From Isoetes taiwanensis (Eukaryota; Streptophyta; Lycopodiopsida; Isoetales; Isoetaceae): 64,000 bases of DNA. The notes under the pieces were generated by a model. That model had not been told where the DNA came from. It saw only the letters and a program-made list of their open reading frames with translations, and made no database searches. This document shows positions 1 through 64,000 of this stretch, one piece after another; within the stretch, counting starts at the first letter, position 1, and the number at the start of each line of letters is the position of its first letter. The translations under genes were made by a program, and so were the position numbers. Location: assembly GCA_021234155.1 (NCBI GenBank), contig JAJEKV010000009.1, forward strand, positions 6,435,546 to 6,499,545, read 5' to 3'.

Positions 1-746
1 CTAGGGACTTGCTATAAACTAGATTATCATCAAAGAAAACTATGATGAAAGAGTCTAGGAATTCACGAAAGACGTCGTTCATGAGCCTCATGAATGTTGC
101 TGGAGCATTAGACAATCCAAATGGCATCACCGTGAACTTGTAGTGTCCATATCTTGTCCTGAAGGCAAACTTATGGATGTCCTCCTCTTTGATTCTGATC
201 TGGTGATAACCCGATCTCAAGTCTATCTTGGAAAAGACTTTTGCTCCCTGCAACTGATCCATTAGATCATCTGATCTAGGCAAAGCATACTTGTTTTTGA
301 TGGTGTGCTTATTCAATTGACGATAGTCAATGCACATCCTAAGGCTTCCATCCTTCTTCTTCACAAAAAGTATGGGCGCTCCAAAAGGAGAGACACTAGG
401 TCTTATGAACCCTAGGTCAACTCCTGCAATTGCTTTTTCAACTCCGTCAACTCATCGGTCGACATTCGGTAGGGCGCCTTGCTTGTTGGCTTAGTCCCTG
501 ACTCAAGTGCTATTTCACACTCGACTCCTCTGTAGGGTGGAAACTGCTTAATCTCATCAGGAAACAAGTCATAGAATTCCTTCACCAACTTTGCTATAGG
601 CTTTGGGAGCTTGCTCAATGTTTTAGCCTCTTTCTCTTCTTCTGTCTCTTGGTCGTCGACCTCAAGTTTAAGGAGATAGGCCACTTGCTCCTTCCTTATG
701 CATTTAAGTAACTTCTTCACTAGACATGCATTGCATGATTGGGGTT
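1..746 (-). pseudogene. pol: X reverse transcriptase, N-terminal part (cut by window edge)
   Basis: Begins with the protease-RT linker and an acidic stretch, then FPPYRGVECEIALESGT and APYRMS, followed after a frameshift near 411-425 by [42 protein letters not shown] and [12 protein letters not shown]. The catalytic block reads FFDD (23-37) where YxDD is usual, so the first position is altered. This is a standard Ty3/gypsy RT. The thumb, RNase H and integrase are outside the window. Confidence 0.85.
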
Positions 747-806
747 TGTAAGAAATCATGATCATGGTAGAAATACAACATATACTGTATTTATACGTTT
801 GTACGT
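747..806 (+). repeat. Left inverted repeat of Y
   Basis: Starts TGTAAGAAATCATGATCATG and ends ATACGTTTGTACGT. It is the reverse complement of 11,216-11,275 at 57 of 60 positions and contains the 10-nt palindrome CATGATCATG. It sits directly beside the truncated Y RNase H. Confidence 0.9.
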
Positions 807-1264
807 CTTTTGAGACATGACTTTTCATAAGCAATAACTTTTCCCTCTTGCATTAATACAACTGCATCTGTCATAACATCATAAGGCTTGTGAGGATCTG
901 CGATGGTCAAAATAGGAGCCATTGTTAATGCATTCTTAAGGTTCATAAAGCTTCGTTCGGCTTGTTGAGTCCATCGAAATGGAACATTCTTACGCAACAA
1001 ATTAGTCAAAGGTGTTGCTTCTAGAGAGAAATTCTTAACAAATTTACGATAAAAACGTGCAAGACCAAGAAAGGATCTTACATCATGTTGGTTCTTTGGT
1101 ACAGGCCATGTGCGTATTGCCATAACCTTCTGTGGATCAACTGAAATTTCCTGGGCAGAGATAAAATGTCCCAAGTATTCAATATGATCTCTAAAGAAGA
1201 AACTTTTCTTAGGATTAATAAAATATTTATGTTTTTGCAATAGAGTCAAAACAACTTTTACCAA
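807..1264 (-). pseudogene. pol: Y RT connection and start of RNase H, truncated
   Basis: Gives YFINPKKSFFF, EYLGHFIS, RSFLGLARFYRKFVKNFS and FRWTQQAERSF, the usual RT thumb/connection, then the RNase H start (YDVMTDA…VVLMQEGKVIAYEK) with an internal deletion. Sequence ends abruptly at the left inverted repeat. The remaining RNase H and all of integrase are absent. Confidence 0.85.
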
Positions 1265-1800
1265 TTCCTCATGTTCTTCTAGGCTCTTAGACTACACAAG
1301 AATGTCATCGAGATACACAATAATACCCTTCTGAAGATGGTCACGAAATAGATCATTCATGGCTGCCATAATGTGGCAGGAGCATTAATTAGACCAAAAG
1401 GCATAACCATATATTCATAGTGACCAAAGTGTGTTCTAAAGGCCGTCTTATGTTCATGACCTTCTTTAATCCTTATTTGATGATATCCGCTTTTCAAATC
1501 AATCTTAGAAAAACATTTGCTACCGTGAAGACGATCTAAAAGGTCATCAATACGTGGCAGCGGGTATCGATTCTTGATGGTTATCTTGTTGAGCACACGA
1601 TAATCCACACAAAGCTGCATGCTCTTGTCCTTTTTCTTTACCAATAACACAGGTGCACCGTAAGGACTACGACTTGGGCAGATATAACCTCGCTCAGGCA
1701 AGCTGACGATCGATCTCCAAAGATTCTTGATGCGAGACTCGATATGGAGCTCGAGATGGAGGAGCAGACCCCGGAGTAATGTCAATCGCATGGTCCACAC
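1265..1800 (-). pseudogene. pol: Y reverse transcriptase
   Basis: Clear Ty3/gypsy [58 protein letters not shown], then after a frameshift VYLDDILV with the catalytic YLDD at 1,304-1,315, followed by an in-frame stop (TAG). It overlaps the protease-RT linker frame near 1,700-1,800, so a frameshift lies there. Confidence 0.85.
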
Positions 1801-2490
1801 TCCTTCGTGGAGGTAGCTCCGGACTGGAGTCCTGCATTAGAAAGGTCTTAAATTCATGAAGAGGAAATGTAGGTGGAAAGACGGAAAAGTCAACACCCTT
1901 CTTAATTTCCTCATTTTCATATGCTTTATCATGTACAAGTAAGGTAAACAATTGAGCTTGTTGTTTACGTACCAACTTCTTAACTTGAATGGCCGAAAGT
2001 AATGGAGTCGATGGTAAATCTCGCTCTCCTTGCAATTCATATCGTTTTCCGTCCACCTGAAGTTTCATAATATGTCTTCGAAAGCTGATGAACGGATCAT
2101 ACTTCCACAACCACTCTTGACCAATAATCATATCAATATGAGTCAATTCCATGACTGCAAAAGAATCTCGTGCATGAAAAGTCTGAATGCGATAGGTAAT
2201 GTCCTCCACTTTATCAGAGGAGATTTGAGAACTTCCATCGGCAACTTGGACATCAAGTGGCTGGTCATGGGGACTGGTTGGGAGTCTTAACTTAGTGGCC
2301 ATGGTGCATGAAATAAAATTATGAGAGCACCCTAGTCTACTAGAATAATAAACTCCTGGCCTCTTAAGGACCCCTTGATCTTAAAAGTGTCGTTTGGTAA
2401 AAATGGGGTGTCTTTTACTTGGGCGACCCCCACAAATACCACATTGTTGGATCCTGTATTCTTACTTTTCTTATCGTTGTTCTTAGTGTT
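1801..2490 (-). pseudogene. Y gag tail and protease
   Basis: From the LINE junction (2,490) the frame gives a Lys/Asn-rich gag tail, VFVGVAQVKDTPF and then the retropepsin core, where the active-site D-[S/T]-G reads D-stop-G (VD*GCSHNF, about 2,320). The frame is then open through MIIGQEWLWKYDP, the second protease signature, to RT-linker motifs ([11 protein letters not shown]) near 1,700. The stop in the catalytic triplet means this copy cannot make active protease. Confidence 0.8.
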
Positions 2491-3185
2491 ATCCCCTCCT
2501 CTCAGTGGCCCGGCTCCCTCTCTCTAAGCGCCCTCACGGCGCCCGGCTCCCTCCCCTCCTCTCAGTGGCGCCCGGCTCCCCTCTCTAAGCGCCCTCCCGC
2601 AGCCCCGGCTCCCCTCTCTAAGCGCCCTCACTCCCCTTGCATAGACCCCCCTTGATTTGCCCCTTTCGACTTTCTCTCTCTAGGGTTTACAATCTCTCTC
2701 TAGACCCAAAACCCCCAAACCCCCAAAAAGGCTCCACACCGCCTTCAGGAGCCCAAAGCGGATTCTAAGCACCCTTGAGAATGCCAGAGACCCCTCGGAC
2801 TTTGGAGCCCTCAAACCCCCCACACACTTGCGGTAGTTGGCATGCAATAATTGTGAGTGATGTTCTATTCTAATCTATGAGAAGCGGTGGCAGTGGATTA
2901 GAAGCGGTGGCATGTTAAATGGTGTCGTGTTGTACAAAGCTTTGGAAAGACCTATGAGAAGCGTTGGCGGTGGGTCAAAGTCAAAGTCAAAGGTGGTGGG
3001 CACCCCCTACAGGGTGTTCTTTGGGCTCGCTAGAAGCGCACCGACACCCCCGCCCACCACTTAGGGTTTTCCGTTGACTAGCCCAAAAGGTGCTCTCTGC
3101 AGCGTTCTTGAGTCCCCAAATTCAATTCTAGGCACCCTTTCATGACCGAGACCCCTCAAACTTTGGGAGTCATGGCCACGAGAAG
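2491..3185 (+). repeat. LINE 5' untranslated region with tandem repeats
   Basis: 2,495-2,640 holds three to four GC-rich units of about 40-50 nt built from CCCGGCTCCCCTCTCTAAGC and CTCCTCTCAGTGGC. Two further related blocks (around 2,765-2,810 and 3,120-3,165, sharing CACCCTT and GAGACCCCTC.AACTTTGG) are about 360 bp apart. Repeated 5' units are common in LINE promoters; promoter activity is inferred. Confidence 0.6.
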
Positions 3186-4450
3186 ATGGGCGGCACACAG
3201 AAACCCAAAGGCGAGGGCCCGCCCGCACAAACGGTCCCGATCAGCCATCATGGACGGGGAGAGTCATCCTCCATGAAGAAGGAGGCTCGGGCTAAGGCTA
3301 AAGGCCCCCTCGGCGAGGCCCGGCCCGGTGGGAAGGGATTAATTACTTTCGGACCACATAGGAACTCCCGCCTCGGCGAGAGAGGTGGAACCCCGTCAAA
3401 GCGGGGAATGGAGGCTAGCGGTGCTCGTGTGAGGCTAACGATTGCCACTGGCTGGCATGGCGGTGGAGATGGAGTCCTCGGCATCCCATGTGCTCAAAAG
3501 GCAAATCGGGTCGAGAAGAACCGTATCCACAGGCTTGGAGACCCGCCGCTGCATGTGGAAGATGGCCTTGGCCTTGCACACGGCCGGCGGCGAGGCGAGG
3601 CAGGAGGTCGCCGACATGCGGGCCCGCCTAGACTTCTGTGTTCATCACTCACGGACACCATGACCACGGGGAGAGGAAGCGCGCAATGCGGGGAGGCGAT
3701 GGTCCGCGCTGTCGGCCCGGTGGGAGGTAGAGGCGGCCACCACCATCTTGCCCGGGGAGCCAAAGGCTGCTCTTGCGGACGGCCCGGAACATACGGCCCG
3801 GGATCTTGAGTAAGATCGGAACAGCAAGCCGGCCCCTCGGCGCCCCGTGTCTTTGGGGCTCGAGCAGCTCTCGCTACTGAGCACGGAGCTCCGGGGTTGC
3901 GGGCAACCATCCCGAGCAGAGCGGGGGGTCTCCCTACCGGGTTCATAGTCAGGCGGCGGATGCGGCGCGGGGATGGCAAAGCGGCGGGCTGCGCAAAGTT
4001 GTGCTCCCGACTTCACGAGGGGCGAGAGGCGCGGCTGGGGCCGCTATCCCGCCCACGGCCTCAGCGGCGTACGCCCGCCCCGCTGCTGCCCGGCTCTCCG
4101 GCCACTCCCGCGCCATCCCGGCCACACTCCGGTCACTCCCGCCATCCCGGCCACCACCACCACCCCGGCCTGAGGACCCGGCCTTTCGCCCACCTTGGAC
4201 CCGGGAGCCTTGAGACTCTCGAGGCCTTGGCGGAGAGCCCTATCGGTAGTTGAGGCATGCGAAGCGGCGGGGAGAGTCTCGCCCACAACATCCGAACACA
4301 CATTCTGTCCGGATGACATTCCGAGGCGATTCACATTTCTCGAGCAGCCCGGCATGGGGTTTCGGCCCGGGCCGTGGCCCGCATTGTCATATTCGCGGTT
4401 GCGGATGGATGCAGTGCGTGATGCCATATTGCGCGTGAGCGGATGTTGAA
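3186..4450 (+). pseudogene. LINE ORF1-like region
   Basis: Starts at the first good ATG after the 5' repeats (MGGTQKPKGEGPPAQTV). It is very rich in Gly, Arg, Pro and Ala and is open to 3,809 before frames break up. It occupies the ORF1 position of an L1-type element, whose product normally binds the element RNA. No RRM or zinc knuckle can be read here, so the call is positional. The reverse strand also has long open frames, a GC-composition effect. Confidence 0.45.
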
Positions 4451-4599
4451 GGGGACATCCCATGCGTGGACGGGACCTCACACGCGTGCGGCGGGGAGGC
4501 TTGAGGCGGGGCTTGTCGGCCGAGGCATTCGCCCAGCGAGTCTTTGCCGGGAGATTGGTTGGCGGGATGCACATTTTAAACGACACACTCGCTGCTGCG

Positions 4600-7500
4600 A
4601 GACCCGCAACCCCAACCCGCGGTACCGCAGCGGCCACGCTTCGGCTTCTACTACCACGGCCCCCCTTCTCCTGCTCCTACTCCTGCTCCTACTCCTGCTC
4701 CCTCGCGGCCCCGCCCTCCGACCACATCTTTGCCTCCGCTCCATCTACTTCTCCTTTCGGCCTCGCTTCCCGTCCTCCCCGCGACTTCGGTGCGCGCATA
4801 CCATCCCTGGCCGACAAATAGGAATTGTGCCTCGGGTGGTCTCATGGAATTGTCGAGGCTTCCCTTGGCGAGAAGGGGGGCGGTCCCGAACTTCAAGTGG
4901 CAGCGGTATGGATCTCATCTTCCTCATGGAACATGGGAGCATCTTTGAGCCTGAGGCTACCGATTCTGCGGGTTACCAACATTTTTAGGTCTTCAATACA
5001 TGCAGGACAGGCGGGGTCATGGTGGAGTGGCTTGCTACTACCAGGACAACCTTGGCACATTGATTTACCCTCGAGAAGACAGAGGCGACACTGGCCGGTG
5101 CCACGGGTTACGGGTTCGTGTGCATAATACCGGTGGCAACCCTCTTTTTACGGCGCTGTTATTTCCCTCCCTTGACGGCGGCACCTTCTATCGCAGCCAC
5201 CCCGATGCGGATAGGATGGACCGTATGTCGATCTATATGATGACATCTGGCGGCATCAGCCAGTTAGGTAGGGTCGTCCTTCTTGGAATTTCAATGCCGC
5301 GGACGGGAGAGCAGCCCATGCGACTTGACCCCCGGCGGCGATGTCTGCGGCTCGCCCCTTGAAGTAGCGGCCGCGGACTTGTGGTCGGATGACGGCCAGT
5401 CACTTTCGCTTTGGTGAGCAGTTGCTCTGCTATGTGGCATTTTGACTTGATAATTTGCAATGGCCTTTCCACGGTGGCCGATTCGCAAGTGCACATGCGA
5501 GCGGGACAATCGGGGGAGGGTCTAGTGTGGTGGACTATGTGCTTGTAGTTCGCCAAGATATGCATCTCATCGGTCGTTTGAGGGTGGGCGCAGGCGGTCG
5601 GGATGAGGAGGTCGACTCGGATCACCTCCCACTTTATTTGGACTGGTTTGGCGAGCCGCGGGACCCCCACTATGCCAGCCCCTCGCCGTCCCTCGGTTGA
5701 GACTTCGATTATGCGAGGCGGAGGACTACGCCCAAGATGCTCATGGGCGCCCTCCCGGTAAGTGCAGGACCTCCACACTAGAAGCGGCCGAGCCAGACCG
5801 GTGACCGCTATTGCGAGGGATGCGGCCGGGCGGAGTGCTTTGGCGGACCTCCCCGCGTCGCCCTTCGGGGTCAGCAACATTCCCTCGTAACCGATGGTTT
5901 GATCAATTTTGTAAAAACATAATGGCGCTTCCGTCACGATGCGGATCCGGTACCCGGCTGCGGGCCACCACGATCTGGCGCCCATCCCGAAGGACACAAA
6001 GCGCGGTACCTTGCCAAGCATCGAGGGGAGATGTTCGGCTGCTGGACACTCATCCCTCGAACCTTTTGGCCTTGTGAGAGTGCTTGAAGGCCAGCCCACC
6101 CTACGGGGGACATCACACACAGGCGTGGGAGCGATTTGCGGCGGCTCTATGACCCCCGAGGGGCAGCGTCACGCCCATATACCCCCCAGGATGGCCCCAT
6201 TGGTTTCGTGGGCCGAGGATGTTGAGGAGGGCACCGCAGCGGCTAGCTAATGGGAAGGCGGTGACCTCGATGGTATGCGGGCGGAGTTACTCAAGTGGGC
6301 GGGGCGGCCGCTTGTGCCGGTCCCTCACTACCCTGTTGTGAGCATTGCGGGGAGGGTTTCCCCGACAATGGACCCTAGCGAGGGGTTGTTCCCATTCACA
6401 AAGGCCCGAGGCGATCCACCTTTGTCAGGCCAATTACCGGACGATCATGGTGATTCGGTATTTGCCAAAGCTGTTATCGGCATTCTCGAGGGCTTGATTG
6501 ACCCATTTGGGCGAGGCGGCGGATGTGCGAGAACCCTCACGCAGGCGGGCTTTCGACCCCGCCACTCAGCGATTGACCATATCTTTCTGGCTGCGGGGGC
6601 GATTGAAGGCGTAGGAATCATAATTTGGACTTGTATTCTTTGCTTTGTGGACTTCGCAAAGGCTTTTGATCTGGTCCCAAGGAAAAGGCGCGGGCTAGGC
6701 TGCGTCAAGCTGGGGCTCCCGCTGTCGAGAATGCCATATCTGAGGTTGTATGAGAGTTGTTTTGGCGGGGATGCGGTAAATGGGCCAAGCATTCACCATG
6801 AGTATCGGGGTCGGCGGGGTTGCCCCCTCTCGCCAACACTTTTTGGCCTCTACATTGATCGATTAGAGCCACAGCTTCGAGCATGGGGAGGATGGCATAC
6901 GGCTTTTGCACCAGGTCATCCCGCCAGCTCATCTATCTGCGGGGACGATGTTGGCTGGCGGCCCACACCCGAAGCTATGCGGTCTCACACGGATGCCCTA
7001 GACACATTTTGTCGGGGCTCTGAGACATCGCGGCGTCAATCGGCCAAGACCGGGGTGGTTCTCATATCCTCTTCCGTCACCCCATGCCTCATGCACTCAC
7101 ATATCGGGGACGGCTGTGGGACGTCACGCCCACCTACAAGTACCTAGGGGTGGAGTTCCCCTCCTTCTGTTTGGGAGGCGTCTATCCCGCTTGCGGGTGA
7201 CGGCCGGAAAGCGCTTTATGCCATGCGGAGAACAAGATCCTGGCAGAGCTATATGATTGGGGCCATCAGTCACATCTGTTAGCACCGGTCGAGCCCGTCT
7301 TACATGCGGGGTCGAGCTTTGGGGCCCGATCGTCTTCGGGCGACACAGGAATGACTTGGAGCAGGTGCGAAGGCATTTTGGCGGGCACTTGGGGTGAAAC
7401 CTTCAGTCCCCTATCGATTCTCTTTGCCGAGAACTGGATTCTTACGCTTCAATTGGCAGCCTTGATAGACACATCGTCTATTTTGAGAGAAAGTGGTTAC

Positions 7501-8121
7501 TATGGGTGATGCTCTTCGGCTCCCGCACATAGCTTACACTGCGGGCCATGAGTCCTTGGGCCGGCTTAGGGCTGTTGGAGGGTAAGAGAGATCGGTGGTT
7601 CGCCCAGATGGAGCGTCACGGGAACAATGAGTCGTCTGTTGGTAGCGGCCGACCCGTCGTGGCGACTGCGGGAGTACCTAGATGCTTGTTTCCTTGGCAA
7701 GCTCACGGGATCCCATTGCTCTAAAGCAGGTCAAAATGGCCCATTACAAGGAGCACATTAACCCGTGTTGGCGGGGCCACTCTACCCTGCGTTCCCGGTA
7801 CCTGAAAGCCGCAGACTCATTGCCTCCATTACCGCATACGGTGCCCACCATCTTCGCGCATCGAGGCAGGCGGGTGGATTGGGGAGCCCGCCGGAGACGG
7901 GCTCTGTCGGTCTTTGTCAAGCGGGTGCCATTGAGGATGAGTCTCACACTTTCGAGTTGCCCGGCGTTGGTCGGTCAGGGCGGACGGCTCCCTTGCAAAT
8001 GCGGCGGACGTGCCCTTGCATTTGCGATGAACCACCGCCGTCGATGCGTGCCACGGGGTCATACATCCGGGGAGTGCCCGGACTGCGAGGTCACCTTTGC
8101 CCCTTTGGCTGTCGTGACTAG
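4600..8121 (+). pseudogene. LINE ORF2: endonuclease, reverse transcriptase, C-terminal finger
   Basis: Endonuclease: SWNCRGF near 4,845, a damaged GDFNARTG block near 5,285-5,310, and the terminal DSDHLPL near 5,613-5,634. Reverse transcriptase: HSAIDHIF, VDFAKAFDLVPR (6,650-6,680), RRGCPLSPTLFGLYIDRLE (6,815-6,870) and CGDDV (6,938-6,952) in place of the usual YADD. The C-terminal region has a degenerate Cys/His finger with GAIEDESHTF (about 7,930), as in plant LINE zf-RVT regions. At least six frameshifts separate these parts. The intact enzyme would nick target DNA and copy its RNA at the nick. Confidence 0.8.
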
Positions 8122-8356
8122 GCACTCTGGGGGTGGTGCATGATTTGTATATATTGGGATGTTTACGCATTTTATATGATTAGCACGGGTTTTTGTGTGG
8201 TGATTCTTTGCCGCGGTTTTCCCTCGAAAACCAGCCGAGGCGGGGTTTTTAATCCGGGCGTGATAATCCGCTTGCTACGTTTTTGTATTGGGTCCCATAG
8301 ACCGATTGGTCTCCGTGGACGATAAAAGTACCTTCCTTCCTTCCTTCCTTCCTTCA
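8122..8356 (+). other. LINE 3' UTR and (CCTT)n tail
   Basis: Contains CGAGGCGGGGTTTTTAATCC and TGGGTCCCATAGACCGATTG, ending GTGGACGATAAAAG before a CCTT microsatellite (8,332-8,356). A related 3' end occurs at 43,130-43,240. A simple-repeat tail instead of poly(A), next to the target duplication, supports a retroposition end. Confidence 0.7.
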
Positions 8357-9060
8357 TTCTTAGTATTGCTCTTAGATTTCTTATGGGGACATTGATAAAA
8401 CATATGCCCACCTTTTCCACATATATAACATAAGCCTTTTTGTCTGTACTCTTCGATCATTAAGTTTCTTGAAGACAGGTTTATTATCATTCTTCTTAAA
8501 AGAACTTTGTTGAGGATCCTTATTATTAGAGGAAATTCGAATTGATGCATTTCGATCGATACCTTTTTGATCATGATCAGGTATGAAATCTGCTACTGCC
8601 TCCAATCGCATCTTGAAGATCTTCAGGAGATGATTTCTCAACTTCTCTTCTTACATACTTCTTTAGTCCCCAAAGAAATTGATGCAGCTTCGTCTTCTCC
8701 GTTAGATCCTCAATCTCCAAAACACAGGATGTAAAATCTTGCATATAGGAAGCAATGCTTCCTGTTTGGCGTAATTCATGTAACTTATCCCTCAATTTGA
8801 GATCGGCATTAGAAGGTATGAAATAGTTTCGTAATTTCTTAATAAAGTTGGACCATGTTTCAATCTTATGTGCCTGGCCTAGTTGGACAGCCGTGGTATG
8901 GCGTCGCCACCATGACAAGGCATCCTTTTCTAAAGAGTTTGAGGCACAAAGGACCTTTTCCGAGTTTGGGGTTTCAGCAGATTAAAAATATTGTTCCATT
9001 TTAAAAATCCAATCGGAGAGGATCGTTTTATTTCTAGCCCCATTATATGGTTTAGGCAAA
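8357..9060 (-). pseudogene. gag: Y gag core and zinc knuckle
   Basis: Retrotransposon gag core (WSNFIKKLRNYFIPSNADLK, then QTGSIASYMQDFTS and a WGLKKYVRREVE block) at 8,577-8,918. A frameshift follows, then an intact CCHC knuckle CYICGKGGHMFYQC (about 8,410-8,455) and a Lys/Ser/Asn-rich tail. The tail continues on the far side of the LINE at 2,490, proving that the LINE interrupted this gag. Confidence 0.85.
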
Positions 9061-9178
9061 GGCTATACCATGTCTATGTCATACCATGTCACAATGATTA
9101 CCAAGTCTTTGCAAATTACCCATGCATATAGGCACCCATGGAGACTCGAACTCGAGACCTGCTCTTCATTAGGGCGGA
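9061..9178 (-). repeat. Fragment with tRNA box B-like sequence
   Basis: The minus strand at 9,141-9,159 reads GGTCTCGAGTTCGAGTCTC, close to a polymerase III box B as seen in plant SINEs. No box A is visible; it may have been removed by the neighbouring inverted-repeat element. ATACCATGTC is tandemly repeated near 9,070-9,095. Confidence 0.3.
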
Positions 9179-9749
9179 TTTGGGGTCTCAAAATGGCCTC
9201 GAAAGAAAAATTCCATGTCATATTTTCTCTTGCTTAATAATTGTACTTTCCTTCTCTTTAATCGCAATAAATACTCAAAAAGTAACTTCATCAATTAGTT
9301 TTTGGGCCATAACTTTTGATTCATAGCTTCAAATCGCAAGATTTTTGTTTTATTGGAGGAATCAAAAGATCTATCCAACAGTATATGGGTTGAATATATT
9401 TTAATCTAATTTAGATGACCAAAAGTTAAAAAAACGAGAAAAAACCTGGTTTTTTGCATTTTTTTAGTCTTTCCTTTTATCAAAAGCATATCAAGGCTAT
9501 ACTCATTGGAAAGATCTCACCATGGGCTATCCAACGCAACAAACGGCGTGCAATTTGGACATCACAATCACAAGTTATAGCCAAAAAACGATGCATTTAA
9601 GTTAAAAAGTGCAATTATTACAGTACTATTTATTGCAAAAGTGCCACGTAATACTGATTTTCATTTTGAATTCCTCTCTTTCATTGGCTTGAAGGTACTA
9701 TGACGTGGATATTAGAAATTAAAGTTAAGGGCCATTTTGAGACCCCAAA
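9179..9749. mobile_element. 571-bp element with perfect 20-bp terminal inverted repeats
   Basis: Left arm TTTGGGGTCTCAAAATGGCC at 9,179-9,198 and its exact complement at 9,730-9,749 enclose AT-rich non-coding DNA. It sits inside Y gag. No matching target duplication is visible beside the arms, so the family (foldback or MITE) is unassigned. It codes for nothing recognisable. Confidence 0.65.
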
Positions 9750-9792
9750 AATGGATACCAACTGTGACGTTCCTAAGATTTCTTATCTCTTT

Positions 9793-10285
9793 TTAAAAGG
9801 TGGTATAATTGTTTAACCTCTGGAGAGAAGTCGTTGGGTTCCTCTTTGCCTTTTTGTCTATCTCCCTTCTCTTCGTCTTCGTCTGAGTCCTCATCACGCC
9901 TGCGCCTATGGCTTCCTTCACTTCGTAACTCGGCGAGTTGGGCAGCCATAGTATGAAGTTACGCACGCATGTCATGCATTTCCTCTTGGAGAGGGTCCCC
10001 GATGTCGAAGTCCTCTCCCTCTAAATCCACGTCCAAGCGGTCCCCATGTTTAGAGTCCTCATGTTTCTCATGCTTATCATCTTCAAGTTTAACATCCTGA
10101 AGCGTTTCCGTATCAGGAAGAACGGAAGTGCTTGCCTCTGGCTTGGGATCGCTTTCTTTGGGTGGGTCTCTAGGCGGAGATGCCCCCACCGTTGGAGTGG
10201 TACTAGATTCTTTTAGAGGGCCGTCTTTTCTTAAAGGATACGGGGAGCGTGTTGGCACCACCCGTGGCTTGTCTTCCTTAGGCAT
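9793..10285 (-). pseudogene. gag: Y gag N-terminal region
   Basis: Opens at the ATG at 10,285 (MPKEDKPRVVPTRSPYPLRK), followed by a Pro/Ser-rich and then strongly acidic segment (DVDLEGEDFDIGDP). After a frameshift near 9,960 a basic segment runs on to 9,793. It follows the Y leader directly and is separated from the gag core (below 9,060) by a small inverted-repeat element and SINE debris. Assignment is by position and composition; no conserved motif is present in this part. Confidence 0.55.
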
Positions 10286-11187
10286 CTTAAATAACCTTCA
10301 AAATGCACTAGGTTATTTTAACGTAGCACAAGGTTCTTAATCTTAAAAGTTTCAAACAGAATTTTGGAAGCTTTCGTAAATTCAAAATAACAATTTGAAG
10401 GTTAGAAGAATCTCAAGAAAGTTGTCAAGGAGTATCGAACCCTCGACCTTGAATGTCCTACACTAAAATCTTACCCACAATAAACAACCACTTAATGCTT
10501 AATAAAGACAAAGAACTATTAAAAAGAACTATTAAACCTTTTTAAATGTTATCCTATTTTTATTTTTTATCCTGGAGGGTTTGTTGCCCTTTCTTATTTT
10601 TCTTCCTGTTGTCTTCGTTGGTTCCCCTCTTCCTGTTCGGCGGTTTCCGGCCACAGCAGCCAGTGCCGTTTCGACAGTACAGGTTGTGAGATGAACAGGT
10701 TAAAGCCCCAATCCGGCCAGATCTCAGACCTGCGGAGTCTTCTTGTCGCCCTGGCCACAGAGTCGGACCGATTTTCGGCAGGGTTTTCTTGCAAGGGACA
10801 GATTTTCGGCAGGATTCCTGCCCAGATTTGCAGTCGGCAAAGTTCTTACACAGATTTGCAGGTATGAGGGGTTCTTGCAGGTATTTGCAATCGGCCGGGT
10901 TCTTGCACAGATTTCTTGCGAGATTTCTTTGAAGGTTCTTGCTCAGATTTTCAGTAAGCTTGCTTAAGGCACATGGATGTTGGCCGGAAATGCCATGGAT
11001 TTTGAAGACAGATCTTGCTGAGTGCTGTTCCTATTATTCTTATTGCAATTCTATTCGAAATTTCTTACGTTTCCTTTTCATTTGTCCATAGCATAAATTA
11101 ATTCTAGAAACGAATAAATGCAGGAAAGACTCACCTGGTTTTGAGTTTGCTCTTCAAATCTTCTGATTGTCCTTTAGCTCTTTTTAA
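10286..11187 (-). repeat. Y untranslated leader with degenerate tandem repeat
   Basis: Non-coding stretch between PBS and gag ATG. From about 10,760 to 10,965 it holds five or six degenerate units of roughly 35-45 nt built on GGGTTCTTGCACAGATTTGC and ATTTTCGGCAGG. No long open frame supports a gene. Confidence 0.6.
10400..10480 (-). mobile_element. SINE-like tRNA-derived segment in the Y leader
   Basis: The minus strand carries a box A-like GTGGGTAAGATT (10,470-10,478 region) and a box B GGGTTCGATACTCC (10,429-10,442) at about 35-nt spacing, the pattern of a plant SINE head. Its 3' end and target duplication are not clear. Confidence 0.45.
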
Positions 11188-11199
11188 GCTCTGATACCA
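11188..11199 (-). other. Y primer-binding site (tRNA-iMet type)
   Basis: The minus strand reads TGGTATCAGAGC followed by TTAAAAAG. This identifies the inverted-repeat-bounded unit as derived from an LTR retrotransposon, although no intact LTR pair is seen. Confidence 0.8.
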
Positions 11200-11215
11200 A
11201 TTAAAAGGAACCCCC

Positions 11216-11275
11216 ACGTACAAACGTATAAATACAGTATATTTTGTATTTCTATCATGATCATGGTTTCTTACA
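11216..11275 (-). repeat. Right inverted repeat of Y
   Basis: Complement of the left repeat. On the minus strand it begins TGTAAGAAACC and is followed by GGGGGTTCCTTTTAAT and then the PBS, so it sits where the 5' LTR should be. Only ~76 bp separate the TG from the PBS. Confidence 0.9.
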
Positions 11276-11803
11276 GGATTACTTCTTTACCTGTTATCTC
11301 AATGACCTTGCCCTCTGGCGTTGTTAAGGTCACCTTCCGCTTCCCACAATCAATGACAACTCCTGCTGGTCCAAGATATTCCATGCCTATTATCAAATCA
11401 TATTTGCCGATGTTCATCACTTCGGCTCCCAGTGCTACATTGATTCCTGGCAAGTCTACGTTGAAGTTGATCCTCTTCCCTGCTGTGTGCCTGATTGCCC
11501 CACTAGCCAACACAACTGGCCTAGGCTTGGACTTGAAAGGCTTCAGCTTCAACATCTGTACCATCCTTGGCGACGCAAAGTTATGGGTGCTCCCTGTATC
11601 TATCAAGACTATGAAAGATTTTGCTTGGGCTTTCCCGGTTGTCGAGATGACTTGATATTGGCTTTCGGGGTTCTCAGTGTCAATGGCGGCAAAAATATGG
11701 CACTCACCCTGGATGTAGTCTGGTGCATCGTCCTCGTCAGCGTCCGTGGGTGCCTCCCATCCCATCTCCGCTAGTGCCGTGTTCATCACCAAGGGGCAGT
11801 TGT
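11276..11803 (-). pseudogene. X aspartic protease domain
   Basis: Retropepsin domain with active-site motif FIVLIDTGSTHNF, then the flap region and the second signature YDLIIGMEYLGPAGVVIDC typical of Ty3/gypsy protease. The frame is open from the knuckle to KEVIL at 11,276, where element Y begins. The expected protease-RT linker (SYKPQSCNA…) is found at 746 on the far side of Y. The enzyme would cleave the Gag-Pol polyprotein. Confidence 0.85.
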
Positions 11804-13319
11804 TTGTCCTATGCCCTGGCTAGAAACACCTAAAGCACAGCTGCTTTTCTATGCACTCCTGCTTCTTCTCTTTGGGAATGGATTGCAAAAACTGTTTCAC
11901 TGCCTTGGAATAGTTGGAGCCCCCTCCTTGCTCTTTGAAGGTCACCTGCTTCTTATCCTGCTTGCCAAAGTTTGCATTGCCCTGCTTCCCATAGTTAGCG
12001 TTGTATTGAGGTCTGCTAGTTGCTGGGCTTGCTGCTCTTGGGCTATAACTTCCTGTGCCCTTTCCCTTATCCTGATAGTACTGCTGCCGCTCTTGGGGTC
12101 TGGTTCCTTGCAGGCTGACTACTTTGGACTCTGCTTCTGACACCATCCTAGGGTTGATGGGTCCTGTGGTAAGACGTTAAACTGCCATACCCAAGGTCAC
12201 GGGTTCAACGCCTCGTTGTGAAAGTGGCCATGCAATGTAAAGTTGGTGGGGGAAGGACCCACTTCAGCAATGTAAAGTGGTGGGGGCAGGACCCATCTGG
12301 GTGTGTTGTAAAGTGTCACATGTCCGATAGGATGCTGCCTTGTGGTGTGACGTTAAAATCTCTTCTTCTTCTTCTTCTTACTAGCTTCTGGATCTCCTCA
12401 TTCAACCCTTCTATGTAACCCTCCACTGCATGCCTTTTATTTAACTTTGGCACATAGAGCCTTAGTCTCATGAATTCTTCCGTGTACTTTTGAACTGATT
12501 TGTTGCCCTGCTGCAACCTGTAAAACTGCTGCATCATGTGACACTTGTGTTCTCTTGGCACATAATGGCGCTTGAATGCCTTAGCAAACTTCTTGAACCT
12601 GCAACTGTCCCTGCTTAGTCCATGTGCTTTGGCGTAGCCCTTCCACCAAATCCTGGCTGCTCCCTTCAGGTTTGCTGTAGCTACTCTGCCTTTGTCCTTG
12701 TCTTTCATGCTGTAGGCATTGCCATACTCTCTCATTTCGTCTAGCCATGTCTCTGCCTCCATACCAGACCTGTTATCTCCCGAGAATTGTTTCAACTTTC
12801 TTGATTTCCATACGTTACTGAGCGCTGAGTCAACCTTCTTCTGATAGTCAGATTGTGTCCTGTCCCTATCGCGGTTTGGACCCTCCCGGCGGTCCTGCCT
12901 CTCTTCCTCCTGCTCTTCCAATCCAGAATCAGAGTCTGAACTAGAGTCGGAGGACCCCTTGCTAGGTGATCTCCTTCTCCGGCTTCTCTTCCTTGGTTGA
13001 ACTGTTCGGCCGGCTGGGTTTCTGGCAGTTGCACATTCTGGTCTTGTCCTCCTGTTGCTGCTCCTGCCAGCAATGCTCTTATCTCATGAATGTCCGTCTT
13101 AATCTGAGATAGCTCCTCTTCTGGTGTTGGTGCATCAAACTTTTGGTACAGATTTCTTGGTCGGAATTGCCTTGATGGAGTGCGCTCTTGCTCACGTGGT
13201 CCTTGTTCCTCAATGTTCCTAGGTGATCTAGCTGCATCCACATTAGATTGAACCCTGATAATTAGTTCTTTGTTTGGGTTGTTGCGCTGGTTTGTTTGAT
13301 GATGCAATTGTGGGGGCAA
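11804..13319 (-). pseudogene. gag: X gag (capsid and zinc knuckle), interrupted by a SINE
   Basis: A Gln/Arg/Pro-rich N-terminus starts at the ATG at 13,319. A frameshift near 12,920 joins it to the retrotransposon gag core, which has the usual ETWLDEM, ARIWWKG, FKRHYVPRE and QGNKSVQKYTEEFMRLR blocks (12,400-12,800). The SINE at 12,151-12,380 separates this from the nucleocapsid part. The CCHC knuckle is CFRCF-stop-PGHRTNNC: the stop at 11,820-11,822 is TAG where a CAG (Gln) is likely. Gag forms the retroelement particle and binds its RNA. Confidence 0.85.
12151..12380 (+). mobile_element. tRNA-derived SINE inserted in X gag
   Basis: The element splits the gag coding sequence. A box A-like GTGGTAAGACG (about 12,166) and a clear box B GGTTCAACGCC (12,202-12,212) sit at normal polymerase III promoter spacing. 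It ends with GTGACGTTAAAATC and a (TTC)n tail at 12,360-12,379. The possible target duplication is only CTAG on each side. The tail core GACGTTAAAA also ends LINE-type 3' sequences in this window, which suggests which machinery mobilised it. Confidence 0.7.
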
Positions 13320-13426
13320 TTTATATGTTAAGAAAACATAATTAAGATCACTTGTTTATATTCATGGATATAATACTATTTATACATTCAAGATATTAAT
13401 CATGGAAATTGAAAACATTTCTAATT

Positions 13427-14909
13427 CTATTCTTGAAATTTCTTCAAGTAATCCGGGTTGTCCTCCAAAACTTTCTTCACTTCGGTCGTGCCGATTGTTC
13501 GCCCTAAGTTCCTCAGGATATTTGTGGCGGTGCCTCCTTGAAGTGCGGTCACCAAGTCTTCAATCCTCCTTTCTGATGTATAGGTTGCAGTAACTGCCAA
13601 TCTGTCCTGTCGCCTATAGGGGACCGCGAAGTCGAAGATGCTCAATGTTATTGTTCTCTTGACGAGGATGACATGATCGATGTTTGGGGCCATACGAGCA
13701 TGACTTCCGAATCCTGAGAGAGCAATGAGCATAAAGACTCCTTCTTCACCCCATGGGCTGAATTGGCGGTGTATAACCGCTATCCTTCCATCAATGAGCA
13801 AGGGGAGATAGAACCTGAGGGCTTTGTCATGCCCTGCCTCTTCGCCGGATCTGAGTGCTGCTCTGTGTCTTCCGGAGTACTCATCAACCGGTACTTCCAC
13901 CATCTCTCTGTAATCGCGGTACACGGTAGCTGTCAGGTTGATGCTGCCTTCAGCTAGTGCTGGTGCCGATGCCGATGTGCTAGGTAGGAGCGCGGACGTT
14001 GATTTTCCTTTGATTCCCATGTGCTCCTGCATTGCTAAGAACTCCTCTTCCGAGGGCAACTCCTGTTCAGCCATCATCTGTCTGATGCCGGTGTAGGCTT
14101 CTGTATCCGTTGACGTCTGAGCAGTGTATGTCCGGGCTTCCCTTATGCTAACAGGAAAGTCTTGTGTTTCTCGGTCGATGAAGTTGTCAAGGTCTGGGTC
14201 TTGCCGTAGAAGATGCAGAAGTTCGTCTATTCTATAGCCCCTATCTCTGCACTCTGGGAGGTTCTTGATGTCGTGGGGGGTTAAGTACGCCTCTCCTTGG
14301 ATAATCACTGGGGTCAAGCTTGTTATTCCTTGCCCAAGTGGTGGGGCTGTTCTTGGCCTTCTTCGAAGCTTTGGAGCTGCTGCTCTGCTTGCTGCCTTTC
14401 TTGTACTAGGTCGATGTCTTTTGTGTCCGAGTCGCGTCCTTCCTCTTCTTCTTCTTCCTCTGCCTCCTCGTATACAAGGCACATCTGCTCTTCTTCAGCT
14501 GCTGCCATGGCCATTGGCTCGACGTCTAAGGGTTGCACAGATGGTTCTCCTATCTGGGTTTGGGCTCGAAGAGATAGGAAAATAGCTACGGCTGCGGTGT
14601 AAGAAAAGTATCTCCTCCTATTGACAGCTATGGACTTGTTTTCTAGGTACTTGTCTATATTGGGGATGTCTTGCAGAGCTGTCTTGAGGGCCATGCTTGG
14701 AGCAAAGTATCCTATGCAAGGTGGGAGCTCTACTAGATAAGGTCCTATCCTAGCATGGAACTCAGACATGATGTCTTGGTAGAAGGTGTAGCATTGATGG
14801 TAGCCTCCACATCAACCTCCTTCTGGAAGACGGCAAAGACGGAGTTGATGTCGGCCTCGGCAACATGAGCTGTGGCGTTGTACCATCGCCTAAATGCAGA
14901 GGTTGCCAT
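13427..14909 (-). pseudogene. Second extra gene of X, unrecognised ~490-residue protein
   Basis: I do not recognise this family. It opens MATSAFRRWYNATAHVAEAD after a TATA-bearing leader and runs to a stop at 13,427-13,429 (…DYLKKFQE). One frameshift lies near residue 45 and another near 14,330-14,480. Features: a moderately hydrophobic N-terminal third, a very acidic run of Glu (about 14,440-14,470), a low-complexity Ser/Ala/Pro segment (about 13,960) and a compact C-terminal half with alternating hydrophobic strands (around FMLIALSGFG and VILVKRTITLSIFDF). No gag, zinc-knuckle, protease or nuclease motif is visible. It lies between the histone-like gene and gag on the same strand. It could be a structural or DNA-binding accessory protein. 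Confidence 0.55.
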
Positions 14910-15011
14910 GGTATAAGAGCAGCTGGGGATGATGGGAAAGCGCCTTAGGGAGCTGGAAAATCGGCTTGGAGTGAGGAGCAAAGGTGTAGGATGCAAATGA
15001 GGGTTGCGGTC

Positions 15012-15019
15012 TATTTATA
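15012..15019 (-). promoter_or_regulatory. TATA box of the second extra gene
   Basis: The minus strand reads CCTATAAATAGAC, 103 bp before the ATG at 14,909 and about 170 bp beyond the nearest palindromic repeat. It shares sequence and layout with the TATA box at 17,116-17,123. Confidence 0.55.
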
Positions 15020-15191
15020 GGTAAAACCCTAATTTTGGGAAATTTCAAAGTTGGGGAATCCCTATGATTCTAAGATATTGCTATGCAAATGACAGGCTAA
15101 CTATGTTGAAGAGTGCATTCTAAGGATCCTATTGCAACAAATTTCATCTAATTTGGAGAAAGTTAGGACAAACTAGGACAATTATGGTGTG

Positions 15192-15623
15192 ACCACTCAC
15201 ACAGTGCGCGAGGAGCAAATCCGAAAATGGCAGATTTGGTCTGGGCGCACTCTGTGAGGGGTGGGGGCCTGTTTGGGTCAAGGATGATGCCAAACATGCA
15301 AACTAATTTCTTCATTTGGACAACTTTTGGCATAGATTTGGGGTCGACCACTCACACAGTGCGCGAGGAGCAAATCCGAGAATGGCGGATTTGGTCTGGG
15401 CGCACTCTGTGAGGGGTGGGGCTCCATTTGGGTTTGGATTGGCCAATTTCTACAATCTAAGGGTCAAATCCTACTAAACACAATGAGCTGGGTCGGATGG
15501 TGCCCTTACTTTCTTCATTTGGATAATTATTGGCCAAGATCAGTGCTCGACCACTCACACAGTGCGCGAGGAGCAAATCCGAGAATGGCGGATTTGGTCT
15601 GGGCGCACTCTGTGAGGGGTGGG
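15192..15623. repeat. Three ~70-nt palindromic repeats upstream of the second extra gene
   Basis: Copies lie at 15,192-15,264, 15,347-15,420 and 15,550-15,623, with start-to-start distances of 155 and 203 bp. They are nearly identical to the two copies at 17.2-17.5 kb. The first has a changed inner stem (CCGAAAATGGCAG). All lie in the gap between the histone-like gene's stop and the TATA box of the next gene. Confidence 0.85.
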
Positions 15624-15761
15624 GCCAAAAACACTGAGTTTTGCTCCAATTTTGTTGATTCCAAATGCAGAACTTAGTAATACACCCTAATTAAACATGA
15701 TTTAACACATCAATTCGACAAAACCATAAATTTGTATTTACAAAAATTATTTACAATAGAC

Positions 15762-16997
15762 TTAACAGTCTTCTTTCTTAATATATCTGGCGAGCCTCAT
15801 ATCCTTAGGCATCCATATTACCCTTTTTGCGTGTATAGTGCGCATGCTACCGAGTCTTCAAAGTGCTGGACAATCCTCTGCTCGGCTGCCTCCTATAGCG
15901 CAAGTAACATGTCATCGGTTACCCGCTTGGTCTTGTCAAATTCCTGCAAAATCTCGCGAGTGAGTCTCGCGAAGGGGGCTCTCGGGATCAGAAGTCCATA
16001 GCTCCTCTGGAAATGCCTGATCTCCCGAGCAGCTTTGGCAAAATATGAGTCGGCCTTTCTCCTGATCGGCTTCCTCGGAGGTGCTGGTCTCTCAGGGGGC
16101 GGCTTCAGTGTGTTCTTCTTGGTTGGCCTGCCTCCTTCGACATAGGTGACCTTGTGCTCCTTGTAGTACTTTGAGTATTCCTCGTAAATTCTCGTGTACT
16201 GGGTATACTCTTTGAGTTTCTTCCTGTACTCAAGCTCGTGCTTGAGTACATATGACTCCCGCGCAGGCCTCAGCTTGTTCTTGTCTGCTGCCGGGTGCTT
16301 TGGGGATGGCCACCTTGGGTACGGGGATACCTCTGCTGCTACCTCCTCCTCCTCATTTCCTGGGTTCGAGGGTCCCGAGCCCTCAGCTGGAGCAAGGATC
16401 CTTATCCTCTCATCTGACTCAGTGTCAGATGAGGATGGCGGCTTATCGGGCTCTTGCTCCCGAATGACGACTCCTTTGGCTGGGGTCGTCTTTAACTTCT
16501 GCCGGCTCTCTTTAGGCAACTCGGGGCTTTCCCCTTGTCCTGCGCTTCCTGCGCTCCTCCTTCTTCTGTCTCCTCTCCTCCTTCCGTTTCTGGCGCTCTT
16601 CCTTCTCTCGCCGGCACTCCTCTTTGGTCTTCTTGACCTGAGTTTCTTCGTCCTCCCTTTTCCTCTTCCACTCCTTCTTCTCTAATTTCTTGAGCTCCCT
16701 CTCTAGCTCCCTCCTTAGTTCTTCTGCAGCTCCCTCATCTTCCATTGGCTGGCTTTCGCTCGGCTCCTGGGCCCCTCACTGTATGTTGGGCTGCTCCTCC
16801 TCGTGTCATGTGCTGCTCTTTCTCTGGCTCTGAGCCTCCTCTTGGGCGTCACGGGTTGGCCTCTGCATCCTTCTCAGCTTGGATGGCTCACGAGCACATG
16901 CGGCCTTGGCTAGGGTGGCTAGCTCACAGGCACTCACATGGTCTTCGGGCATACAATGAGCTCTGGGAGGTGATGCACGTTTGAGCGGAGGGGCCAT
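15762..16997 (-). pseudogene. Histone H3-fold protein with long charged N-terminal extension (carried by X)
   Basis: The span is about 410 codons. The N-terminal ~250 codons are unlike any family I recognise and include a long Lys/Arg/Glu-rich, coiled-coil-like stretch (about 16,512-16,740). From 16,060 the protein follows histone H3 helix by helix: AREIRHFQRS (H3: LREIRKYQKS), LLIPRAPFARLTREI (H3: LLIRKLPFQRLVREI), a loop 1 of the same length as canonical H3, then HFEDSVACAL (H3: LFEDTNLCAI) and MPKDMRLARYIKKEDC before the stop (H3: MPKDIQLARRIRGERA). Damage: stop at 15,893-15,895 where H3 has Gln (CAG to TAG), two in-frame TGA stops near 16,750-16,805, one frameshift near 16,520 and small frameshifts just before MPKD. 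The start is the ATG after the TATA box. Loop 1 is not lengthened as it often is in CENH3. The fold assignment is strong; function is unknown, and nucleosome-like DNA packaging is only a guess. Confidence 0.75.
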
Positions 16998-17115
16998 GTT
17001 TTGTATCAACGCAATCCGACTCACGTGCTTAAGCGCCTAAACATCGTCTTTGGGGACGATGGGAGAATGCATTTCTTTGGAGGAGGTAAATGTAAAATGA
17101 GGAACCCTAATTGTC

Positions 17116-17123
17116 TACTTATA
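17116..17123 (-). promoter_or_regulatory. TATA box of the histone-like gene
   Basis: The minus strand reads CCTATAAGTAGAC, 119 bp before the ATG at 16,997 and about 110 bp after the last palindromic repeat. It matches the CCTATAAATAGAC in front of the second extra gene, including a CCTCATTT element shortly downstream in both leaders, which suggests related core promoters. Confidence 0.55.
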
Positions 17124-17232
17124 GGTGTTCACCTTTTTAGGGTTTGGACCTGCAATTCCATATTATGCCATTCTAGGAGATATTAGTGTAGTTATGATGA
17201 ATACATTGGGTTTATGTAGCCAAAAAGCATCC

Positions 17233-17516
17233 ACCACTCACACAGTGCGTGAGGAGCAAATCCGAGAATGGCGGATTTGGTCTGGGCGCACTGTGTGAGA
17301 GGTCACCTCTTTTTGGGTCCAATTTTCAATTTATAAGGAGTTTCTTGGTGACCTAACATGCAAAACTAGCTAGAATCTAAGGAATAAGCTGAACTGCACT
17401 ATTAGATTAGCTAAATTATGCATCTAACTAGGTCAACTTGGGTCCACCACTCACACAGTGCGCGAGGATCAAATCCGAGAATGGCGGATTTGGTCTGGGC
17501 GCACTCTGTGAGGGGT
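17233..17516. repeat. Two ~70-nt palindromic repeats upstream of the histone-like gene
   Basis: Copies lie at 17,233-17,303 and 17,446-17,516. Each has outer arms ACCACTCACACAGTGCGC and GCGCACTCTGTGAGGGGT (imperfectly complementary), enclosing a second perfect stem CAAATCCG/CGGATTTG around a 7-nt loop. Both copies are followed by CACCTCTTTTTGG. Start-to-start spacing is 213 bp. The same repeat occurs three times upstream of the next gene and was noticed nowhere else in the window. Confidence 0.85.
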
Positions 17517-17719
17517 CACCTCTTTTTGGCGAAATTTGGTTGGGTTTTTGCTAAAACTTACTACTAATGTAGCATTAACCTACTTACTGCACTAGAAATT
17601 GGAAAAAAATTTCCCAATTTTCGAGGTTCATGCTTGGGTGGCTATTCCCAAGACTGGGAGTCTACTGTTAGTTCTAACAGGAAAATTGTCAGTGCTCGAC
17701 CTTGGTGTACCAAGATCAT

Positions 17720-17731
17720 GCTCTGATACCA
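17720..17731 (-). other. X primer-binding site (tRNA-iMet type)
   Basis: The minus strand reads TGGTATCAGAGC, the standard plant retrotransposon PBS complementary to the 3' end of initiator tRNA-Met. It lies one base from the LTR end (CA on the minus strand). It fixes the element's orientation and shows that the two extra genes lie between PBS and gag. Confidence 0.85.
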
Positions 17732-19041
17732 CTGTGATGTCCCCTACTTCTTATACGATACACACATCATTATCGGAAGTGAGCATTCCCACGGCGACCA
17801 AGCTGGCGGGGGCCATCCACGACACCACTCCCGGTGGAATGAGCGACAAGGGAAGAGTGGATGTGTCATTCACTGGCTCCCTTGAATTAGGCCTATATCT
17901 TGGAAGCATGAATAAACATGAGTACATAATAACAATATATCAATACAATCACCTCGAAGGGTGAACACATCATAATCATCACATAAACAACAATATCAAC
18001 ATGAGCAATAGCAACAAGGAAATCCTACCCGGGGCTCGGACTCAAGGGGTTTGGCCCGGCGGCTTGGGCCTCGAAGTCATTGGAGGCGAATTCATGGCAA
18101 TGGGTTTGGCTGGCATAAGAACATAGGTGAGGGTAGTCCACACCATCCAGCCCCTCATGTGCACACTTTGCGAGTAGGTTGAAAAGTATTGGAACCGGGC
18201 GTAGCTGCCCGGGTACATAGCCGGGGAGGGCTGTGCGGGTTGCATCTCCCAGCCCGATGAGGCGGGAGGAGAGTCACCTCTCCTCCAGGGGCATGCATGC
18301 CCATCACAAGTGGCTAGAGGACCACTGCCCTTATTCGACTTAACCTCATGGAAGGCGCATCGCCCCAAAGGTGTCGAGCTCATGCCTTGCCCACACGCAG
18401 TGGCAAGCCATTAAGCCTAGCTCACTAAAGTTCCTGGTAGGCTTTACACACTAGAGGAACTCTTCTGTGATGGGACAAGTCCCCCTTTTTCATCGGCTTA
18501 GCCCCTCCACCCACAACCAGGCGGGCTCATTGTGTACAGGCCGCATGTAACTGGGAACTAGGAGGCTACCTAGAATCATCTGCTACACAGGCTTTAGGCC
18601 TCTACCCCCCTTCCCAATACATGGAGGTCACAGAGTGAAATACCAACATCATCACAGAACTGAAATGAATAATATCATCTAATCTACCTACCTAAACATC
18701 CAAGATTAGGTTCCTTTGTTAGGGCTTATGATCTCGGGATCTATAAGGCCTCTATGGCTGAACTAACATGCTAAACTAGCTTATTGCCTAGCCGAAAGGC
18801 GGCTTTGCACAACAGAATGACTGATTACCTGGTCCTCGACCTGCTCCAGATCCTCGAAATGCATCCATGCCCTTGATCTTGCTGAAGACTGCTGCTACTC
18901 GACGATCTGTTGTGCAAAGGCGGCTTTATAGAGCCTAGCGATGCGAATTTGGGTCTTAGCTTGGCCGGAATGGCCCAAGAGAATCCCAAATGCGAAAGAA
19001 GGAAGGGAGTTCAAGGAAAACCCTAAATGCAAAGAGAAGAA

Positions 19042-19627
19042 TGTTTGGGGTCTGGGTTCGGGAACTCCTGCAAGACAGCCCTCTGTGAGGACCCTTGGAT
19101 CTAACAGGAGAATCCGGGGGACTATGTCACGCGGGATTTGCAAGAAAAGAACAAGAAGAAGAAAACAGAACAGAAGAGAACAATAAGAGGAAAATGATAA
19201 GCTTCCTTGATATCAATGATGAACATACATGAGCTCTCATAATCGAGAGAAGACTGAAGAGAGACAAGACTCAAAACTCATCTAAAAACTCATGTGCTAG
19301 CTATACTAATATATATACAATGGCCTTTGGCCCAATATAGACACTCGGTGATCTCGGTGCCGACTCACGGAAGGAGGGCGATTTCTTGAGGAATGTTGGC
19401 GGTGCCTCTTGAAGTGCCTAGAATCCTGGCCCGGCCGGCGAGGCGGTGGCGGGCCGTCACTTGTCTGGCGGGCCTCTTGTTGTGGGCCGGGCCGGGCTTT
19501 ATTTGCGTGGTCTGTATTTGGTCTTCTGGCGAGCCTTTGATGGCTGACCCGTGGTATTTGTGGATCCTTGTTCTTGACCTGGTCCGTCGTATGCATGAAT
19601 AGTCTACCCGGGAGGCACGGGACTAAC
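19042..19627 (-). repeat. Z 3' LTR
   Basis: 586 bp from TGTTTGGGG to GGGACTAAC, with short inverted ends TGTT/AACA (the last A is altered here). Homologous to 29,520-30,101 and 51,262-51,852 along its length, with differences clustered at CTG/CAG sites. Confidence 0.85.
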
Positions 19628-19641
19628 TCCCCACCAAAGCG
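19628..19641 (-). other. Z polypurine tract
   Basis: The minus strand reads TTTGGTGGGGA immediately before the 3' LTR, a short purine-rich plus-strand primer as expected for an LTR element. Confidence 0.5.
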
Positions 19642-20789
19642 ACACTCGGGGTGAAGAAAAGGAGGAAGTGTTTTGAAGGCGGGGAAGCCATCGGTCTGAA
19701 AGTGATCCTCACGGGAGTGAGGGCGGGCACCATTATGGTAAGTGCCTATGAGATCTGGCGTATTTGAAGAGCGGGGAGGAGTGTTGAGCCCAAAGGCGGG
19801 GATCAGCATCAATGAGAAAATGAGGCGCACCATGTCTTCAAGGCGGCGTGGGCGTCGAGAAGAAACAAGCCCGACATTCCATGAGCGAGGCGGGTCTGGG
19901 GCCGGCGAAAACCTTGTTTGGCATTCGGATTGCGATAAAAATGGGACCTTTGCCGATTTAAGGAGCTGAGCAAGATACATTTTAGAGCAGCACAAAAACA
20001 CTGCTTGAAGGTGGGTGAAGGATCACGGTGAGGTGGCGGCGTGCAAGAAGGTGTCAAGACCATGTAAGCGCATCGCTCAGCGGCGTTGCCAACCACGCTC
20101 ATTAGCAATATAGATCAATTGCGTGGTGTTATCAAGAGTGGCACCCTCCTCCCAATGGGGCCCGGCGAACAAAGCGGGGGATCCCCAGGAGATCCCGTCG
20201 AGATCGAGGTGGAGTCCATCGGCATGGCCATCCATGACCTTTGTCCAAAGGGGAGGCAATGTCAGTCGGGAACACGGGGCGTGGAGGAACACCCGGGGAA
20301 GCATAGGGAGAGGAACCATGCGGGTGGGCGTGGGTTCTTGAGCACTGCTCCCGGAATTCGACAAGGGCGGATCAAGAGCTTTACACCAAGCGATCCCAGG
20401 CGCAGTGAGAGAGTTGAGAGTTGACAGGAGGGCTATCGGCACTGTGGGGGCTGTCTTGCTATCGGAAAGAGCACGTAATTGATTGTAACCCGGCGAGGTG
20501 TTGCATATAAATTTGTGCATAGGGGAAGATCCTCGGGATGTCCTAGATACTTCCTTATTTGTTGCGGCACTTAAAGCTTGCGGAGAGGTAAATGATGTGC
20601 AAGCTTCGGGGCATGTACTCTTGATGAAGGCGTGTGTTAAGAGCATGATCAGCGAATAGGGGTTGTTATCCTGAAGCAACCATTGAAGAGTGGGGTCACC
20701 ACGAAAGTTACGTCGTGGCCCATCCGAAATCTCTCACGTGTATCACCCGGATAGAAATCATGAAAAATGTAAGCCATAGGATGAGCGAT
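19642..20789 (-). other. Z 3' region before the polypurine tract, no gene assigned
   Basis: Minus-strand frames are open in part (20,077-20,679) but show no family signature. The stretch may be the C-terminal end of the extra gene at 20,790-22,620 or untranslated sequence. Nothing else is recognised. Confidence 0.35.
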
Positions 20790-22620
20790 TCACGAAGGTG
20801 ATGAAGTCAGGATCATCGTGATGAATGATATCAAAGACCAAAAGGGCACAGCATAAACCTTTGTCTTCAATTGAGAGTTACGGCCGATCAGAAGAAAATC
20901 TGCGGTCTTGTGGTGAACATCCACAGGACCATCAGCCCCATGCCACTTTAGAAGAAAGAGGTGGGCGGGCAACCACATAATCGGATAGCGGGATGGGCGG
21001 GAAATCAACGGGCGGTGGCTACTTGATGGCAATATAGCCGTCAAGTTTGGTCACGTGCCTCATCATTGACTGAATAAGCGTCTTTGTAGCTTGTTGTTCA
21101 AGGTCACGGATCTGTGGTCCTTTTTCTAACAGAAAGCGTGGACCGGTCACGGACCCGTTTATGAAGTGTGGACTGTGAGGTGGATTGCCCGGGAGCATTG
21201 AGTGAAACCACGGCAATCTCAGCGTCATCAAGAATTTTACGTTTACGTACCTCCATAAGGCGATCTTGGAGATGTGGCTGTGAAGTCGTGGGAGAGCTGA
21301 GCCGTCGGAGAGGCAATTTGGCGTCCGCGCTTCGGTAAGGTTTTGAACTTGAGTCTTTGTAATTGTCACAAAGCTCGAGTACAAGGCGTCAAGCTTAGCT
21401 ATATCTTTCTCTTTGTCACTTTCGAGGAGAGTATCTTTGGACTTGTTTTGCTCCAATAAGTCACGAATTTGGATTGGAGTTGAGCCTGCTGATCTGTAAG
21501 TAGGTTGGTCGATCCTGTGCACTTTTGAGATCTATCTGGGCTGTAAAGAGAGCTCCGTGCTTGTCTTGAAGTTGGGCCTCAAAGTTTGAACTTGTCGCGA
21601 TTGGCGGTTTGAAGGTCACTTGTGAACGCATCGAGGGCGTCGGGGCGTGTGAACCCCATTCATAAGAGCTTCTTGGGATTCTTGTAACCTTAGAACGGCG
21701 GCTTGAGCATCCTGGCGATCTTGATACAACGGTGGCGAGGGTCTTTGTGGTGGTGGAGCTACTTTGTTACTGGTTTGCGATGTTTGTGAGACATGGTGTG
21801 AACTGGAATGCTTTGATTCTGTAGCTGAGGAGGAGACAGTGACATGGGAGTGCGGAATTTTGACATGACCAGAGGAAGAAGGGCGTGAAGTGCCGACTTG
21901 GTGAGTCTGAGGAAGGGACCGCTGAGTGGAATCATGAGAAGGAGGAGGTGTGGGAGGAAAGTAATGACGGATAATGGCTTGAAGGTGGCCTCCACAGAAA
22001 CAGAAATAGAAGTGGCAGCCGAAGGCGGTCCACTTCTTGGAGAAAAACGGTGAGAACAGCAATTGGGGCCAATCAATGTGGTGGGTTGAGCGAGTAGCAG
22101 TGACCACTATATTATAGAAAGGTTTATTGATATGGGTGTTCTTGATAGAATACCCAAGGAACTTGCGCCACAGAAACTTAACAAAGGTCTCATGGGGCTT
22201 GTCAATATTGGTCAGGCGATGCACATTTGCATGATAAGCAGGAGCACCAAACTCAGTGACATCGAGATCCTGTATGGCAGACCAAGATAAACAAGGGGTT
22301 TGCAAAGGAATATGGAATACCTCAGAAATCAGGTGCTGAGTTAGCGAAATGGTGGTGCCATCGACCACTGTGGTGTAGCCATGCGGGCTGTTGACGATGT
22401 TAGCGATGAACTGCTTCAACTGGTCAGGATTTGGAGCCGGAAGTTCCATTTGAGAGAATTCGTAAAGTTTCTGGCGTTCTGCGACCGCACGATTCGGGCC
22501 AACAAGGGCTTCACGGAAAGTGGGCGTCAAGAAAGATCTGAGACTTCGAAAAAGCGGTTCCACAGGGCGGTAGCTTGAAGTGTAGAAAATTTTGGTGCAG
22601 CCATGGCAAAGATTAAGCGG
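20790..22620 (-). pseudogene. Z extra gene downstream of integrase, plant-transposon-protein-like
   Basis: Begins near 22,600 and is open to 21,616, then continues in other frames to about 20,790. The N-terminal part (YEFSQMELPAPNPDQLKQFI, TTISLTQHLISEVFHIPLQ, ETFVKFLWRKFLGYSIKN) resembles the helical domain called putative plant transposon protein, found in extra ORFs of plant gypsy elements. It is followed by a Ser/His/Pro-rich linker and a probable coiled coil (SKDTLLESDKEKDIAKLDAL, about 21,380-21,450). It lies on the same strand as pol, in the position of the env-like gene of Athila elements, but no signal peptide or membrane segment typical of an envelope was seen. Confidence 0.5.
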
Positions 22621-23590
22621 AAAGAACGGTGATTCAAAGGCGGAGGGGCGAAGCAAAAAGAGGGCGGAGGGCGAAGGAGAGAAGATGAAAAGGTTTAGGC
22701 TGGCGCAAATGTGGGCGAAGGGTCATGATGAGGGCGAAACGGTAACCGTTGATGGTGCCAGGTGTCGAAAGATGCCAAGGAGGGGATTGAGAAGCAAAAA
22801 TTTGGCTAAGTCCCCAAACAACCAAGGGAGAAGTAATGAACGGTGGAGATGAGGCGTGAAAATGATCGGATGTGACGGGTGGCCAAAGGACACATATTAA
22901 TGGGTGGCGGGTATGAAAAGAAGCAATGGCATTTAATGCGGCAACTTCGAAGTGGGATATCATTAAGCAGATGTGTCGAGGAGGGTACCATGGCTAGATA
23001 TCTTGTGGGAAGAAACGATTCTCTGTTTAGAAACGACCTTGCATTGCAAACACGTTGGCGATTTTTGATTGGTCCCGTCGACAAGGAGTTCCTTGGTTGG
23101 CTATATAAGGCGAACAGGGAGTGAAGCGAAGACATTCGATGGCTTCGGCATAGGCTGCTTCTTTGGTTTGAGCGAAGGCGCCACGATGCCCACTAAGCTG
23201 TCAAGAGTGGATTACTTGCAAAATGAATTATGCGGACCTGGGCTGCCACAATCGTGGGCTTTGAGAATGGATGGCTGGTGTTAGGGATGGCTGAACATCC
23301 GATCCTCATACCAAGGGGATGGAGGTGGTTCGCACCTTATTTGGGACCTGGCGAGAACCTCTACCACATCCTGCGCATCACCTGCGCTCGAACCGGGTAG
23401 AGGGGTTTTCTTCTTAGGACTTAGTAGATAGGGCTCACGAGCCCGTTTTGTATATAGGCGGTGCCCATAGCGGAAATATTTTTTGTGCCCCTATTTTATA
23501 AAATTCCACCTATAATATAATATACCCTTTGTTTTAGTCACTTTCGGTTGTGGTTGTGTCTTGAGCGGCATCGTTTGTTGATTATAAGCT
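22621..23590 (-). other. Z spacer between integrase and extra gene, no gene seen
   Basis: About 970 bp without a convincing frame on either strand. It includes a short tract TATAATATAATATAC on the plus strand near 23,510 and otherwise holds nothing I can assign. It probably corresponds to the non-coding spacer and leader of the downstream extra gene. Confidence 0.4.
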
Positions 23591-24640
23591 TTACGTGTGA
23601 TGAAATGTTTTGGTGAGGAAGCCATTACCCGGTGTAGGTAATGGAGTGCCATCTAACTCAACCCGGTTGAAAAATTTGGGTCGAACCACTTGAACAATTT
23701 GATAAGGGCCAAGCCAGCGAAACTTAAGTTTACGGGAAAATTTTTTTTGCAGAGAATCATAAAGAAGAACCAAATCTCCTTCGTTGAATGTTTTTGTCTT
23801 GATCGTTTGTCATGTAAAGATTTTTGCAAGCTGTTGTCCATGAAGAACACGAATATAAGCATCCTTCTAAGTTCATCCAAGCTGTTCCAATTGATAGACC
23901 CTTTCTTTGAGTCGGTGGCGGATTATGGCGTGCCGGTTGAAAGCGTAAAGTGGGTAGGATGTATTCAAAGCGGCATGAGAGCTTCGACCATAAACCAATT
24001 TGAAAGGAGTGTGACTGTAGCTATTTTGAAACAAGTATTGTAGGCCCAAAAATAGTAGGAAGCTTTGTTTGCGGTCAATGCGAAAGCGTCACAAATTTTC
24101 TTGAAATTATGACCCGAGTTTTGTTGGTGCTACGCCAAACCATTACCTTGAGGATAGTAAGGTGTGCTCTTGTGATGATGTATCGGGGAGATAATCCGTC
24201 GGCTCCTTGATGGTATGATTGATAAAATGGACACCACGATCAGCGACCAGCTCAGGTGGGGCACCAAAAAGCGTGATAATTTGTTGATAGAGGACCTTGT
24301 ACGTGCTTGCCGCTGATGTTATGCGGAAGTCGCAAGCTTCCGCCATTTAGTAAGCGTGGTCGGTGAGAACCGAATGTAGCGAGACGCGGGTGTGCCGTAG
24401 CGGGGAGGATCGATGGGTCCCACAAAATCCATTCCCCATTTCTTTGAAGGGAAGTGGGCGTGGCGACCGGCGTCAAAGGGAAGAAGCGTCCGCGGGCGTG
24501 GGCGTCCCCCACGGGCGGCAAGCATCACTGCGTGCGGGCGTGGGCGTGGCGTCTTTGAAGGCGTGGGCCAAAAATACCCGGCTAGAAGGATTTTTGCGTG
24601 CCGTGGTGTCACCATGAAAATGACCACCCGGAGAGCCCTT
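23591..24640 (-). pseudogene. pol: Z integrase
   Basis: Zinc-binding N-terminus (GGHFHGDTTARK… with later paired Cys lost or frameshifted), core starting FDAGRHAHFPSKKWGMDFVG (first catalytic Asp in DFVG), TKWRKLATS, then AASTYKVLYQQIITLFGAPP and ELVADRGVHFIN (second Asp region), and the C-terminal GPY module KLKFRWLGPYQIVQVVRP…ELDGTPLP at 23,600-23,740. At least three frames are needed. Integrase would insert the element's cDNA. Confidence 0.8.
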
Positions 24641-24889
24641 GATGAGCTTCTCGGACAATATCACGGAACTTCATGAGGTAGAACACGGCGTCGAAGGATG
24701 GTATCCTTACCCTTTTTGTAAAGATGTCACGCAACCATGGTGTAGTCCGCGGACGTCGCGGAGAAATTGATGGCGGCCAGGGATTGTCGTTTGGCATGAA
24801 GGCGTCATGTCCTCGGGTGGAAAAGCGCTGTGAGGAGGTATTCTTTGAAAGTCATGGAACCAACATATGTGGTGTTGCCATGACTAAAA

Positions 24890-26200
24890 AGAGTTGGCGT
24901 CGTCGGGAAAGGCGTCACGAGACTCGGTGGAGGATCATCTGTGTGGATGCGTGAAAGATAATCCGGGACAACATGAGATTTGCGGCCTTGTGAACAATTT
25001 CAAAAGGGGCAAATTCTTGGAGAAGAAGGACCCAACGAGCAATGCGGCCCGTGGGCGTGGATTTGTTGATCAAATAAAGGAGTGCTTGGTGGTCAACAAA
25101 AGAATTTGATCTATTTGCCCAAAAGGTAGTGGCGGGCGTTGGACCACGAGAAAATGAGACCCAAAACTTCACGCTACGTGGCGAGAGAATAGTTGCGCTT
25201 CAGGAGAATTGAGTTTTAAATTTGGCGTATCGGTTTTGGTTTGTCGATTAATGCGCATCATATTCTTGAAAAGAACAGCTCAATAGCAAGCGCCGAGACA
25301 TCGACATGAACATGAAAGGGCTTGTCCCATTGAGGAGGAACAAGAACCAGGGGCTGAGTAAGCAAAAGCTTCAAGCTGTTGGAAGCGGCATCCGCTTTGG
25401 GAATTCCAAGCCCGGTGGATTCATCACCGATGAGTTTATGAATGGGATCTGCAATGGTTTGCTAGTCGGGAATGAAGGTGGAGTAATAATTGACCTTACC
25501 CGGGAAAAAGCGTGTCTCTTTGATATTGGCTGGTGCTTGAGCTTTGAGCACCTGGCCCGATTTTGGCGGGGATGTGGTGATACACGCTTTCTTAACGACA
25601 AGCGTGTCCCTAACAGAACACGAGGTGACACAAAGGTGCATTTCTCGGATTGAGACTAATCTTGGGACTCATCACATTTTGAAAAGGCGAGTTCAATTTA
25701 TCAAATGGTCAGCCATGGGCTGTAGGTAGAGAAGTCATCTTGAAAAATTTGCAAGAAGGGATTTTCCTTCATAAAATCATGAAAAAGCGAGAGCATGATC
25801 GTTGAAGCGTGGATGGAGAGTTTGATAATCCAAAAGGAACCACCTTGTAGGCAAAAGTACCCCACGGGGTGGTGAAAGTAGTCTTGAGTTGATCAGATTC
25901 TTTGATTGAGATCTGATTGTAGCGGAAAAAACCATCCATGAAGGAGTACATCTCATGTCCGGCAACCTCTTCGGAACACAGTGCGTGAAGGGAAGTGGAA
26001 AATGATCACGCTCCGTGGCTTTGATTGAGTTTTCGGTAGTCCGCATAAGCGGATCTTACCATTGTGTTTGAGTGCAATGACAATGGGGCTCACCCATTGA
26101 GAATGTTTGACCTCATAGATCAAACCGTGACAAGGAGTTTGTCAATTTCGCCTTGGCGATCCGCGGTAATTGGGGTTGAGCCGTGCTTGTCGTTGCTATC
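24890..26200 (-). pseudogene. pol: Z reverse transcriptase and RNase H
   Basis: RT starts near 26,150 with YEVKHSQWVSP-like sequence, followed by ATERDHFPLPF, MYSFMDGFFRYNQISIKESD, KTTFTTPWGTFAYKVVPFGL and NSPSTLQR (25,770-25,960). DDFSTYSPW near 25,735 marks the catalytic Asp pair, its YM side lost to a frameshift. RNase H/connection follows with FVDHQALLYLINKSTPTGRI and RWVLLLQEFAPFEIVHK (24,960-25,110). The MDGFxxYNQI and TTPWGTF forms are typical of plant Tat/Athila-type RT. Confidence 0.8.
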
Positions 26201-26649
26201 TTGGGCGTGCATCGATTTGGTAGGAATGGTGAGTTCCCCAAGGTTTTATTGATCCCAGAAGATCTCTGTAGCTCGGTGCGAAAATGTGTTTGAACTTTTT
26301 GAAGCGTGGCGGCCCCATTACGATAGGGTGTCCGGAAGATTTTGCGACAATTGGACGGTGATTGTTGCCTACATCCACAATCGACTTGAGAGTCTGAATA
26401 TGGGGGATAACTTCAGGTGTCACGGACAATATGAGCAGGAGGTTGAAGCATAACAGGATGCGTGGCACTCTGCGTGGTGAAAAAAAGAGGTTCTTTGAGT
26501 GTCATCAAGCGAGAGGTTGCTTCATGCCAGCGTGTACATCTATAGGGCGGCGGGGAAGTTCCACATCGAAAAGTGATCAACCCGTTGGATTCGATTGCAA
26601 GGAGCGGGTAAAGGGTCAAACAAAGCGACCCAACTGTGGTCACGATCAA

Positions 26650-27200
26650 GAGTCATTTCTCCCCAAGGATCAGCATATTAGAGGGTAGGATGTGAGGCGG
26701 ATTTCGCGGGTGGAGCTGAACGTGATAGATATTAGGGCGTCCTCGGAATCGATTGTGTCGGAGAGAGGGTTCGGCGTTGTCGGCGGAAATGATTTTTACT
26801 GTTTCCAAGTCCATGGTGGCATTGAGGTGACCATCTGTGATGACTAAGCGATCCGTGGCCCGATAATGGATACTCTTGGCTGGCGGAGAAAAGGTGCGCG
26901 ACCAACATTTCATAATCACTGGATCTTCTCCAGCCTTCCAAACACCAAATTCAAGGGAATCGAGATCACCAATGTTGATGTGAAGAAGAGGCGTGATGCC
27001 TTGAGGTCGTGATGATATGGCCATTGGCCAATTTGATGTCATATGGGGACGCGATAGAGTTGTTTGATGCCCGGTTGTTTTGCGGAGTTTATCCGTGATG
27101 AGATTGACAGCGCTACCTCCATCAATTTGAACATGATTGACTTGTTGATTGCCACCGTGGTGGCATGTACCGTGGGAGTAGAGTAGCAACAGCCCCAACC
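26650..27200 (-). pseudogene. Z aspartic protease
   Basis: VNHVQIDGGSAVNLITDKL at about 27,090-27,140 carries the retropepsin active site in the DGGS form seen in several plant gypsy elements. About 180 codons are open downstream. A gag-type linker lies upstream and RT follows after a frame change. Confidence 0.65.
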
Positions 27201-29360
27201 AAAAGTCGGGGAGTGGTAAGCGGTCCTTGAGGAATGACGAGTTTCAAAATTGTGGCCAAACTTAAAGGAATTTTGATTTTTGCTAGTTCCTCTTGGAGTT
27301 CGAGGCACATGAGAAAAAGGATCTGCTTTGGATCCCACAGTCTTTGAGTCGCGTGGTAATGAAGCGGCAACTTCTTTGAGTAGGTCAACCTCGGCGACTA
27401 TATTTGGATAGGTCCGAGGCGTGGAGGTTGAGGCGTGGAAGGTGTTTCTTGTCTTTGTTGAGCTCGGTAGTGGCATGAACATTGGCTAACGTCGCGGCCT
27501 TCGCCAGCTTGCATGAGGTTGAGAATGCTTTGTCGAACTTTAGGCATGACATGCGGCATGAGTTTCTCAAATCAGGTGCAAAGTGAACCTTTTTTCCGTC
27601 ATCATGAGGAATGGTATCGACCGCAAAAGCGAGGTTGCGTGCCCTTAGAAATAATGGTTAAAGGGGCGTGGCATACAGTGCGGCGTGAAACCAAACCAAC
27701 CCAATTTGATGGCTGAACTGGAGGATTAAGTGCCTGAAAAATTTCTTCGTGCTTGTTGATCCATCGAGGTTGATTGGCGGGGAGCTGGTTGATAGCGTGA
27801 TTCTTTGAGGTGCGCGAGGTGGCTTAGAAGAAACGGGGCCGCGGTCCTTGTTTGCCATTAGCAATCGAGTTGGTAAAAGCGTGGCGGACCGATGTGGCGA
27901 TTTGTGCCGGAAGCCGCACTTGAACTTGTGGAAGTTGAGGACACGCCCGTGGTGGTATGACCCTATTCTTGGCGTGTGATAACACGAGCTTTGAAGGATC
28001 AAAAGGAGGGCGTGTATTGGGTCCCCGTTGTTGCTCTATTGGCGATAGAGTTGATTGGGTTGCACTGCGATGGTGGGCTGGCGATATTGCGATTGGTCTT
28101 TGAGGTGTGGTTTTGCACTTGATAAACCATCTTGTTACGGAAAGGTGTAGGATGAGTGAGTGCACTCTTCCGTGGCATGATTGCACATGTTGCATCCTTT
28201 ACAATGAGGCGGGCCATTGGTGGAGTTGCACTCATTCGCCAAGTGGCCTTGATATTTGCGGATATGGCACAGTCGATCTGGCGGCTATGGATTGGCGTGT
28301 TGAGGTTGAACAACGATCCGGGAACCATGGCGGGTGGAATGAAAGGAGCTCTGAAGAGCCCGCATACGGGAGGAAACATTGGTGAGTGATTGACAAGATC
28401 GATAGCCTGCTCCAAAGTCTTGGCGCGAGTATTGATCATGAGTCGGATAGTTGGAGGAAGTCCTTGGAGAAACCAGACCAAGATCCGCTCGTGTGTGGGG
28501 TACTCCTTGAGTTTCTTTGGCGAGAATGTGAAGTCGATCGCAAAATCCGGAAGGCGGACTCCGTGGGGCTCTTGTTGAAGGTCATTGAGTTGCTTGAGAT
28601 GAAGTTGATCATCATCCGTGGTCCCATAGTGAAAAGAAAAGCAGTTTTCATTTGGACCAATCTTGTTTCAGTGGCTTTTGTTGGACATGAGCCATTGATG
28701 AGGGAACCCGCGGCGTGGTGGAAAAGATGTGGAATTTCAGTTGAGGTTGCGCATGACCATTTAGGACAGCGAGCCTCAAATTCTTCCATGTGGGCACTGA
28801 GCACTTTGGTCTAAGGGTTTGCCTTTCGTGCGCCAAAGGTAGGATAAGTCGACTTAAGGGTGCGAAAGGTAGAGGTAAAAGTCTTTGGGCTGGACAGGAA
28901 CATGATAATGAGGATATTGAGGTGGAGTTGGCGGTGGCATGGTGCACGAAAGACCCGGATGAAGAGGTTCTTGAGGTGGAGGTCTTTGGAGGTGCCGATC
29001 ATTGGTTTTGAGGTCGGTAAGGTTGTAAAGCGGGGAAGAGTGGAGGGAAATGTAGGGAAGGAAATTCACGGGGAGGAGCAAAAGAGACACGTGGATATCC
29101 CTGTCCACCCGTAGGGAGATGATGGTTGTGAAAGAGGCGTATGGCGGAGAAAGGCGATGGATGAAGGCATGTTGCGGGGTGTGAAAGTAAGGTTGGCGGT
29201 GTGGAGCGGATAGGGCTCCCCGGAGATAGTGATGAGGAGACCGGAATTTGTGAGCAATGTTTGCACGCTTTGAGGCGGAGAATTAGGACGCAGACATGAC
29301 ACGAGGGGGTGGGTGGCGCCCGACTGAGCCCTAGGACCGAATGTGGCCTCCCTCAATGTC
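27201..29360 (-). pseudogene. gag: Z gag
   Basis: The N-terminal part (28,831-29,360) is Pro/His-rich with repeated PPQ and PHY motifs and ends LTYPTFG-like; it is present in cleaner form in copy B (50,608-51,140). The core includes WFLQGLPPTIRLMINTRAKT and LEQAIDLVN (28,380-28,480) and a degenerate Cys/His region near 28,170-28,300. Further frames extend to the protease. Many indels break it. Confidence 0.65.
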
Positions 29361-29519
29361 ATAAGCGAGATCCATACATGTCACCGAACGGCTTCCCTTC
29401 TATGATGGCGCTCCAAGCGAGACGTCGTGCGGGAAAGAAGTTCTTCCGGGCGTGAAATTTCGACGCATTATGGCGACGAAGAAAGGGAAAATCGAATCAG
29501 ACCGGCAGCGGCTTAATGT

Positions 29520-30101
29520 TGTTTGGGGTCAGGTTGGGAACTCTGCAAAGACAGCCCTCTGTGAGGACCCTTGATCTACCAGAGAATCGAGGGGACTATG
29601 TCACACGGGATTTGCAAGAAAAGAACAAGAAGAAGAAAACGTAACGTAAGAGAACAATAAGAGGAAAATGATAAGCTTCCTTGATATCAATGATGAACAT
29701 ACATGAGCTCTCGCGAATCGAGAGAAAAGGCGAAGAGAGACAAGACTCAAAACTCATCTAAAAACTCATGTGCTAGCTCTACTCATATATATAGTACAAT
29801 GGCCTTTGGCCCAATATAACACTCGGTGATCTCGGTCCGACTCACGGAAGGAGGCGATTCTGAGGAATGTTGGCGGTGCCTCTTGAAGTGCCTAGAATCA
29901 ATGGCCCGGGCGGTGGCGGGACGTCACTTGTGCGGCGGCGCCTCTTGTTCGGGACTTGGGGCTTTATTTGCGTGGTGCACTGTATTTGGTCTTCTGTTGA
30001 GCCTTTGATGGCTGAATCGTGTGGTATTTGTGGATCCTTGTTCTTGACCTGGTCCGTCGTATGCATGAATAGTCTGTACCGGGGAGGCCGCGGGACTAAC
30101 A
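29520..30101 (-). repeat. Z 5' LTR
   Basis: 582 bp, ends TGTT…AACA, followed outside by AAGAA. Homologous to the 3' LTR and to the copy B LTR. The adjoining primer-binding site is damaged here; in copy B the minus strand reads TGCCATTGCCGGGGG beside the LTR (51,246-51,260), resembling the common plant gypsy PBS TGGCGCCGTTGCCGGGG. Confidence 0.85.
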
Positions 30102-30132
30102 AAGAAAAAGGTTTAGGGTTTAAGGGGAAGCC

Positions 30133-30142
30133 CTTATATAGA
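30133..30142 (-). promoter_or_regulatory. Probable TATA box of the X LTR
   Basis: The minus strand reads CTATATAAGGG here, 220-230 bp inside the outer LTR end and ahead of the rest of the LTR in the transcription direction. Z inserted about 30 bp downstream, probably separating promoter from body. The same sequence is kept in copy B near 51,890. Confidence 0.4.
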
Positions 30143-30367
30143 AACCCTTAGGGTTAGGTTAGACATTGGCCAAATGGGGTTTAGCCATTTGGCAATGGGG
30201 TCCATGGGGTTTAATAATTGTGTATGTTTATTTAACATGCACAATACCGAGGTTGCCCCTAGGTGCAACCCTTTACGACCTCTAAGTACATGTCACTTGT
30301 GACATATGCGTATAACGTCTTGATATAATATCGTATTTGGGGCATATATTATCTTTGGAGCGTCACA

Positions 30368-30689
30368 ACATCATTATAATTTTACCCGACTCTGAGAACT
30401 ACTTGGGGTTCAATTACATTTAAAAGATCGGATAATGAGGAAGCACGTATCTTAATGAATACTATCGGCCCAATCCGGATGAATAGTAGAACCATTGAAA
30501 ATTCTTGTTGGCCATATTGTAGTCATTTAGTCTAATAATATTTCAAATGGTAATTGCATTTAGATTCTCAATGGTAATGCTTTAAATTTCTTCAATTAGG
30601 TAATACGAGACACCTTTAGGTTTATTCTTGGCCTAACCACCTATCTCAATAGCAATAAAAGAATTAATAAAACGATTTTTGACTAATTT
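30368..30689. other. Flank of X, no gene
   Basis: AT-rich DNA shared with 52,120-52,450. It starts with ACATC, the presumed X target site. No coding sequence or repeat structure was seen. Confidence 0.5.
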
Positions 30690-31084
30690 AGATATCAAAT
30701 TGACGAAACATGTGATGCCATTTATGACGAAATTTTTGACGAAAGTCTTGATGAAAAAACAGACAATTTTTCTGACGATTTTTTTTTTATGGTTTTTCTG
30801 ATGATTTTGCTGAAAAAAAATTTGACCTTTTTTTGACGATAAATCGGCGATTTTTGACACTTAATTTTGGCGATTTTTTGGCGTTTATTCTAAGCGAAAT
30901 CGGCGATTTTCTTTACACTTAATCGTCAGAAGAACTGACAATTTTTTTGACGAATTTTCTGACACTATATCGTCAGATAATATTCGTCAAGTAAATCGTC
31001 AGCCAGTAAGGTCTGCGTAGTTGTCTGTTCTGTGAAGACCATCTGATGATTTTTTTGACAAAAAACCCGCATTCTCTTGTAGCG
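30690..31084 (-). mobile_element. CACTA-like transposon end with subterminal repeats (copy A)
   Basis: The minus strand begins CGCTACAAGAGAATGCGGG, close to the CACTACAAGAAA ends of plant CACTA elements. It is followed by about a dozen TGACGA/TCGTCA-type subterminal motifs within 390 bp. The opposite end was not found, so this is a solo or truncated end. In this copy many CTGACGA units read CGGCGA. Confidence 0.6.
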
Positions 31085-31833
31085 TTACATCCAAACCAAG
31101 TGGATACCATTGCTTGAATTTCATAAGCTTGTCCACAGCATCAACCTTGGATTTCTTTTCAATATCCATTTCCTTCACTGACTTTGGCAAAGGTACTAGA
31201 GGCAAAGTTTCTGACTCAACTGCATCGCCACTACCACCAAAACCAGATATGTAGAAGCTTGAAGATGGTTTCTTCTGCAAACTTTGTTGGACTGCAGATA
31301 TTCCTTCACATACAGAACGGACTATATGGTGTGAGCCTTCAATGGGCCAGCCATACTTTGTAACACCGTCTATTTGTCTTATCGGCTTTGAATCCGTTTA
31401 TACGCATTGTATTTGGAAATCTTTGAGATTCTTCTTTACGGTCTTCTCTATTATTAAGACACAGATGTGTCATCAAGCTCCTCGCATGAAAGGATCAATC
31501 CTACTTTTTGAAGGTCGCGTCCTTGTTCTCCCTTGAATGCAGGACCACATCATACTTTGAGCCTGCCCTGCTCACAGTAACATACCATTCAGACCCTTCA
31601 CCTAAAACTGTCTCTGGCAAGTCCTGACTTAGCTCGCATGTTATGACTCTACCGTCATCAATTAGCTTTATGCCAAGAGTTTGATCTATCTCCTTAGTCT
31701 CTTCTTGTACTACCTTGGGGTCCTTCCTGGGTTTCTTTGAGGGTGCAGAAGTTGATGTAACTAGTGCTCTCTTGGAAGCTGTAAAATAAATAATCAAGTT
31801 AGACAATGCTGAAGCAGCAACTTGCACCAACAT
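31085..31833 (-). pseudogene. Unidentified gene fragment (copy A)
   Basis: Two open blocks: 31,501-31,833 (SAPSKKPRKDPKVVQEET…, DDGRVITCELSQDLPETV, EWYVTVSRAGSKYDVVLHSR) and 31,085-31,280 (SSSFYISGFGGSG…, DKLMKFKQWYPLGLDV). The region between is broken here but open in copy B. Translation stops where the CACTA end begins. I do not recognise the family. Confidence 0.4.
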
Positions 31834-32237
31834 CTCGCGCGTGGCGCGATAAGTCTATAAACTCTAAGAGCAATTTTTCAGGATTCGCGCATAGCGTGAG
31901 TCGAAGGATCCAGGACAGTAAGATAGATGGAATGTGACTTCTCGCGTGTAGTGCAAGAATTCACATTCCATCTCTCTTACCGTCCTCGCGTAGGGTTGAC
32001 CTCGACTCGCGCTGAGTCGTGCATAGCGCGACTCGAAGACAACCCTACTCTTACGCTTATTAAGAGCGATAGAATCTGGACTTCTCAGCTAAGCACGAGA
32101 AATCCATAGACCGTCGCTTAAACATAGAAACACATTAAAGAGAGTATGCTTCATAAAAAAAGAAAATCATAGCACAAGGAAGCGTAACCCGAATACAATT
32201 GAAGATTAAGATACTAGGAATTATAATTACAGAGCAT
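31834..32237. other. Non-coding stretch with hairpin
   Basis: A 13-bp perfect stem AGATGGAATGTGA (31,925-31,937) with its complement (31,961-31,973) and a 23-nt loop; also present in copy B. Around it are several TCGCG/CGCGA motifs. No gene is seen. Confidence 0.6.
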
Positions 32238-32946
32238 CAGGGTAGCCCTTAAGGACGAAAGTTCGCCAAAAGGCTATTTTTTAAGGGTATCGAGAAATTT
32301 TGACGCTATGGTTTAGTAGGGCCCGTTATAGATGAAAGAAATAAAATTAGCCAACTTTTCTACAAACAAATCTCACTCCACTTGAAAATTCGCCACATCC
32401 ACTAAGCGTCACAACTATGGATTCGCCTTATCCTCTACCCTCCTTCTCGAAGATTTCTTAAGGAATCGCCTAATACTCTAGGCTTTCTTCATAACCTAAT
32501 GTATTCTCCATATCCATCCAGGTACATGTGATAATTTTAAGAGTTATTTTTTGTAGCTATTGTATTCAAATACTTCTAAGGATGCATTGGAGAGCATTTT
32601 TTTACAGACCTCCTTTTAAATGATTTGTTTTATCTACAAGAATAAGCCACGTTCTCATTTGCAAAGGTTAAGTTGTGGTATTGCATCATGCAACTATAGT
32701 TATAATGTGTTTGTGTCCTTGATTAAATATGGATGTCGGTGAATAAAATTTCACCACAGAAATTGCACTTGGAGAATAAAGACACTTAAATCTTGGCAAA
32801 ATAATATTGGCCATGATTCGCCTAGATTTCTATAAAAAACATTCATGTCTAGAAAACATTCGCCAGCATAACTAATCTTGCAACTCTATTATTCGCCCGA
32901 CCTTCTAAATTATGCTTAGACAAATTTGGCCTTAAGGGCAACCCTG
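32238..32946. mobile_element. Non-autonomous hAT transposon (709 bp)
   Basis: Terminal inverted repeats CAGGGTAGCCCTTAAGG (32,238-32,254) and CCTTAAGGGCAACCCTG (32,930-32,946), one mismatch in 17. Perfect 8-bp target duplication CAGAGCAT at 32,230-32,237 and 32,947-32,954. CAGGG ends and an 8-bp duplication define hAT. Inside are six copies of [A/G]TTCGCC near the two ends (32,262; 32,388; 32,421; 32,816; 32,858; 32,891), probably transposase-binding subterminal repeats. No coding frame. Confidence 0.93.
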
Positions 32947-32954
32947 CAGAGCAT

Positions 32955-35900
32955 TGCAGATTCACTTAAGACTAAGCAGAAAACCCTGAACACATAATCA
33001 AACAAAGACTAAGCTGCAAACAATGACAAGCCAAGAAGCAGAGATGTAGGGAACAGAGATATCTCAATAAGCTAATCAAATGAGAGTTGGGAGTTCTGAG
33101 TTAATCCACGAGGAGTCCGCGGAGTTTCTAATCTATTAATAAAGTTAAGCACCTGGCTTGAAAGTTTCTAAAAAGCGTATTAAATGTAAAGTCACGAGTT
33201 CCTCATCTATTAAGAACTCAAACATATTAACCTTTTGTGGCGGGCTGGCGGTTAACCTAGCGGAGATCCCATCGATCTCTGGATTGGATCTACTTAACCT
33301 TAGGAACTCAAGAATTGATGCATGCATACTTAGGTAAAAAAATTTAATCTTTATACATGCTCTAAGGTCCCAAATAAAATTATTCTTGCCATTACTCAGC
33401 CAAAACTTCACACAACACCCAAAGCTTTAAAATAATGTTAACTTCAATCCCATATATAATAATAATAATAGTCAAGTTAATTGAACGACAATCCACAGCA
33501 TCTACCCCGCCTTCAGAGAAGCTTGGCTACTCTCGGAGCATCTTGCACCTCTGCTTACACAATTAACCCACAGGGGGTTAGTCACACGGACTAAGTGGGG
33601 ATCGGGGATCTAGGTCATATCTAGCATTAATAATCACAAAGCATTAACTTAGAACAATAGCGGTAGCCTTAGTAACCTCAGCCCTGCAATCTAAGTTATT
33701 AGTCCAACAAGCATAACCATTGCAACTTGATTCCAACATTAAAAACCACATATACAATAGCCAAGCAACCATAGCATCAACATTGCAGCCAATATTCCTC
33801 GGATTGCGAGCAAGGTCAACTTCGGTGTGAGGCCGGTGACATAGAAGCCCGGGGTAACCGCCGTGTGTACACACCCATCCGCCTTGCGTCCGGCGTGGAG
33901 GACCACTTCTTGTGCATGGCGTTTGTACCATACGGTACCCAGCGCCCGATGTTCAAATAATACCATTTACATAGCCTTTTCAATACAGCGAGTCTAGACC
34001 GACCTAGACTCCGGCCCAGTCTATATCAAAAGAATTTACATCCACAGATAACCACTTACAATTCACTATCATCATACACATGCCTTAACAAGCTCACATC
34101 AAGTAATTCCCTAATACACACTTCATATAGCAGAGAAAGCCAAATCATAACTTCAGTAATTATAATAACCTCAATAATGCTATATCCACTATCACCATTA
34201 AATAAAAGATAAATATCTACACCTTTCCAAGATTCACTAACAACAGGGGTAATATCTATATCTAAGGCTTTAATGATGTTAAAACTATAGCATTCAACTA
34301 TCATTATGCTTCGTTATAAACTTCCTCCATACGGAACACTTGTGTCTTGTGTTTTATTTTCTCTCTTACTTTAACTAATTCCAAAGGTTTTAAATTATAA
34401 CTAGCTAGCTTGTTAGTCTACTCATGTCATTATGACTATTAGCATAAACCCACACCTTAACAAGGGCCTCCACTTTAATATATTCGGAACCCAACTCTTG
34501 CTCCAACCCAACCTTGATATTTTAACCTTAGCCTTAATCTTTTTCTTAAGCTTTAACTTATTGGTGCTACCTTACTAACAAATGAATTAATTATTAACAT
34601 TTTTCAACCCTAACCCTAGCATTGACAAGCGAGGGACGAACTTCGGCTGCAGCTCAAATTCTGGCCTCCGGGCCATCCGAATCAACCCAAAACCTCTTGA
34701 ATCTACTGATTTTTTTACACGCCAAGGGAGTTTCGGATCATTTTGATAAATTTATACGCACATCGGGCAATTTCAAGCGGTTCTTAAGCTCCCCAAAATG
34801 ATTTGTGGCTGCCAAATCTTGATGAAAACTCCTTGATTCTTCCTTATGATGCCAAATGACCTCTCTAAAGGCCCATTACATTTACATTCAGGAGAAACAT
34901 TCCATGCTTTTTAAACGCCGGGATCACCCGGATTATACGTGGATTACGTTAGCGACATGCAAATAAAAGACCACCCTCTTTGCCAATTCACGCCTCTGCA
35001 TTTATTGTTGGATTCATCCTTCAAGGATTACGAGGGTCATTCTAAGCTTTTCCAACTTTATACGTAATGGTGCAATGGATTGGAAGATTTACATGATAAA
35101 GATTATTGGATCTTATTAAACTAGGTGATTTTTCTAATTATTCAAAATCTCTATCTACAAACCATGCATGCTTGTTTATAACCACAACAATATCATTCAA
35201 TTCAGATCTATACTATATTTCGAGACAATCATTAATAATACTAGCAGCTAGAAAAACCCAGTGTAAGACTTGATCCCCACACAGGAAGTCCAGCTGATTC
35301 TTTTTGCACTCCAACACGCTCCCGAGCTGCATAGGTAAGCCATCGGCCAATCCCTCTACAATCGATCTTTTTCCAAATGCTTTTTCTCGGCTTATATTTA
35401 TTTTTAACCACCGATTATTAAAGTCAGGTATAATCTCTATATATCTGACATATTACTCTACTTGCCCAATGTGATATTTTGATTAATATTCCTTTGAATC
35501 CTTTAATAAAATAATTCCACAATATACCTCAAAATCCTAGGTCCGTTACACCTTTGGTTGCCATATCAAAGTGCTTGAAGCTCTAGGCGGAATTGAACTT
35601 CTGTTGCCTTTCGAAGCTCACGAGAGGGAATCTGAGAAGCTCGAAGAAAACTCAAATCGAGTCCCGGATTTTTTGTAAACAGGCGGGAAATGAAGTAGGA
35701 TAGCTCTCAGGAATGCGGTGGCATTTCTAGAAATTTGGATCGCTTGGAGAGTATCGCTCAAGAAGAGTTGTCGGTTTGGGAGGCGGCTTGAAGCAAAAGT
35801 TCTTGAAGAAATTAGGAATGAAAAATGAGATTCAAATTAGATTGGAATTATAAATGTGATTATTACGGTCATTTTAAAAAAAATTAATGGGCGCCATACA

Positions 35901-36174
35901 TTGAAACCATGTACTACCCTTATCATTGTTTAGGAAAACAAAGAAAATTAATCCAGCCCCCAATTTAAAATTTAAAACTTTTATACGCCTGCCGAATATC
36001 CCTTTTCCCAACTACTTTTCAATCATTGGCCTGTACTAAGCTGTCTATTTTAAAATCTGCCGGCCATTTATAGCATTCTTGGGTACACATTGGATCATAA
36101 ATTTGTGTTTCTCTAATGCGTCTAGAGGAACACAAGAGCGTAATTTTCATTCACGGTGTTTTTAATTGAATTTG
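32955..36174. other. Non-coding part of copy A, no gene assigned
   Basis: AT-rich sequence shared with 54,012-57,233, including an (ATA)n tract near 33,455. Short frames differ between the copies and show no conserved motifs. It is probably intron or intergenic DNA. Confidence 0.5.
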
Positions 36175-36590
36175 GGATATGCCAAAAGGAAGCTTCTTTG
36201 GCTTATTTGGATCATTTGCCATATCTGGAGTAGTTCTTCTATCAAATGAGTGGATTGGTGACATGACTTGTAACATAATTAACAAAGCGCAGGTGTTGAA
36301 GAGGAAATAGAGCAATCAAGCGGGGAGAAATGAAATTTTTCCATTGGAAGCGTAAGCTTCTTGTTAGCGAGAAAAGGGAAAGGCGTCATTAGCTTAAAGG
36401 GCATTGTTGATAACATGGCATCAACTTCTGACCATGCCATGGAGTGCCTTTGCAGGACCTTATTATATTAATTAGATTATTAATTTGCTTTTTCTGCCAC
36501 TCATCCATTACAAAGACCACATGCGGGGCGGCTCTTGGAGAATCGTTAGGGGAGTTTCTTAGCTTGGCCAACAAGCGCTACTTTCGGAGG
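36175..36590 (+). pseudogene. DUF8039-like segment, copy A
   Basis: Counterpart of 57,234-57,641. The start codon is altered (GGGATATGCC instead of GGGATGTCGCC) and the frame has several extra indels. The GGTATGT donor is kept. Confidence 0.5.
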
Positions 36591-37879
36591 TATGTACTGA
36601 AATTTTTATTGTATACTTTGTTGCTCTTTCTTTTGTAGCTTCTTGTAGCATATTTCCGCGTGTCACCTTTTCATGTGCTACTCACATGCATATCGTATGT
36701 CTACACAATAATGTTACTCTTGTATTGCTCATGCTATAAATATGAGTTCCTCTCGATTGGCGGCGCGTAGTCATGTCCCAATTAGATCATCATCATGTTC
36801 ACATTGCAATTGTCGATCTACCTTGCCCCCGGCTCTCGAATATGTGGATTCCATCATTTTGCTCCATGAACTATTTGAAATTTATAGATGCCGGCATAGG
36901 GGCTTGGAACTTCGATCCTTGGTTGCGAGAATTTGCAATAGCCTCTGCTAGAAGTTATCTGATACATATAAGGTTGTCATCCACCTTGTATGGGTTCGGC
37001 ATGGAGTTTATGAAGTTAAAGAGAAAATTATGGTACCGCTCATGATGAGCACGGTTGGTGAAAAAATTGTCCTCTTCTTTTGTAGCTGCCATGGTTTTCC
37101 TTTGTTGAATAAAAATGCCTACATTCGGGCAAAGAACTTGATTTGAAGTGACTGCGCGGCAGTTTTGGGTTAATTAACTAAATGTAATATGTATAACAAA
37201 TCTAACTAAGAAATGAATTTTATAGAACATGTGGTAATCTCTCAGCTCCAGCGAAGAAAAACTTCTTCGGTAGCGAGAAGAACAAAACTAGAAATAACCT
37301 AACCCACGGTTGACAAATTATGAAAGTAAAATAGTTTTTTTGTTTCCAAACAATTTTATATGACGAGCTTCTGAAAGCTATTCTAGTAAGGCGGTTGCGA
37401 TGTGCGGGATCAATAATTATTGTCCTGGCGTACAATGTAATCTAGTCTATCCATGGATCTAAGTTTGTCATCGTCGTGGCGGTTCATTTTGGTCTCCGGC
37501 ATTTCTGAATGGTAGGTCCTCGGACTCTCTAACAAGTTTCTTTGTCCAGCTTTTAGGGTTAAAGAAATGGCTCAAAATAAATATAATGCCATTAGATGCT
37601 GACTGCATGGAGGACTACTTCTACTATTTGGGCATTGAATTAAAACATTTAAGCTTTTGCTACTTCTTTGCACTACTTCCACATCCATCATCTCTCCTCT
37701 CGGAAGCGGGGAGGGAGATGGTGAACAATGGACAATTTATGATAATCACTTTGAATGGTGTAGACTTCGGGATATCTACGTAAAGTGCCATGTCACGGCC
37801 TTGGTGAGGTGTGACATTCCCTAGAATATCGATATAAATAAGTATATCCTGGGCCCGCGTCACCATACAGAATCTACAT
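36591..37879. other. Region between transposase-like segments (copy A)
   Basis: Counterpart of 57,642-58,946. Frames are shorter and broken, and no additional feature was seen. Confidence 0.45.
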
Positions 37880-40800
37880 TAGTAGACTTGTATAAGCGTG
37901 GGGGGCATGGCCCTCATAACTTATACTATGGGATCCTATGCCTTTGCTATAATGGACGGGGCTATTGGTGATGACTTTGTGGGGAATCTCCATTTCTTCA
38001 ATGCAGCTATAACCCGGTGTTGGTGAAGGACAAGGTTTTCTTGCTATGCTTGCAATAATATCAACAGTGGTTTAGAGTTGCCGACCTTGTTGCTCGGCAG
38101 TGGACTCCATTGAGATAATAGGAAAGGATGCTTCAAAAAAGGTGGCGTGTTGGAGAAAATAATGTGGTGGTGGATAGAAAATGACACATTCCTTCCATAC
38201 CTCCTTTGGATGTATCCATACGAGAAGAAAGGGCCTACAACTTCTTGAAGAGGAAGAAAGAGGAAGGAAAAGGATTTTGAACTGTGAAAGATACTAACAA
38301 CTGCAGTGAAGAGACTATAATATGCGAGCGTAAGAGGGGGGATTGTGGCTGCCCCAACAGCTGCTGGTAGATTCCACGGTGAAGAACTTGTGGAAGCCGA
38401 TCAATCTACAAGGGAAAACTCATGGCAGCTAAAAAGCTTATATTTACAATATCATAGAACATGCATTTGGGCCGTCACACGATGTATCGGGGAACAAGAG
38501 ATTTCTATTGGTGCAGGGAAATGGATATGCGGTGATGCGGTGACAATCATACTAGGTATTTCAGCTTCTACATGGTGGAGATTAAGAGCGGAACCAAAAG
38601 AGGAGCTTTAATAGGTTGGCATGGTAATTGGGGAAAAAAGGAGGACAACGGGGGTGCTTATGACTCATAGTTTGTCGAAGCTTGTTACTTCTCATCTTTG
38701 AGAGTATCATTGAAAAATGGGGTCTATGTCTTGTCCCCCCTAAGGAAAACCAAAAATAATTTGTTATATTTTCTATACCTCATATTTTGGAGGGGGCTTT
38801 TGAGGTAGGAAGCAATTCCAAATCAAAGCATTATAAAGTGAATCAAAATGGTTTAATGGAACTTTTTTTTGCCACGTAGCAGCCCCATCATAAAATTCTC
38901 TTATGTGGGAGAGGGACAAAATCCTAAATCTTCAAACTTCGTCTCTGATTTGCATCCTCTCTAGACTTTCCAGTTACTATGAGTTTCATTGCTGCTTCAA
39001 AGCGGAAGAAGAGCGGTTCTCTCCTCCATGTCTTGTTTTGAGATAAGGTTGGTGAAGTTGAATTTAAGATTTCGGAACACTTTACTTTTGATTTTACATG
39101 AATTTCCAATGGATCGTAAAGAAGAAGATGTTTCATCCTCGACCCGATTATGGTTGGGTTCAAATTATGAAACACTTTGTGACATCCAAAGAAAGGTTGA
39201 TTTGAATGCTTTGCAAATGAATGGTTAAACACTATCACATTTGGGTCTTTGCTAGCTTGGTTCCTAAAGCTTGGTTTCCATCATACAGGCATTAAATCCT
39301 CTTGGTCTGCGGGATCAAATTATGTTTCCTTATTTTGCATCTTATGTTTGCATATGCGGTGTTGGGATGAGATGATAAGTAAGCTAAAGCGTCATCTTAG
39401 ATGGGAGATGTCATGTCTTGTTGTAGCAAATACCTCTTGTTAAATTACGCCACACTCATTCATCACAAGCGCAAGATCCCATGGGTACCACCCATTTTGG
39501 ATGTTGGCTTGGGTTGGACTTAAAACTTTATGCATGGCTTAAGGGTATCAATGAGCATATATTGGCCAAGTTTCCAGTCATTCTAAGTTCTCAAACTCAA
39601 GATATTACAAGTTGTATCGGACTTTTCTATGAAAACAGTTTTGCACATCTAAGTTCCTATGAAATTTCAGCGGTACTGCTGAATTAGCTTTTTTGTAATT
39701 TGGCGACTTGAATGACCTTTTGAGGATGACTTGCCAAACCTCAGCTTCAAATTATAATGTTTGCCTCCTCAAAATAGGTCACAATCTGGGACGTAGAAAA
39801 CTGGTCTAAAAGTTTTTCCTTCACAAATCAAGACAAAGAGCAAAAATAAGAAAAATAGATCTTATACTTTGAATTAAGCTTTTTGTAATTTGGGAGCACT
39901 TGAATAAACTTAAAATGATGACATGCTTGCCAAATCTCAGCTTCAAATATCTTGTTTACCTCCTCAAATAGGTCTGATACAGGACTAGAAAAAGCGGGTC
40001 CTTCACAAAGACAAAAAGCAAAATAGATTTTTATACTTTGGATTAGCTTTTGTAATTTGGCAAACACTTGAATAACTTCAAGGATGGCTTGCACCCAAAT
40101 CTCAGCTTGAATAGCGTTTTGCAACTCAAAATAAGCTCACGATACAGACCTAATTTTGTCTTGATTTGTGAAAGACAAAAAGCATAAATTAGAAGGCATT
40201 TTAACAAATATGATATGATCCATGTCATTCCTCAAAACATTGGGTCTTCAAAGCTTAATAATACTACGTATTACAAAGTAATTGCTCAAACACATCTTCA
40301 TCAAAAAAGAAAATATGATAATCATAGCAATGAACATAGCAAAAAGTAATCCTTTTGTTTTTGTTCTTTGCAAGATCAAAGTGTTAAACATCTTTGCAAA
40401 ATCAAAATGTTAAAACACAAGCATGCGACCAAATGAGATAATGGGGATTGAACCTAACAAAATCAAAAGATGCGAACACAAACATACAGACCAAATGAGA
40501 TGTCGGGGATTGAACACGAGAAACCAAAAATCTCTCCTTTTTTTCTTTCTTATATTTCCACCATCTTTATACCTAAAGTTCATGAGTTTATACTTACAGC
40601 CCACCATGATAACTAGAAATTAAATTATTATTATAGTTATCCGGGGATCAATTGAAACATGAAGTCCTTCCAGTCATGGTCCTTGTTTTTGCTGCACAAG
40701 AAGACCTTTTTTGCTTCAGATCTTGGCATCTAAAAAATGAAATCAATTCTAGAGGTACAATAAAAGCAAAAATAAATCGATTCTGTAGCTTCCCTTGCTA

Positions 40801-42888
40801 CAAAGATCCTAAACCAAGTGTTATCTGGACGGAAGACAAAATAAGTCAATTCAAAGCGATTGATCTTACGTATTTCACCTTCGCTCAGAACCCTAAACCA
40901 GCTGGCTCCATAAAATTCAACCGATGCCAAGAGAGGAATGTCTACGATTGGTTTTCCAACATTAGGATTTTCAGAGGCATTAATAAATTTTCGAGAAGGA
41001 AATCACTAATTTCAACCTTTGGATCATTATTTTGAAAAAATATCGGTAGAATCTCTAGAGATTTTTGGCTCAAAACCATAGGTGGGGACATTTTTATTGC
41101 CCGCGTTGACATGCCTTTTTAACATTGTACTTGATCCTTATTGGATGAAGGGAAAAGGCGATGTGGAATTTTTGAATTTTGTAGAGGACAATGAAAACAA
41201 TTTTCTAATACAAAGTGTATAGTTGATGAAGAGGGATCGGAAAGTAGTTGGATGTTACTGCATATTTCACACAAAAAGTGATTTTACAAATGATCAACAA
41301 TATTCTAGAGGGAAATCTGGGTTGTTGGACAGTTTTGCGGTGGGCGCTTGATGACTATGGGTAAGCATTTTACATGTCAAAGGATATTGATATAACAACT
41401 TCTCAAGTGCGATATGCGTGGATTTGTTGGATAAGCTCGAAGAGCAGGAGGAATTGGAAGATCAGCGCTAGCGGTTGGAAGGAAATGAGAATTCTACGAT
41501 GGAGCAAATGTCATGTCGATCAACATAAGATATGGGGAGGACATACAATGGGTTGAGAGGAGATTTTTCTGTCGTCATTCATGACAAGATGGATCAGCAA
41601 ATTACTGTTTGCCCCGGTTTGGATATATTAAGTCTGTTGCAAGGTCTTTCCCATTGCAAATATCATTTTGGATTCATAACTCATAGCCGGGGACGATCAT
41701 TTACATTAAATATGGAGTTGATGGATTCACAAACTTCCCATATTGATAGCATTGCAAAGCATTGTAGCGATTTGGAACTATGGTTTTAATTCTTGTAGGC
41801 ATTTGCAGCATCTCTTCAGGGCATTTGCATTACTTGATCCCATGAAACTAGAGGATTTTTACCATAGGAAGGATGAATGGGCCAGCACCTTCAATTCATG
41901 TGAAGACAATCACAGGAGCCGACTTTGCAGAAGCTACTCTTGCAGCTTGACAATTGTCTTGGCGGGAATAAAATAGATACTTGTTTGCATACTTGTAGGT
42001 ATCTTACATGGGTTGGGTGTTTGAAGAGTGTCTATATTGGTTTACTTGATGCACAGCCACACTCACGAAGACATTGATGCAATGTTTGGGCATTATAGGA
42101 TCAAAATTACTGGAAAAAGTGATGTCACACCACCCTATCAGGGCTTTTGGAGCTATTTGCTTGATGTTCTTCACCTCCTCCCTATGGTTCATTGATACAA
42201 GGGGTCCCAATTTGAAAAGAGTTCATAGGGGTTATGCTGGTGAAGACCTTATTGGGCATAGTGCTTCATTGCAATTTAGGTTTAGGTGAAGAATGGAAAG
42301 CCAATAATGCAATACAAGATCTTGGGGATGGAATCTGTGTGGAAGGCTGGAAGATAAGGATATGTTGATTTGGAAAAGGATGTGGTAGGATGAACCAATA
42401 GTGCCGACGGAGAGCCTAAAGCTATTAAACCATTGGGAAAAGTGAAGGGCATTGAGCCGGACTATGGAAGGGATAATAAGTATATAAAGTCTTTGGGAGA
42501 AATCATACTTGAATATAAACACGTAGCACAGAGAGAAAGGGCATGCAATGAAGCACTTGTAAATTATTGGAATGAAGTTCATGCTTTTGGGGGGTTTGGA
42601 CCCAAGTAGTGGCGTCCGCCGAGGGGTGGGGATAGAAGCACTATGTTGGACCTAGAAAGCGTCTCCAAGTATTATGGATGCTCCATATGATCCTAAGATG
42701 GATTTGAAGGATATGTAATATTTGATCGTCCGGACCATCGAATGAAGATATTTATCCTATTTGGTTAGGGTATACCATCTCCGAGTGTTTGTAGGAAGCT
42801 AATAACAGAAACAAAAATTTAATTGTGTGGGTGGTGGCGTCAGTAAAGTGGAAAAGGGTCATTCTTGAAAAAAGGTGCTACAAATATT
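37880..42888 (+). pseudogene. DUF7869-like gene, copy A (heavily broken)
   Basis: Counterpart of the copy B gene. Recognisable pieces include RFHGEELVEA, GKWICGDAVTIILGISASTW (38,500-38,580), a damaged LQLDNC region (about 41,940-41,965) and HSHTEDID-like sequence near 42,055. It has many more indels than copy B and cannot be translated as one protein. Confidence 0.6.
39678..40205. repeat. ~170-190-bp tandem repeat (copy A)
   Basis: Counterpart of 60,761-61,290 with units starting near 39,678, 39,868 and 40,036, so the array predates the segmental duplication. Confidence 0.8.
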
Positions 42889-43129
42889 GTTTTAATAGCA
42901 TTGGAAGTATGTTGATGCAAGTGATTAGGCCCAATGGGTGGAAATAAAAATCCGTGTTGATGGAACCCCAGAGGGTGCAAGGTGGATCGAAGGGGGTGCA
43001 TGAAGATTCCAATCTCTGTGAAGGATAAAGTTAGAAGTCACTAGAGATAGAACAAGAGACGAAAATAAAGTCTAGAGTCCATGAGTATCTTATGATGTAA
43101 ATCTTACTTTCATTGTAAAGATTTGCACC

Positions 43130-43240
43130 TTTTCAGCGAGGGGTTTTAATCCTAGTAGTAATGATTGTCTTGCCCATTGTATGGGTCCCATGACCTATTG
43201 GTCTCAGTGGACGTTAAAACATTTATTCTATTCTATTATT
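43130..43240 (+). mobile_element. LINE-type 3' end (truncated element)
   Basis: GCGAGGGGTTTTAATCC, TATGGGTCCCATGACC and ATTGGTCTCAGTGGACG followed by TTAAAAC and a TTCTA-rich tail match the 3' end of the LINE at 8,210-8,356. The 5' limit is unclear. It lies just beyond the last position where copy A can be compared with copy B. Confidence 0.6.
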
Positions 43241-45565
43241 GTAATCCCTACTTCGGTGCATTTTTCATTGTATTCGTGCTTTCATTGTAATCTTCCTTTT
43301 TAGTATATGAGTATCTTACTCTATTTGAATGTGAAATCTTGGCTTGTGATTATTTACTTGAGTTACATCTACTTGAATGTGGAATCTTGGCTTGTGATAA
43401 GTGTTAACTTGTAATATGAGGACACATTTGAATTAAAGGTGATAATAAAAAGTATTTACATGCAATTCCACATTGTTGAAATTGGGGTTGTCACTATTTG
43501 TAAATTTCAAAATGGCGGAACAATTTCAAAATAACGGAATCGTGGTTCATGAAAAAACATACAAAACTACAAAAATAATCCCATGTTATTGTGCTATATA
43601 TTCCAAGAACTTCAAAGGATCTTAGGTTTGGAAAAAATTTGAGAGGATTTGAAGGCTGGGGTTTAATATTAGATGTGCTTAATGTTTGCTATATTTCTAC
43701 ATGCCATATGGTCACAACTTTTCCTTTCGACATGAGATTTCTTAGCTATCGCGATGATGGGAGCTATATATATTCGAGGATATGTGTGTGTAAAAATAGC
43801 CATGTTCTTTGGATTCTTTGGCGTTACCTACTTGAAAGAAAGTGAAAAATGTTTCTGCCTCATGAATTATATCGATTTGATATTGTAGATAATCCTAAGA
43901 ATGAACTTTTAGGAAAACGTATTTGCCAACATTTCTCTTTGTTTAATGAGTAGGGTTAACCAAAAAACTATATAAGCGGGCCTTACAACACAGAATTAGA
44001 CAAGTAGATTTTTGGCAAATGCTTATTTTATGCTATTATAAATTGATCCATCACGCATCCAACATCATCCTCACTTTTATTTAAAGAATTTGGCCTAATT
44101 CCATTTTGCAAGATGTATTTTCTTACACCTTAGCCTATGCGGGTCATTGTAAAAGGCCTCAAGTCACCGAGGAGGATCAAGTTGCCTAATTCTATTCACT
44201 CTGACATTTGCCACTATGGCCACATGTACTTTATGTTTGTAAGCGCTTGTGGGTGTCGCTCTCAATTGTATACTAAATCGAGCTTACTACTTCAATTTCC
44301 ACGAGGATGATTTTTAAGTAGGTCAATAGCGATGTAATTGGGGTGGAATTATTTTTGTTTTGGTCTTCATATGATATGGTTTTGTAATCGGATCAGCGTT
44401 AAAAAAGGCGCCTCTAAATACTTTTTTAGTATGCCTTATGAATACAACACAAAATCATAGTAAAACCATGGCAAAAGCATAAAATTACAAAAAAAAAAAA
44501 AACCTGTTATTATGCTAGATATTCTCCTAAGCACATCGTTCAAAAAAAAAAAAAAAAAAAAAATAAATAAATAAAAACATTCTAAGAAATATTTACTACT
44601 ACTTTTTTAATTGTCCATTCGTGAACATAAATTGATGATTATGTATATATTTCAATTTAGATTCATTTCTCGATTATATGTTTGAGGTATAATTTTAGGA
44701 TGTGTACACATTGCATTAGTTTGAATTGTCCATTACTTGGTTGTGTCCAGGAACTATTATATTCAATCTCTGTTGCTCTTAGTGAAAAGCTCTAGTTATG
44801 TACTGAATACTAAGTATATTGGCATTATGAGCTCAAACCCTGTGATAGCGTAATTAACATATGTGCGTTTTCTTAAATTCAAATAAAAGTAATTTGTTAC
44901 ATCAGCGTTTCTGACCCTCAAGGGCCACAATTGTCTTGCATAGCTATTTCCTTGTGTTCTCGTCATTTCTTACATGGCACTAAATAAAACCTTTAATTGG
45001 ATACAGGACTAATCTCAGGTGAACCAGGAAACAAAAGCCTGTACTATTCCTTCCTTCCTAAAAAAAAAAAAGAAAAAGAAAAAGGAAAAAAACTAAACAG
45101 TGAGGTGAGCTTGAAGATAGGTTGGGTTCTTTGCAGTTGGATTAGGGTGGAGAATGGCCGGAGGCTATATTCTGTTTGAGATGTGTTGTATTTAATTCAG
45201 GTTCAAATTGTTTATGGGTGTACTAATAGTTATTCCATCCAATATGCTCTTATTGGCACTAGTTGATTGACCCTTGGTGCTATCTTTTGATTCCTTCCAT
45301 GTCATTAATACTCAGTGTCATAGATTGAATTCCTTAAAAATTGGACTGATCCTGTGGCAAGTTACAGTCAGTCATACAGGGGCTCTATAATTCATCATGA
45401 TTCGCATGACGTTATTCTCTGTAACTTTCTACTATGTAATGCATTTGACATTCGATATAACATGGGTTCGAGGATTTGATAGGGATGTAAAAATAACAAT
45501 TCTCATGCATGGTTTTGAATTTCAGCTAAAAAAATTATTCATAATTGAGACATCGGATCGCCATT
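43241..45565. other. AT-rich spacer with poly(A) tracts, no gene
   Basis: Poly(A) runs at about 44,487-44,502 and 44,541-44,575 (the second continues as AATAAATAAATA) and a purine run near 45,060-45,090. The tracts may mark retroposed fragments, but no source is recognisable. Confidence 0.5.
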
Positions 45566-46060
45566 CTAAATGGGAGGCGAGGCATGCATGTCTTGCATGC
45601 GTGCATGCGGCGCATGCCTTCTCAGTGGGTTAAATATTTTGTTTGGCAGTTACGCATCAACGTCTCATCGGCCTTCCTCTTCTCTCTCGGCGTTACCTTA
45701 TTCTCTTTGAATTAGATCCCAAGGAGAACTCTGTGGTTTAACCAATTGGCGTTTCTTTCATGTTGTGGCATGTCATTTCTGTTGTACAACATGACATTCT
45801 CAATCCTAGTTTTGTTAAGGGAGTCTAGCACAGTGTTAGAGGTTTGTTGGTTTCATGCGGCCCCATTCAGAATCCCATCGTCCAAGGACAGCCGGATCGC
45901 CATTTCGATGAGCGCCATGCATGCATGCGGCGCGTACCTTCTCACGATTGGGAGTTCGCTATGTTAGGCGTGGTTACGCATCAGCGTCTCGCCGGCGCTT
46001 CCTCTTCTCTCTGGTGATTACCTTATTCTCTTTGAACACACTTCCCCCTTCTTTGTTTAT
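45566..46060. repeat. Duplicated ~150-bp block
   Basis: 45,566-45,715 and 45,893-46,040 share GGATCGCCATT, GCATGCATGC, CGGCGCRTRCCTTCTCA, GTTACGCATCA and CTTATTCTCTTTGAA, about 330 bp apart. A GGGTTTTAATCCAGG resembling LINE 3' UTRs follows at 46,172. Confidence 0.7.
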
Positions 46061-46339
46061 TGTTCTTTGTGATATTAGGGTTTTAATTTTTTGTGTTGGT
46101 GATATTGTTTCTCATTGGGTTCAGAATTTCTTGGTTCAGGCCCTTGAAACTATCTGGGGTTTTCCTCAAGGCTGAGGCGAGGGTTTTAATCCAGGTGGCA
46201 AGTACCTGACAAACATCTGGTGTAATTTTATGGGGTCCAAATTCTATAATTGGATATTCCTTTATTTTTCATTGGTGGTTACATGTGTCGACTACCCACT
46301 ATCCCTACGTGTAGAAAATCTGTGAGATGAATGAAGCCT

Positions 46340-47095
46340 AGTCTAGTCGGTTTGTTGGTTTATACGAGCTGGTTTCTAGGAATGTTAAATTCAAAGTAGT
46401 TTCACTAGGATATTGAGTTATTTTGTGGTAGAGGTTCGAGCCACATGTTTATATTTAAAACCTTAGGCCCAATCACGTATATTCCTTTAAAACCTTGAAC
46501 CATTCGTATTTCATCTTTGTAAAATCATAGGTGCCCGCGTTAACTTATTGGTTATGTTGGTCAAAGTAGTCTTACTGTGATACAGTTATTTTGAGTGCGG
46601 GGTTCAATACTGTATTTCATTCTAAAACCTTGTAAGCTGAGTATAGAGCTCGATTCCATCAAAACCTTAGACGAGCTAGGTATTTCATATTAAACTCATG
46701 AAATTGCTTTAATCATAAATGGTATAAGCAAGCGAGAGGTGCAGGCGGGGAGGATCAACGTCACGATCACGGGATTCGGCGGTAGTGAGTATAGGGTTTT
46801 CGTTTGAATATGTAAGCATGCGAAGTTCCGGTGAAGTTTGATTAGGGATGTAAAAACTGACAATTCCTAAAACCATAGACCAATGTCCCAAAGCAATTGA
46901 ATGGATTATAAAAAACATAGATTTAAACTAAAAATAATCATGTTAGCTCATCAGTTATGTTGGTCAAAGTATCCTACTAAGATATTTGAGTTATTTTTGA
47001 GTTGAGGCTTTATATATTCTAAAACATGACAAAAATCGTATAGAAGCTCGATTTTCATCAAAACCTTAGGCAGCTCGTATTCGTACTTTAAATCA
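46340..47095. repeat. Degenerate repeat, two to three units
   Basis: Units near 46,350, 46,540 and 46,940 share GTTATGTTGGTCAAAGTA, GAGTTATTTTG and GCTCGATT..CATCAAAACC. Long stretches between are diverged. No coding content. Confidence 0.6.
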
Positions 47096-47204
47096 TAGGT
47101 TTTACGATCCAAGTATTCTCATCAAGCAGAAACGCCACCACCCCGATTAAGGTCCACACTTAAAAGCAATGATGAAAAAACTACATGTTGTTGTTCAAAA
47201 AACT

Positions 47205-48110
47205 TCTACGTATGGTTATGTGGAGGTGTGGTTTATTAAAAAAGAGCGGTGTAGAGTTTTTTTTTAAGGAGCTATAGCTTTTTTTTGAAGTGTAGTTTTT
47301 TTAGGTGTGGTTTCATTTGCAAAAGTGTAGTTTTAAAGATGAGTTGTTTTTAAGAGGATGTTGTTTTACGAGGGTGTGGTGTATAATAAGGTGTTGTTTT
47401 AAGTATCCTATTTTTAAGGCTAATATGGTTTTTAAGGTGTCATTTATAGTAGGTGTGATTTAAGTAGTTGTTTCTAAGAAATGCTAGTTTTACGAAGTGT
47501 GCTGATTTTTAAGTCTAGGTGTTGTTTTGGGGTGTGGTTTATAAGTGAGTGTGGTTTTCATTTTGGAAAGAAGTATGGGTTTTTGAGGTGTAGTTTATAA
47601 GTGGGTGTGGTTCTGGTGTTGTTTTATGGAATGGTTTTACGAGTGGTGTGATTTTTTAAGTTGAGGTGTTGTTTTTGAGGGTGTGGTTTATAAGTGGGTG
47701 TAGTTTTTAAGTGGCTGTTTTTACCCAGAAGAAAGTATGGTTTTGAGGGTGTGGTTTATAAGTGGATTGTAGTTTAAGTGGTTGTTTTAATAGTATGGTT
47801 TTACGAGTGGTGTAGTTTGTAACTAGATGGTTGCAGAAATATTTTTAGGAAGTATGGTTTGAGGTATGGTTTTATATAAGTGGGTGTAATTTTTAAGTAG
47901 TAGTTTTTATTGAGTATAGTTTTTAAGTGTGGTTAAGCCGTGGGTGTAGTTTTAAGTGGTTGTTTTTTTTAAGTATAGTTTTTGTGTGGTTTATAATTGT
48001 CCGTGGTTTTAAACACTTATTTCTTAAGGAAATATGGTTTTCGAGGTGTGATTTATAACTGTGTAGTTTCTAGAAGTAGATGTTTTTTTAAGGAAGTATG
48101 GGTTTTGAGG
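47205..48110. repeat. GT-rich minisatellite
   Basis: About 900 bp of degenerate units such as GGTGTGGTTTATAAGTGGGT, TTTTTAAGTGGTTGTTTT and AGGAAGTATGGTTTTGAGG, with a composite period of roughly 70-90 bp. Strong strand bias: G and T on the plus strand. Confidence 0.85.
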
Positions 48111-49140
48111 CGCCCAACAAGTACCAGGTAGACCCAAAGAAAGATTTTCCACGTGGGCTCAACGTACCCTGGGCTTCAACATGCCTGGGCTCCAACATGC
48201 CAGGTGGCTCGTATGCCATCACAGTCCAGCAGCCACTAGAGGCTTTTTGACATACCAGGTGTCAAGCATCTCACGTGGGCTCAAACCGCCACACAGGATC
48301 CAACATGCCAAGTGAGCCAACACGCCACTGGGCTCAACAGGGTGACAAGCAGCCTGCCAAAGATGCAGAGAACATTGCTGCAGCAGGAGGCCATTCATCT
48401 AGTAACATGCCAAGACAGCTCCAAACATGCCATCTGGGCTCCCAACATGCTGCCCTGGGCTCAAAGCATTGCCAAGATGAGCTCCTTGGCTGGGCTTAAG
48501 TCCAACATAGAATTGGGTCAAACATGCCAAGGAAGCTTGAAAGCAGCTGCCCAACGAGGTCAACATGCCACCTGAAACACAGCTTGCAGGGTGGGCTCGA
48601 CGTGCCACGTGGTTCGGCATGCCACCTGGAGCCAACATGGGTGAGGCTCACTGGGCTCCAGCATGCACCTGAGACCGTGGGGTGTGACAAACCTTCTTGG
48701 CGACCAGCATGCCACCTGGGCTCAGGCACGCCCGGGGAGGCTCAGGCAATCTCAAGATTGAAATGGAAGTACTTGCACAGGCTCCTCCATGCCACCCTGG
48801 GCTCCAGCGGCGCAAGTTGAAATCCAGGCATCTTAAATTGGCTCCAGCCGTGGGGCTCAGCCTGGGCAGTACAGCGGGCTCCGACATGCCACCTGAACCA
48901 AAACATGCAAGATTGGCTCAGGCAACTGCCACACGTGCTCTGACACGCAAGATTGAGCTCAGGCGTACGGGTTCCAACTGTGCCGCCTGAACTCAGGCAG
49001 CGCGAGGGTGGGGCTCAGGCAGATCACGTGAACTCGGCATGCCAGTGCTGAGCTCAGGCAGTACCTTGACCTGACGCCACCACCTGGGCTCAGAGCATTT
49101 TCAAGTTAGTCAGGCATCTCACGATAGACTCCAACATGCC
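48111..49140. repeat. CATGCCA-type minisatellite
   Basis: About 1 kb of degenerate 20-35-nt units built on GGCTCCAACATGCCACCTGG, with sub-motifs AACATGCCA, TGGGCTC and GCTCAGGCA recurring more than twenty times. It abuts the GT-rich array at a sharp border. Open frames across it arise from the repeat. Confidence 0.85.
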
Positions 49141-50607
49141 AAGATGCCAACATTCCTACATGTCACCACAAGTTTTCTACGATTTCTTCTTAAAAATAAT
49201 GTGAAAGATAATTGGTATATTTCGAAATATCATCATTTGAGTGTGCATACCTTTATTGTCTCGAGGAGGTGCAGCCAAATTTATGTCACTTTGAACACAA
49301 TTTCTCGTCTGCGGATCCCAAATTAAGGCTAATTTTTTCCCACATGTATCATTTTTCGGTTTTCTCTCATTTTTCCTTTAACAATCATGTGAAAATGTCG
49401 GTATAATTTCGAGATATTCGGATCACGAGATTACTGTTGTCCTCTGTTCCTTAAGGATCCTAAAGTGATGATTTTTTTGCGAGTTTTGTAGATATTGGTT
49501 GTCTTGGGCAACACAGAGTTCTAACCATAAAATCCTTTGAGGACATCCAGTGCAGTTTAGGATCAACAAGTTCACTATAAATGTGTTAGACATGAGCGCT
49601 TTTGGCTTACTTCCCCGGGTGAGCAAAGGCTCAAATTTTGTGTGGTGCCTCACCGAGTGGGAGGCAGGGGAGTGGACCCCAAAAAGATCCAAAGGCTGAC
49701 CTTTCTATTATCACGACTTTATAGTAGTTGGAAAGAACATGAATAGTATATGTCACATATCTTTGCTATCACATGTCTTTATAATGTGAACCACTATATG
49801 TCCTATTTATTCCATTTCATCCGTCTTCATACTAGAATTGTGATTCTGCGAAATAAATCCTTCCGAAACATCCCTATTTCATTTTTTATAAATCACAGTT
49901 TTTCTTGCATATAAAGGTTTCTTGGCAAATAAGGTTGATAATGGACCTTTTGGCCATGATTAAGTCTGGTCATGAGAACTCCACTAGTGCAAAAACACAA
50001 ACATCAACCACTTAGCGTTAGCCAAATTTCTGAAACTTTTACTTGACATGGGCTGGCGATGCTGGTAGACCAACAACCAAAAGTGGGTCAAAAGCTTACA
50101 TATGCATGTAAGAATTTTTCAACGGAAAAGCGTAAAATCACGATGCAAATAGGCGAGGCGTCAGAAAATCATGAAAACCCTAATCAAAGGTGCCACTTGT
50201 CACGAGGATGCCATGATAAACATTTTAGGATAGAAAAATGCTTGTATGCAGAAAATCAGGGGTGATTGACCCGAGAACACATGGGGCGTGAGATCTAAAC
50301 AAATGCAAAAATCTACGAAATTTACTATATGGATGCTGATTAACGGCAAAACATATCTCAAAATCAAAAGAAAAAGCCAAAAAGATGCATTACTTATTAT
50401 TTTACGAGATAAATGATTATAAGTTACGTAACTAAATATCTATGTATCAGAAAATTATGAAAATTTAACTATGATTACAACATGAGGAGCAACTTGGTGG
50501 AAAAATTCTCGCTTAAATAATAAAGATAAGTATACATAACGAGGCATTGTGCAAGATCCTAATCGAATGAGCTAGAGGATATGACCTCGAGCGTAAACCA
50601 CCTGTGC
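49141..50607. other. Spacer before copy B, no gene assigned
   Basis: AT-rich DNA with only short frames. An 89-codon minus-strand frame (49,423-49,692) matches no family. The stretch ends at the duplication breakpoint. Confidence 0.5.
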
Positions 50608-51852
50608 CGCCAAAGGTAGGATAAGTCAGCTTAAGGGTCTGAAAGGTAGAGGTAAAAGTGCTGGGCTGGACAGGAACATGATAATGAGGATATTGAGGTG
50701 GAGTTGGCGGTGGCATGGTGCCTGAAAGACCCGGATGAAGAGGTTGCTGAGGTGGAGGTACTGGAGGTGCCTGATCATTGGTTTTGAGGTCGGTAAGGTT
50801 GTAAACAGGAAGAGTGGTGGGAAATGTAGGGAAGGGAAATTCCTGGGGAGGAGCAAAAGAGACCTGTGGATATCCCTGTCCACCCGTAGGAGATGATGGT
50901 TGTGAAGGCAGAGGCGTATGGCCAGAAGACTGATGGATGAAGGCATGTTCTGGGGTGTGAAAGTAAGGTTGAGCAGGTGGAGCCGGATAGGGCTCCTGAT
51001 AGTGATGAGGAGACCGAGGTCGTGGAGTAATGTTTGCACGCTTGAGGCGGAGAATTAGTACGAGACATGACACGAGGGGTGGGTGGCGCCGACTGAGCCC
51101 TAGACCGAATGTGGCCTCCCTCAATGTCATAAGCGGAGCTTCCCTTCTATGATGGCGCCCCAAGCGAGACGCCGCCTGGGAAAGAAGTTCTTCCGCGGGA
51201 AATTTCGGACATGGCTACATAAGAAAGGAAAATCGAATCGTAATCCCCCGGCAATGGCATGTGTTTGGGGGTCCGGGTTCGAACTCCTGCAAGACAGCCC
51301 TCCGTGGAGGACCCTTGATCTAACAAAAGAACCGGGACTATGTCACGCGGGATTTGCAAGAAAAGAACAAGAAGAAGAAAATGTAATGTAAGAGAACAAT
51401 AAGAGGAAAATGATAAGCTTCCTTGATATCAATGATGAACATACATGAGCTCTACTTAATCGAGAGAAGATCAAGAGAGACAAGACTCAAAACTCATCTA
51501 AAAACTCATGTGCTAGCTCTACTCATATATATAGTACAATGGCCTTTGGCCCAATATAGACACTCTGACTGATCTCGGTGCCGACTCCTGGAAGGAGGCC
51601 TGATTTGCAGGAATGTTGGCGGTGCCTCTTGAAGTGCCTAGAATCACGCTGACGCTGACGCGGGCGGTGACGGGCCGTCACTTGTCTGAGCGGCGCCTCT
51701 TGTTGACGGACGCAGGCTTTGACTGCGTGGTCTGCTGTTTGGTCTTCTGCTGAGCCTTTGATGGCTGACCCGTGGCTGACTGTGGATCCTTGTTCTTGAC
51801 CTGGTCCGTCGTATGCATGAATAGTCCTGTACCAGGAGGCACAGGACTAACA
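50608..51852 (-). mobile_element. 5' end of a Z copy (gag start, PBS, 5' LTR) in copy B
   Basis: Gag N-terminus at 50,608-51,140 with long Pro-rich frames, the PBS-like TGCCATTGCCGGGGG (minus) and the LTR 51,262-51,852 ending AACA, followed by AAGAA as at 30,102. The rest of Z is missing. Confidence 0.85.
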
Positions 51853-52119
51853 AAGAAAAGGTTTAGGGTTTAAGGGGAAGCCCTTATATAGAAACCCTTA
51901 GGGTTAGGTTAGACATTGGCCAAATGGAGTTTAGCCATTTGGCAATGGGGTCCATGGGGTTTAATAATTGTGTATGTTTATTTAACATGCACAATATTCG
52001 AGGTTGCCCCCTAGGTGCAACCCTTTACGGCCTCTAAGTACATGTCACTTGTGACATGTACGTATGACGTGGCAGTATAATATACGTATTTGGGGCATAT
52101 ATTATGCTGGAACGTCACA
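51853..52119 (-). repeat. Outer end of the X LTR in copy B
   Basis: Counterpart of 30,102-30,367, ending AACGTCACA. It keeps the CTATATAAGGG sequence near 51,890. No X body follows, because Z is truncated at the duplication breakpoint. Confidence 0.75.
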
Positions 52120-52449
52120 ACATCATTATAATTTTCGGCTACAGAACTACTTGGGGTTCAATTACATTTAAAGATCAGATAATGAGGAAGCACGTATCAC
52201 TTAATGAATACTATCCGGCCCAATCCCGGATGAATAGTAGAACCATTGAAAATTACTGTTGGCCATATTGTAGTCATTTAGTCTAATAATATTTCAAATG
52301 GTAATTGCATTTAGATTCTCAATGGTAATGCTTTAAATTTCTTCAATTCGTGTACAGACACCTTTAGGTTTATTTACTGGCCTAACCACCTATCTCAATA
52401 GCAATAAAAGAATTAATAAAACGATTTTTGACTAATTTAGATATCAAAT

Positions 52450-52838
52450 TGACGAAACATGTGATGCCATTTATGACGAAATTTTTGACGAAAGTCTTGA
52501 TGAAAAAACAGACAATTTTTCTGACGATTTTTTTTTTATGGTTTTTCTGATGATTTTGCTGAAAAAAAATTTGACGTTTTTTTGACGATAAATCTGACGA
52601 TTTTTTTGACACTTAATTTTGACGATTTTTTTGACGTTTATTCTAACAGAAATCTGGCGATTTTCTTTACACTTAATCGTCAGAAGAACTGACAATTTTT
52701 TTGACGAATTTTCTGACACTATATCGTCAGATAATATTCGTCAAGTAAATCGTCAGCCAGTAAGGTCTGCGTAGTTGTCTGTTCTGTGAAGACCATCTGA
52801 TGATTTTTTTGACAAAAAACCCGCATTCTCTTGTAGCG
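52450..52838 (-). mobile_element. CACTA-like transposon end (copy B)
   Basis: Counterpart of 30,690-31,084 with cleaner CTGACGA subterminal motifs. The outer end is at 52,838, and an open reading frame is interrupted exactly there. Confidence 0.6.
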
Positions 52839-53587
52839 TTACATCCAAACCAAGTGGATACCATTGCTTGAATTTCATAAGCTTGTCCACAGCATCAACC
52901 TTGGATTTCTTTTCAATATCCATTTCCTTCACTGACTTTGGCAAAGGTACTAGAGGCAAAGTTTCTGACTCAACTGCATCGCCACTACCACCAAAACCAG
53001 ATATGTAGAAGCTTGAAGATGGTTTCTTCTGCAAACTTTGTTGGACTGCAGATATTCCTTCACATACAGAACGGACTATATGGTGTGAGCCTTCAATGGG
53101 CCAGCCATACTTTGTAACACCGTCTGCTGTCTTATCTGGCCTGAATCCGTTTATACCTGCATTGTATTTGGAAATGCTGAGATTCTTCTTTACGGTCTTC
53201 TCTATTATTAAGACACAGATGTGTCATCAAGCTCCTCGCATGAAAGGATCAATCCTACTTTTTGAAGGTCGCGTCCTTGTTCTCCCTTGAATGCAGGACC
53301 ACATCATACTTTGAGCCTGCCCTGCTCACAGTAACATACCATTCAGACCCTTCACCTAAAACTGTCTCTGGCAAGCCCTGACTTAGCTCGCATGTTATGA
53401 CTCTACCGTCATCAATTAGCTTTATGCCAAGAGTTTGATCTATCTCCTTAGTCTCTTCTTGTACTACCTTGGGGTCCTTCCTGGGTTTCTTTGAGGGTGC
53501 AGAAGTTGATGTAACTAGTGCTCTCTTGGAAGCTGTAAAATAAATAATCAAGTTAGACAATGCTGAAGCAGCAACTTGCACCAACAT
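52839..53587 (-). pseudogene. Unidentified gene fragment (copy B)
   Basis: Block 1 (53,255-53,587) carries a basic SKKPRKDPK stretch, then LIDDGRVITCELSQ and EWYVTVSRAGSKYDVVLHS. After two small frameshifts (shared with copy A, so older than the duplication) block 2 is open from about 53,235 to 52,839 with VTKYGWPIEGSHHIVRSVCE and LMKFKQWYPLGLDV. The protein-like composition and cleaner frame in this copy suggest a real gene truncated by the CACTA element. No family could be named. Confidence 0.45.
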
Positions 53588-53997
53588 CTCGCGCGTGGCG
53601 CGATAAGTCTATAAACTCTAAGAGCAATTTTTCAGGATTCGCGCATAGCGTGAGTCGAAGGATCCAGGACAGTAAGATAGATGGAATGTGACTTCTCGCG
53701 TGTAGTGCAAGAATTCACATTCCATCTCTCTTGAAATCCTCTGCATCGAGAGGGGTTGACCTCGACTTATGGCCGAAGTCGTATTTAGTAGTGAATAGAC
53801 TGAAGACAAACCCTACTCTTACGCTTATTAAGAGCGATAGAATCTGGACTTCTCAGCTAAGCACGAGAAATCCATAGACCGTCGCTTAAACATAGAAACA
53901 CATTAAAGAGAGTATGCTTCATAAAAAAAGAAAATCATAGCACAAGGAAGCGTAACCCGAATACAATTGAAGATTAAGATACTAGGAATTATAATTA

Positions 53998-54011
53998 CAG
54001 AGTGAGAGCAT
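53998..54011. other. Probable hAT excision footprint in copy B
   Basis: Copy B reads CAGAG-TG-AGAGCAT where the empty site would be CAGAGCAT. This is a shortened left target copy, two extra bases and a nearly complete right copy: the form of a hAT excision scar. Confidence 0.7.
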
Positions 54012-57000
54012 TGCAGATTCACTTAAGACTAAGCAGAAAACCCTGAACACATAATCAAACAAAGACTAAGCTGCAAACAATGACAAGCCAAGAAGCAGAG
54101 ATGTAGGGAACAGAGATATCTCAATAATCTAATCAAATCAGAGTTGCAGAGTTACAGAGTTAATCACAGAGTCACGGAGTTTCTAATCTATTAATAAAGT
54201 TAAGCACACAAGCAGAAAGTTTCTAAAACGTATTAAATGTAAAGTCACAGAGTTCCTCATCTATTAAGAACTCAAAGATACTAACCTTTTGTGACGGGCC
54301 TGGCCAGTTAACCTCTCGGTAACTGGAGATCCCATCGATCTCTACCGTTGGATCTACTTAACCTTAGGAACTCAAGAATTGATGCATGCATACTTAGGTA
54401 AAGAATTTAATCTTTATACATGCTCTAAGGTCCCAAATAAAATTATTCTTGCCATTACTCAGCAAAACTTCACACAACACCCAAAGCTTTAAAATAATGT
54501 TAACTTCAATCCCATATATAATAATAATAATAGTCAAGTTAATTGAACAGCAATCCACACGCATCTACCCTCGCCTTTCCGAAGCTTGGCTACTCTCTGG
54601 AGCATCTTGCACCTCTGCTTACACAATTAACCACGGGGTTAGTCACACGGACTAAGTGGGGATCGGGGATCTAGGTCATATCTAGCATTAATAATCACAA
54701 AGCATTAACTTAGAACAATAACGTAGCCTTACCGTAACCTCGCCCCTGCAATCTAAGTTATTAGTCCAACAAGCATAACCATTGCAACTTGATTCCAACA
54801 TTAAAAACCACATATACAATAGCCAAGCAACCATAGCATCAACATTGCAACCAATATTCCTCTGGGTCTGAGCAAGGTCAACTCAGCTGATCAGGCCAGT
54901 GACATAGAGGCGGGGTAACCACGTGTGTACACACCCATCCACGCTGCGTCCAGCATTGGAGGACCACTTACTGTGCATGACGTTGTACCATACGGTACCA
55001 ACGCCCGATGTTCAAATAATACCATTTACATAGCACTGTTCAATACCGCGAGTCTAGACCATCGCACCTAGACTCCGGCCCCAGAGGTCTATATCAAAGA
55101 ATTACATCACAGATAACCACTTACAATTCACTATCATCATACACATGCCTTAACAAGCTCACATCAAGTAATTCCCTAATACACACTTCATATAGCAAGA
55201 GAAAGCCAAATCATAACTCAGTAATTATAATAACCTCAATAATGCTATATCCAACTATCACCATTAAATAAAAAGATAAATATCTACACCTTTCCAAGAT
55301 TCACTAACAACAAGGGTAATATCTATATCTAAGGCTTTAATGATGTTAAAACTATAGCATTCAACTATCATTATGCTTCCGTTATAAACTTCCTCCATAC
55401 GGAACACTTGTGTCTTGTGTTTTTATTTTCTCTCTTACTTTAACTAATTCCAAAGGATTTTAAATTATAACTAGCTAGCTTGTTAGTCTACTCATGTCAT
55501 TATGACTATTAGCATAAACCCACCTTAACAAGGGCCTCCAGCTTTAATATATTTCGAACCCAACTCTTGCTCCAACCCAACCTTGATATTTTAACCTTAG
55601 CCTTAATCTTTTTCTTAAGCTTTAACTTATTAATTGCTACCTTACTAACAAATGAATTAATTATTAACATTTTTCTAACCTAACCCTAACGTGACAACAG
55701 GGACGAACTCGGCTGCAGCTCCAAATTCTGGCCTCCAGGCCATCGAATCAGCCCCAAAACCTCTTGAATCCTGCCGATTTTTACCTGCCAAGGAGTTTCC
55801 AGATCATTTTGATCTGTTTATGGCGCACATCGGGCAATTTCCAAGCGGTTCTTCGCTCCCAAAATCAGATTTGTGGCTGCCAAATCTTGATGAAAACTCC
55901 TTGATTCTTCCTTATGATGCCAAATCGACCTCTCTAAGGCCCAAATCGGCCCATTCCAGGGCTGTTCCATGCTTTTTAAACACTTCAGGATCAACGGATT
56001 ATACCGCCGTTCTGTTAGCAGCATGCAAATAAAAGACCCTGCCCTCTTTGCCAATTCCTGCCTCTGCATTATTGTTGGATTCATCCTTCAAGGATTCTGG
56101 TCATTCTAAGCTTTCCCAACTTCTTCTGTAATGGTGTAATGGATTGGAAGATTTACATGATAAAGATTATTGGATCTTATTAAACTAGGTGATTTTCTAA
56201 TTATTCAAAATCTCTATCTACAAACCATGCATGCTTGTTTATAACCACAACAATATCATTCAATTCCAGATCTATGCTATGTTCCAGAGACAATCATTAA
56301 TAATACTAACGCTAGAAAAACCCCAGGTGTAAGACTTGATCCCCACCTGGAAGTCCGCTTGATTCTTTTGCACTCCAACACGCTCCCAGAGCTCTGCACG
56401 CAATTCGCTCCTTCAGCAATCCCTCTACAATCGATCTTTTTCCAAATGCTTTTCTCTGTACTTATATTTATTTTTAACCACCAGTATTCCGTCCGTATAA
56501 TCTCTATATATACGACATATTACTCTGCAGCGTGATATTTTGATTAATATTCCTTTGAATCCTTTAATAAAATAATTCCACAATATACCTCAAAATCCTA
56601 GGTCCGTTACACCTTTAGTTGCCATATCGAAGTGCTTGAAGCTCTAGAAACTGGAATTGAACTCTGTTGCAGCTCGAGAAGCTCGAGAGAATCTCGAGAA
56701 GCTCGAGAAACTCAAATCGAGTCGGATTTTTTGTAAACAGGCCGGAAATGAAGTAGGATAGCTCAGAATGCAGGTAGCGCTCGAGAAATTTGGATCGCTT
56801 GAGAGATCGCTCAAGAAGAGTGCGTCGGTTTCGGAAGGCGCTTGAAGCAAAAGTTCTTGAAGAAATTAGGAATGAAAAAATGAGATTCAAATTAGATTGG
56901 AATTATAAAATGTGATTATTACACGGTCGTACAAAAAATTAATGAATAGACGCCCGCCATTGAAACCATGTACTACCCTTATCATTGTTTAGGAAAACAA

Positions 57001-57233
57001 GAAAATTAATCCCGCCCCCAATTTAAAATTTAAAAACTTTTAGCCCGCCTGCGAATATCCCTTTTCCCAACTACTTTTCAATCATTGGCCTGTACTAACT
57101 GTCTATTTTAAAAATGCCGGCCATTTATAGCATTCTTGGCTGTGCATTGGATCATAGAATTTGTGTTTCTCTAATGCGTCTAGAGGAACACAAGAACTGT
57201 GTTTTCATTACAGTGTTTTAATTCGAATTTGGG
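54012..57233. other. Non-coding part of copy B, no gene assigned
   Basis: Counterpart of 32,955-36,174. One 113-codon plus-strand frame (55,691-56,032) is open here but broken in copy A and matches no family. A cluster of CTCGAGAAG units occurs at 56,670-56,715. Confidence 0.5.
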
Positions 57234-57641
57234 ATGTCGCCAAAAAGGAAGCTTGCTGAAGCGCTGGATCAGGCTGCCATATCTCAGGTAGTTCTTCTAT
57301 CAAATGAGTGGATTGAGGCGACATGACTTGTGCAACATAATTAACAAAGCTTTGCAGGTCGAGGAAATGAGCAATCAAGCAGGAGAAATGAAATTTTCCA
57401 TTGGAGAAGCATGCTTCTTGTTAGCAGAAAACAGGAAAGGCGTCATTGGCAAGGGCATTGTTGATAACATGGCATCAACTACAGTATGCCATGGAGTGCC
57501 TTTGGGACCTGATTATATTAGAATTAGATTGACAGACTGCTTTTCTGCCACTCATCCATTACAAAGACCACATGCAGGAGCAGAAACACTGGAGAATCAG
57601 TAGGGAGTTTCTTAGCTTGGCCAACAACGCTACTCAGAGAG
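57234..57641 (+). pseudogene. DUF8039-like (CACTA-associated) two-exon segment, copy B
   Basis: Exon 1 (57,234-57,287) starts MSPKRKLAEALDQAAISQ, ending CAG|GTAGTT. A 70-nt intron ends TTTGCAG; exon 2 (57,358-57,641) ends before GGTATGT. Exon 2 gives ACFLLAENRKGVIGKGI, VCHGVPLGPDYIRIRL, HAGAETL and, after a one-base shift near 57,590, SVGSFLAWPTTLL. This matches the pattern of the DUF8039 module of plant CACTA-type proteins (a short beta domain ending in a WP motif). Later exons are uncertain. The splice sites are read from sequence and not confirmed. Confidence 0.5.
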
Positions 57642-58946
57642 GTATGTACTGAAATTTTTATTGTAGCACTGTTGCTCTTTACTGTAGCTACTGTAGCATA
57701 TTTCACGTGTCACCTTTTCATGTGCTACTCACATGCATATGCGTATGTCTACACAATAATGTTGCTACTGTATTGCTCATGCTATAAATATGAGTTCCTC
57801 TCAGTGGCAGCGCATTAGTCATGTCCCGCAATCCGATCACATCATGTTCTAATTGCAATTGTCGATCTACCTTGCCACCGGCTCCAGAATATGTGGATTC
57901 CATCATTTGCTCCATGAACTATTCTGAAATTTATAGATGCCAGCATAGGGGCTTGGAACTCGATCCTTGGTTGCAGGGAGTTGCAATAGCCTCTGCTAGA
58001 AGTTATCCTGATACATATAAGGTTGTCATCCACCTTGTATGGGTTCCAGAGCATGGAGTTTATGAAGTTAAGAGAGTGATCGTGCCACCTGCTCATGATG
58101 AGCCTGGTTGGTGAAAGAATTGTCCTCTTCTTTTGTAACTGCCATGGTTTTCCTTTGTTGAATAAAAAATCGCCTACATTCAGGCAAGAACTTGATTTGA
58201 AGTGACTCTGCAGCAGTTTTTTGGGTTAATTAACTAAATGTAATATGTATAACAAATCTAAGTAAGAAATGAATTTTATAGAACATATTAATCTCTCGCG
58301 CTCAACGCGAGAAGAAAAGACTCGCGCTCAGCGCGAGAAGAACAAAAAACTAGAAATAACCTAACCACAGTTGACAAATTATGAAAGTAAAATAGTTTTT
58401 TGTTCCAAACAATTTATACAACAGAGCTTTACGAAAGCTATTCTAGTAAGACTGGTAGCAGTGGTGCAGGATCAATAATTATTGTCCTCTGTACAATGTA
58501 ATCTAGTCTATCTGGATCTAGGTTTGTCATCGTCAGCAGGCAGTTCATTTTGGTCTCCAGCATTCCTGAATGGTAGGTCCTCAGACTCTCTAACAAGTTT
58601 CTTTGTCCAGCTTTTAGGATTAAGAAATGGCTCAAAATAAATATAATGCCATTAGATGCAGCTGCATGGAGGACTACTTCTACTATTTGGGCATTGAATT
58701 CGGCTTCTGTTAAGCCCGCTACTTGCTGCACTACACTTCCACATCCATCTCTCTCCTCAGAAACAGGGAGGAGATGGTCGAACTTGTGGACCAATTTATG
58801 ATAATCCCTGAATGGTGTGGCTTTCGGGATATCTCTGTGAAGTGCCATGTCCCTGGCCTTGGTGAGGTGTGACATTCCCCTAGAATATACGATATAAATA
58901 CGTATATCCTAGGCCCACGTCACCATACGAATCTACATTAGTAGAC
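57642..58946. other. Region between transposase-like segments (copy B)
   Basis: Plus-strand frame 57,821-58,114 (PPAPEYVDSIICSMNYSE…) may be an exon but shows no family. Two tandem perfect hairpins, CTCGCGCTCAACGCGAG (58,295-58,311) and CTCGCGCTCAGCGCGAG (58,321-58,337), are present here and degraded in copy A (near 37,229-37,275). Confidence 0.45.
58438..58875 (-). CDS. Unrecognised 145-codon open frame (copy B)
   Basis: Open minus-strand frame with protein-like composition (FDHLLPVSEERDGCGSVVQQ, LTEAEFNAQIVEVVLHAAAS, NGIIFILSHFLILKAGQRNL). The matching DNA in copy A (about 37,390-37,850) is broken. It is opposite to the neighbouring transposase-like exons. No family is recognised; it may be an exon of a minus-strand gene or a chance frame. 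Confidence 0.3.
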   Translation of the reverse strand: MSHLTKARDMALHRDIPKATPFRDYHKLVHKFDHLLPVSEERDGCGSVVQQVAGLTEAEFNAQIVEVVLHAAASNGIIFILSHFLILKAGQRNLLESLRTYHSGMLETKMNCLLTMTNLDPDRLDYIVQRTIIIDPAPLLPVLLE

Positions 58947-60760
58947 TTGTATGCACCAAGCGTGGGGGCATGGCCCTCATGTGTGCTTATACTATGGGAT
59001 CCTATGCACTGCTATAATGGACAGGCTATTGGTGATGACTTTGTGGGAATCTCCATTTCTTCAATGCAGCTTCATAACTTCAGTGTTGAGCTGAAGGACA
59101 AACACTGCTATGCTTGCAATAATATCAACAGTGGTTTAGAGTTGCCAGCCTTGTTGCTCTGGCCAGTGGACTCCATTGAGATAATAGGAAAAGGATGCTT
59201 CAAAGAATTGAGCGTGTTGGAGAAAATAATGTGGTGGTGGATGAAAATGACATTCCTTCCATACCTCCTTTGGATGTATCCATACCAGAAAGAAGGGCCT
59301 ACAACTTCTTGAAGAGGAAGAAGAGGAAGGAAAAGGTGCAGACTGTGAAAGATACTAACAACTGCAGTGAAGAGACTATGCAAGGCGTCAGAGGGGGGGA
59401 TTGTGGCTGCCCCAACAACTGCTTTGGTAGATTCACAGTGAAAGAACTTGTGGAAGCCCGATCAATCTACAAGGAGAAAACTCATGACGCTAGAAAAGCT
59501 TATATTTACAATATCATAGAACATGCATTTGGGCCGTCACCTGATGTCAGGAACAAGAGATTTCCTATTGGTGGGAAATGGATATGCAGCAGTGCAGTGA
59601 CAATCATACTAGGTATTTCAGCTTCTACATGGTGGAGATTAAGGCGGAACCAAAAGAGGGGGGCTTTAATAGGTTGGCATGGTAATTGGGGAAAAAGGAG
59701 GACAACCCCCAGGGTGCTTGCAGCTCATAGTTTATTCGAGAAGCTTGTTAACTATCATGCTGAGAGTATCATTAGAGAAAAAATGGGGTCTCTATGTGTC
59801 CCCCTAAGGAAAACCAAAAATAATTTGTTATATTTTCTATACCTCATATTTTGGGCGGGGCTTTCGAGGTAGGAAGCAATTCCAAATCCGAAAAGCGTAT
59901 AAAGTGAATCCAAAATGGTTTAATGGAACTTTTTTTTTGCCACGTAGCAGCCCACATCATAAAATTCTCTTATGTGGGAGAGGGACAAAATCCCTAAATA
60001 TCGCAAACTCGTGCGATCTGATTGCATCCTCTCTAGACTTTCCGATACCTATGAGTTTCATTGCTACTTCAAACGGAAGAAGAACGGTTCTCTCCTCCAT
60101 GTCTTGTTTCAGATAAGGTTGAAATTTGGAAGTTGAATTTCCGGAACACTTTACACACTTTTGAGTACATAATTCACCAATGGATCGTAAGAAGAAGATG
60201 TTTCATCCTCAGCCAGTATGGTTCAGTTCAGAATTATACTTCCCTGCCTGACAGCAGCATCCAAGAAAAGGTTGATTTGAATGCTTTGCAAATGAATGGT
60301 TAAACACTATCACATTTGGAGTGCTGCTAGCTTGGTTCCTAAAGCTTGGTTTCCATCATACAGGCGTAAATCCTCTTAGGTGCAGGATCAAATTTATGTT
60401 TCCTTATTTTGCATCTTATGTTGCATGTCTGGTGTTCGGATGAGATGATAAGTAAGCTAAAAACGTCATCTTAGATGGGAGATGTCATGTCTTGTTGTAT
60501 GAAATACCTACTGTTAAATTCTGCCACACTCATTCATCCTGAAAACTGCAAGATCCCATGGGTACCACCCATTTGGATGTTGGCTTGGAGTTTGGACTTA
60601 AAACTTTATGCATGGCTTAAGGGTATCAATGAGCATATATTGGCCAAGTTTCCAGTCATTCTAAGTTCTCAAACTCAAGATATTACAAGTTGTATCAGAC
60701 TTTTGCTGCAGAAAACAGTTTTTGCACATCTAAGGTTCCCCCTATGAAATTTCAGCAGTA

Positions 60761-61290
60761 CTTTGAATTAGCTTTTGTAATTTGGCGAGCACTTGAATAA
60801 CTTTGAGGATGACTTGCTTGCCAAACCTCAGCTTCAAATTATAATGTTTGCCTCCTCAAAATAGGTCTGATACAGACGTAGAAAAACTGGTCTAAAAAGT
60901 TTTTCCTTCACAAATCAAGACAAAGAGCAAAAATAAGAAAATAGATCTTGTACTTTGAATTAGCTTTTGTAATTTGGGGAGCACTTGAATAAACTTAAAG
61001 ATGACATGCTTGCCAAATCTCAGCTTCAAATAATACTGTTTACCTCCTCAAAATAGGTCTGATACAGAACTAGAAAAACTGGGTCCTTCACAAAGACAAA
61101 AAGCAAAAATAGATTTTATACTTTGAATTAGCTTTTGTAATTTGGCAAACACTTGAATAACTTCAAGGATGGCTTGCCTGCCAAATCTCAGCTTCAGATA
61201 ACGTTTTGCAACTCAAAATAGCTCTGATACAGACCTAATTTTGTCTTGATTTGTGAAAGACAAAAAGCATAAATTAGAAGGCATTTTAAC
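60761..61290. repeat. ~170-190-bp tandem repeat, about three units (copy B)
   Basis: Units start CTTTGAATTAGCTTTTGTAA at 60,761, 60,953 and 61,121. Each contains CACTTGAATAA, TTGCCAAA.CTCAGCTTCA and TCTGATACAGA. The array lies in the presumed intron of the DUF7869-like gene. Confidence 0.8.
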
Positions 61291-61491
61291 AAATATGATA
61301 TGATCCATGTCCTGTTCCTCAAAACATTGGGTCTTCAAGCAATAATACTCTGTATTACAAAGTAATTGCTCAAACACATCTTCATCAAAGAAAATATGAT
61401 AATCATAGCAATGAACATAGCAAAAGTAATCCCTGTTTTTTGTTCTTTGCAAGATCAAAGTGTTAAACATCTTTGCAAAATCAAAATGTTA

Positions 61492-61607
61492 AACACAAGC
61501 ATGCAGCCAAATGAGATGTCAGGGATTGAACCTAACAAAATCAAAGGTCTGAACACAAACATACAGCCAAATGAGATGTCAGGGATTGAACCTGAGAAAC
61601 CAAAAAA
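61492..61607. repeat. Direct repeat, two ~60-bp units (copy B; also 40,415-40,530)
   Basis: GCCAAATGAGATGTCAGGGA followed by TTGAACCT occurs twice, each preceded by AACACAA.CAT. The same pair is in copy A. Confidence 0.75.
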
Positions 61608-64000
61608 TCTCTCCTTTTTTTTCTTTCTTATATTTCCACCATCTTTATACCTAAAGTTCATGGAGGTTTATACTTCTGGCCACCATGATAACTAGAAATT
61701 AAGTATTATAGTTATCCGGGGATCCAATTGAAACATGAAGTCCTTCCCAGTCATCGTCACTGTTTTTGCTGCACAAGAAGACCTTTTTTGCTTCAGATCT
61801 TGGCATCTAAAAAATGAAATCAATTCTAGAGGTACAATAAAGCAAGAAATAAATCGATTCTCTGTAGCTTCCCCTTGCTACAAAAATCCTAAACCAAGTG
61901 TTGGCATCTGGAAGACAAAAATAAGTCAATTCAAGCAGATTGATCTTCTGTATTTCACCTTCGCTCAAGAACCCTAAACCAAAGCGCTCCCATAAAATTC
62001 AACTTCGATGCCAAGAGAGAATGTCTACGATTGGTTTTTCCAACATTAGGATTTTCAAGAGGCATTATTAAAGGCTGCTCGAGAAGGAAATACGAATTTC
62101 AACACTGGATCGTATTTTGAAAAAATATCGACCGAATCTCTAGAGAGATTTTTTGGCTCGAAAACCATAGATGGGGACATTTTTATTGCCACGTTGACAT
62201 GCCTTTTTAACATTGTACTTGATCCTTATTGGATGAAGGGAAAAGCTGATGTGGAATTTTTGAATTTTGTAGAGGGACAATGGGAAACCCCAATTTTTCT
62301 CTAATACAAAAGTGTAGTTGATGAAGAGGGATGCAGGAAAGTAGTTCGAATGTTGCCTGCATATTTCACACAAAAAGTGATTTTACAAATGATCAACAAT
62401 ATTCTAGAGGAAATGGGTGTGGACAAGATTTCACAATCAACCTTCAGCAAGCTATGGAGTAAGCATTTTTTACATGTCAAAAGAATGCAATATAACAACT
62501 TCTCAAAGTGCAGTATATGCGTGGATTTGTTAGATAAGCTCGAGAAGTCGAAGCTTGAGGTGGAAAGATCAGCAGTTCGGAAGGAAATGAGAATTCACAC
62601 GATGGAGCAAATGTCATGTCGATCAACATACTGGATATGGAGATGCTTATCTACAATGGAACCAGAGAATTTTCTATGCGTCATTCATGACAAGATGGAT
62701 CAGCAAATTACCTGTTTGCCCCAGTTTAGGGCTATATTAAAGTCTGTTGCAAGGTCTTTCCCATTGCAAATATCACTGGCTGGATTCATAACTCATGGCC
62801 AGGGAGCAGCACGGTCATTTTACATTAGAATTATGGGGTGATGGTCTAAACTTCCATGTTGATAGCATTGCAAAAGCATTGCGCGATTTGGAACATGGTT
62901 TTAATTCTTGTAAGCCATTGCAACATCTCTTCAAGGCATTGCATGACACTGGTCCCATGAAACTAGAGGATTTTACCATAGGAAGGATGAATGGGCCAGC
63001 ACCTTCAATTCATGTGAACCCAATACCGGGGCGCCGACTACCCAAGAAGCTACTCTTGCAACTTGACAATTGTGCTGGCCAGAATAAAAATAGATACTTG
63101 TTTGCATACTTGTCGTATCTTACATGGGTTGGAGTGTTTGAAATTGTCTATATTGGTTACTTGATGCCTGGCCACACTCACGAAGACATTGATGCAATGT
63201 TTGGGCATTATAGGATCAAATTGCAGAAAAGTGATGTCACCACCTATCCGAGGCTTTTGGAGCTATTTAAGCAGTGTTCTTCACCTCCTCCTATGGTTCA
63301 TTGATACAAGAAGTCCCCGACTGGAAAGAGTTCATAGAGGGTTATGCTCGTGAAGACCTTATTGGGCATAGTGCTCCATTGCAATTTAGGTTTTGGGTGA
63401 AGAATGGAAAGCCAATAATGCAATACAAGATGCGGGATGGAGATCCTGTGTGGAAACTGGAAGATAAGGATATATTGATTTGGAAAGAGGATGTGGCAGA
63501 TGAACCAATAGTGCCGACAGGAGAGCCTAAAGCTATTAAACCATTAGGAAAAGTGAAGGACTGTGAACGGACTATGGAAGGGATAATAGAGTATATAAAG
63601 TACTGGGAGAAATCCTTAGCAGATAAACACGTAGCACCAGAGAGAAGGGCATGCAATGAAGCACTTGTAAATTATTGGAATGAAGTTCATATACTTTTAG
63701 GGAGTTTGGACACAAGTAGTAGCGTCCTTCGAGAGGTAGAGGATGAAGAGCACTATGTTGGACCTAGAAAAGAGCGTCTCAAGTATTATGGATGCTCCAT
63801 ATGATCCTAAGATGGATTTGAAGGATGGCCAATATTTGATCGTCAGACCATCAGATGAAGATATTTATCCTATTTGGTTAGGGTATACCATCTCGAGTGT
63901 TTGTAGGAAAGCTAATAACCCTAACAGAAACAAGCTGTGTGTGGAGTGGTGGCGTCCAGTAAGTGGAAAAGGAGTCATTACTGAAAAAGAGTGCTACAAA

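What the first reader, a model, noticed from the sequence alone, without database searches (positions are those of the whole stretch)
15762..16997. A histone H3-fold protein encoded in the leader of a Ty3/gypsy retrotransposon
Seen: the C-terminal ~110 codons follow histone H3 through all helices (AREIRHFQRS, APFARLTREI, HFEDSVACAL, MPKDMRLARYIKK), after a ~300-codon charged extension. It lies between the tRNA-iMet PBS and gag, on the element's strand, with its own TATA box. Known: gypsy elements can carry extra ORFs, but I know of no histone-fold one. Inference: the element captured an H3 gene and may use it in packaging, chromatin targeting or silencing evasion. Loop 1 has canonical H3 length, which argues against a simple CENH3 capture.
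Basis: partly seen in the sequence, partly recalled or inferred. Interest (0 to 1): 0.88.

Follow-up and report, generated by a model that had tools for sequence, protein, structure and literature searches.

The report
Retrotransposon lineage carrying histone H3 gene
A family of plant-type jumping genes carries its own version of histone H3, one of the proteins that package DNA, kept by natural selection in many copies, which suggests a mobile element that may build part of its own chromatin.

Summary
Confirmed, and larger than the finding claimed. The window ORF (15762-16997, minus strand) is a decayed histone H3-fold gene between the tRNA-iMet PBS and gag of a Ty3/gypsy chromovirus. Its pieces, X at the breaks, match H3 at E 9e-18. 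The source genome (1.66 Gb, unnamed) holds the family. Of 20 fetched long-ORF H3 copies, 18 have gag downstream on the same strand and 15 the PBS upstream; their folds are 77-81 of 91 residues identical to host H3. The window's own subfamily has 145 other scored matches and a more divergent fold (43-50 of 88). The fold is under purifying selection: median dN/dS 0.04 to 0.13 by sample, like gag and protease. The host-like type keeps K14, but the K9 position is proline in 20 of 20 and no ARKS27 context follows; the window type has no recognisable H3 tail. The integrase ends in a chromodomain. Function is inferred: an element-encoded H3 variant, probably pairing with host H4, lacking the residues on which host silencing marks are written.

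The parts
17733..19041 (-). 5' LTR of element A, part; its upstream end is cut by insertion of element C at about 19042
   Evidence: LTR end GGGGACATCACA one base before the PBS; partner LTR 88.8% identical over 935 nt in L029, the 8-kb stretch left of the window
17720..17731 (-). primer binding site TGGTATCAGAGC (tRNA-iMet type)
17231..17525 (-). two 71-nt hairpin repeats (17444-17525 and 17231-17312) upstream of ORF1
   Evidence: (z -5.7 and -6.2); recur upstream of ORF1 in L052 and L054
17113..17124 (-). TATA-like CTATAAGTAGAC, 127 nt before the ORF1 ATG; promoter role not shown
15762..16997 (-). ORF1: charged N-terminal extension plus histone H3 fold; in this copy broken by 3 stops and 2 frame changes
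   Evidence: 145 other scored matches in the genome
15896..16033 (-). H3 fold, alpha-N to first half of alpha-2 (unbroken frame)
   Evidence: 22 of 46 identical to recalled A. thaliana H3.1
15771..15892 (-). H3 fold, second half of alpha-2 and alpha-3 (two frames)
15190..15630 (-). three 71-nt hairpin repeats (15190-15272, 15345-15427, 15548-15630) between ORF1 and ORF2
   Evidence: (z -6.3 to -7.1)
15009..15020 (-). TATA-like CTATAAATAGAC, 111 nt before the ORF2 ATG
13427..14909 (-). ORF2, unknown protein of about 495 aa, two frame changes in this copy
   Evidence: relative P0001, 501 aa, 48% identical over 307 aligned positions, first residues aligned from 14909; no Pfam match
11820..13355 (-). 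gag (PF03732 / Ty3 capsid) and zinc-knuckle-like end
11271..11819 (-). aspartic protease (RVP_2)
769..11253 (.). later insert B, interrupting the element between protease and RT
   Evidence: 37 of 38 nt terminal inverted repeats and a 14-bp direct repeat
1..768 (-). start of RT of element A, running off the window; RNase H, integrase and chromodomain follow in L029

Best explanation
Shown: a chromovirus lineage in this genome (LTR, iMet PBS, ORF1, ORF2, gag, protease, RT, RNase H, integrase with chromodomain) has kept a histone H3 gene as ORF1, upstream of gag, long enough for it to diversify into several subfamilies under purifying selection. The protein is an N-terminal extension (about 300 residues in the longest frames) fused to an H3 fold. 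Inferred: after translation it enters the nucleus, pairs with host H4 through the conserved fold, and forms variant nucleosomes or tetrasomes on newly made element DNA or at target sites. Because its tail lacks the K9 and K27 contexts on which plants write silencing marks, such nucleosomes would resist that marking while the element is expressed and inserts, and the extension would tie the nucleosome to element proteins. Identity and conservation I hold at about 0.95; the anti-silencing mechanism at about 0.35.
For: Fold identity to host H3: 77-81 of 91 in 20 of 20 host-like copies, 43-50 of 88 in the 10 complete folds among 14 fetched window-type copies. In window-type copies the part outside the search query still has dN/dS 0.086 (17 usable of 45 pairs). 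In a sample drawn from LTR-PBS junctions, not by H3 score, 11 of 20 carry a fold match, dN/dS 0.129 (20 usable of 55 pairs). Gag 0.099 and protease 0.077 in the first set. The K9-equivalent residue is P and K14 is kept in 20 of 20; in the junction sample 4 of 5 readable tails have P, one S. R49, R52, R69, R72 and R83 are kept even in the broken window copy (their DNA-contact role is recalled). The chaperone site 87-90 is FAIL in 15, HAIL in 3, FAVL and FALL in 1 each of 20, close to SAIL/TAIL of single viral H3s (PMC9145170, passages). Chromodomain in the integrase.
Against: No expression, protein or chromatin data. The 20 host-like copies were picked from the 150 scored by H3 score and open frame, so their dN/dS of 0.039 is biased low. 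9 of 20 junction copies had no fold match in the 1.3 kb examined. 2 of 20 (L026, L027) carry an ARKSG motif 55 and 62 residues before the fold, which could itself be a methylation mimic. The window copy has changes at R63, H113, K115, R116, T118 and R129, and the window type reads DMLL at 87-90, unlike host H3. The chromodomain does not speak for this role in particular.
Confidence: 0.4

Rival explanations
1. Targeting: element H3 is placed in host chromatin and its extension recruits the integration complex, so that it marks landing sites for the chromodomain integrase.
For: Integrase has a chromodomain; the extension is long and, in host-like copies, visibly alike between copies.
Against: No contact between extension and integrase shown; insertion-site distribution not tested.
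Confidence: 0.22
2. Packaging: the basic protein condenses element RNA or cDNA inside particles, as a nucleocapsid helper.
For: Charged extension in the window type (30 K/R and 20 D/E in one 63-residue stretch); the gene lies beside strong hairpins that could be packaging signals.
Against: Gag seems to have its own zinc knuckle (by eye); conservation of the whole H3 fold is more than condensation needs.
Confidence: 0.15
3. Chaperone sponge: the protein titrates H4 or H3-H4 chaperones and weakens host heterochromatin.
For: Conserved fold with altered chaperone site.
Against: Would need high protein levels; untested.
Confidence: 0.1
4. The window-type H3 was taken separately from the host CENH3 and serves centromere targeting.
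For: Groups with recalled A. thaliana CENH3 at 92/92; RHFQ and LIPxA/S match it; LLAL looks CENH3-like (recalled).
Against: Loop 1 has canonical H3 length; long branches meet; one origin with the host-like type is not rejected (p-AU 0.137). Host CENH3 was not identified.
Confidence: 0.12
5. A chance captured H3 pseudogene carried as a passenger in one copy.
For: The window copy is broken.
Against: Many copies with intact frames and dN/dS well below 1; no A run of 7 or more and only a 9-nt flanking repeat.
Confidence: 0.01

Closest known systems
Plant Ty3/gypsy chromoviruses with extra ORFs (eORF-5'F class of PMC6317226, passages; aORFs, PMC7264820, part 1 of 3)
   Same: Gag-protease-RT-RNase H-integrase-chromodomain, iMet PBS, extra ORF upstream of gag on the same strand.
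   Different: No histone-fold extra ORF in what I read (supplementary domain lists were not seen); eORFs are described there as highly heterogeneous, here the H3 fold is conserved across subfamilies.
H3L in a hAT DNA transposon of Pyrenophora tritici-repentis (PMC3538342, passages)
   Same: H3-like gene carried and multiplied by a transposable element (26 copies there).
   Different: DNA transposon in a fungus, nearly identical recent copies; here an LTR retrotransposon, long N-terminal extension, diverged subfamilies under selection.
Single viral H3s and bracovirus H4 (review PMC9145170, passages)
   Same: One histone only, host-like fold, some with an extended N-terminus, chaperone site SAIL or TAIL in several.
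   Different: DNA viruses; several keep most tail lysines, here the K9 and K27 contexts are gone.
Retrotransposons that took up regulatory domains: DNMTs in charophyte and dinoflagellate elements (PMC5890265, passages), AlkB demethylase in orchid gypsy (PMC9289625, passages)
   Same: Host-type regulatory domain kept by a retrotransposon.
   Different: Those are enzymes; this is a structural chromatin protein.

Membership tests
Ty3/gypsy chromovirus | Order gag, protease, RT, RNase H, integrase | tested here: met
Ty3/gypsy chromovirus | Chromodomain at integrase C-terminus | tested here: met
   PF00385 3.5e-8 in L029, the same copy as in the window; not examined in other copies
Ty3/gypsy chromovirus | tRNA-Met PBS (most chromoviruses, not used by non-chromoviruses, PMC6317226) | tested here: met
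Ty3/gypsy chromovirus | RT phylogeny inside a named chromovirus clade | not tested
   no reference set at hand
Histone H3 | alpha-N, alpha-1, alpha-2, alpha-3 with canonical loop 1 | tested here: met
   by sequence:
Histone H3 | Conserved N-terminal tail (ARTKQTARKS, ARKS27) | tested here: not met
   None of 8 tail motifs in the window ORF's three frames; STGGK or a close form with K14 kept, but P at K9 and no ARKS after it, in 20 of 20 host-like copies
Histone H3 | Forms nucleosomes with H4 | not testable with these tools
CENH3 | Longer loop 1 | tested here: not met
   no gap against recalled H3.1, 2 residues fewer than recalled A. thaliana CENH3
CENH3 | Phylogenetic position with CENH3 | tested here: inconclusive
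   window type joins a recalled CENH3 at 92/92, long branches
CENH3 | Centromere location | not testable with these tools
   no chromatin data
Extra ORF, eORF-5'F | At least 250 codons, upstream of the polyprotein, same strand | tested here: met
   280-464 codons in the 20 chosen copies, gag downstream in 18 of 20

The most novel reading that the evidence does not exclude
A retrotransposon lineage that makes its own silencing-proof histone: an H3 variant with the nucleosome fold kept under selection but with lysines 9 and 27 removed, deposited on element chromatin so that the host's H3K9 and H3K27 methylation cannot take hold, in an element whose integrase also carries a chromodomain.
Probability: 0.33. 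Interest if true: 0.95.

Novelty: new variant of a known kind. Interest (0 to 1): 0.86.

Why it matters
I found no report of an LTR retrotransposon encoding a core histone (searches in the held library; subscription papers, preprints and supplements are not covered). It would show that the contest between mobile elements and host silencing extends to the nucleosome itself, and gives natural H3 variants, kept under selection, that test which histone residues silencing needs.

Tried and rejected
Protein look-ups outside the genome: two searches of the 5.8-billion-protein set gave nothing for ORF1 and one gave a single relative for ORF2. Scans of viral and prokaryote contigs gave nothing. Rfam found no family in the window at its gathering scores. 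ORF2 had no match in Pfam, PHROGs or PDB sequences. Passenger retrocopy rejected (and the copies). The shared TATA modules are not supported by shuffles (67 of 1000). The decay of ORF1 in the window against ORF2 plus gag plus protease did not differ clearly (5 in 1.24 kb against 5 in 3.57 kb, counted by eye, P 0.09 one-sided). Single or double capture not resolved. My note says all 20 loci have gag; the table shows 18 of 20 (not L010, L016).

Full report
WHAT IS IN THE WINDOW. On the minus strand a Ty3/gypsy element (A) runs from an LTR end at 17733 and a tRNA-iMet PBS at 17720-17731 through ORF1 (16997-15762), ORF2 (14909-13427), gag (PF03732 6e-17) and protease (RVP_2 4e-11). A later insert (769-11253) separates protease from RT, which runs off the window start. 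The stretch left of the window (L029) continues with RNase H, integrase H2C2 and an integrase C-terminus with chromodomain (PF17917 8e-33, PF17921 1e-16, PF00385 3.5e-8) and a second LTR, 88.8% identical over 935 nt to the first, so this copy is not recent. An inverted 253-nt LTR piece lies beside the 3' LTR.

THE H3 FOLD. ORF1 is broken by 3 stops and 2 frame changes (by eye). Its unbroken piece matches PF00125 at 1.1e-7 and PDB H3 at 5e-6. With X at the breaks the fold matches H3 end to end, PDB E 9e-18, PF00125 1.3e-16; the 60 best PDB rows shown of 174 are all H3, none CENP-A, whereas with the unbroken piece the top row was the fission-yeast CENP-A Cnp1, level with H3. A frame-free tblastn of recalled H3 on the window gives two colinear stretches with E 1.5e-16. 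42 of 86 aligned residues are identical to recalled A. thaliana H3.1.

THE GENOME. The source genome answered: 1,658,258,908 bases, 1110 contigs, no name. PF00125 had 8705 first-look candidates, of which the best 150 were scored: by my reading 15 are canonical H3 (164-165 bits over profile 2-122) and 135 score 144-155 bits, begin at profile 4-25, and often lie in long open frames; 5 of the 150 have a stop inside. I fetched 20 of the 135, chosen by score and open frame; the other 115 were not looked at. 18 of 20 have gag downstream on the same strand, 14 of 20 protease, 3 of 20 RT within the stretch at 89-92% identity to the window RT; 15 of 20 have the PBS within 1.2 kb upstream. ORF1 is 280-464 codons. 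The junction CGTCACAGTGGTATCAGAGCCGTGA occurs 405 times exactly (198 and 207 by strand), its reversed control 0 times.

SAMPLE NOT CHOSEN BY H3. From the first 20 listed junctions of the 405 I took the stretch +1100 to +2400. 11 of 20 hold an H3 fold match at E 1e-5 or better and 6 of these the whole 91-codon fold in one frame without stop; 9 of 20 had none there. One of the 20 (L046) is the same copy as L010.

THE WINDOW'S OWN SUBFAMILY. The 262-residue window piece has 146 scored matches among 13652 first-look candidates, one of them the window itself, 56-100% identical, E at most 3.1e-73, many without stops. Of 14 fetched from matches without stops, 10 have a complete fold. The 71-nt hairpins that bracket the window ORF (65 of 71 columns invariant among 5 copies, abrupt edges) are also in L052 and L054 on both sides of ORF1 and in L053 on one side. 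Their core occurs 206 times in the genome with up to 3 mismatches, control 0. By comparing the two lists by eye, at least 15 of the 146 ORF1 matches have a hairpin within 2.5 kb (only 100 of 206 hairpins were listed). The window hairpin has no match in the 20 host-like loci; six of nine of these looked at have other 10-nt inverted arms at about 295-325 nt after the PBS.

SELECTION. Nei-Gojobori medians: host-like fold 0.039 (100 usable of 190 pairs, sample biased by H3 score), sequence before the fold 0.163 (55 of 190; range up to 0.75). Junction sample 0.129 (20 of 55; pooled pN/pS 0.227), and pooled 0.233 for its six uninterrupted folds. Window-type fold 0.077 (13 of 45), the part outside the search query 0.086 (17 of 45). 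Gag 0.099 (117 of 153) and protease 0.077 (78 of 78) in the first set, RT 0.019 on 3 pairs. Many pairs are near saturation at silent sites and were left out, so values are rough, but the medians are all far below 1.

TAIL AND SURFACE. Host H3 here is canonical (L001-L008). In host-like element copies STGGK or a close form is kept with K14, the residue before it, K9 in the host, is P in 20 of 20, and no ARKS27 context follows; in the junction sample 4 of 5 readable tails have P and one (L035) S. L026 and L027 have an ARKSG 55 and 62 residues ahead of the fold. The window type has a proline-rich linker and no H3 tail motif. At 87-90, the chaperone site discussed in PMC9145170 (passages), host-like copies read FAIL in 15, HAIL in L023, L025 and L028, FAVL in L019 and FALL in L020.

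ORIGIN. In the tree of 35 folds host-like copies form one side of a branch (85/80) and window-type another (100/99); the window type joins a recalled CENH3 (92/92) with long branches; one clade of both element types is not rejected (p-AU 0.137). The host's own CENH3 was not found or sought.

MECHANISM. Shown: a selected, multi-copy, element-borne H3 gene. Inferred: pairing with H4, chromatin deposition, resistance to K9/K27 marking. Alternatives are listed with confidences.

LITERATURE. Eight library searches on histones in retroelements or viruses listed no title or abstract of an LTR element with a core histone. Passages were read in PMC3538342, PMC9289625, PMC12786077, PMC6317226, PMC9145170, PMC5890265 and PMC6431247, and part 1 of 3 of PMC7264820.

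Noticed in passing
window 769-11253: Insert with 37 of 38 nt terminal inverted repeats and a 14-bp direct repeat, yet holding gag, protease and RT pieces and its own tRNA-iMet PBS (11188-11199) just inside one end; a LINE-like RT lies within. Retroelement contents between inverted repeats are odd.
   Followed up: partly
window 13427-14909 and L019, L024, L025, L027: ORF2, a second unknown protein (443-501 aa) between ORF1 and gag, without any family match; host-like and window-type versions are only 20-31% alike.
   Followed up: partly
window 15190-15630 and 17231-17525: Five nearly identical 71-nt hairpins with abrupt edges around ORF1, two before and three after; role unknown.
   Followed up: partly
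window 19042-30100: Another LTR element (LTRs 19042-19627 and 29520-30100, flanking AAGAA) inserted in the LTR of the H3 element.
   Followed up: no
window 28831-42884 and 50608-64000: Direct duplication of about 13 kb at 87-91% identity.
   Followed up: no
window 62795-63301: DUF7869 domain (PF25273, E 3e-30) on the plus strand.
   Followed up: no
L013: A copy in which gag follows the H3 ORF by about 0.4-0.5 kb, without ORF2; LTR pair about 93% identical.
   Followed up: no
L026, L027: ARKSG motif ahead of the H3 fold, a possible histone-tail mimic.
   Followed up: no
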